Part shown: positions 1-38,186 of the stretch, in pieces
How positions within the stretch are numbered: the stretch's first letter is position 1
How the letters are laid out: each line of letters opens with the position of its first letter
Assembly (NCBI GenBank): GCA_017624235.1
Contig: JAGANL010000040.1
Location: 1 to 38,186, forward strand
DNA length: 38,186 nt
Reading direction: 5' to 3'
From: Lachnospiraceae bacterium
GTDB lineage: Bacteria > Bacillota > Clostridia > Lachnospirales > Lachnospiraceae
Made by a program: the position numbers and the translations under genes
The notes under the pieces: model-generated
Databases searched by the model: none
What the model was told of the DNA's origin: nothing
Seen by the model: only the letters and a program-made list of their open reading frames with translations

Positions 1-7
1 GTCGCAA

Positions 8-44
8 AAAGAGCCACTTTCATGCAAGCATGAAGTGACTCTTT
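8..44 (-). terminator. Intrinsic terminator of tuf / str operon
   Basis: On the minus strand a stem of about 17 pairs (8-25 against 28-44, one mismatch and one bulge, tiny loop) is followed by five T residues. It lies 42 bases past the tuf stop codon, so it should end the rpsL-rpsG-fusA-tuf transcript. Confidence 0.9.
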
Positions 45-86
45 ATTACGCCTTTTCAAGCGCTTATCTCATTGCTTTCGCGCAAA

Positions 87-1274
87 TTACTCAATGATTG
101 TAGCAACACGACCAGAACCCACAGTACGTCCACCTTCACGGATAGCGAATGTAAGACCCTGCTCCATAGCGATCGGGTGAATCAGTTCGATTGTCATTTC
201 TACGTTATCACCAGGCATGCACATCTCTGTACCAGCCGGTAACTCACAAACACCTGTTACGTCAGTTGTTCTGAAGTAGAACTGCGGTCTGTAGTTGTTG
301 AAGAACGGAGTATGACGTCCACCTTCATCTTTGGTTAAAACGTAAACCTGTGCGGTAAATTTCTTGTGGCATGTTACAGAACCCGGTTTAGCAAGAACCT
401 GTCCTCTTTCGATATCTGTTCTGTTGATACCACGAAGCAGAGCACCGATGTTATCACCAGCCTGAGCCTCATCCAGCATCTTACGGAACATTTCGATACC
501 TGTTACAACAGTCTTTCTTGTCTCTTCCTTGATACCAACGATTTCAACTTCCTCATTTAAGTGAAGTGTACCACGCTCTACTCTACCAGTTGCAACTGTA
601 CCACGACCTGTAATTGTGAATACATCTTCTACCGGCATTAAGAACGGCTGATCTGTTGCACGCTGAGGATCCGGAATATGGGAATCTACTGCATCCATAA
701 GCTCCATGATCTTGTCGCCCCACTCGCTGCTCGGATCTTCCAGAGCCTTTAAAGCGGAACCTTTGATAATCGGGCAGTCATTGAAATCATACTCAGCTAA
801 CTGATCTGTGATTTCCATTTCTACTAACTCAAGTAATTCCGGATCATCTACCATATCGCACTTGTTCATAAATACTACAATATAAGGTACACCTACCTGA
901 CGGGACAGAAGGATGTGCTCCTTTGTCTGAGCCATAACACCATCAGTAGCAGCAACAACGAGGATAGCACCATCCATCTGTGCAGCACCTGTGATCATGT
1001 TCTTTACATAGTCAGCATGGCCAGGGCAGTCAACGTGTGCATAGTGTCTTCTCTCTGTCTCATACTCAACGTGTGCTGTAGAGATTGTGATACCACGCTC
1101 TCTTTCTTCCGGAGCCTTGTCGATGTTCTCGAAATCTGTAGCTGTGTTACCTGCAACTCTTGCAGCAAGTACTTTTGTGATAGCAGCTGTTAATGTTGTT
1201 TTACCATGGTCTACGTGTCCAATGGTACCAATGTTACAATGTGGCTTGTTTCTTTCAAATTTAGCTTTAGCCAT
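87..1274 (-). CDS. tuf: Elongation factor Tu
   Basis: EF-Tu delivers aminoacyl-tRNA to the ribosomal A site as a GTP complex in the cytoplasm. The 395-residue product has the usual family length. GTPase motifs are visible: GHVDHGKT (19-26), DCPGH (82-86) and NKCD (137-140), followed by the two beta-barrel domains ending in [10 protein letters not shown]. The ATG at 1272-1274 has a strong AAGGAGG site at 1284-1290, nine bases upstream. It is the last gene of the str operon, 165 bases after fusA, and has its own candidate promoter in that gap (1361-1389), as expected for a protein needed in excess over EF-G. A hairpin terminator follows. No sign of truncation. Confidence 0.98.
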
Positions 1275-1360
1275 TATGATAGTCCTCCTTAATTTTGCGT
1301 AAACGCATTGTTTCTGATTTTTATAAAATTTGAGCTCTCAATTTCGCTCGGCTATCTCTA

Positions 1361-1389
1361 ATTATATTAGAGACAGCCAAGTTTTTCAA
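1361..1389 (-). promoter_or_regulatory. Candidate sigma-A promoter for tuf, embedded in an inverted repeat
   Basis: Minus strand TTGAAA (1384-1389), 17-base spacer, TATAAT (1361-1366). The -10 box lies in the centre of a 13-pair inverted repeat (1350-1378) that would form a hairpin in read-through RNA coming from fusA, with one G-U pair. The predicted start near 1354 leaves an 80-base leader before tuf. I saw no T-run on the minus side of this hairpin, so it is not an obvious terminator for fusA. Confidence 0.7.
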
Positions 1390-1439
1390 GCACTATTTCA
1401 CTTTTATTTTGCCTTCCGCAGGATAAAGTTTCAGAACTT

Positions 1440-3557
1440 TTACTTTGCCTTTGCTGCTAAAACTTTTTCCTGTACGTTCTTCGGAACCTGCTCATACTTC
1501 TCAAAGAACATGGAGTAGTTACCACGCCCCTGTGTCCTGGAACGTAAGTCTGTGGAATAACCGAACATTTCAGCAAGCGGTACATATGCTTTTACCATCT
1601 TGCCGCCACCGATGTCCTCCATACCCTCGATACGTCCGCGACGGGAGTTGATATCACCGATAACATCACCCATATACTCTTCCGGCATAGTAACCTCAAC
1701 CTTCATGATGGGCTCAAGAAGTACCGGTGCAGCCTTCTGCATTGCTTCCTTAAATGCCAGAGAACCAGCGATATGGAATGCCATTTCAGAAGAATCGACT
1801 TCATGGTAAGAACCGTCGTATACATTTGCATGTACACCTACAACCGGGAATCCGCCAAGGATACCAGCTTTGGTAGCTTCCTCGATACCTTCACCAACTG
1901 CCGGAATATATTCCTTCGGAATCGCACCACCGACTACAGTAGATTCAAACTTGAACAGTTCCTCACCGTTTGCATCCATCGGAGAGAATTTAACTTTACA
2001 GTGACCATACTGTCCACGTCCACCGGACTGCTTTGCATACTTACTGTCGATATCCACTTCCTTAGTAATGGCCTCTTTATAGGCAACCTGCGGCGCACCT
2101 ACATTAGCTTCTACCTTAAACTCACGCAGAAGTCTGTCTACGATAATTTCCAGATGAAGTTCACCCATACCTGCAATAATCGTCTGACCAGTTTCCTGAT
2201 TGGTATGTGCCCGGAATGTCGGATCTTCTTCAGCAAGCTTTGCAAGAGCTTCGCCCATCTTACCCTGTCCAGCCTTAGTCTTCGGCTCGATTGCAAGCTC
2301 GATAACCGGCTCAGGGAATTCCATGGACTCCAGAATTACAGGATGCTGCTCATCACAAATGGTATCACCTGTAGCAGTAAACTTAAATCCTACTGCTGCT
2401 GCAATATCACCGGAGTAAACCTTGTCCAGCTCTGCTCTCTTGTTTGCATGCATCTGAAGAATACGTCCTACACGTTCCTTCTTATCTTTTGTAGAGTTGT
2501 AAACATAGGAACCGGAATTCATAGTACCGGAATATACACGGAAGAATGCCAGCTTACCTACGAATGGGTCAGCCATAATCTTGAATGCCAGAGCAGAGAA
2601 CGGCTCCTCATCAGAAGAGTGTCTCTCAATCTCATTGCCTTCCATATCCGTTCCCTTAATGGACGGAATATCAAGCGGAGACGGCATATATTCAATAATA
2701 GCATCCAGTAATTTCTGCACACCCTTATTTCTGTATGCAGTACCGCAGCATACCGGAACGGCACGACATTCACATGTTGCCTTTCTAAGTGCGGCCTTCA
2801 TATCATCTACAGAAGGTTCTTCACCTTCCAGATACTGCATCATTAAGTCATCGTCTAACTCACAGACTTTTTCTACCAACTCACTGCGGTAAAGCTCTGC
2901 ATCCTCCTGCATATCACCAAGATCCTTGGTAACTGTGATGTCATCGCCCTTATCATCATTGTAGATATAAGCCTGCATTTCAAACAGATCAATAATGCCT
3001 TTGAAATCGTCCTCTTTTCCAATCGGAAGCTGAAGAACAATTGCATTTTTTCCTAATCTTGTACGAATCTGATCAACAGCTCCGTAGAAATTAGCACCAA
3101 TAATGTCCATCTTATTGATGAAAGCCATTCTCGGTACGTTGTAAGTGTCAGCCTGACGCCATACGTTTTCTGACTGCGGCTCTACACCGCCCTTAGCACA
3201 GAAAACACCTACTGCACCATCAAGGACACGAAGGGAACGCTCAACCTCTACTGTGAAGTCAACGTGGCCCGGTGTATCAATGATATTGATACGATGCTCT
3301 AAAGCACCCGGCTTTGCCTTGCAGTTCTCCTGTAATGTCCAGTGGCATGTAGTTGCGGCTGATGTGATTGTGATACCTCTTTCCTGCTCCTGCTCCATCC
3401 AGTCCATGGTAGCAGTACCCTCATGAGTATCACCAATCTTATAGTTAACACCGGTATAGTAAAGAATACGCTCTGTTGTGGTAGTCTTACCAGCATCGAT
3501 ATGCGCCATAATACCAATGTTTCTGGTTCTCTCTAATGGATATTCTCTTCCAGCCAA
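1440..3557 (-). CDS. fusA: Elongation factor G
   Basis: EF-G is the ribosomal translocase, a cytoplasmic GTPase. The product has 705 residues, matching the family. The G1 motif AHIDAGKT is at 18-25, and DTPGHVDF and NKMD follow; the C-terminal domains IV and V end in the [10 protein letters not shown] tail typical of clostridia. The start is a TTG (3555-3557), not an ATG: it is in the right place for the conserved N-terminus [14 protein letters not shown] and has AAGGAGG (3565-3571) seven bases upstream. It follows rpsG by 89 bases in the str operon; that gap carries a hairpin (3602-3629). Confidence 0.98.
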
Positions 3558-3601
3558 GGTATTTCCTCCTTTTTAAACTACATTGAAGTTTAGAAGCAAC
3601 T

Positions 3602-3629
3602 GTGTGCGAATGCCGAGGCATCTGCACAC
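3602..3629 (-). promoter_or_regulatory. Intercistronic hairpin between rpsG and fusA
   Basis: GTGTGC (3602-3607) pairs with GCACAC (3624-3629), and ATGCC (3610-3614) with GGCAT (3617-3621), across a small internal loop. There is no T-run, so it is not a terminator. It could be an RNA-processing or S7-type control structure, but this is inference. Its left arm repeats 12 bases from the end of rpsG (3660-3671). Confidence 0.45.
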
Positions 3630-3646
3630 GCAGCGTATACTCACTA

Positions 3647-4135
<489 letters not shown>

Positions 4136-4288
4136 TCATTTAAAAATAGATCATAGGTACTCACATGTTTCCATTAATTTTGTGTTCGTGCGGTATATCT
4201 GTTTTATAAAATCCAGAATTCCAACACTAAAAATTAGTTTACGTTTGTGGTACAAAGTTACGTGGCTCCATCCAAAAATCATTTCGGA

Positions 4289-4708
4289 TTATTTTCCAGC
4301 CTTCGGTCTCTTAGCGCCGTATTTAGAACGGGCCTGCTTTCTGTTAGCAACTCCTGCTGTATCAAGAGTACCTCTGATAACATGGTATCTTGTACCAGGT
4401 AAGTCTTTTACTCTACCGCCTCTTACAAGAACAACGCTGTGCTCCTGCAGGTTGTGTCCTTCACCTGGAATGTAGCTTGTTACTTCAATTCCGTTAGACA
4501 GACGAACTCTGGCGATCTTTCTAAGAGCAGAGTTAGGCTTCTTCGGAGTAGCTGTCTTAACAGCGGTGCAGACACCTCTCTTCTGCGGTGCAGAAGCATC
4601 CGTAGCTTTCTTTCTTAAGGAGTTGTATCCTTTCTGAAGTGCCGGAGCTGTAGATTTCTTTACAGATGTCTGACGTCCTTTTCTAACTAACTGGTTAAAT
4701 GTTGGCAT
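4289..4708 (-). CDS. rpsL: Small ribosomal subunit protein S12
   Basis: S12 sits at the decoding centre of the 30S subunit. The 139-residue product carries the N-terminal insertion (about residues 27-42) found in Gram-positive S12. PKKPNS (55-60) and GRVKDLPG (98-105) are intact; their lysines K57 and K101 are the positions where streptomycin-resistance substitutions occur in E. coli, so the sequence is of the sensitive type. D102 is the residue methylthiolated in many bacteria. The ATG at 4706-4708 has AGAGGTG (4716-4722) upstream. First gene of the str operon, with a consensus promoter at 4782-4810. Confidence 0.98.
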
Positions 4709-4756
4709 TCTGTTTCACCTCTTTCTTTGATTAAAATGTTTATTGCATCAAAAATG

Positions 4757-4773
4757 GTGCGGTTGTTACGCAC
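4757..4773 (-). promoter_or_regulatory. 5' leader hairpin of the str operon mRNA
   Basis: GTGCG (4757-4761) and CGCAC (4769-4773) form a 5-pair stem with a 7-base loop right at the predicted 5' end of the rpsL transcript. No full T-tract follows. It may protect the 5' end; this is inference only. Confidence 0.35.
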
Positions 4774-4781
4774 ACTAGATT

Positions 4782-4810
4782 AGTATACTTTCCATTTTTC
4801 CCCTTGTCAA
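4782..4810 (-). promoter_or_regulatory. Sigma-A promoter of the str operon
   Basis: Minus strand TTGACA (4805-4810), 17-base spacer, TATACT (4782-4787). The consensus -35 and ideal spacing 74 bases upstream of rpsL make this the main start for rpsL-rpsG-fusA(-tuf). Predicted transcription start near 4775. Confidence 0.88.
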
Positions 4811-4848
4811 TACGTTTTTCATGAACTTTACATTTTTGGAAGGGCAGT

Positions 4849-5805
4849 TCAGCCACTATCTTCCCCGTTCAGAACAGATTCAATAATATACCTGGGCCGC
4901 TTTTTGGTCTCACTGTAAATTTTCCCAATATATTCACCAATTATTCCCAGACACAAAAGCTGTATTCCTCCTACCATCCAGATGGATACCATCAGGGAGG
5001 TCCAGCCCACGATGGTAGCTCCCATAATCTTGCGTACCACGGAATAAATCAGCATTGCAATACTGATCAGAAACATCAGCGCTCCCGCATGGATAATCAT
5101 CCGCATCGGCTTGACACTGAAGGAGGAAATGCCGTCAAACGCAAAGGCAAGCATCTTTTTGAGCGGATACTTGGATTCCCCCGCAAACCGCTCATGCCTT
5201 TCGTACTCCACCACCGCGGTCGGATAACCGATCTGTGGAACGATTCCTCTTAAAAATAAATTTACCTCTTCAAACTCTTCCAGTCCATCCATCGCCCTTT
5301 TGCTCATCAGGCGATAGTCTGCATGATTGAATACCAGATCCACACCCAGCCACTGCATCACATGATAGAAGCCTTCCGCCGTGAAACGTTTAAAAAGGGT
5401 GTCTGTCTTACGGGATGAGCGGACCCCGTAGACAATATCCTTTCCAGCCTCAAATTCATCAATGAATTTTTCAATCACTCCTACATCATCCTGTAAGTCC
5501 GCATCCAGGGAAATTGCCGCATCCGCATACTGCTTGGCCGTCATCAGCCCAGCTAACAGGGCATTCTGATGACCGCGGTTGCGGCTCAAATTGATCCCTG
5601 TATAAATTCTGTCCTCTGCATGTAGCTGCCTGATAATTTCCCAGGTTCTGTCCCTTGAGCCATCGTTTACCATTGCAATTTTACTTTCTCTGGTAATCTT
5701 GCCCCTCTGCATCAGATCCGTCATAATTTCTTTTAACTGCCTTGCCGTCTCCGGCAATACCTGCTCTTCATTATAGCAGGGCAGTACCAGCCAGATTGTT
5801 TTCAC
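4849..5805 (-). CDS. GT2 polyprenyl-phosphate-type glycosyltransferase (GtrB/CsbB/DPM1-like)
   Basis: Likely transfers a sugar from a nucleotide donor to a polyprenyl phosphate at the inner face of the membrane. The N-terminal GT-A fold has LVLPCYNEE, NDGSRDRTW and the metal-binding DADLQDD; the later ERFAGESKYP is typical of this family. Two membrane helices close the protein (about 218-245 and 255-280), followed by the family's GEYIGKIYSETKKRPRY tail. I place the start at GTG 5803-5805 because GGAGG lies six bases upstream (5812-5816) and it gives the standard MKTIWLVLPCYNEE; an in-frame GTG at 5826 has no good ribosome site. It sits between the rpoC terminator and the str promoter, a place usually held by an L7Ae-like protein. 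I found no promoter of its own. Sugar and acceptor are unknown. Confidence 0.88.
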   Translation of the reverse strand: MKTIWLVLPCYNEEQVLPETARQLKEIMTDLMQRGKITRESKIAMVNDGSRDRTWEIIRQLHAEDRIYTGINLSRNRGHQNALLAGLMTAKQYADAAISLDADLQDDVGVIEKFIDEFEAGKDIVYGVRSSRKTDTLFKRFTAEGFYHVMQWLGVDLVFNHADYRLMSKRAMDGLEEFEEVNLFLRGIVPQIGYPTAVVEYERHERFAGESKYPLKKMLAFAFDGISSFSVKPMRMIIHAGALMFLISIAMLIYSVVRKIMGATIVGWTSLMVSIWMVGGIQLLCLGIIGEYIGKIYSETKKRPRYIIESVLNGEDSG

Positions 5806-5853
5806 CTTCCGCCTCCGTTCGATCACTCTTCTTCGTCAATCCCGCTTCTTTTG

Positions 5854-5887
5854 AAAAAGGAGCAGAAACAAACCGTTTCTGCCCCTT
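5854..5887 (-). terminator. Intrinsic terminator of rpoBC
   Basis: Minus strand stem of about 13 pairs (5875-5887 with 5857-5869, five-base loop), followed by a run of T. It begins 12 bases after the rpoC stop. Any expression of the downstream glycosyltransferase from this operon would need read-through. Confidence 0.88.
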
Positions 5888-5898
5888 CCTGTCATGGA

Positions 5899-8800
5899 TT
5901 ATTCTTCTGTCGTAACAGCTTCTTCCGTCTCTTCGGTTTCTTCTGTTGCTTCGTCATCCATATCCTCTGCGAACTCATCTGTTACCATTTCTTCATCCTC
6001 GCCAGGCTCTCCGTCATCAAATGAAATTTCATCATCGAAGGACAGCATATCCTGCAGGTTGTTATCGGTATCCAGCTTCACGCTTCTGTAACGCTTCATA
6101 CCGGTACCTGCCGGAATCAGCTTACCAATGATAACATTCTCCTTCAGACCAATCAACGGATCGACCTTACCCTTAATAGCAGCTTCGGTCAGAACCTTTG
6201 TCGTCTCCTGGAAGGATGCTGCGGATAAGAAGGAGTTGGTTGCCAGCGCAGCCTTGGTAATACCAAGCATAACCTGCTTGCCCTCTGCCGGCTCCTTGCC
6301 TTCTGAGATAAGCTTCTCGTTCATTTCCTCAAAGTCCAGAATATCTACAAGAGTACCCGGTAAGTAGTCTGCATCACCGTTGTTCTCAATACGGATCTTC
6401 TTTAACATCTGACGTACAATGACCTCGATGTGCTTATCGCTGATATCAACACCCTGCAGACGATATACACGCTGTACCTCACGGAGCATGTAATCCTGTA
6501 CGGCACGCACACCCTTAATCTTTAACAGATCGTGCGGATTGACGCTACCCTCTGTCAGCTCATCACCAGCCTCCAGTACAGCGCCGTCCATAATCTTGAT
6601 ACGGGAACCATACGGAATCAGATACGTCTTAGCCTCTCCGGTTTCATCATTGGTGATGACGATTTCACGTTTCTTCTTGGTATCCTTAATGCTTGCCACG
6701 CCACCGAACTCTGCAATAATAGCAAGTCCCTTCGGCTTTCTGGCCTCAAAAAGCTCCTCGACACGGGGAAGACCCTGTGTGATATCATCACCGGCAACAC
6801 CACCGGTATGGAAGGTACGCATCGTCAGCTGTGTACCCGGTTCACCAATCGACTGTGCCGCGATGATTCCGACTGCCTCGCCGACCTGTACCGCTTCACC
6901 AGTTGCCATGTTCGCACCATAGCATTTTGCACAGATACCATTGTGGCAGCGGCAGCTTAAAATCGTACGAATCTTAACCGCCTCAATCGGCTCACCGTTT
7001 TTGTCGACACCGGTCTTTAATACTCTGTCAACACGGCTCGGTGTAATCATATGATTCTTCTTTACTATAATATTTCCATCTCTGTCGAGAATATCTTCGC
7101 AGGCATATCTGCCCTGGATTCTGTCATGCAGGCTTTCAATGGTCTCTTTGCCATCCATGAATGCCTTGACTACCATACCCGGAATCTCGTCTCTGCCTTC
7201 GGAGCAGTCCACTTCACGGATAATCAATTCCTGAGATACGTCAACCATACGTCTGGTCAGGTAACCGGAGTCGGCTGTACGAAGCGCCGTATCGGACAGA
7301 CCCTTACGTGCACCATGAGCGGACATGAAGTATTCCAGTACGTCCAGACCTTCACGGAAGTTGGACTTGATCGGGAGCTCGATGGTACGTCCTGTTGTAT
7401 CTGCCATCAATCCACGCATACCTGCCAGCTGTTTGATCTGCTGGTTACTACCACGGGCACCGGAGTCAGCCATCATGAAGATATTGTTGTACTTATCCAG
7501 TCCTGCAAGCAGTACATCGGTCAGTTCCTTATCGGTTTCGTTCCAGGTCTCTACAACCGCTCTGTAACGCTCCTCCTCAGTAATCAGACCACGTCTGAAG
7601 TTCTGGGAAATCTTATCTACGGTAGCCTGTGCCTCGTCTAACATCTGCTGCGTCTGTGCCGGCACGGTCATATCGGAAATGGATACGGTCATAGCGGCTC
7701 TGGTAGAGTACTTATAACCGGTAGCCTTAATCAGGTCCAATACCTCTGCCGTCTTGGAAGCGCCGTGTGTATTGATAACCTTTTCCAGAATCTGCTTTAA
7801 CTGTTTCTTGCCGACATGGAAATCGACCTCCAGCTTTAAGAAGTTTTCCGGATTTGTTCTGTCGACAAATCCAAGATCCTGCGGAAGGATCTCATTGAAC
7901 AGGAAACGTCCCAGTGTGGATTCCACATTGCCCGTAATCACTTCTCCTGCCGCATTGGTTTTAGACACACGTACGGTAATTCTGCTATGCAGTGTCACTA
8001 CCTTATTTTCATAAGCTAAAATCGCTTCATTTACACTCTTAAAGAACTTACCTTCGCCTGCCGCACCCGGTCTTTCCTGGGTCAGATAGTAGATACCAAG
8101 TACCATATCCTGTGAAGGAACGGCTACCGGCCCACCATCGGACGGCTTTAAGAGGTTGTTCGGTGAAAGCAGTAAGAAACGGCACTCTGCCTGAGCCTCT
8201 ACGGAAAGCGGAAGATGCACAGCCATCTGGTCACCGTCGAAGTCGGCATTGAAAGCGGTACATACAAGCGGATGAAGCTTGATGGCCTTACCCTCTACCA
8301 GAATCGGCTCGAATGCCTGAATACCAAGTCTGTGCAGTGTGGGAGCACGGTTTAACATAACCGGATGCTCCTTAATGACTTCCTCAAGCACATCCCATAC
8401 CTGTGTATCCAGTCTCTCCACTAATTTCTTGGCATTTTTAATATTCTGAGAAATACCGCGGCTGACTAACTCCTTCATCACGAAAGGCTTGAACAGCTCG
8501 ATGGCCATTTCTTTCGGAAGACCGCACTGGTAAATCTTTAATTCCGGTCCTACGACGATAACGGAACGTCCGGAATAGTCAACACGCTTACCAAGCAGGT
8601 TCTGACGGAAACGTCCGGATTTACCCTTTAACATATCAGAAAGGGATTTTAATGCACGGTTGCCCGGGCCCGTAACCGGTCTGCCTCGTCTGCCGTTATC
8701 AATCAGGGCATCCACTGCTTCCTGCAGCATTCTCTTCTCGTTTCTGACAATAATGTCAGGAGCGCCCAGCTCCAGCAGTCTCTTCAGACGGTTATTGCGG

Positions 8801-9609
8801 TTGATGATTCGTCTATATAAGTCATTTAAATCAGAGGTTGCAAAACGTCCTCCGTCTAACTGTACCATCGGACGTAAATCAGGCGGAATGACCGGAATGA
8901 CATCCATGACCATCCACTCCGGCTTGTTGCCGGATTCACGGAATGCTTCCACCACCTCAAGTCTCTTGATGATTCTGGCACGCTTCTGTCCGGAAGAATC
9001 CTTTAAACCAGCCTTTAACTCCACGGCTTCTGTTTCCAGATCTATCGCCTGCAGCAGCTCTTTGATAGCCTCCGCACCCATACCGACGCGGAACTTATTG
9101 CCCCAGTTTTCTCTTGCATCCTGATATTCCTTCTCGGAAAGCACCTGCTTATACTGTAAATCGGTTTCCCCCGCATCCAACACGATATAGGAAGCAAAAT
9201 ACAATACCTTCTCCAGAATCCTTGGAGAAAGATCCAGAATCAGTCCCATACGGGACGGAATACCTTTGAAATACCAGATATGGGATACCGGCGCTGCCAG
9301 TTCGATATGTCCCATACGCTCACGACGAACACTGGATTTGGTAACCTCTACACCACAGCGGTCACAGACAACACCCTTATATCTGATTTTCTTGTATTTA
9401 CCACAATGACATTCCCAGTCCTTGCTCGGTCCGAAGATCTTTTCGCAGTACAGACCATCCTTTTCCGGTTTTAAGGTTCTGTAGTTGATCGTCTCCGGCT
9501 TTAACACCTCACCTCTGGACCACTCCCTGATTTTCTCCGGGGATGCCAATCCAATCTTGATGGCATCAAATGTCATCGGCTGATAGTTTTCAATTTTGTT
9601 TTCTGACAT
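5899..9609 (-). CDS. rpoC: RNA polymerase beta' subunit
   Basis: Catalytic subunit of RNA polymerase. The 1236-residue product has the N-terminal zinc ribbon (Cys 67, 69, 82 and 85), the magnesium-binding NADFDGD (454-460), the bridge-helix segment [19 protein letters not shown] and the second zinc site [11 protein letters not shown]. Length is typical of clostridia, without the large proteobacterial insertion in the trigger loop. The last 40 or so residues are a low-complexity acidic tail rich in Glu, Asp and Thr. The ATG at 9607-9609 has GGAAGGAG upstream. It follows rpoB by 30 bases and is followed by a strong terminator. Confidence 0.98.
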
Positions 9610-9639
9610 TTATGGCACTCCTTCCAAATTACGTTTCAG

Positions 9640-12600
9640 TTACTCTTCATCAAAAGGCTCTTCAAAATCCTCATCGGAATCTTCGATATCATCCTCTTCA
9701 CTGCTTACCAGCTCACCGCTCTCATCAAATTCCTGTTTCTGATAGCCGAAAGAGCCAAGTGATTCATTCTCGTAATCGTAATTGCGGGATTCCCCTTCGA
9801 TTTCGTAACGGTAATCTGATTCTCCTACATCGATCATTTCTGTAATTTCGACTTCGGTATTGTCCTCACGAAGCACTCTGACATCCAGACCCAGGGACTG
9901 CAATTCCTTCAGGAGTACTTTGAAGGATTCCGGAATACCCGGTTCAGGAATATTGTCGCCCTTAATAATGGCTTCGTATGTCTTCACACGGCCGACTACA
10001 TCATCGGATTTCACGGTCAGGATTTCCTGTAAGGTATAGGATGCACCATACGCCTCCAGAGCCCAAACCTCCATTTCTCCGAAACGCTGTCCGCCGAACT
10101 GCGCCTTACCACCTAACGGCTGCTGTGTTACCAGCGAGTAAGGACCGGTGGAACGTGCGTGAATCTTGTCATCTACCAGATGGTGCAGCTTCAGATAATG
10201 CATGTGTCCGATTGTTACCGGGCTGTCAAAATATTCGCCGGTACGTCCGTCACGCAGTCTGACCTTACCGTCTCTGGAAATCGGAACGCCCTTCCAGAGC
10301 TTCCTGTGTTCTCTGTTCTCGTATAAATATTCCATAACCTCCGGGAGCAGTTCTTCCTTATGCTTCTTCTCGAACTCTTCCCACTCAAGGTTTACATAAT
10401 CATTCGCCAAATCGAGGGTATCCATGATATCGACCTCATTTGCACCGTCGAATACCGGTGTTGCCACATTAAAGCCAAGTGCCTTCGCAGCCAGAGAAAG
10501 ATGAATCTCCAATACCTGTCCGATATTCATACGGGAAGGTACGCCCAACGGATTCAGCACGATATCAAGCGGTCGTCCATTCGGCAGATAAGGCATATCC
10601 TCTACCGGAAGCACACGAGAAACGACACCCTTGTTACCATGACGGCCGGCCATCTTATCACCAACGGAGATTTTTCTCTTCTGTGCAATATAGATACGTA
10701 CTGCCTGGTTTACTCCCGGCGGCAGCTCATCACCGTTATCTCTGGTAAATACCTTGGCATCCACAACGATACCATACTCTCCATGCGGCACCTTTAAGGA
10801 GGTATCACGCACCTCTCTTGCCTTTTCACCGAAGATTGCACGTAACAGTCTCTCTTCTGCGGTCAGCTCTGTCTCACCCTTCGGAGTTACCTTGCCGACC
10901 AGAATATCACCTGCACGTACCTCAGCACCGATGCGGATAATTCCTCTGTCATCCAGATCCTTCAGTGCATCATCACCGACACCCGGAACGTCTCTTGTGA
11001 TTTCTTCCGGCCCGAGCTTGGTATCACGGGACTCTGCTTCATATTCTTCAATGTGTACGGATGTATAAACATCATCCTGTACCAGTCTTTCACTCAGTAA
11101 TACGGCATCCTCGTAGTTGTAGCCTTCCCAAGTCATAAAGCCGATCAACGGATTCTTTCCAAGTGCCAGCTCTCCGTTCTGTGTGGACGGGCCGTCTGCA
11201 ATCACCTGTCCTGCCTCTACATGATCGCCCTTGAATACGATTGGCTTCTGATTGTAGCAGTTGGACTGATTGCTTCTTGTAAACTTGGTCAGATGATATT
11301 CTTCCCGCTCTCCGTCATCATAGGTCATACGGATCAGATTGGAAGAAACATGGTCGATTGTTCCGGACTTTTTAGCCACCACACAATCACCGGAGTCTAC
11401 TGCTGCCTTCGGTTCCATACCGGTTCCGACTACCGGAGCTTCGGTAATTAAAAGCGGCACCGCCTGACGCTGCATGTTGGAACCCATCAGCGCACGGTTC
11501 GCATCGTCATTTTCCAGGAACGGAATCATCGCGGTTGCCACGGAGAATACCATTTTCGGGGACACGTCCATATAATCGAACATCGTCTTCGGATATTCCT
11601 GTGTCTCTTCACGATAACGGCCGGATACGGAGCTTCTGACAAAATGTCCTTCTGCATCCAGTGCCTCATTCGCCTGTGCTACATGATAATTGTCTTCTTC
11701 ATCCGCTGTCATGTAAACAACCTCGTCCGTAACACGCGGATTCTGCGGATCGGATTTATCAATCTTACGGTACGGCGCTTCTACAAAGCCATACTCATTG
11801 ATTCTTGCATAGGATGCAAGAGAGTTAATCAGACCGATGTTCGGGCCTTCAGGGGTCTCAATCGGACACATTCTTCCGTAGTGGGAATAGTGTACGTCAC
11901 GGACCTCAAATCCGGCACGGTCTCTGGACAGACCACCCGGTCCAAGTGCAGACAGACGTCTCTTATGTGTCAATTCACTCAACGGGTTATTCTGATCCAT
12001 GAACTGGGACAGCTGGGAGGAACCAAAGAATTCCTTTACGGCAGCCTGTACCGGTTTAATATTGATCAGCGCCTGCGGAGAAATATCCTCTGCATCATGT
12101 GTTGTCATTCTCTCACGGATGACTCTTTCCAGTCTGGACAGACCGATACGGTACTGGTTCTGTAAAAGCTCACCTACCGCACGGATACGTCTGTTGCCAA
12201 GGTGATCGATATCATCATCGTTACCAAGGCCGTATTCCAGATGCATGTTATAGTTAATGGAAGCCAAAATATCTTCCTTCGTAATATGTTTCGGAATCAG
12301 TTCATGTATATTCTTGACAATTGCGTCTGCAAGCTCTTCCGGATTGTCTCCATGTTCCTCTAAAATCTGTGCCAGAACCGGATAATAAACCGCCTCTGTA
12401 ACACCAAGCTCCTTCGGATCGCAGTCTACATGCTTCGTAATGTCTACCATCAGGTTAGACAGAACCTTGACATTTCTCTCCTCTGTCTGAATATATACAT
12501 AGGGAACGGCCGCGTTCTGAATCTCATCTGCAAGCTCCAGTGTCACTTTGGTTCCTGCTGTAGCAAGAATCTCTCCTGTGGTGGTATCTACAACATCTTC

Positions 12601-13506
12601 TGCAAGAATCTGGTGTCTGATTCTGTTCCTTAAGGCTAACTTCTTATTAAATTTATATCTTCCGACTTTTGCCAAATCATATCTTCTCGGGTCAAAGAAC
12701 ATAGCTGTGATGAGACTTTCTGCGCTTTCCACGCTCAAAGGCTCACCCGGACGAATTTTTTTGTATAACTCTAAAAGACCTTCCTGATAATTCTCAGCAA
12801 CGTCTTTGGTAAAGCTGGCTTCAATCTTCGGTTCATCACCGAACAGCTCTCTGATCTCGTCATTTGTACCGACACCCAGTGCACGAATCAGCACAGTGAC
12901 CGGTACCTTTCTTGTTCTATCTACACGCACGTAGAAAACATCATTGGAATCTGTCTCGTATTCCAGCCATGCACCACGGTTCGGAATAACGGTACAGGAA
13001 AACAGTCTCTTACCTATTTTATCATGGTCAATTGCATAATAGATGCCCGGAGAACGTACCAGCTGACTGACGATAACACGCTCCGCACCATTGATGACGA
13101 AGGTTCCGGTCTCTGTCATCAATGGTAGGTCACCCATAAAAATGGCATGTTCACTGATTTCTTCCTTCTCTTTATTATGCAGACGCACCTTCACCTTCAG
13201 AGGTGCCGCATAAGTAGCATCTCTTTCCTTACACTTTTCAATCGTGTTCTTGTTGACAGGCATCTCGTCCTTGCATAACTCGAAGTCCACAAATTCCAGA
13301 CTCAGATGTCCGCTGTAATCTGCGATTGGAGAAATATCTTCAAAGACTTCTTTTAAGCCTTCATTCAGAAACCATTGATAGGAATCCTTCTGAACCTCAA
13401 TCAGGTTCGGCATCTCCAAAACCTCTTTTTGTCGTGAATAACTCATACGCATGCTCTTGCCATGATTATTGACAACAGGACGTATTCTGTTTTTTTCCAT
13501 TGACAT
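9640..13506 (-). CDS. rpoB: RNA polymerase beta subunit
   Basis: The 1288-residue beta subunit pairs with rpoC. The rifampicin region (494-526) is complete and wild type: D504, H514 and S519 occupy the positions of E. coli D516, H526 and S531. Later motifs such as [10 protein letters not shown] (catalytic lobe) and [20 protein letters not shown] near the C terminus are intact. An acidic tail ends the protein. Two ATGs compete for the start, 13506 and 13500; the GGGGTG ribosome site is 2-4 bases from the first and 8-10 from the second, so either is possible. The gene has its own promoter (13592-13621) behind the rplL terminator. Confidence 0.98.
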
Positions 13507-13591
13507 TTCACCCCGTTCTTTATGATTTTCAGCCTATTTGTCGGTATAATCTTTTCAAAACTGCATACCACACCACAATAGTGCACTATCC

Positions 13592-13621
13592 ATTCTACTA
13601 CAAGGGAGAAATACGTGTCAA
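13592..13621 (-). promoter_or_regulatory. Sigma-A promoter of rpoBC
   Basis: Minus strand TTGACA (13616-13621), 18-base spacer, TAGAAT (13592-13597). It lies just downstream of the rplL terminator and gives rpoB-rpoC a transcription start near 13585, independent of rplJL. Confidence 0.82.
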
Positions 13622-13642
13622 GAGAAATTTTCCTTTTATATG

Positions 13643-13675
13643 AAAAAAGCGCAACTCTTTCGAGCTACGCTTTTT
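13643..13675 (-). terminator. Intrinsic terminator between rplL and rpoB
   Basis: A 14-pair minus-strand stem (13662-13675 with 13644-13657, two G-U pairs) is capped by a GAAA tetraloop and ends in six T. It lies 18 bases past the rplL stop. In E. coli this position holds a partial terminator that lowers rpoBC relative to L7/L12; here the stem looks strong, and a new promoter follows. Confidence 0.88.
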
Positions 13676-13693
13676 GTATTCCATATCGTCCAA

Positions 13694-14071
13694 TTACTTA
13701 AGAGTAACCTTAGCGCCTTCTGCCTCAAGCTTAGCTTTGAGATCATCAGCCTCTTCCTTGGAAGCAGCCTCTTTTAATACCTTCGGAGCGCCGTCTACTA
13801 AGTCTTTCGCTTCCTTTAAGCCAAGGCCTGTAGCTTCACGAACAACCTTGATAACCTTAACCTTGTTCGGTCCAACCTCTGTTAATTCAACGTCGAACTC
13901 TGTCTTCTCTTCAGCTGCTGCTGCGCCGTCGCCAGCTGCTGCTGCAACTACAACACCTGCTGCTGCGGATACACCGAATTCTTCTTCACATGCTTTTACT
14001 AAATCATTTAACTCTAATACTGTCAACTCTTTGATAGCATCGATAAGTTCCTGAGTGGATAATTTTGCCAT
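13694..14071 (-). CDS. rplL: Large ribosomal subunit protein L7/L12
   Basis: L7/L12 forms the ribosomal stalk that recruits GTPase factors. The 125-residue product has the N-terminal dimerisation helices, an Ala-rich hinge (about 36-54) and the C-terminal domain with [26 protein letters not shown]. The ATG at 14069-14071 has GGAGGT upstream. It follows rplJ by 76 bases and is closed by a strong hairpin. Confidence 0.98.
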
Positions 14072-14147
14072 TATAATTTACCTCCATTTAAAATTGTAAT
14101 TGTTTTCAAAACTGTTTCGTAACTGTTGACCACGGTCAACCTGAAAA

Positions 14148-14705
14148 TTATTCTGCTTCTGCAGGAGCTGCTTCCTCTGCCGGTGCTGCTTCTTCTGCTG
14201 CCGGAGCTTCGCATGCGGATGCGCCGCCTTTTTCTGCCAGCTGATTCATAACACGAGCAAAGTTTGTAATCGGAGACTGAATGCTTCCCAGTAACTTGGA
14301 AAGTAATTCTTCTCTGGAAGGGATCTTAGCGATTTCAGCCATTCCTGCTGCATCGTATACAATGCCTTCAACCACACCAGCTTTGATTTCAAGCTGTTTT
14401 GCATCCTTGGCGAACTTAGCCAGTATTCTGGCCGGAGCGGTTGCATCGGTTGTGGAGATTGCAACTGCGCTCGGTCCTTCCAGATACGGAGCAAGTGCTT
14501 CGTAATCTGTTCCCTTGAATGCGAAGTTCATCATTGTGTTCTTGTAAACCTTGTAAGTGATTCCTGCTTCACGAAGCTGCTTACGAAGGTTGGTATCCTG
14601 CTCTACTGTGAGTCCACGGTAGTCAACAAGTACAACTGACTGAGCATCTTTGATATTTGCGGAAATCTCTTCTACGATAGGCTGTTTCAGTTCAACTTTT
14701 GCCAT
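14148..14705 (-). CDS. rplJ: Large ribosomal subunit protein L10
   Basis: L10 anchors L7/L12 dimers to the 50S subunit and, with L12, represses its own mRNA through the L10 leader. I start at ATG 14703-14705 because AAGGAGGT lies eight bases upstream and it gives the conserved MAKVELKQPIVEEI; an in-frame upstream start at 14741 would add 12 residues that are not conserved and lies before the ribosome site. Length is then 185 residues. VVLVDYRGLTVEQ is the typical N-terminal motif. The C terminus is a low-complexity Ala/Glu/Pro tail. Confidence 0.97.
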   Translation of the reverse strand: MAKVELKQPIVEEISANIKDAQSVVLVDYRGLTVEQDTNLRKQLREAGITYKVYKNTMMNFAFKGTDYEALAPYLEGPSAVAISTTDATAPARILAKFAKDAKQLEIKAGVVEGIVYDAAGMAEIAKIPSREELLSKLLGSIQSPITNFARVMNQLAEKGGASACEAPAAEEAAPAEEAAPAEAE

Positions 14706-14794
14706 TATTTTACCTCCTTCTAGATTTTGTCCGGTAACCACTATCGGTCATCATCGCCAGCAGCCACCGCTATTGCCGATCAGGAGTTTAAATC

Positions 14795-14835
14795 AAAAAA
14801 CTCTCTGTCTTCAGGCATTGCCAAAAGACAGAGAG
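14795..14835 (-). terminator. Attenuator-like terminator in the rplJ leader
   Basis: Minus strand stem with CTCTCTGTCTT pairing to AAGACAGAGAG (arms inside 14801-14835), followed by six T (14795-14800). It lies between the L10 leader structure and rplJ, so it can act as a transcription attenuator. It is also the first terminator met by RNA reading through from the Pel operon. Confidence 0.8.
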
Positions 14836-14940
14836 GTAAAGTTCTTATGAAAACTCTTTCTCCTCGGCAGGCGTTTTCTCCTTACGCATCGGCTCTCAGG
14901 ATGAGCACCTCTGCACCTGCTGTCTTCGGCATGGTTTGAA
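14836..14940 (-). ncRNA. L10 leader (ribosomal protein autoregulatory RNA)
   Basis: The minus strand contains, in order, CCGAAGACAGCAGGTGC, an AGAGGTGCTCATCC segment and CCTGCCGAGGAG, the conserved blocks of the Firmicute L10 leader. GCAGG pairs with CCTGC to close the main helix. The element binds L10-L12 and controls rplJ-rplL. It begins a few bases after the predicted start of the rplJ promoter. Confidence 0.88.
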
Positions 14941-14949
14941 ACCTTTGAT

Positions 14950-14978
14950 AGAATACCACAGGAAGAATGCTGTGTCAA
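14950..14978 (-). promoter_or_regulatory. Sigma-A promoter of rplJL overlapping the end of the upstream gene
   Basis: Minus strand TTGACA (14973-14978), 17-base spacer, TATTCT (14950-14955) preceded by TGG, an extended -10. The TGA stop codon of the DUF4832 gene (14975-14977) is contained within the -35 hexamer. Confidence 0.85.
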
Positions 14979-16423
14979 CCCCGTTTTCCATTTTTCACCC
15001 GATCGGCATTTAAAATGTATTTCCGGCCAATACTCTCTGCCTTCATATCCAGATATACCTCCGTCTCACCGCTTTCAGGATTCTCAATGCCGACCGCTAT
15101 GAACGGCATTTCTCTACTTCCCTCCTGCCTCCCTACCTTCATTCTGACCTTCACTTTCTCCGACATGCCCTGACAGAGCTCTGTCAGCCGGATATCCGTT
15201 TCAAAGCGTTCTGCCACCTGACCGTTTCCATCCAATTGATACAAACATACCGGCCATTCAAAATACATGGGCGCTGTTCCATAATTCGTAAGCCGGAAGG
15301 AAACCTCCGCGTATCCGGTCAGCCTGTTATAGCGAATCGAGGCATCCGTAACTCCATAACGATAGCCCAGGTTCCTGCGAATCTCGTCTACCTCCTGTGG
15401 ATATAACAGCTCTTCCTCACAGGCCTGTGGGCATTTGGGCCCGATGAAGGTCATATGGGAAGACTGCAGTAAGGCTTTCGTACGCTCCTTTTCCCCTGAC
15501 AATATTTCCTCCATTGAAATACGGCTGGTAAATTCTCCCCCGACCGGAGCCCGGTTCCAGATTTGCGGACAGGCCGGAAGCGTCAGCGTCTGCTCTGCCT
15601 CATCGTACACTGCACCCTCCTGAATCCAGGTAAGCCATTCTCCGGTATCCTTTTCATATCCGGCCATATCATTATAGACCCCCAGCCCATATTCCCGCAC
15701 GGCTTCAAAGGGTCTTCGCATCAAAAGCTTCGCATGCGGGAAGGCGTCCAGATAGGGAGTAATATACTGCCTGCACACCTGTTCCTCCGGAATCCTCGCC
15801 AGTCCCTCATCATATTTTACATGCCATTCTCCCCAGTGTCCGACACTTCCCAGCTCCACATAGCAAAAAAAGCTGTCCTGTCCATACTCCCTGCCAAGCG
15901 CCTCAATCGCCTTTTTATGGTATGCGATCAACGTCTCATTCCGATAATCCGGCGAATAACCCTTTCCATAGTCCATATCATAAAAGGAGCCATCTCCGGT
16001 CTTTCCATACAGCCAGTCCGGAATGTCCATGTGTGCTTCTTCCGAAGGCCTGTCACAAACAAACCGGAACACCACTTTTTTCCCCATAGCCTTCCACTCT
16101 TCCAGATGGTTTTCTGCATTGATGCCTGCGAAATCATACTGTCCCTCTACAGGCTCCAATTCCCGCCAGGTTACATCCACATAGACAAGTGTATTTTCTC
16201 CTACCGCCTCCGCATAATCTGCGCTGGGCGCAAATCCCATCATTGGATTCTGAAAAGTCTCACCGCTTGTGGAATAGGAATAATTGCAGTGCTCAATCAG
16301 AAGTCCCTCATACAAAGATACAGCACCGGCTACAGCCAGCGCCGTGATACCGGCCTTTATCATAATGTTTTTCACTCCGTAACGCCTCTTTTCTTCTGCA
16401 ATGCCATCTTTCCGGTCAGCCAT
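14975..16423 (-). CDS. DUF4832/DUF4874-type glycosyl-hydrolase-like protein, membrane-anchored
   Basis: Last gene of the Pel-associated operon. About 482 residues: a basic cytoplasmic stretch, one membrane helix (about 22-42), then an extracellular domain that begins TFQNPMMGFAP, the opening typical of DUF4874, and continues as a TIM-barrel-like fold with YVELGSVGHWGEWH, where a Glu could be catalytic. A C-terminal beta domain with NYGTAPMYF resembles the DUF4832 sandwich. The ATG at 16421-16423 overlaps the DUF4956 stop by eight bases; an in-frame TTG at 16438 is possible but less likely. Role unknown; a glycan hydrolase or lyase acting on the exported polymer is inference. Its stop codon lies in the rplJ -35 box and no terminator follows. 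Confidence 0.8.
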   Translation of the reverse strand: MADRKDGIAEEKRRYGVKNIMIKAGITALAVAGAVSLYEGLLIEHCNYSYSTSGETFQNPMMGFAPSADYAEAVGENTLVYVDVTWRELEPVEGQYDFAGINAENHLEEWKAMGKKVVFRFVCDRPSEEAHMDIPDWLYGKTGDGSFYDMDYGKGYSPDYRNETLIAYHKKAIEALGREYGQDSFFCYVELGSVGHWGEWHVKYDEGLARIPEEQVCRQYITPYLDAFPHAKLLMRRPFEAVREYGLGVYNDMAGYEKDTGEWLTWIQEGAVYDEAEQTLTLPACPQIWNRAPVGGEFTSRISMEEILSGEKERTKALLQSSHMTFIGPKCPQACEEELLYPQEVDEIRRNLGYRYGVTDASIRYNRLTGYAEVSFRLTNYGTAPMYFEWPVCLYQLDGNGQVAERFETDIRLTELCQGMSEKVKVRMKVGRQEGSREMPFIAVGIENPESGETEVYLDMKAESIGRKYILNADRVKNGKRG

Positions 16424-17099
16424 GGTATTCCCCGTCAAATTCCAGCAAAGCTACATCCTGAACCTGCTTCATTCCCTTGATTTTCTCCGCAAACACAAGA
16501 TGACTCCTTTTACATTTTAACTGAAGAGTCATCTCCACATTCTCGCCCCTGAAAATCTTAGAGCGGATTCTGTACCTGACCTTATGCAGCATCTTCTCTA
16601 TCTCATCCCCTGTCTCATCGCCCTGATAATGCACGACCATCATATAACCCTGCTGATTTCCTGCACCAAAACCGGACACGGCAATCATTCCGATCATCAC
16701 CACAGCAGCAATGACCACCAATATGTACATGCTGGCTCCCACGGCAATGCCCGTGGTAATGGCCCAGAACATATACATCAGATCCAACGGTTCCTTAATC
16801 GCCGTCCGGTAACGCACAATGGACAGCGCACCTACCATACCGAGTGAGATCACAATATTCGTACTGATCGCCAGAGTGACCATACAGGTCAATACCGTCA
16901 TGCCAATCAGCGTAATGGCATAATTTCTGCTGTAAACCACCCCTCTGTAAAACCTCTTATAGATCTGATAAATCAAAATGCCAAGCAGCAGCGCTGCCAG
17001 AATATCTGCAACAATGGTCAGTATCATTCCGACAGAAATCGCCTGATTATACATTTCTGATTCCAAAATTGATTTTTTTACAACATCCTTTACACTCAT
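16416..17099 (-). CDS. DUF4956 family membrane protein
   Basis: A 227-residue protein with about four membrane helices (near 20-46, 60-85, 100-118, 120-140) and a C-terminal cytoplasmic ferredoxin-like domain. The family signature NIVISLGMVGALSIVRYRTAIK is followed by EPLDLMYMFW. Its function is unknown, but DUF4956 genes often sit beside VTC and CotH genes, as here, suggesting a shared process. The ATG at 17097-17099 has GGAGAG upstream. It follows the VTC gene by 36 bases and overlaps the DUF4832 gene. MgtC-like or polyphosphate-linked transport has been proposed only by analogy. Confidence 0.88.
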   Translation of the reverse strand: MSVKDVVKKSILESEMYNQAISVGMILTIVADILAALLLGILIYQIYKRFYRGVVYSRNYAITLIGMTVLTCMVTLAISTNIVISLGMVGALSIVRYRTAIKEPLDLMYMFWAITTGIAVGASMYILVVIAAVVMIGMIAVSGFGAGNQQGYMMVVHYQGDETGDEIEKMLHKVRYRIRSKIFRGENVEMTLQLKCKRSHLVFAEKIKGMKQVQDVALLEFDGEYHG

Positions 17100-17135
17100 G
17101 CTTCTCTCCTGCTCCTCCCTGCTTCTATATAAACT

Positions 17136-17852
17136 CTATCGGAAAATTCCGGACAGTTCCTTCCTCTTTTCCAGACACATCGTATACTTGGAATATGCCA
17201 CATAGTCACTGTCAGCAGCCGGAAGCAGATCCTTGACCAGCTCCGGCAAATACTCTGTAAACTTTACCTCCATAATCAGTCTGTCAGGTGCCATGAGCTC
17301 TGCCGTCGGCAGCTTTGTATCAAACAAATCCTCCGAAAGCATACCGGCGCGCACCCTCGAATCAAAGGTAATCCGTACATCTCCGTACGGATAAACAAAG
17401 GCTTCCCTTTCATAATCCACAATCACGGCCGGACGCATCTGATGCTCGATCCATTCCCGATAAAAATCCTGACAAAGCCTTTCCGGCCTCTCCCTCAAAA
17501 ATGCCACATCTCCATTCAGGAGCTTTTCTGTCTCTTCCCTGCAAAGTGGAACCGAAACCTTCTGGATATACTGTCCCTCCTTCCGCTTTTGTTCCAATTT
17601 TATCACACTGTCCTGACAGTCATAAATCCGAATCCGGTATTTCTTTCTGGATTCCACACCGGAAAGCTTCTCTGTATAAGCGCTTTCCCATCTGTCATCA
17701 AAATAGAGACTGCGTATCATATACATCCCGCCCGCAGCATGAAAATCCCTCTGCAGGCACATTTCCAGCCGTTTCCCCAGAATCCTCCTTTCTGCCTCAC
17801 TGATATCGAATTTCAGTTCATGCCGAAAGGATGGTGCTTGGTTATTCTTCAT
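17136..17852 (-). CDS. VTC-domain protein (polyphosphate polymerase-like)
   Basis: VTC domains are triphosphate tunnel folds; yeast Vtc4 makes polyphosphate from ATP. In this 238-residue protein the tunnel residues look present: R10/E12/K14, R47, K71-R73-R75 (KYRIRI), K85/E87/K89, R149, D164/R166, the acidic metal ligand E195 with K197, and the SKY motif at 221-223. There is no membrane segment or SPX domain. The start at ATG 17850-17852 has GGAGG six bases upstream and overlaps the CotH stop by 11 bases; the in-frame ATG at 17888 would add 12 unlikely residues. Context suggests a partner of DUF4956 and CotH. Activity is not proven. Confidence 0.87.
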   Translation of the reverse strand: MKNNQAPSFRHELKFDISEAERRILGKRLEMCLQRDFHAAGGMYMIRSLYFDDRWESAYTEKLSGVESRKKYRIRIYDCQDSVIKLEQKRKEGQYIQKVSVPLCREETEKLLNGDVAFLRERPERLCQDFYREWIEHQMRPAVIVDYEREAFVYPYGDVRITFDSRVRAGMLSEDLFDTKLPTAELMAPDRLIMEVKFTEYLPELVKDLLPAADSDYVAYSKYTMCLEKRKELSGIFR

Positions 17853-19653
17853 AAACATCCTCCACAATTCTGCCATCCTCCAAAACAAAGAAACATTTTA
17901 TGCCAAAATTTTTCTCACTTCGGTTCGATACATAATAATCAAAGGCATACTGCTCCTTTCCAGACTCATTTGTGGCTTTTATCCTTACAAAATACTGACC
18001 CGGCTTCAGCTCATCCCGGTAAACATATTCCGGCGTAAAAATCCCTTCTTCTGTCACAAAAGGCTTTTCAAAGGAATAATCATCTGCCAGTTCCAGAGTA
18101 TACCAGACATTTTCCTCCTGAAATTCATAGGCATTGTCCCACTCAAAATGAATGCCGTCCTTTTTCGGCACAGGAGTCCCAATATAAAACGGCATCGGTT
18201 CCTCGAGATTTTCCTGATAAAGCTCATAATTTCGTTCAATCTCTCCCGGCAATTCCTCGAGCATTTGCTGATAGACACGCTTTGTCACAGGCATATGTTC
18301 ACTGTCAGGATACCGGAACGCATATGCTTCGATTACCGGTGCATATTCCGTAATCATGCTTTCCAGCTTTTCCGGTGTAAGACAAGCACGATATTCCTGT
18401 ATTTTTTCATCCAGCTCCGCTCTCAGACTTTTGCTTTTCAAAATCCGCTGAAACAATATATTTCCCCAGTAATTGCTGATTCCCTTTTCCCAGCCGACCT
18501 GCTCTTCTCCCTCATCAAATATCCGCTTGGTATCCGAAAAAGCCACATCATTATCCCAGGAAAGGAAATACCATGTCTTACTGTTTAAAGGACTGTATAA
18601 AAAGGTATTTCTCGACTGTGTATCCACATTTCCTACCAGAATATGAAAGGCCATCCACGAAAAGAGATTCTCCTTTTCAAACCATTCCTCGATGACATCC
18701 TCGATCGGAATCGAATAATCATTCACATCCTCCAGCATGGCAATCAGCTTACTATGGTCATCATTCCCTTTGATTTCCAAAAGCTCTTCAAACGCCTCTT
18801 GCCGATAATCCGCATCACTTTTCAGCATAATAATATCTTCATAACGATAAAATTCAAAAAAATTGACCTTATAAAGCTGTCCATTCTTATCCAGTCCATG
18901 ACTTTGCAGTGCCCGGCCGTTTAGCTGCTCCACCTGGGTATAGAGTCCATAATCCTGAAACCGTCCGTTGCCTCCCCCCGTCATATCCTTGACATAAAGA
19001 TGTACAAACTGTGTCCGAAGCGACATCATATCCGGCAGCTCCGTCATCAGATCAAAGCAGAGCTTATTGGTAAAGCGAACAGGGTCCTGCTGATGCTTAT
19101 TCAAATTGATGACCTTCTGGTCATTCCACGTCCCTTTTTCATCCCGCAGGGCAATCCGGTAATTCTTCTGTTCATAACGTGTTGAGGTCTGTCCACGAAT
19201 CGTCACGGTCGCATTGGGGATTTCCTGTCCATAACCAAGCTCACCTTCCACCGGCCCGTTTTCATCTCCCACCTGGAGCAGGCCGTTCACCGCATATCTT
19301 TCCACGCCCATCTCCTTATAGTCATAGGCCGAATAGCGGTTGACCTCCTCCCAGGTGTGATCCGTATGATCGGATGCATTACCGGGAGTCACGGTCAGAT
19401 ACATCGTCACCACAGAAGCTCTGTCCTGCTTTTCATACAGGCTGTCCTGATCCCGAATTGGAATCGCTTCGTCCACCTGCTTTTCCATCTCCTTCTCTAT
19501 CTTTTGCTCCGACTCTGCCTCGCTTTTTTCCATAGCGGCTGCTTCCTGCTCCCGTCGGCCGCCCGCCGCGCAGCCTGTCATCAGAAAAAGCATTCCCATG
19601 AGAAGCCAGATGCCCGCACTCCTTTTATGCCTCTGAGTTCTTCTCCTATTCAC
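17842..19653 (-). CDS. CotH-family lipoprotein kinase-like protein
   Basis: Bacillus CotH is an atypical kinase that phosphorylates spore-coat proteins. This 603-residue relative has a lipoprotein signal: basic N-terminus, hydrophobic core, then LMTGC with the Cys at residue 28. It is therefore probably anchored outside the membrane, unlike spore CotH. A charged linker (about 35-70) leads to the CotH domain with TVTIRGQTSTRYEQKNYRI, GLYTQVEQLN and WYFLSWDNDVAF, the last holding the metal-binding Asp residues. A C-terminal beta (Fn3-like) domain follows. I choose GTG 19651-19653, which overlaps the pelG stop by eight bases and has AAGGGGG upstream; a longer frame reaches 19734 but overlaps pelG by 89 bases. 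Confidence 0.87.
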   Translation of the reverse strand: MNRRRTQRHKRSAGIWLLMGMLFLMTGCAAGGRREQEAAAMEKSEAESEQKIEKEMEKQVDEAIPIRDQDSLYEKQDRASVVTMYLTVTPGNASDHTDHTWEEVNRYSAYDYKEMGVERYAVNGLLQVGDENGPVEGELGYGQEIPNATVTIRGQTSTRYEQKNYRIALRDEKGTWNDQKVINLNKHQQDPVRFTNKLCFDLMTELPDMMSLRTQFVHLYVKDMTGGGNGRFQDYGLYTQVEQLNGRALQSHGLDKNGQLYKVNFFEFYRYEDIIMLKSDADYRQEAFEELLEIKGNDDHSKLIAMLEDVNDYSIPIEDVIEEWFEKENLFSWMAFHILVGNVDTQSRNTFLYSPLNSKTWYFLSWDNDVAFSDTKRIFDEGEEQVGWEKGISNYWGNILFQRILKSKSLRAELDEKIQEYRACLTPEKLESMITEYAPVIEAYAFRYPDSEHMPVTKRVYQQMLEELPGEIERNYELYQENLEEPMPFYIGTPVPKKDGIHFEWDNAYEFQEENVWYTLELADDYSFEKPFVTEEGIFTPEYVYRDELKPGQYFVRIKATNESGKEQYAFDYYVSNRSEKNFGIKCFFVLEDGRIVEDVYEE

Positions 19654-21148
19654 TCTCCGTTTCCCCCTTTCCATACACTCTGTCAGACTCCCGTGCCGCC
19701 CGCCTTTCATAACGTTTCTGCAGCTTTTCCGCAAGTCCGGTTAAAAAACCACGGTGCACCTCCTGTATCATCGGCTGGCTGCACAGCACATGATACAAAA
19801 GTCCTCTCTGATAGCGATACAGTCCAAGTATAGACACGCCGGCAAATGCAATGGCACCTGCCAAAAAGCCCACACCATAATAGGTCATGCCCGCCCCTTT
19901 TAACATCCAGGTTCCGATACAGCTCACTGCCATAAAGACGGCCGAATCCACCAATGCCCCTGTATTATCTGCAAAATAGAGCTGAATCAGCATCACGCAG
20001 TTTCCGATGGCATAGAACGCATAGCCGATACACAAAACCCGGTAGATTCCCAGCATATCCGCACTCATACCAAGTGGCAGATAGGGCAGCAGGAAGGTGC
20101 CTGCCAAAAGGAAAACAACCGTTCCAAAAAACTGCTTCATGAAGGTATAGGTCAATTCCTGGATCAGAGTGGATTTCATTTCCCGTTCTGCCTGTTCAAT
20201 ATCCCGCAGCGCCCCTCCGTCATTAAACAGGCTGAAATAATTACGGTATTTCGGGTAAAAATTGACCTCTACCGATGTAACGAAATTGATTGTAGTGATC
20301 AAAATCGACAAAAATGCCAAAAGAGCTGGTATATCATACATTGGCGCCCCATAAAACCAGCCCCTGACCTGTACAGCAATCGGACTGGTCCACATAATGA
20401 CAAGATGCCCAAACAGCCCCAGCGAAAGAAAAAGTCCGGTCAGGACAAGCTGAGGATAACGGTCCATCCAGATCAGAAAACAGGACGCACTGCAATTTCC
20501 CTGCGGAAAATATCGAAGCAGCAGCCAATAATAGACGACAGACATTCCTCCATAAGCCAGACACACAGCAAGAAGCAGGGCTGCTACCGGCTCCATGCCT
20601 CCGGCCAGCAAAAGCAGGGCTCCGCCCCAGCCTGTCACAAGCGCTCCGGCAAAGGTCAAAAGAATTCCCCGATAATCCTTAATTGCTGTCAGATAGTTGA
20701 TCTCCGTCCAGACCAGAATCAGCTCTCCAAACAGCGTCAGGCAAAGCAGACCGTATACTGCAGAAATCCCGGAAAAATACAGGAAGATTCCATACAGTCC
20801 TCCTCCTGCCGTCAGCATACAGGATACGCTGCCCCAAAAGGAAGGCAGAATGCGACGGCTTTCTTCCGCATAGATCTGGTCTGCTGTATACCTGGACGTT
20901 ACCATAGCAAAAAGATTGCTCACAGTCAGAGAAATCAGAAGCGTATAGGTAATCATGCTGTTTAAAAGCTCTGTTTCCTGCCTGCCGGCGCCAAAGGCTT
21001 CTGCCAGCAGATGTATTCCCAAAAGAAGCACGATGCCAAGCAGCATCGGACCGGTGCAGACAATCCCTGCATACCCGTAAGCCCGCAGGATAGACAATAG
21101 TCCCTTTTTGGCAAACATCTTTTTCAGTTCAAATCCAATTCCGGCCAT
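19646..21148 (-). CDS. pelG: PelG-like exopolysaccharide flippase/exporter
   Basis: PelG is the multispanning Pel exporter of the polysaccharide flippase (MOP) superfamily. The 500-residue product starts with the family hallmark MAGIGFELKKMF and contains about 12 hydrophobic segments through residue 470. The ATG at 21146-21148 follows directly on the pelF stop codon, so the two are translationally coupled; AGGAGGTGA lies inside the end of pelF. A cytoplasmic basic tail follows the last helix. Pairing with PelF is the defining feature of Pel synthases. Confidence 0.93.
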   Translation of the reverse strand: MAGIGFELKKMFAKKGLLSILRAYGYAGIVCTGPMLLGIVLLLGIHLLAEAFGAGRQETELLNSMITYTLLISLTVSNLFAMVTSRYTADQIYAEESRRILPSFWGSVSCMLTAGGGLYGIFLYFSGISAVYGLLCLTLFGELILVWTEINYLTAIKDYRGILLTFAGALVTGWGGALLLLAGGMEPVAALLLAVCLAYGGMSVVYYWLLLRYFPQGNCSASCFLIWMDRYPQLVLTGLFLSLGLFGHLVIMWTSPIAVQVRGWFYGAPMYDIPALLAFLSILITTINFVTSVEVNFYPKYRNYFSLFNDGGALRDIEQAEREMKSTLIQELTYTFMKQFFGTVVFLLAGTFLLPYLPLGMSADMLGIYRVLCIGYAFYAIGNCVMLIQLYFADNTGALVDSAVFMAVSCIGTWMLKGAGMTYYGVGFLAGAIAFAGVSILGLYRYQRGLLYHVLCSQPMIQEVHRGFLTGLAEKLQKRYERRAARESDRVYGKGETESE

Positions 21149-22552
21149 TTACGAGCTCACCTCCTCATATAGCTTCCGATATTTCTGCATCGATAACACA
21201 TCCGTATAATATTCCTCCACCCTTGCCCTTCCGGCAAGACCCATACGTTCTCTCTCTGCGCTCTTCTGACACAGCTCCAGCATTGCCTGCGCAAGGCGTT
21301 CCTTATTCATAGGCGGTACGCATAGTCCCGCCGGACCAAACTCATCCTTACCATAGATCAGTTCCCTGCAGCATCCGACATCCGTTGCCACACAGGCTCT
21401 TCCCGCTGCGAAGGACTCCAGCACAGACAGAGGCTGTCCCTCCGAAATACTGGTGAGAATCGTAAAATCAATCTTTTCCATATATGGTATAATATCCACC
21501 ACACCCGTAAACACAATATCCGAAATACCAAGTTGTTTTACAAGCAGCCTGCATTCTTCAAAATACTCCGGATCATCCACATCTCCCATAATGTGAAGTC
21601 GGGTGTTCGGCATCTCTGCCTTGACCTCCGCAAAGGCATAGATCATGGTCTTGATATCCTTGATTTTCGCAATACGTACCACAGCTCCGATATCCACCCA
21701 TCCATCCTCCTGCTTTGGGGGTATCCCGGAAAATCGTTCCAGACAGACACCGTTTTCTATGACCCGCTGTTTCTCCGGAGGGCAGCCGATTTCCTGCTGC
21801 ATTTCCCGCGCTCTTTCAAACAGACAGGTCACACGGTCCGCATACTGATAAGCACAGGTCGAAAATACATAGAACAGATCAATCCACTGCTGCCTGAAAA
21901 ACGGAAGCACCCAATCCGCTCGCAGCAGCTCCTCTTCCCGTTCTCTGGTATAAATACCATGTTCCGTCAAAAGGAACGGCCGCTTATTCTTCCATTTCCC
22001 CAGACTGCCCAAAAGACCGCTGTAGCCTGTCGCCGTCGCATGATACAAGTCTGCCTCCGGCACAGGCTGGGTGAGCAGATAAAGCTCCGGCAGCATCATG
22101 GACCGGACCGTATGAAAAAATTCAGAAAAGGAGATATAGGGAAACTTTTCTTTACACAGCCTGATAAACACTCTCAAAAATTCCCGGCTCATCAGCATCG
22201 CCGCAGGATTGACCTGATTTTCCTGAAACAGTTCAAACAGTACCTCCCAGTCCGGGCTCTTTCCCTCAAACAGATCCATAAAGGTATCCTTCTGCTGCCT
22301 TGTCAATTTTAACCGGTTCCGCTCCCTGCGGCTGCTTTTGAGCTTCAAGGCATCGTCCAAAAACACTTCCCGCACTTCCACAACATTTTCCGGCAGTTCA
22401 TACTTATACCTTCCACGGTCTTCCGCTTTTGCACCGATGCACCAGAGCACAAACTTCTGCTCCGGCATCGCCTTGATATACCGATGCATCCAACTGGATA
22501 CACCTCCAAATACATAGGGATAGCTTCCCTCCAAAATCATGCAGATTCTCAC
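21149..22552 (-). CDS. pelF: PelF-like GT4 glycosyltransferase
   Basis: PelF is the cytoplasmic UDP-sugar glycosyltransferase thought to polymerise the Pel backbone. The 467-residue product begins ICMILEGSYPYVFGGVSSW, the DUF3492 signature of PelF, and has the GT-B retaining donor site E371-x7-E379 (SEGQPLSVLESFAAG), R293 with K296, and TEHGIY (196-201). The start is GTG (22550-22552) with GGGGGAA upstream, two bases after the deacetylase stop. It is coupled to pelG. Confidence 0.95.
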   Translation of the reverse strand: MRICMILEGSYPYVFGGVSSWMHRYIKAMPEQKFVLWCIGAKAEDRGRYKYELPENVVEVREVFLDDALKLKSSRRERNRLKLTRQQKDTFMDLFEGKSPDWEVLFELFQENQVNPAAMLMSREFLRVFIRLCKEKFPYISFSEFFHTVRSMMLPELYLLTQPVPEADLYHATATGYSGLLGSLGKWKNKRPFLLTEHGIYTREREEELLRADWVLPFFRQQWIDLFYVFSTCAYQYADRVTCLFERAREMQQEIGCPPEKQRVIENGVCLERFSGIPPKQEDGWVDIGAVVRIAKIKDIKTMIYAFAEVKAEMPNTRLHIMGDVDDPEYFEECRLLVKQLGISDIVFTGVVDIIPYMEKIDFTILTSISEGQPLSVLESFAAGRACVATDVGCCRELIYGKDEFGPAGLCVPPMNKERLAQAMLELCQKSAERERMGLAGRARVEEYYTDVLSMQKYRKLYEEVSS

Positions 22553-22554
22553 TC

Positions 22555-24384
22555 TTATTCCCCCAGATAAATCACAAACTCCTCCTCTTTTGTGTGTACT
22601 GTATACAAGTCTCCCGTTACATGCTCATAGCTGCATCCCCTGGCCCCTGTCACTTTCCCTTCATTGACCCGCATCAGAAATGCCGCATCACCGGAAAATC
22701 CACCCAGCCGGACTCTCATTCCCTCATCCGTTCTCTCCCGTATGATCGAAATCCTGTCATACTGCTGTACCGCCGTACCCATCTCACTGCCCGTCAGATT
22801 CCGAAGCTGCGGTGCCGAATCCGAAATCCAGCGCACATACTCTTCCAGCCCTGCGCTCATTTTTTCCCAGCCCTCTTCCGCGCCCCGGTCCTGATCCAGA
22901 ACATCATCCGGGTGTAAAAAATGCGTCTGCACAAAATGAAAATTCAGCTCGGACAGTGCTGTCAGCTTTTGATAAGCATCTATCCTGCAGCCGGATGTAA
23001 TACGCGGAGTATTGATGATACCATTTTCATCCATGCCAAATTCCTGTTCATATGTCTTCGCTTCAATGTCTTCCAGATAGGTACTGGCAATCACCCGAAT
23101 CTGCGGACAAGCCTCATGCAGCGCCTGCCTTCCGGCCCCTGAAATAATATTGGACGGAGGCACATAGACACAAAAGGAATTGCCGGGAAAAAGCTCTTTT
23201 GAAAAACGTTCCAATTCCTTTAGGGAAGCCTTTATATCTTCTGTCGACGGCCAGAGCTTATACTCTCCATACTGCATGGCATCATCTGTCCCCTGCAGGC
23301 ACAGCGGCATATGATTATAGCCGTGGAATCCCAGTTCCCCTCCATTGTTCAAAATCAGATTTCCAAAGTTTGAAAACTGCGCCGATGCTACATTCTCCGG
23401 GAATGGTGCCCGGACCTGATCCGAATATTCCTCAATGATCAGCGCTGTATGCTTAATCCCATACTTTTCTTCCAGATCCAGTATTTTGGGCAGCCAGATG
23501 CTGGAATAGAAGGTTGCCGTATCCACGCCATAATCCCTGCGCACATAGGTTCCGTCTCCTTCCGGCACCGGAGACGGAAAGTCATCCAGATAAAAGGCCG
23601 ATCCGTCAATGACCGGATAAATGCAGACCTCATCCAGAAGACTGTAGGCCAGACACAAAAATCCGCGCTGATATTTATCGGTAATTACCACATTGATTAC
23701 AGCAACCCTTCCTTTGCCGTAATCCCGCGTCCAGAGCAGCGGAAGCGTCCCATCCTCCGATGCAACCCAGACATGGCTCTCCGGATCGAGCTGCACCTGC
23801 AGGGAAGTGCCAAGTCCCTCTTCCTCTCTGGGCACACATTCAAATACCTCATCATCTGTTGCTCCAATCATACAATGATCCCGAATCTGAAAGCCCCATA
23901 TCTCCGGGTAATCATCGCCCACGTTCTCGATGCCGACTTTCTTCATGACTGCCCCGAAGCCGCCGTCATACCCCGGTGCCACTGCTGTCATCAGCTTTCC
24001 GCCGTCTCTGACCCACTGGAACAGCACAACCAGCTCATCCCCTAAATCTCCCCATTGCTGAAAGGTAAGCACTACCGTTTCATAGCCATCGAGAAGCTCC
24101 CTGGAAATCCCTTCCGCAATATCACGGGAATCATATCGGACTTTCATTCCGTCCAGCACCGCTCCTGTCATCTTTTCAAAAACAGTACTGATCTCATTTT
24201 CTTTTGTCAGAATCAGGCAGGTACTCTCCATCTCAATATCCTCAGAAAAGTCTGCTGCCGCCTGCCATACCGGTTCATTTACATTCTGCCCGGTAATGCC
24301 ATACCGCTCCAACAGCACCATTGCACCGCAGAGCAAAAGAGCAAATACCGGTATCAGCAGCTTTCTGTTCTTTCGATTTCTCAC
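22555..24384 (-). CDS. DUF2194 protein, PelA-type polysaccharide deacetylase
   Basis: A 609-residue extracellular protein with one N-terminal membrane anchor (about 8-25). Residues 50-250 look like a flavodoxin/GATase-like domain (LLDGYETVVLTFQQWG, YGKGRVAVINVV). From 255 a carbohydrate esterase 4-like domain follows: the D267-D268 pair in FYLDDFPSP and the metal histidines H354-GYN-H358, with H488 or H491 as a candidate late catalytic residue. PelA of Pseudomonas deacetylates Pel, making it cationic, and Gram-positive Pel clusters carry a shorter deacetylase version; this gene fills that slot between pelE and pelF. The start is GTG (24382-24384), overlapping the pelE stop in GTGA. No hydrolase domain of the PelA type is visible. 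Confidence 0.85.
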   Translation of the reverse strand: MRNRKNRKLLIPVFALLLCGAMVLLERYGITGQNVNEPVWQAAADFSEDIEMESTCLILTKENEISTVFEKMTGAVLDGMKVRYDSRDIAEGISRELLDGYETVVLTFQQWGDLGDELVVLFQWVRDGGKLMTAVAPGYDGGFGAVMKKVGIENVGDDYPEIWGFQIRDHCMIGATDDEVFECVPREEEGLGTSLQVQLDPESHVWVASEDGTLPLLWTRDYGKGRVAVINVVITDKYQRGFLCLAYSLLDEVCIYPVIDGSAFYLDDFPSPVPEGDGTYVRRDYGVDTATFYSSIWLPKILDLEEKYGIKHTALIIEEYSDQVRAPFPENVASAQFSNFGNLILNNGGELGFHGYNHMPLCLQGTDDAMQYGEYKLWPSTEDIKASLKELERFSKELFPGNSFCVYVPPSNIISGAGRQALHEACPQIRVIASTYLEDIEAKTYEQEFGMDENGIINTPRITSGCRIDAYQKLTALSELNFHFVQTHFLHPDDVLDQDRGAEEGWEKMSAGLEEYVRWISDSAPQLRNLTGSEMGTAVQQYDRISIIRERTDEGMRVRLGGFSGDAAFLMRVNEGKVTGARGCSYEHVTGDLYTVHTKEEEFVIYLGE

Positions 24385-25280
24385 GATACAAACTCCTTCC
24401 GGCTCCAGAACCGGTACCAGTTCTGGCCCTTGACCGTCAGATAGATACCCCGCCTCTTGATCAGGTCCAGTATCTCCTGAATCCTTACACCGTCACCAAT
24501 CTGCCAATAATATCCCACCATGGCCTGATAAACCTGTTCTTCTTCCGGCCACTTCTTCTGCAGCCAGTCAAATTTCTCCTCCAGTCCGTCATACCTTTGC
24601 ATCGCCACCCGGTTTTCCATCCATTGCACCCAGTTTCTCCTGCTGTCCGGTTCCTTTTGACACAGCTTCGTCAGAACAGCATCCAACCTTTCCCGGTAGA
24701 TATTCAAAACACTTCCGGACACCAGCCCGCTGTCTATATATTCCTGCAATACCCGGCGGCTCTTTTGGAGCACTCTCAGATTCTCCGGTTCCCGTTCCAT
24801 TTTTTCAAACAGCTGATGGATCTCCAATTCATACCGGCTCTGTATCTCCATCATCGCCGTTGTTGCATAATGTACCAGCTCTATGTCCTCTGCTGCTCCT
24901 GCCGCCTTTAGCAGATCAATAAATTCTCCCGGATCCTGATACAGAATATCCTTCATCAGCTGTCTGCTGACCTTTGCATCATTTACAGCAATCGCCTCCT
25001 CCAGAGGTACCGTCATATTCCCATGCTTATTTTCATCAAAAGATATTCTCTCATATTTTACATCCTGTATCTTCAGCAGATCGACACCGATATCCTTCCT
25101 TGCGTGTGCATGCCTCCGCTTTTCACTCTCCTCCATTCCAAGCAAAACAAGCCCCCATAACGGCACCATGATGACCGTCGGCAAAAACAGGCTTCCTGTC
25201 TTGATTTTTCCGCAGTACATACCAATTCCCACAACAGCACATATGCTGATATGTGCCACGATGATCCATACCACTGTCAT
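24381..25280 (-). CDS. pelE: PelE-like membrane protein with helical repeats
   Basis: A 299-residue protein with two N-terminal membrane helices (about 3-20 and 29-47) and a soluble, charged, all-helical domain of TPR-like repeats. Sequence similarity to Pseudomonas PelE is weak to my eye; the assignment rests on topology, size and position directly between pelD and the deacetylase. PelE bridges the PelD receptor and the PelF/PelG synthase. The ATG at 25278-25280 follows the pelD stop by three bases, with AAGGGA in the end of pelD. Confidence 0.7.
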   Translation of the reverse strand: MTVVWIIVAHISICAVVGIGMYCGKIKTGSLFLPTVIMVPLWGLVLLGMEESEKRRHAHARKDIGVDLLKIQDVKYERISFDENKHGNMTVPLEEAIAVNDAKVSRQLMKDILYQDPGEFIDLLKAAGAAEDIELVHYATTAMMEIQSRYELEIHQLFEKMEREPENLRVLQKSRRVLQEYIDSGLVSGSVLNIYRERLDAVLTKLCQKEPDSRRNWVQWMENRVAMQRYDGLEEKFDWLQKKWPEEEQVYQAMVGYYWQIGDGVRIQEILDLIKRRGIYLTVKGQNWYRFWSRKEFVS

Positions 25281-25283
25281 ATC

Positions 25284-27389
25284 CTATTCCCTTACCAGTT
25301 CAAATTTCAGCCGCTTGCTGTTTAACCTTTCCTTCACTATATTCCAGTCCTCCTGCCTTGTCTGAGACAGCAGCAGATACAGCTCTCCATCCTCTCCCTG
25401 TCCCAGCACATCATTGCTTCGCACCAGTCCGGCTACCATATTTCCCAACTCCTTCAGGCTCCTGCCATTGGAATGAATCCGCACCAGAATATATTCCAAA
25501 TACTGCTTTTGACGCATCTGACGCTTCACGGCAAGCACCTCCCGGAAGCTGCCGGCATTCAGGATTCTGGTATCCTCCAATACCGGGGTGTTCCTCTCAT
25601 GATAATCCATGGCACGTAGCAGTGAATCCCGGATCAGATCCGTGATAATCCGAAACTTATTGGAAAATTCCATATTCATCTGTCCCGATTCGGCACGAAG
25701 CAGCAGAATCATTCCTACCAATTCTTCATTTCTCAGGATGGGGGTCGCATAAACCGGATAATCTGCAAGTGCCTTCTTATTTTCAAATACCTCATTTGCC
25801 TTCAGCGCCCGCAGCATATCAGGATAATCTGTCATCCTCATAGACCTTTCCAGAAGCCCCCTGCAGTTCTTTGAGCAGATATTCAATCTGGCAAACGTGC
25901 TTTTACAGTCTATGCCGTAAATAGCGACATATGTATTGCCAAGTGTCTCCTCCAGAATACTGACCGCTTCATAAAACACCTGCTCCGGAAGCAGTGCATC
26001 CAGCTTTTTTACGATAGAATACAGTTTCCCGTAGCTGTCACGATAGCCGATGATCTGATGATTAAATTCTGTCTTACCCGCAAGCACTTCCCGGTAAAGC
26101 CTGCTTAAAAATACATATTTATCCTCCAGAATGCCATATTCTTCTCTGGCATATAAGGTTTCATCATCGTGCTTGTCACGTGTATAGCCCGAGATAGACC
26201 CAAGCAGGAAATAGCACGCAAACGGAAGCCAGTTCTGCACATTGTAAAACAGGATCTGCCACGGTGTCTGTGTAATATGGGAAATCACATAACCGATACT
26301 GGAAAGAAGAGCTGCCAGCGCCCCCGCATTCAGTCCATTCATCATTCCCATCATAACGACATAGATGAGTCTGAAATCAATAAAGTTTACCATGACATTA
26401 TCCCGTGTCCACTGATTGAGCAGCTCCGTCACCAGAAACAGGATAATCAGTTCAGCACCTACCCGGAGCTTTTCACTCCATTCCTTTCTTTTTTCTCTCC
26501 TGGTATACAGAAAATGCTGCCTTTTCTTCCTTTCCAACGTCTCTGCAATTACCCCGGATACATGATCCTCCAGCCTCTTTACCGGGTGCCAGCCATATTC
26601 CTTTCTGGGTGCTTCACTCTTACGGCATCTGGGTATACAGTCATAACCATTGCCATATTCTATCTGCAATTTGGGAAGCTGCTTCTGAAACAATTCTCCA
26701 AGCTCCTGAAAGGTATGCGGATTTCCTCCACCGATATGCAGAATGATAAAATCATCCGTCATAGGGTCATCCAGGATACGCACCATCAGCTCTCCCAAAT
26801 CAGCATCGCACAAAAAATCCGTTAAAAAGTCCGCTCCTCCCGGAAAAATAACCTTGCCCTTCTCCAGAGCATCCTTCAGAAACGGCATGCTCTCCTCCTC
26901 CTGACCCGTACGGTACAAATAAGGAACCTTCAAAATTTCCACCGCAATACCGTCCGATTCGGCAGCATGCCGGCAGAGGGACTCACAGGCGTCCTTCAGA
27001 ATCAAATAGCCCCTTTCCTCAATCTGTTCCCTTTCCTTTAAGGGCAGATTGTTGCACATGATATAATAAAAATGCTTCACGCCGTTTTTTCTGCAGTAAT
27101 ACAGCGTGTTCTCCAATCGTTCTAATTCTCCGAACGGCTGCTTGACGCCATCCAGAGTATAAGAAAAATACACTACTGTTTCAAAACAGAAGGCCGCAAA
27201 TACACTGGCAGTCTCATGATCCTCATCCTTTTTCCAATAGGTCAACACATTCTTTCCGCTGAATTTCCGTTTCTCCTTTTCACAGAATACAACACAACGG
27301 TAATCCTTTCCGAATGCCTGAAAGAAGGCATCAGAAACCATCGAAACATTGCCCGTAAACAATACATCCTTTTCTACGCTTCTACTCAT
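25284..27389 (-). CDS. pelD: PelD-like c-di-GMP receptor fused to an SDR-type domain
   Basis: A 701-residue fusion. Residues 1-290 resemble an extended short-chain dehydrogenase/epimerase: VLFTGNVSMVSD is a poor nucleotide loop, Y128-x3-K132 keeps the YxxxK pattern, and ADLGELMVRIL is typical of the C-terminal part. Residues 310-402 hold about four membrane helices. A GAF domain (about 420-590) precedes a degenerate GGDEF domain, in which the active site reads EDGEL (666-670) while the inhibitory-site RSND (657-660) is preserved. In PelD this RxxD binds c-di-GMP and switches on synthesis. I start at ATG 27387-27389, with AAGGAGG five bases upstream; the longer in-frame start at 27443 lies in a terminator loop. 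First gene of the nine-gene operon. Confidence 0.88.
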   Translation of the reverse strand: MSRSVEKDVLFTGNVSMVSDAFFQAFGKDYRCVVFCEKEKRKFSGKNVLTYWKKDEDHETASVFAAFCFETVVYFSYTLDGVKQPFGELERLENTLYYCRKNGVKHFYYIMCNNLPLKEREQIEERGYLILKDACESLCRHAAESDGIAVEILKVPYLYRTGQEEESMPFLKDALEKGKVIFPGGADFLTDFLCDADLGELMVRILDDPMTDDFIILHIGGGNPHTFQELGELFQKQLPKLQIEYGNGYDCIPRCRKSEAPRKEYGWHPVKRLEDHVSGVIAETLERKKRQHFLYTRREKRKEWSEKLRVGAELIILFLVTELLNQWTRDNVMVNFIDFRLIYVVMMGMMNGLNAGALAALLSSIGYVISHITQTPWQILFYNVQNWLPFACYFLLGSISGYTRDKHDDETLYAREEYGILEDKYVFLSRLYREVLAGKTEFNHQIIGYRDSYGKLYSIVKKLDALLPEQVFYEAVSILEETLGNTYVAIYGIDCKSTFARLNICSKNCRGLLERSMRMTDYPDMLRALKANEVFENKKALADYPVYATPILRNEELVGMILLLRAESGQMNMEFSNKFRIITDLIRDSLLRAMDYHERNTPVLEDTRILNAGSFREVLAVKRQMRQKQYLEYILVRIHSNGRSLKELGNMVAGLVRSNDVLGQGEDGELYLLLSQTRQEDWNIVKERLNSKRLKFELVRE

Positions 27390-27418
27390 CTTCCCCTCCT
27401 TAGGTTTTCTATCGTACG

Positions 27419-27455
27419 AAAAAGACAGACTCTGCATAACCATACAAAGTCTGTC
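27419..27455 (-). terminator. Intrinsic terminator in the pelD leader (candidate attenuator)
   Basis: Minus strand stem of 11 pairs (27445-27455 with 27424-27434, one G-U pair), a 10-base loop and five T. It lies downstream of the candidate pelD promoter and 30 bases before pelD, so it would cut off the operon unless anti-terminated. Confidence 0.75.
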
Positions 27456-27458
27456 CCT

Positions 27459-27500
27459 CTATTCATCGCTTTTTGCCCGTTTTAAATCGCTCATTTTCAT
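27459..27500 (-). CDS. Possible 13-residue leader peptide upstream of pelD
   Basis: Reads MKMSDLKRAKSDE and stops at TAG three bases before the first arm of the pelD leader terminator. AAAGGA lies eight bases before its ATG. Too short for statistical support; the placement is what makes it interesting. A ribosome ending on this ORF would sterically block the terminator stem. Confidence 0.4.
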   Translation of the reverse strand: MKMSDLKRAKSDE

Positions 27501-27530
27501 TATATATTTCCTTTACTTTTCATAGTATTT

Positions 27531-27559
27531 ATAATATCATCACCTCTTTTCAGATACAA
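27531..27559 (-). promoter_or_regulatory. Candidate sigma-A promoter of the Pel operon
   Basis: Minus strand TTGTAT (27554-27559), 17-base spacer, TATTAT (27531-27536). It sits in the AT-rich gap between the CapA gene and pelD, with a predicted start near 27524 and a leader of about 135 bases. Confidence 0.6.
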
Positions 27560-27594
27560 TGTTTTCTTGTCGACTAATTATTGCACAATTCCGC

Positions 27595-28929
27595 TTATTT
27601 CGGGCGAATACTGCCATCCTTTTCAATAATCGCGGTATTCGACAGCGTATTCATGTACGCAATCACCCGTTCTGCCTCCCCGCCCATCAAAAGGCTGGTA
27701 TAGCAGTTCTCCTGTCTGGCCGGCAGAAATTGCAGGCTCTCCAGACCATCCGGTGTAATCACAGCCTTTACCATACAGGTATCCAGCGCTCTGGAATTGA
27801 ACCAGAAATTTCCCAGACTATAGATTACCGGTACACCGTCCACATAGCCAACCTCCTGCAGACAATGTGGATGATCTCCAATGATCAGATCGGCTCCTGC
27901 CTCTGCCAGGCCCTTTACCTGTTCCCTCTGCGCCCAATCCAGCTCTGTCGTATTTTCCGTTCCCCAGTGGATATACACCACCACAAAGTCACTCTCTGTC
28001 TTTGCCTGCTCCACAGTCTCATACAGCTTCTGAGGATTCCAGCAGCGGAATACTCCGGGCGCATCCTCGGTCGCCCCTCTGGTATTCGGATGATCCTGTC
28101 TCTCAATCTGTGTTGCACTCACGACCGCGATTTTCAGTCCCTTCGTCATAAGCATCAGCGGCCTGGAAGCCTCCTCCAGATTCCTGCCGGCACCCACATA
28201 GGGAATTCCCGCCTCCGTCAGCGTATCCAATGTGTCCGTCAGGGAAATCTCCCCATAATCAAAGGCATGGTTGTTCGCCAGAGAAACCACATCTACCGAC
28301 AGATCCTTCAAATAGGACACATGGGACGGCTTTGCACGGAAGGTATACTGTTTTCCCTCCGTAGGCATTCCTCTATCCGTATAAGTAAATTCATTGTTCA
28401 GCATAAAAACATTTGCCGCATCCATCTCTGCCAGCAGCTCTGCGGAAAAGCATTCCGCAATATCTCCCCCGCGCTGCTTTAGGCGCACCATCGGACTGTA
28501 GCTGTCATCAAACAGGATATCTCCGGCAAATGTGACGGTCACACGCTCCGGGTTCTCTGCCAGCACCTCCACCGCATGGATTTCCTGCATCGCCGCAGCG
28601 TCCTTCAGAATGGCCCCATAGCGGCCCTCCTCTTCCTTTGCAGCTTCACGGGCAGCCATCTCCGCTTCATAATACTGCCCCGTATCTCCTTCAATGCGGG
28701 TCAATATACCACCCGCGGGTTCAGAGGCATGTTCCTCCATACTCTCCCGCTCTGTCTCTGCATAGGCAGGTATGGTAGTCCCGTTTAGCAGCACTATGCC
28801 ACCCAGAGTCAACAGCCCCAGTACCGTTACGCAGACAAACACCGTCAGAAAAATGACACCTGCACGCTGTCTTCTATGTCTTCTTCTCTTTTCTGTTACA
28901 TTCGGATTTTTTCTGCTCGCTCCTGCCAA
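27595..28929 (-). CDS. CapA-family (DUF metallophosphatase-fold) surface protein
   Basis: A 444-residue protein with a basic N-terminus, one membrane helix (about 24-48) and an extracellular CapA/PgsA domain of the calcineurin-like metallophosphoesterase superfamily. Visible motifs: FAGDILFDD, NNEFTYTDRG, SLANNHAFDYG, YIHWGTE and IIGDHPHCLQ, the latter with the metal-binding His pair. Such proteins act in poly-gamma-glutamate or other surface-polymer export, but none of the poly-glutamate ligase genes is present, so that role is not supported here. I choose TTG 28927-28929 with AGGAGAGG upstream; the frame extends to a TTG at 29013 inside the rplA terminator tail, which is unlikely. Probably transcribed separately from the Pel operon. 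Confidence 0.8.
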   Translation of the reverse strand: MAGASRKNPNVTEKRRRHRRQRAGVIFLTVFVCVTVLGLLTLGGIVLLNGTTIPAYAETERESMEEHASEPAGGILTRIEGDTGQYYEAEMAAREAAKEEEGRYGAILKDAAAMQEIHAVEVLAENPERVTVTFAGDILFDDSYSPMVRLKQRGGDIAECFSAELLAEMDAANVFMLNNEFTYTDRGMPTEGKQYTFRAKPSHVSYLKDLSVDVVSLANNHAFDYGEISLTDTLDTLTEAGIPYVGAGRNLEEASRPLMLMTKGLKIAVVSATQIERQDHPNTRGATEDAPGVFRCWNPQKLYETVEQAKTESDFVVVYIHWGTENTTELDWAQREQVKGLAEAGADLIIGDHPHCLQEVGYVDGVPVIYSLGNFWFNSRALDTCMVKAVITPDGLESLQFLPARQENCYTSLLMGGEAERVIAYMNTLSNTAIIEKDGSIRPK

Positions 28930-28963
28930 GTTACCTCTCCTGTTCCATCCATCATTCTTCCAA

Positions 28964-29005
28964 ATACCATACTTTACAATAATATACTTTATGATACCAT
29001 ACTTT
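28964..29005. repeat. Pair of 12-bp direct repeats upstream of the CapA gene
   Basis: ATACCATACTTT occurs at 28964-28975 and 28994-29005, exactly 30 bases apart (about three helical turns). A partial copy ATATACTTT lies between them. This looks like a protein-binding site or a degraded repeat between the rplA terminator and the CapA start. On the minus strand one copy contains TGGTATCAT, an extended -10-like sequence with a poor -35. Confidence 0.6.
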
Positions 29006-29011
29006 CCGTAC

Positions 29012-29041
29012 AAAAAAAAGACTGCCGCCGAAGCGACAGTC
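29012..29041 (-). terminator. Intrinsic terminator of rplKA
   Basis: Minus strand 9-pair GC-rich stem (29033-29041 with 29020-29028) capped by a TTCG tetraloop and followed by eight T. It starts 18 bases past the rplA stop, separating the ribosomal operon from the inserted exopolysaccharide region. Confidence 0.93.
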
Positions 29042-29059
29042 TCTATTTTATACGTGGAT

Positions 29060-29752
29060 TTATGCGAATTTTGCTACGCTAACCTTCACACCAGGTCCCA
29101 TGGTAGAGGTTAAAGTAACGCTCTTTAAATACTGACCCTTTAAGGTAGACGGTTTAGCCTTTACGATAGCATCCATCAGTGCATTAAAGTTCTCCTGCAG
29201 CTGTTCCTCGGTAAAGGAAGCCTTTCCAACCGGAACGTGAATGATATTGCTCTTATCAAGTCTGTACTCAATCTTACCAGCCTTGATATCATTAACAGCC
29301 TTTGTAACGTCCATTGTAACGGTACCGGCCTTCGGGTTCGGCATTAAACCTTTCGGTCCAAGTACCTTACCAAGACGTCCTACAACGCCCATCATATCCG
29401 GTGTTGCTACTACAACATCGAAATCAAGCCATCCGTCATTCTGGATCTTCGGGATGAGTTCTTCGCCGCCTACGAAATCAGCTCCTGCTGCCTCTGCCTC
29501 GTTTACCTTATCTCCCTTGGCAAAAACAAGCACCTTAACAGTCTTACCTGTTCCGTTCGGCAGTACAACTGCTCCACGGATCTGCTGGTCAGCGTGACGT
29601 CCGTCACAGCCTGTTCTGATGTGAACTTCGATTGTCTCGTCAAATTTAGCAGTTGCAGTCTTCTTAGCCAGTGCAATTGCATCGTTTGCTTCATAGAATA
29701 CTGCACGATCTACTAATTTGGCAGCTTCATTATATTTTTTACCATGTTTCAT
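29060..29752 (-). CDS. rplA: Large ribosomal subunit protein L1
   Basis: L1 binds 23S rRNA at the mobile stalk by the E site. From ATG 29750-29752 (AGGAGG seven bases upstream) the protein has 230 residues, the family norm, and starts [32 protein letters not shown], the L1 signature, is intact. An in-frame upstream ATG at 29785 adds 11 unconserved residues. Last gene of rpmG-secE-nusG-rplK-rplA; it is followed by a strong terminator and then foreign context instead of rplJ. Confidence 0.98.
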
Positions 29753-29833
29753 TGTTAATCCTCCTATGGTGCATACGGCAGCCATCCGTTACCCGGACTA
29801 CGGCTGTCTCCCACTCTCTGATTTACTTGTTAA

Positions 29834-30259
29834 TTAGTCTTCTACTGTGATGCCCATGCTTCGTGCAGTACCAGCGATCATGCTCATAGCTGCCTCAAGG
29901 CTTGCTGCATTCAAATCCGGCATCTTCATCTCAGCGATTTCCTGAATCTTAGCCTTGGAAATAGTAGCAACCTTTGTCTTGTTCGGTGCTGCGGAACCAG
30001 ACTTGATGTTGCAGGCTTTTTTCAGAAGAACTGCTGCCGGCGGAGTCTTAGTAACAAAACTGAAGCTTCTGTCTGCGTATACAGTAATAACAACCGGAAT
30101 GATCAGATCACCCTTATCTGCTGTTCTTGCGTTGAACTGCTTTGTGAATTCAACGATGTTTACGCCATGCTGTCCAAGTGCAGGACCAACTGGCGGAGCC
30201 GGTGTTGCTTTGCCGGCAGGAATCTGTAACTTAATGTATCCTTCTACTTTCTTTGCCAT
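29834..30259 (-). CDS. rplK: Large ribosomal subunit protein L11
   Basis: L11 binds the GTPase-associated region of 23S rRNA. From ATG 30257-30259 the product has the standard 141 residues, starting [20 protein letters not shown] with the proline-rich [20 protein letters not shown] three codons upstream overlaps the AGGAGGTG ribosome site and is not the start. It has a structured leader and precedes rplA by 81 bases. Confidence 0.98.
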
Positions 30260-30281
30260 TTTCGGCACCTCCTGAATATAT

Positions 30282-30337
30282 TGTGGTATAACGGGATAGG
30301 TTTCCCTTCCACAGTTCGAACGGATTGCTCCGCGAAC
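30282..30337 (-). promoter_or_regulatory. Paired hairpins in the rplK leader, candidate r-protein operator
   Basis: Two adjacent stems lie just before the rplK ribosome site. TGTGG/CCACA (30282-30286, 30309-30313) encloses a GGGA/TCCC stem with an asymmetric internal loop. Next to it, GTTCG/CGAAC (30314-30318, 30333-30337) stacks on CGGA/TCCG. L1 represses the L11-L1 operon at this position in other bacteria; the identity of the binder here is inference. Confidence 0.45.
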
Positions 30338-30361
30338 GTCAACTGTAACTCAGGCCAATAT

Positions 30362-30877
30362 TTACATTGACCGTACTTCTGCAAAACTGATTTCTACAGG
30401 TGTTTCCCTGCCAAACAGTTCTACATTGATTGTGGCAGTCTGCTTGCCAAAATCCATTTTCTGAACCACACCGACGGTATCCTTCCAGACACCAGCCACT
30501 ACGGCAACCGTATCGCCTTCACCAAAATCAACGGAAACATTTTCCATCTTAATGCCAAGCGGCTTCATTTCGGCTTCTGTAAGCGGCACCGGCTTGCTTC
30601 CGGGTCCGACGAATCCGGTGACACCTCTGGTATTTCTTACCACATACCAGGTATCATCGTTCATGACCATATTCACCAAAACATACCCCGGGAACATTTT
30701 TTTCTGTACCGTCTTTTTGGCACCGTTCTTCATTTCCACTACATCCTGAAGCGGTACTCTGACTTCTAAAATTTCTTCTTCCAGATGTCTGTTCTCGATT
30801 GTTTTCTCGATGTTGGCCTTTACCTTGTTCTCATATCCCGAGTAGGTATGCACTACATACCAGTTTGCTTCTGCCAT
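30362..30877 (-). CDS. nusG: Transcription antitermination/elongation factor NusG
   Basis: NusG binds RNA polymerase and influences pausing and termination. The 171-residue product has the NGN domain (ANWYVVHTYSGYENKV, KMFPGYVLVNM, RNTRGVTGFVG) and a C-terminal KOW domain (GDTVAVVAGVWKDTVGVV). Length is normal. The ATG at 30875-30877 has GAGGGTG upstream and lies 16 bases after secE. Confidence 0.97.
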   Translation of the reverse strand: MAEANWYVVHTYSGYENKVKANIEKTIENRHLEEEILEVRVPLQDVVEMKNGAKKTVQKKMFPGYVLVNMVMNDDTWYVVRNTRGVTGFVGPGSKPVPLTEAEMKPLGIKMENVSVDFGEGDTVAVVAGVWKDTVGVVQKMDFGKQTATINVELFGRETPVEISFAEVRSM

Positions 30878-30893
30878 ACAATCACCCTCACTC

Positions 30894-31103
30894 TTACATT
30901 GATAAGAAGCTAATACCGTATTGAAGGATCGTATCGATCAGCGTAATGATCAATCCTAAAACAACGGAAATACAAACAACTGCAACAGATTGTTTTAAAA
31001 GTGACTGCTTGTCAGGCCAGATAACTTTTTTGAACTCGGCTTTCACACCGTTAAAAAAACCTTCTAATTTGCCGGTCTTTGGTGTATCTTTTGATTCTCC
31101 CAT
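30894..31103 (-). CDS. secE: Protein translocase subunit SecE
   Basis: A 69-residue protein with a cytoplasmic amphipathic helix containing GVKAEFKKVIWPDKQSL, the SecE signature, and a single membrane helix (about 40-62). It is the minimal Gram-positive form of the SecYEG clamp subunit. Start ATG 31101-31103 with GGAAGGAG upstream; nusG follows at 16 bases. Confidence 0.97.
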   Translation of the reverse strand: MGESKDTPKTGKLEGFFNGVKAEFKKVIWPDKQSLLKQSVAVVCISVVLGLIITLIDTILQYGISFLSM

Positions 31104-31179
31104 CGTCCGCTCCTTCCCGACTGAATATCCATCTGCGGCAAAAGCATCGCCTGCAGCGGAACGGCAGTCTGAACTACAA

Positions 31180-31329
31180 TTATTTGGTTTCTTTGTGTAA
31201 TGTGTGAGTCTTGCAGAATCTACAATATTTCTTGGTTTCCATTCTGTCCGGATGTGTCTTCTTGTCTTTTGTCATATTGTAGTTACGCTGCTTGCATTCT
31301 GTACATGCTAAAGTAATTTTTGTACGCAT
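31180..31329 (-). CDS. rpmG: Large ribosomal subunit protein L33
   Basis: A short gene of 49 codons. The product reads [16 protein letters not shown] at the start and ends THTLHKETK; it has two CxxC pairs (Cys 9/12 and 36/39), so it is the zinc-binding (C+) form. GGAGG lies seven bases before the chosen ATG (31327-31329); an adjacent in-frame ATG at 31330-31332 would add one Met. First gene of the rpmG-secE-nusG-rplKA operon, with a consensus promoter upstream. Confidence 0.96.
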
Positions 31330-31406
31330 CATTCCACCTCCACGCTTTTTGTCTGATTCCTAAATTTGAGCATAAAAAAAAGACCTAAATCTCATCTCGC
31401 TTGTCT

Positions 31407-31435
31407 ACTATACCATTCCACAGACGGACTGTCAA
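31407..31435 (-). promoter_or_regulatory. Sigma-A promoter of rpmG-secE-nusG-rplKA
   Basis: Minus strand TTGACA (31430-31435), 17-base spacer, TATAGT (31407-31412) preceded by TGG (extended -10). The leader of about 70 bases contains an eight-T run without a strong stem before it. Confidence 0.88.
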
Positions 31436-31450
31436 GTATTTCAATAAAAT

Positions 31451-31480
31451 TTGCTCTTTTTTACTCTTTCCTATTATAAT
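31451..31480 (+). promoter_or_regulatory. Candidate sigma-A promoter of the FliD-like gene
   Basis: TTGCTC (31451-31456), 18-base spacer, TATAAT (31475-31480). It is divergent from the rpmG promoter, with the two -35 boxes 15 bases apart. It leaves a 5' untranslated region of about 127 bases. Confidence 0.6.
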
Positions 31481-31613
31481 AAGAAATGATATAATATATT
31501 TATCAAAATTTCAGTTATCAATGCCCAATCGCATACCGATACATGTATTATACAACTATGTCTATGGAAAGACTTACGGTACGCACATTTCACGGAAGAA
31601 AGGAGGGGCTTTT

Positions 31614-32924
31614 GTGGCTGGTTATTCTATGGCGCTGCACTCAGTCTATAACCATTATCTGACGACCTATGCATCTAAAAGTGTATCACGTTATGATACA
31701 CATAAAAAGAGTGAGCTTCGAAATATTTATAACTCCATTGTCAAATTGAACAAAGAATCCCCCCTCTGCATTGTGGATACCAGTGACGAAACCAGACAGT
31801 TCGCCGTAGGCATCAAGGAAAATGCGCGGCTTTTGCACAATACGATTGCTTCTCTGGGGGGACTGAATGAAGAGGATCTGTTAAACAAAAAGATGGCTTA
31901 TTCCAGTAATGAGAATCTGGCTTCAGCCAAATACATCGGAGCGGAAAACAATCCTTCCGTCATTCTCTCCTTTGATATTGCCGTCAATTCTCTGGCTTCT
32001 CCACAGGTGAATATGGGAGCATTTCTTCCTTCCAGGGCGCCTGCTGTTTTAGCTCCGGAGTCCTATTCCTTTGACGTCAACATCAATGATTTGAATTATG
32101 AATTTCAATTTCAAATCGGTGTCGGAGAAACCAATCAGGACATTCAGAATCGCCTGTCGCGTTTGATCAACAATGCCAATATCGGGCTGAATGCTGACGT
32201 TCTGGAAGATGACCTTGGCAACAGTGCTCTGGTAATCCGTTCTTCCGCAGCCGGCAAGCCGACAGACCGTGATTCGATCTTTCAGATTTCGGATGACCGT
32301 ACCAGCCGCCGTTCCGGTACCGTAGAATATTTTGGAATTGATACCATGACTCAGGCCCCCTCCAACGCTTCCATCCTGCTAAACGGCAAGGAACGCAGTG
32401 CGGCCTCCAATACCTTCTCCGTCGAGAAGACTTATGAAATCACTTTAAATGGCATCAGCGCCGATTCGGAGGATACTGCCTCCATCGGTTTAAAGACCGA
32501 TACCGATTCTCTGTCGGATAACATCGAATACCTGATTGATGGCTATAATCACTTTCTGGAAGCCACCTCCGAATATCGTGAGTTACACCCGAAAAGCCAT
32601 AGCCTGCTGACAGAGATGAACCGTGTTTCTTCCATTTATAAGAACGATCTGGAATCTATCGGACTGAATATCGGAACGGATGGTACGCTGTCCATGGATA
32701 AGTCCGTCCTGCAGGAATCCATTTTTGATGGCAATGCAGAACCTGTCCTGGAACCGATACGGCATTTTACACATGCCGTTTTACAGAAAACGAATCAGAT
32801 TTCTCTGGATCCTATGAAATATGTGGAAAAGACCATTGTAGCCTATAAAAATCCGGGACACAATTTCGCAAGTCCCTATATTACCAGCGCCTACAGCGGG
32901 ATGCTGTTCAACAGTTATTGTTAA
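31614..32924 (+). CDS. FliD-like (flagellar cap-related) orphan protein
   Basis: The only convincing plus-strand gene. From GTG 31614-31616, with AAGGAGG seven bases upstream, it gives 436 residues; the open frame runs back to 31401 but that part lies over the rpmG promoter. The central segment (YSFDVNINDLNYEFQFQIG, TNQDIQNRLSRLINNANIG, ALVIRSSAAG) and the C-terminal YLIDGYNHFLEATSEY and LESIGLNIGTDGTLSMDKS resemble FliD. There is no signal peptide. Lack of other flagellar genes nearby makes a role as a filament cap uncertain; it might be a secreted or assembly paralogue. It ends at a bidirectional terminator. Confidence 0.75.
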   Translation: MAGYSMALHSVYNHYLTTYASKSVSRYDTHKKSELRNIYNSIVKLNKESPLCIVDTSDETRQFAVGIKENARLLHNTIASLGGLNEEDLLNKKMAYSSNENLASAKYIGAENNPSVILSFDIAVNSLASPQVNMGAFLPSRAPAVLAPESYSFDVNINDLNYEFQFQIGVGETNQDIQNRLSRLINNANIGLNADVLEDDLGNSALVIRSSAAGKPTDRDSIFQISDDRTSRRSGTVEYFGIDTMTQAPSNASILLNGKERSAASNTFSVEKTYEITLNGISADSEDTASIGLKTDTDSLSDNIEYLIDGYNHFLEATSEYRELHPKSHSLLTEMNRVSSIYKNDLESIGLNIGTDGTLSMDKSVLQESIFDGNAEPVLEPIRHFTHAVLQKTNQISLDPMKYVEKTIVAYKNPGHNFASPYITSAYSGMLFNSYC

Positions 32925-32954
32925 TACACCGCTATCATAGCTCAGACAATCTAC

Positions 32955-33003
32955 AAAAAGGCAGTTTCCTATGGTATACCAATACTTCAGGTAACTGCCC
33001 TTT
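32955..33003. terminator. Bidirectional terminator between convergent genes
   Basis: A long stem, GGCAGTT(T)CCT (32960-32970) with AGG(T)AACTGCC (32989-32999), separates the FliD-like gene from the carboxyltransferase gene. The minus strand tail is TTTTTG; the plus strand tail is CTTTCTT. It should serve both. Confidence 0.82.
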
Positions 33004-33025
33004 CTTCGTCTTACTCTTTTTCTGC

Positions 33026-34648
33026 TTATAACGGAATATTTCCGTGCTTTTTCTTAATCGGCTCTACCTTCTTGGATTTCAGACCACGCAGTCCTTTTAA
33101 GATAGCCGCTCTTGTCTCCTCCGGTTTGATTACTTCATTGACAAAGCCTCTGGCCGCTGCCACATAAGGATTGAGAAAACGGTCTTCATATTCCTTCTTG
33201 CACTGCTCACGCATCGCTGCCGGATCGGCTGCCTCTTTGATCTTGCGCTTGAATGCGATATTGACAGCGCCGTCTGCACCCATGACAGCAATCTCTGCGA
33301 TGGGCCATGCATACACGAGATCAGCGCCCATCTCCTTGGAATTCATCGCAATATAGGCTCCGCCATACGCTTTTCTCATAATCAGAGAAATCTTCGGAAC
33401 TGTAGCTTCAGAATAGGCATACAATACCTTCGCTCCATGGCGAATGATTCCTGCATGCTCCTGAGCCGTTCCCGGAAGGAAAGCCGGTACATCCACTAAA
33501 GTTACAAGCGGAATATTAAAGCAGTCACAGAACCGGATAAATCTTGCCACCTTATCCGAAGCATGATAGTCCAGAGAACCACCGTATACATTCGCCTGAT
33601 TTGCTACGAAGCCTACTACCTCTCCTGCCATTCTGCCCCAGCCAATTACGGCATTGGAAGCAAACTCCTTCTGTACTTCAAAGAAGCTGTCCTTATCCAC
33701 AATACAGTCAATAACTTCCTTGACATCATAAGGATGTCTGGAATTATCCGGTACGATATTCCTCAATTTCTCGCACGGATTCTCATCTCCGGCAAACTTC
33801 TTTCCAAAATTACCAACCTTATTTAACATACGATTGACTGCAAAAAGCAGGGACTGCTTCTCAGAAATAGTCTTTACAACCGGAGCTGTCTCCTCATAAT
33901 TGCTTGGCAGGTAAGAAAGAAGCTTACGCACTCCCATCAGACATTCGCCTTCGGAATCGTATGTAAAATGGGATACACCGCTCTTTTTCGCATGTACTTC
34001 AGCGCCGCCAAGCTCTTCTACGGAAACCTCCTCATTGATGACCGTTTTCACAACGTTCGGCCCGGTAATAAACATCTTAGAGGTGTCCTTGACCATAAAG
34101 ATAAAATCACAGATAGCCGGTGCATAGCAGGCGCCACCTGAACAAGGCCCCAAAATTACCGCAATCTGCGGAATCACACCGGAAGCCCTGGTATGGCGCA
34201 GGAACATTCCGCTATAACCGCTCAAAGAGGAAATTCCTTCCTCAATTCTGGCTCCGCCGCTGTCATTGATACAAATAAGCGGTGCCTTCATATCCATAGC
34301 CATATCCTGAATGCGGCATATTTTAAAGGAATGATACTCACCCAGAGTTCCACCGATGACCGTAAAATCCTCACTTGCTACAAACACGAGTCTTCCGTCA
34401 ATTTCACCATAACCCGTTACAACACCATCCCCCGGTACCCTTCTTTTATCCAAATCGAAATCATCAATTCTGGACTCAACAAAACCATCTACCTCCACAA
34501 AGGTTCCCTTATCCAGCAGCATTTCGATACGCTCTCTTGCTGTCAGCTTGCCCTGCTTATGCTGCTTGTCAATTTTTGCCTGTCCACCGCCCATCAAAGC
34601 GCGTTCTCTTCTCGCATCCAGATCCTTGAGTGCTTCATCCCAGTTCAT
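33026..34648 (-). CDS. Biotin-dependent acyl-CoA carboxyltransferase subunit (MmdA/PccB family)
   Basis: Cytoplasmic crotonase-fold carboxyltransferase, moving CO2 between biotin and an acyl-CoA such as propionyl/methylmalonyl-CoA. From ATG 34646-34648 (AAGGAA seven bases upstream) the product has 540 residues with GGGQAKIDKQHKQGKLTARERI, the N-terminal ILGPCSGGACYAPA and the C-terminal RKAYGGAYIAMNSK that line the two active-site halves, and a KKHGNIPL end. An in-frame ATG at 34687 would add 13 residues. It stands alone: no biotin carrier, biotin carboxylase or membrane decarboxylase gene is next to it, so substrate and direction (carboxylase or sodium-pump decarboxylase) cannot be told from the window. 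Its promoter has a FabT-like palindrome. Confidence 0.92.
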   Translation of the reverse strand: MNWDEALKDLDARRERALMGGGQAKIDKQHKQGKLTARERIEMLLDKGTFVEVDGFVESRIDDFDLDKRRVPGDGVVTGYGEIDGRLVFVASEDFTVIGGTLGEYHSFKICRIQDMAMDMKAPLICINDSGGARIEEGISSLSGYSGMFLRHTRASGVIPQIAVILGPCSGGACYAPAICDFIFMVKDTSKMFITGPNVVKTVINEEVSVEELGGAEVHAKKSGVSHFTYDSEGECLMGVRKLLSYLPSNYEETAPVVKTISEKQSLLFAVNRMLNKVGNFGKKFAGDENPCEKLRNIVPDNSRHPYDVKEVIDCIVDKDSFFEVQKEFASNAVIGWGRMAGEVVGFVANQANVYGGSLDYHASDKVARFIRFCDCFNIPLVTLVDVPAFLPGTAQEHAGIIRHGAKVLYAYSEATVPKISLIMRKAYGGAYIAMNSKEMGADLVYAWPIAEIAVMGADGAVNIAFKRKIKEAADPAAMREQCKKEYEDRFLNPYVAAARGFVNEVIKPEETRAAILKGLRGLKSKKVEPIKKKHGNIPL

Positions 34649-34765
34649 ACACAGCTTCCTTTCCTGTTCCATGATTTTCTGTTCCATAACAGACTGTTCC
34701 TGTATGGAACGCTATATTGTTTGATAGATGAATTATTTGACCTTCTTCTATTTTGAATATCTATT

Positions 34766-34782
34766 ATTTTGATATTCAAACT
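34766..34782 (-). promoter_or_regulatory. FabT-like operator
   Basis: Minus strand AGTTTGAATATCAAAAT, arms TTTGA and TCAAA, resembles the MarR-family FabT box. It lies just past the predicted start of the carboxyltransferase transcript. It is also half of a perfect 10-bp inverted repeat, 34752-34761 with 34771-34780. A second inverted repeat (34681-34687, 34704-34710) lies further down the leader. Confidence 0.5.
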
Positions 34783-34792
34783 AACATGTCTT

Positions 34793-34820
34793 ATTATAGC
34801 ATGGAATTTTCATTTGGCAA
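34793..34820 (-). promoter_or_regulatory. Sigma-A promoter of the carboxyltransferase gene
   Basis: Minus strand TTGCCA (34815-34820), 16-base spacer, TATAAT (34793-34798). Predicted start near 34786, leader of about 138 bases. It lies immediately behind the glf terminator. Confidence 0.72.
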
Positions 34821-34831
34821 GAGTCTGTTGC

Positions 34832-34859
34832 AAAAAAAACAGGCCCTTTCAGACCTGTT
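34832..34859 (-). terminator. Terminator overlapping the glf stop codon
   Basis: AACAGGTC (34852-34859) pairs with GGCCTGTT (34838-34845) on the minus strand, six-base loop, then T residues from 34837 to 34832. The first arm covers the last Gln-Val codons of glf and the TGA stop begins the loop. Confidence 0.85.
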
Positions 34860-35964
34860 CCTCTGCCATTTGAAGTGCGGCGGCAATGACCTTATCCATA
34901 TCATAGTATTTATACTGTCCCAGCCTGCCGCCGAAAAGAACATTCTTTTCCTTTGCTGCCAGCTCACAATATCTGACATAAAGTGCATCGTTCTTTTCGT
35001 TGTTGACCGGATAATAGGGTTCCTCTCCCCGGTGCCATTCCACCGGATATTCCCTGGTAATGACCGTATCGGGCTGTGTACCAAATTCAAAGTGCTTATG
35101 CTCGATAATCCTGGTATATGGAATATTTCGTTCCGTATAGTTTACCACTGCATTTCCCTGATAGTTTTCCACTCCCATAAGCTCATCCTGTTCAAACCGT
35201 AAGGAACGGTATTCCAGTGCGCCCAGCTGATAGTCAAAATACTCATCGATCATACCGGTAAACAAAATCTTTTCAAAGGTATGGGTGCCATCCGCTGACC
35301 GGAGTCCCTTCACATAATCACGATATTCTGTCCCTGTCAAGACCTCCGTTCCCGCTAACAGCTTTTCAACAATCTGCGTATAGCCACCCTTCGGGATTCC
35401 CTGATAAGGATCATTGAAGTAATTATTGTCATACACAAACCGAAGCGGCAGACGCTTGATAATGAAAGCAGGCAGTTCCCTGCACTCCCGTCCCCACTGC
35501 TTTTCCGTATAACCCTTGACAAGCTTCTCATAAACATCGCGTCCCACCAGAGAAAGTGCCTGTTCTTCCAGATTGTTCGGTTCTGTAATGCCCAGCTCCG
35601 CTATCTGCTCTGCAATCCTGGCCTTTGCTTCCGCCGGTGTCCGGATTCCCCACATCCGGCTGAAGGTATTCATATTGAAGGGAAGATTGTACAATTCATC
35701 CCGGTAAACCGCAACCGGTGAATTGATATAATGATTAAACTCTGCGAATCGGTTCACATAATCCCAGATTTTTTTATCCGAGGTGTGGAAAATATGCGCA
35801 CCATATTTATGTACCTGAATCCCATGAACCGGCTCTGTATAAATATTTCCGGCAATATGAGGCCGCTTTTCAATGACCAGACAGCGTTTGCCCTTTGCCT
35901 TCATCTCATGTGCAAACACGGCGCCAAAAAGCCCGGCACCCACAATTAAATAATCATATTTCAT
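34849..35964 (-). CDS. glf: UDP-galactopyranose mutase
   Basis: A flavoenzyme that converts UDP-galactopyranose to UDP-galactofuranose. The 371-residue product has the FAD loop VGAGLFGAVFAHEM (8-21), RPHIAGNIYTE, the EKQWGRE active-site segment, and the C-terminal FGGRLGQYKYYDMD typical of the family; length is normal. Its ATG follows directly on the stop of the GT2 gene, so the two are coupled, and together point to a galactofuranose-containing glycan. A terminator overlaps its end. Confidence 0.97.
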   Translation of the reverse strand: MKYDYLIVGAGLFGAVFAHEMKAKGKRCLVIEKRPHIAGNIYTEPVHGIQVHKYGAHIFHTSDKKIWDYVNRFAEFNHYINSPVAVYRDELYNLPFNMNTFSRMWGIRTPAEAKARIAEQIAELGITEPNNLEEQALSLVGRDVYEKLVKGYTEKQWGRECRELPAFIIKRLPLRFVYDNNYFNDPYQGIPKGGYTQIVEKLLAGTEVLTGTEYRDYVKGLRSADGTHTFEKILFTGMIDEYFDYQLGALEYRSLRFEQDELMGVENYQGNAVVNYTERNIPYTRIIEHKHFEFGTQPDTVITREYPVEWHRGEEPYYPVNNEKNDALYVRYCELAAKEKNVLFGGRLGQYKYYDMDKVIAAALQMAEEQV

Positions 35965-37338
35965 TTACTCTTCTCTCTCCCTGCCTGCAATCACAAGCTC
36001 TGCCGTCAGCTGCATAAACAACGGTATCTGCGCCTGCAAAAAGGCCTCCCTGGCCGCCGGATAAGATCTGACCATGCGCAAATCCTCTTTGCTCTCCACA
36101 AAATTACCATTCACATCCATATAGATTTTCTGAAGGCCGCATTTCTCCTCCATATCATACGGTTTTATCCGACAAAGCTGGTCTTCCTCTAACCAGAAGA
36201 TATTCTCACACAGTTCCACATAGAGCTTTGAAGAAGACATATCCTGCTCCGATTCACACTCTGCAGACAGTTCTGGGGAAACTTCAATGATACAGTCCGA
36301 ATTTACCACATCCATCCGTTCTGCCAGCGCCAGAGCCTCCTGCTCATATCTGCCCGCTACGATACAGATACTGTTTCTGCCTTCCACCAAGCTCCGAAAA
36401 CGTTCCTTCCATCCGGTATCTTCTATCGGGAAAATCCTGTTTTCCCTTGCTTTTCCGGTCACACCATGCAAAGCGTCATCATATGCCAGCATAATAGTTC
36501 TGAAACGATTCTCTTCCTTCCGGTACAGCCCGGTATATATATTTTCAAATACTTCGCTGACAAAGGCTTTCGCCATCACATCCCAATATTCCTCCGGCGT
36601 AAATTTCAGGAAAAAACGAATCCAGTTACGCCAGGAATAATATAGCGGGAAGGTAGTAACCTCTTCCTTTTTGGCTCCCATAGCATGCCAGACATGCGAA
36701 GCACCCACTGCGGCCACCCGATAGCCTGTCATATTACAGCGGTATCCCCACTCCGTATCGTCCCAATAGAGAAAATTTTCTTCCGGCATCAGGCCAATCA
36801 GCCGCAGCACATCCATCCGGATCATCAGACTGCAGGCCGGCACTGCATAACAGTAAACCTCCTCCGGTAGCTCCTCATCATCCTGATCACCGAAATATCT
36901 TGCTTCCGTGCAAAAATTATCCCAGTCCACATCCAGTCCAAACTGCTGAATCGTATCCGGGTGCTCCATCTGAAACACTTTGGAACCTACCATACCGGTA
37001 TCCGGATGAGCCTCTAAAAATTCCCGAAGAATCCGTATCGCTGCCGGATCCACAATGACATCATTGTCCAGGCAAAGTGCATACCGGTATCTTCCTTCCA
37101 TAAGCTGCCGAAGTCCTCTGTTGAAGCCTCCAGAGCCTCCCAGATTCTCCTGATTGACCAGAACAGTCACTTTTTTGCCGAATTCCTTATGAATCTGAAA
37201 AACAGAGTCATCCTCCGAGGCATTGTCCACGACATAAACATCAAAATCGTCTATATCCGAGGCAAATACACTCCGAATACAGTTCAAGACATATTCACTT
37301 TTATTATAATTGCAAATTACAATTCCGATGCTTTTCAT
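35965..37338 (-). CDS. GT2 glycosyltransferase, probable galactofuranosyltransferase
   Basis: A 457-residue protein with a GT-A domain: IVICNYNKSEYV, VVDNASEDDS, LGGSGGFNRGL, the metal-binding LDNDVIVD and the acceptor-side LYWDDTEWGYR. This pattern is shared with galactofuranosyl- and rhamnosyltransferases such as GlfT. There is no membrane segment. A C-terminal region from about 300 is less conserved. It is one base downstream of the HTH gene and joined to glf, whose product would be its donor supply. The specific linkage is unknown. Confidence 0.85.
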   Translation of the reverse strand: MKSIGIVICNYNKSEYVLNCIRSVFASDIDDFDVYVVDNASEDDSVFQIHKEFGKKVTVLVNQENLGGSGGFNRGLRQLMEGRYRYALCLDNDVIVDPAAIRILREFLEAHPDTGMVGSKVFQMEHPDTIQQFGLDVDWDNFCTEARYFGDQDDEELPEEVYCYAVPACSLMIRMDVLRLIGLMPEENFLYWDDTEWGYRCNMTGYRVAAVGASHVWHAMGAKKEEVTTFPLYYSWRNWIRFFLKFTPEEYWDVMAKAFVSEVFENIYTGLYRKEENRFRTIMLAYDDALHGVTGKARENRIFPIEDTGWKERFRSLVEGRNSICIVAGRYEQEALALAERMDVVNSDCIIEVSPELSAECESEQDMSSSKLYVELCENIFWLEEDQLCRIKPYDMEEKCGLQKIYMDVNGNFVESKEDLRMVRSYPAAREAFLQAQIPLFMQLTAELVIAGREREE

Positions 37339-37339
37339 A

Positions 37340-37672
37340 CTATTTCTTATACTTTTTCAGCTGTACAAAGTCCTCCATCAACCCCAGAACCTTTTCACGT
37401 CCCTCTTCATTCAGCTTCACATAATACTGCATCACACGATTCTCCAAAAGCTGTTCTCCCACTGTCACATCACGATCCAACGAAGTAAAATCGATCGGAT
37501 TCAGATTCAGCTTATCGCACATGCGGATCACCGTTCCGTATGCCATGCCTTCAATTCCCCTGTCCAATGCAGTCACCAGCGTACTGTAGGGAATGTTCAT
37601 TTCCATCGCAAACTGTCTGACGCTTCTGTACTGTGATAAAATTTCCTTTTTTAAAATTTTCGACTTTGTCAT
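37340..37672 (-). CDS. Small XRE-like helix-turn-helix protein
   Basis: A 110-residue protein with a DNA-binding helix-turn-helix at about 17-60 (SVRQFAMEMNIPYSTLVTALDRG, then VIRMCDKLNLNPIDF) and a helical tail rich in Lys and Glu. It is the first gene of the operon with the GT2 gene and glf, so it may control it. The ATG is at 37670-37672 with GAGGGAT upstream. Ligand and target are unknown. Confidence 0.8.
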   Translation of the reverse strand: MTKSKILKKEILSQYRSVRQFAMEMNIPYSTLVTALDRGIEGMAYGTVIRMCDKLNLNPIDFTSLDRDVTVGEQLLENRVMQYYVKLNEEGREKVLGLMEDFVQLKKYKK

Positions 37673-37737
37673 ATGCTATCCCTCGCTCACGGCTTTTATT
37701 TCCGGACGTTTTCCTTCTTCCGGCATCCGTTAGGGAT

Positions 37738-37743
37738 ATTATA
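37738..37743 (-). promoter_or_regulatory. Candidate promoter -10 box of the HTH-GT2-glf operon
   Basis: Minus strand TATAAT preceded by TGT, an extended -10. No clear -35 lies 17 bases upstream; TTGTAT is present further out. Start would be near 37731. Confidence 0.5.
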
Positions 37744-37804
37744 ACATATTATCACTATTTCGTACATACAAAAATATTCTGTTTTGCGTCTGTATTACGT
37801 CTGC

Positions 37805-38032
37805 TTAAACGACTCCAGCCGTCCGGTTCGGCACACCAATTTGCTGCATATGCTTTGAAACTACCTTTTCCGTCACATCCATGCGACCAGCCAGCTTTGG
37901 CACATCATGCTGCACTCCCGGCAACGTAAAAATCGAATGAATCCTTGCTCTGTTCTCCTCTGGCCCCACTGAAGTTATTTCTGGTTTTTTACCTGAAATC
38001 GATGAACTGTCGTTCCCTTTTCCCTTAAGCAC
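37805..38032 (-). pseudogene. Doubtful 75-codon ORF, possible gene remnant
   Basis: The frame opens at a GTG without a proper ribosome site. The C-terminal half (about 32-70) could be a small helix-turn-helix: VPKLAGRMDVTEKVVSKHMQQIGV. I cannot assign a family. The rest of 37673-38186, over 500 bases, holds the HTH leader and AT-rich sequence; a short plus-strand open frame ending in FENDN near 38151 could be another fragment. The region looks like decayed DNA, but this is a weak call. Confidence 0.25.
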
Positions 38033-38186
38033 AACCCTATTCTTTCAAATTTTGTTGAATGTAGTATAGCAGGGGATTATAAAGTTGGCAATTGGACGAA
38101 TTTGCTGAAACGGGATTACGTTTTGATGTGAAAGGGTTTGAGAACGATAATTAAAAATTATCGGACAGGAACTAGAAAAATAATCA

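Follow-up and report, generated by a model that had tools for sequence, protein, structure and literature searches.

The Gram-positive Pel cluster has been described as pelDEADAFG accompanied by cotH, a polyphosphate polymerase, DUF4956, and DUF4832, and an extra epimerase domain has been reported for the clostridial PelD (PMC7112168). The clostridial cellulose synthase operon is described as ccsZABHI (PMC7710045). As for the chromosomal surroundings, the secE-rpoBC-str cluster has been studied in Gammaproteobacteria and Bacilli (PMC8046335), and the rplJL genes of Bacillus subtilis have a transcription attenuator of the L10 leader family RF00557 (PMC4538822). We analyzed a 38,186-nucleotide stretch of a Lachnospiraceae genome (the window), in which 14 kb separate rplA from rplJ. 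The window shares with the described Gram-positive Pel cluster the same nine gene types, a putative pelE included, an epimerase-bearing PelD, and the RxxD motif, but differs from the clusters presented there by its genomic address between rplA and rplJ. Like the insertions reported for the secE-rpoBC-str cluster, it places a few genes between two concatenated operons, both of which stay intact; the recurrence at one Lachnospiraceae border, the link with an rplA terminator, and the swap between sister species appear to go beyond the main text of that study. The parts of the locus are of known kinds; our literature search found no report of an rplA-rplJ slot, the terminator pattern, or the polymer swap.

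Sequence and domain searches identified ten genes in one orientation within the 14 kb, as the initial annotation had stated. The features from rplA to rplJ described here all lie on the reverse strand. The rplA gene (29060–29785; PF00687 at 29093–29665) is the final gene of the secE-nusG-rplKA unit and, as initially annotated, ends at 29060 with its own terminator, a terminator-like hairpin located directly behind it (29017–29044). The next gene encodes a PGA_cap (CapA-like) protein (27595–28929; PF09587, 5.8e-66), followed by a second terminator-like hairpin (27421–27457) and pelD (25284–27389). We revised two gene starts. The start of the first cargo gene, PGA_cap, at 29013 is hardly credible because this position is a TTG inside the terminator T-run, and TTG 28929 behind AGGAGAGG is the likelier start. 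For pelD, ATG 27389 behind AAGGAGGGG is more likely than the annotated 27443, which falls inside the second hairpin. At the other end, the rplJL-rpoBC unit opens with rplJ (14148–14705; PF00466 at 14406–14693), whose ATG at 14705 agrees with the initial annotation. It is preceded by the L10 leader RF00557 (14785–14947; 59.5 bits, gathering 44) and by the promoter-like sequence TTGACA-17-TATTCT (14950–14978), in line with the claim that rplJ has its own promoter. The stop codon of the last cargo gene (TGA, 14977–14975) overlaps the −35 box TTGACA (14978–14973) of this promoter. The window contains no N letters.

Judged by their sequences, the nine genes at 14975–27389 make up a complete Gram-positive Pel cluster that follows the published clostridial layout gene for gene, with a pelE-like gene in the place of pelE. 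The identification as Pel-type in the initial annotation was borne out by the pelF glycosyltransferase (21149–22552; NF038011, 349.8 bits, cut-off 100) and the pelG exporter (19646–21148; PF16933, 430.9 bits, cut-off 29), the genes of which abut. The pelA-type deacetylase (DUF2194, 22555–24384) matches PF09960 (1.6e-168), and a profile built from five DUF2194 proteins finds 9ZAU, the PelADA of B. cereus, at an E-value of 2.1e-86. The pelE-like membrane protein (24381–25280) matched no family model; its membrane segments, position, and homologues in Pel loci fit PelE. The clostridial accessory set is present in full, namely a cotH-like kinase (17842–19734; PF08757, 1.7e-64), a VTC-type polyphosphate polymerase (17136–17888; PF09359, 3.4e-36), a DUF4956 membrane protein (16416–17099; PF16316, 7.5e-13), and, as the last cargo gene, a DUF4832 protein (14975–16438; PF16116, 1.3e-15). 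The cluster presumably directs the synthesis of a Pel polymer.

PelD comprises epimerase-like, membrane, GAF, and degenerate GGDEF parts, with the RxxD motif, a predicted c-di-GMP site, at residues 657–660. R657 and D660 are invariant in an alignment of five out of five PelD homologues. A Foldseek search with residues 430–701 placed PelD from Pseudomonas aeruginosa at ranks 1, 2, and 5–8, albeit with low TM-scores of 0.34–0.40. Structural re-alignment of this C-terminal part mainly spans the GAF part and lists PelD no higher than ranks 42 and 48, and the full-length model is of low confidence (pLDDT 67), the best 50 fold-search matches belonging to the epimerase part. The invariant motif and the top-ranked P. 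aeruginosa PelD make the proposed c-di-GMP control of the Pel cluster plausible. A known riboswitch before pelD was dropped as a candidate, as Rfam matches there were at chance level only.

PelG is patchy across Lachnospiraceae (30 of 150 genomes). Among the 27 other PelG genomes with a located rplJ, PelG adjoins rplJ in none: the two genes lie more than 0.5 Mb apart on the same contig in five and on different contigs in 22. A derived position of the Pel cluster in the window is supported. No close donor emerged, as the best PelG from another genome in a set of 397 has 61% identity, and a PelG-based scan of the genome contigs returned 16 pattern matches but no relative.

The PGA_cap gene is the older resident. 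Of the 44 tips of the surrounding clade that could be determined, 34 have it behind rplA, on a tree built from three ribosomal proteins whose inner nodes are modestly supported (FastTree 0.934 with 33 tips; IQ-TREE 92 with 52 tips and 38 with 27). Of the best 16 PGA_cap matches among 150 genera, 15 lie within 7.6 kb downstream of rplA, and relatives carry PGA_cap alone at the rplA-rplJ junction. By this comparison of gene neighborhoods, the 14 kb are two layers, an old PGA_cap gene and a later nine-gene Pel cluster. The single 14-kb insertion proposed initially is rejected, as PGA_cap was already behind rplA across the clade; of the ten polymer genes then counted, nine form the Pel cluster, whereas the tenth is separate and older.

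The sole other genome of the genus returned by the relatives search, G150, belongs to a sister species, and its blastn matches run colinearly with the window on either side of the junction (window 86–11036, 13553–14961, 27628–28590, 29013–35964, and 37331–37768), in a comparison that omits about 2.5 kb inside rpoB (11037–13552). A GT2 gene at 35965–37338 had no match in the G150 stretch compared. The single large block without a G150 DNA match, 14962–27627, lies between PGA_cap and rplJ. The rplA-rplJ junction of G150 holds 12.2 kb, including a cellulose synthase (Ccs-like) operon at the same place as the Pel cluster. Its CcsA-like protein has GT2 and PilZ domains with the motifs of both, and the combination of the GT2-PilZ synthase with a GH5 enzyme, an MBOAT protein, and an AlgX/DHHW-type protein resembles the described ccsZABHI. 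It differs from that operon by the VTC, DUF4956, and CotH genes in front and by an extra metallo-beta-lactamase-fold protein. None of the nine G150 proteins was recognized as CcsB in a comparison made without a CcsB model. A TIGR03030 match in this cargo scored 384.1, below the cut-off of 699.1. Of the two genomes, only that of the window (G000) yielded PelG, and only G150 yielded the CcsA-like synthase; the operon not found in each may sit in the unassembled part because both are drafts (80% and 88% complete).

Two polymer operons with nearly identical edges, as far as the two sequences tell, occupy one gap in one genus. We consider it likely that the inter-operon border is a permissive slot where the polymer operon differs between sister species, either by replacement or by filling of the same gap. 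Alternatively, each species might have filled the PGA_cap-rplJ gap alone by an independent gain, without operon-for-operon exchange, which we regard as possible but rather doubtful. Relatives with PGA_cap alone at the site would fit independent gains, as would the gene types common to both operons, which stand in different order and are only 35% (VTC) and 37% (DUF4956) identical between the two species despite the near edges. The same low values also speak for the permissive slot: of the other six Pel clusters having both genes, five show 47–63% identity and the sixth (L195) 34–38%. However, two polymer operons in one gap of one genus, behind related hairpins, would be a large coincidence. The hairpin between PGA_cap and pelD has a related hairpin at the same place in G150, and its pattern matched one of 150 genomes, the window genome itself. 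A related hairpin ahead of both operons allows for an ancestor already having a polymer operon there, or for a hairpin that merely ends PGA_cap.

The rplA-rplJ junction had been counted among the most stable in bacteria, which does not hold for Lachnospiraceae. It is short in 83 of 115 genera and, elsewhere in the order, in 17 of 18 families, and interrupted in the remaining 32 genera by 0.8–15 kb of mostly unrelated cargo; this count excluded 21 genomes with rplA and rplJ on different contigs and left out three genomes in which rplA was present merely as fragments at the ends of contigs, as well as second fragments in two others. On the tree, the junction changed its state at least 28 times, leaving out five loci without the leader motif and two without an ORF of 120 residues. 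Of the counter-case named in the initial annotation, that this gene order is common throughout the family, one half holds: an interrupted junction is common, but Pel at this junction is not. Among control junctions, nusG-rplK (0/120), rplK-rplA (0/181), rplJ-rplL (0/163), and rpoB-rpoC (0/35) were never interrupted. The rplL-rpoB junction was interrupted in 12 of 46 loci, so rplA-rplJ is not the sole slot and operon borders in general may be what is special.

For the regulatory signals, 69 of the 83 short-junction genera were fetched for sequence comparison. For the terminators we used the one-per-genus set, which is cleaner than the pooled set containing three genomes twice (L080/L152, L024/L078, and L076/L168). 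In this set, rplA has a terminator behind it in 2 of 69 uninterrupted versus 21 of 31 interrupted loci, a comparison weakened by the little room that uninterrupted junctions offer for a terminator. The idea that the slot was insulated beforehand by a terminator at each end was dropped, since uninterrupted junctions mostly have no rplA terminator. The rplJ promoter scored at least 9 of 12 in 79 of 90 loci without and 55 of 56 loci with an interruption (14 and 6 loci lacking the leader motif were left out, respectively). The L10 leader still stands next to rplJ in the window and in 32 of the 33 interrupted loci that were scanned. As in the described B. subtilis rplJL, RF00557 stands beside rplJ; unlike there, the leader also lies downstream of terminator-less cargo, and may for this reason receive read-through. 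Cargo transcripts would then continue into the L10 leader.

In the permissive-slot reading, the border between nusG-rplKA and rplJL-rpoBC would tolerate insertions because rplJ has its own promoter and L10 leader. PGA_cap would have entered first in the window lineage, and a complete, probably c-di-GMP-responsive Pel operon would later have been placed between PGA_cap and the rplJ promoter, with the Ccs-like operon taking the same place in the sister species. Recombination across the conserved genes on either side most likely brought this about, whether one operon took over from the other or each moved into the same gap; we infer both the recombination in the flanks and replacement rather than two gains. 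A more far-reaching version appears unlikely to us: that the PGA_cap-rplJ gap is a biofilm-polymer exchange locus of the genus, where c-di-GMP-gated operons (Pel, cellulose, perhaps others) would be traded via the ribosomal flanks and share an attenuator hairpin, with terminator-less transcripts entering the L10-controlled leader and tying the matrix to ribosome status.

Also improbable is an adaptive co-regulation, in which Pel would be sited so that its expression tracks ribosome and RNA polymerase synthesis. Although most cargo ORFs of at least 120 residues are co-oriented (75 of 96) and the cargo has its own terminator before rplJ in only one of 18 cases, both in the one-per-genus set, the cargo is functionally unrelated across genera, comprising transporters, hydrolases, kinases, a NACHT protein, and flagellin, and Pel lies elsewhere in other genomes. 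An effect of the proximity to growth-rate-controlled promoters, suggested earlier, is not supported, as a terminator-like hairpin stands between rplKA and the cargo, which is itself located upstream of the rplJ promoter. The patchiness of Pel might also point to a genomic island or transposon brought in by a site-specific recombinase, which is improbable: the ten genes include no recombinase, the window has no tRNA, none of the 20 direct-repeat families listed out of 23 joins both edges, and other cargo at the junction is unrelated. A wrong join of two contigs, conceivable for a contig of a draft genome, is highly improbable given that G150 keeps the same order on either side while having cargo of its own and that many independent assemblies have PGA_cap at this junction.

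A textbook case of stable gene order thus becomes a place to count and date insertions. The signals that go with tolerance are the rplJ promoter and leader, and the signal gained with the cargo is the rplA terminator. With Pel in one species and cellulose in another of the same genus, a switch of matrix polymer in gut bacteria would become directly testable by strain sequencing.

Between rplA and rplJ, the window carries the ten co-oriented genes that the initial annotation had read there. The window is a complete contig of a draft genome (2.3 Mb, 51 contigs, 80% complete), and its nearest named rplA matches are Lachnospiraceae, mainly uncultured, at identities of 93% or less. A terminator-like hairpin (29044–29017, minus strand) lies directly 3' of rplA. 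Upstream of rplJ we found a promoter-like sequence, TTGACA-17-TATTCT (14978–14950, minus strand), whose −35 box shares bases with the stop codon of the last cargo gene, and an L10 leader reaching the Rfam threshold. The rpoC-rpsL border of the window is also interrupted, by a GT2 glycosyltransferase gene (4849–5826) with 90% identity in the sister species G150, the sole other genome of the genus returned by the relatives search. Divergent to nusG lies a plus-strand gene of 507 amino acids (31401–32924); it matches the FliD C-terminal domain weakly, and its sister-species counterpart shares 66% identity.

By gene-type comparison with family matches, nine of the ten cargo genes correspond to the Pel layout published for clostridia: PelD carrying an epimerase-like domain, a PelE-like protein, a PelA-type deacetylase, PelF, PelG, CotH, polyphosphate polymerase, DUF4956, and DUF4832, which overlap or lie at most 36 bp apart. 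The initial proposal of a ten-gene Pel-type region holds for these nine; the tenth, the CapA-like PGA_cap, stands outside the Pel set in the published portions consulted. R657xxD660 of PelD is kept in all five homologues. For its C-terminal part (predicted model, pLDDT 84), the top Foldseek match was PelD of P. aeruginosa with low TM-scores, and a second structural aligner preferred general GAF folds.

The supposedly stable rplA-rplJ order did not survive the comparison across the family. Among 150 genera, rplJ was located in 140, rplA in 141, and both on one contig in 115, of which 83 have a gap below 700 bp and 32, including the window's genome, a gap of 0.8–15 kb. The junction is likewise interrupted in 28 of 61 named loci with rplJ located, selected by rplA similarity, and in one of 18 further families of the order in which the two genes sit close together on a single contig. 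The complete single-contig genome G171, which belongs to one of the order's other families, has 2.6 Mb between rplA and rplJ. In the pooled set, partly picked for large gaps, no interruption was found at nusG-rplK (0/120), rplK-rplA (0/181), rplJ-rplL (0/163), or rpoB-rpoC (0/35); the rplL-rpoB border is interrupted by at least 0.7 kb in 12 of 46 loci (L071, L079, L084, L086, L087, L089, L094, L098, and four more). On the tree, the interrupted and empty states of rplA-rplJ require 28 or more changes vs. a shuffled mean of 50, indicating a mixture of inheritance and recurrence.

Judged from sequence, PGA_cap is an older resident of the junction. On a tree built from rplK, rplA, and rplJ, it follows rplA in all 28 determinable tips of the 33-tip clade around the window (FastTree, support 0.934). 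IQ-TREE gave a larger well-supported group (52 tips, support 92) with PGA_cap after rplA in 34 of 44 determinable tips, counting one genome twice and including one tip with PGA_cap where rplJ was not located. PGA_cap requires six changes on the tree vs. a shuffled mean of 31. Fifteen of its best 16 matches among the 150 genera lie on the rplA strand, at most 7.6 kb downstream of rplA; the sixteenth (G111) is located elsewhere.

The PGA_cap protein of the sister species, 66–68% identical to that of the window, also sits after rplA, followed by VTC, DUF4956, CotH, MBOAT, AlgX-type, metallo-beta-lactamase-fold, GT2-PilZ synthase, and GH5 enzyme genes before rplJ. The synthase carries the motifs that a cellulose synthase and a PilZ domain should have. 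PelG was found only in the window's genome and the CcsA-like synthase only in the sister species when both genomes were searched. With blastn, both flanks match, up to window position 14961 and from 27628 on; further stretches lacking a match are a part of rpoB outside the fetched sister-species DNA and a GT2 gene (35965–37338), which adjoins a UDP-galactopyranose mutase gene and has no counterpart in the colinear stretch. Recombination through the flanking DNA would most simply account for the difference in polymer operons between the two species, its main rival being a separate gain in each of them. In both genomes, a hairpin whose stem core is identical separates PGA_cap from the polymer operon; an exact pattern for this hairpin matched a single genome, that of the window, among 150 from the family, a draw to which G150 did not belong. 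The window hairpin ends about 30 bp upstream of pelD, leaving no space for an intervening promoter, so attenuation of the Pel operon is possible.

Apart from PGA_cap, little cargo is shared between genera, the largest other cluster comprising five ABC-type proteins. Our scan of 50 hand-chosen proteins among 266 listed, G150's included, found, among others, transporters, kinases, hydrolases, a NACHT protein, LRR proteins, and flagellin. Individual inserts contain a PreQ1 riboswitch (L013, 3130–3174), a Clostridiales-1 RNA (L008, 9318–9433), and a protein with a NACHT N-terminal helical domain (NNH7; L009, 4795–8682), a domain type occurring in immune-like proteins.

The L10 leader reached the Rfam threshold in 32 of the 33 scanned loci with an interrupted junction and in 9/9 with an uninterrupted one, and a promoter-like sequence precedes it in 55/56 loci with cargo and 79/90 without. 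Terminator-like hairpins within 150 nt downstream of rplA occurred in 2/69 uninterrupted, 11/20 other-cargo, and 10/11 PGA_cap loci of the one-per-genus set (pooled: 4/104, 18/29, and 27/33), the loci being non-independent and short junctions leaving little room for hairpins; shuffled sequences gave about 1/182. The same scan found none after nusG, rplK, or rplJ, and found them in 63/99 loci after rplL, at the other interrupted border. The last co-oriented cargo gene was followed by a terminator before rplJ in 1/18 one-per-genus and 1/45 pooled loci.

Judged by titles and abstract openings, none of the open-licence papers listed on rplA/rplJ insertions, hotspots in ribosomal operons, Pel in Lachnospiraceae, rplKAJL order, and secE/rpoBC operons describes this slot. 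PMC8046335 outlines an insertion process of the same general kind in other classes. The terminator ending the rplKA transcript would come with the cargo or after its arrival, and cargo transcripts would continue in the direction of the L10 leader; the corresponding B. subtilis leader is an attenuator under L10 control (PMC4538822). The rplA-rplJ border would be permissive because rplJ has its own promoter and leader.
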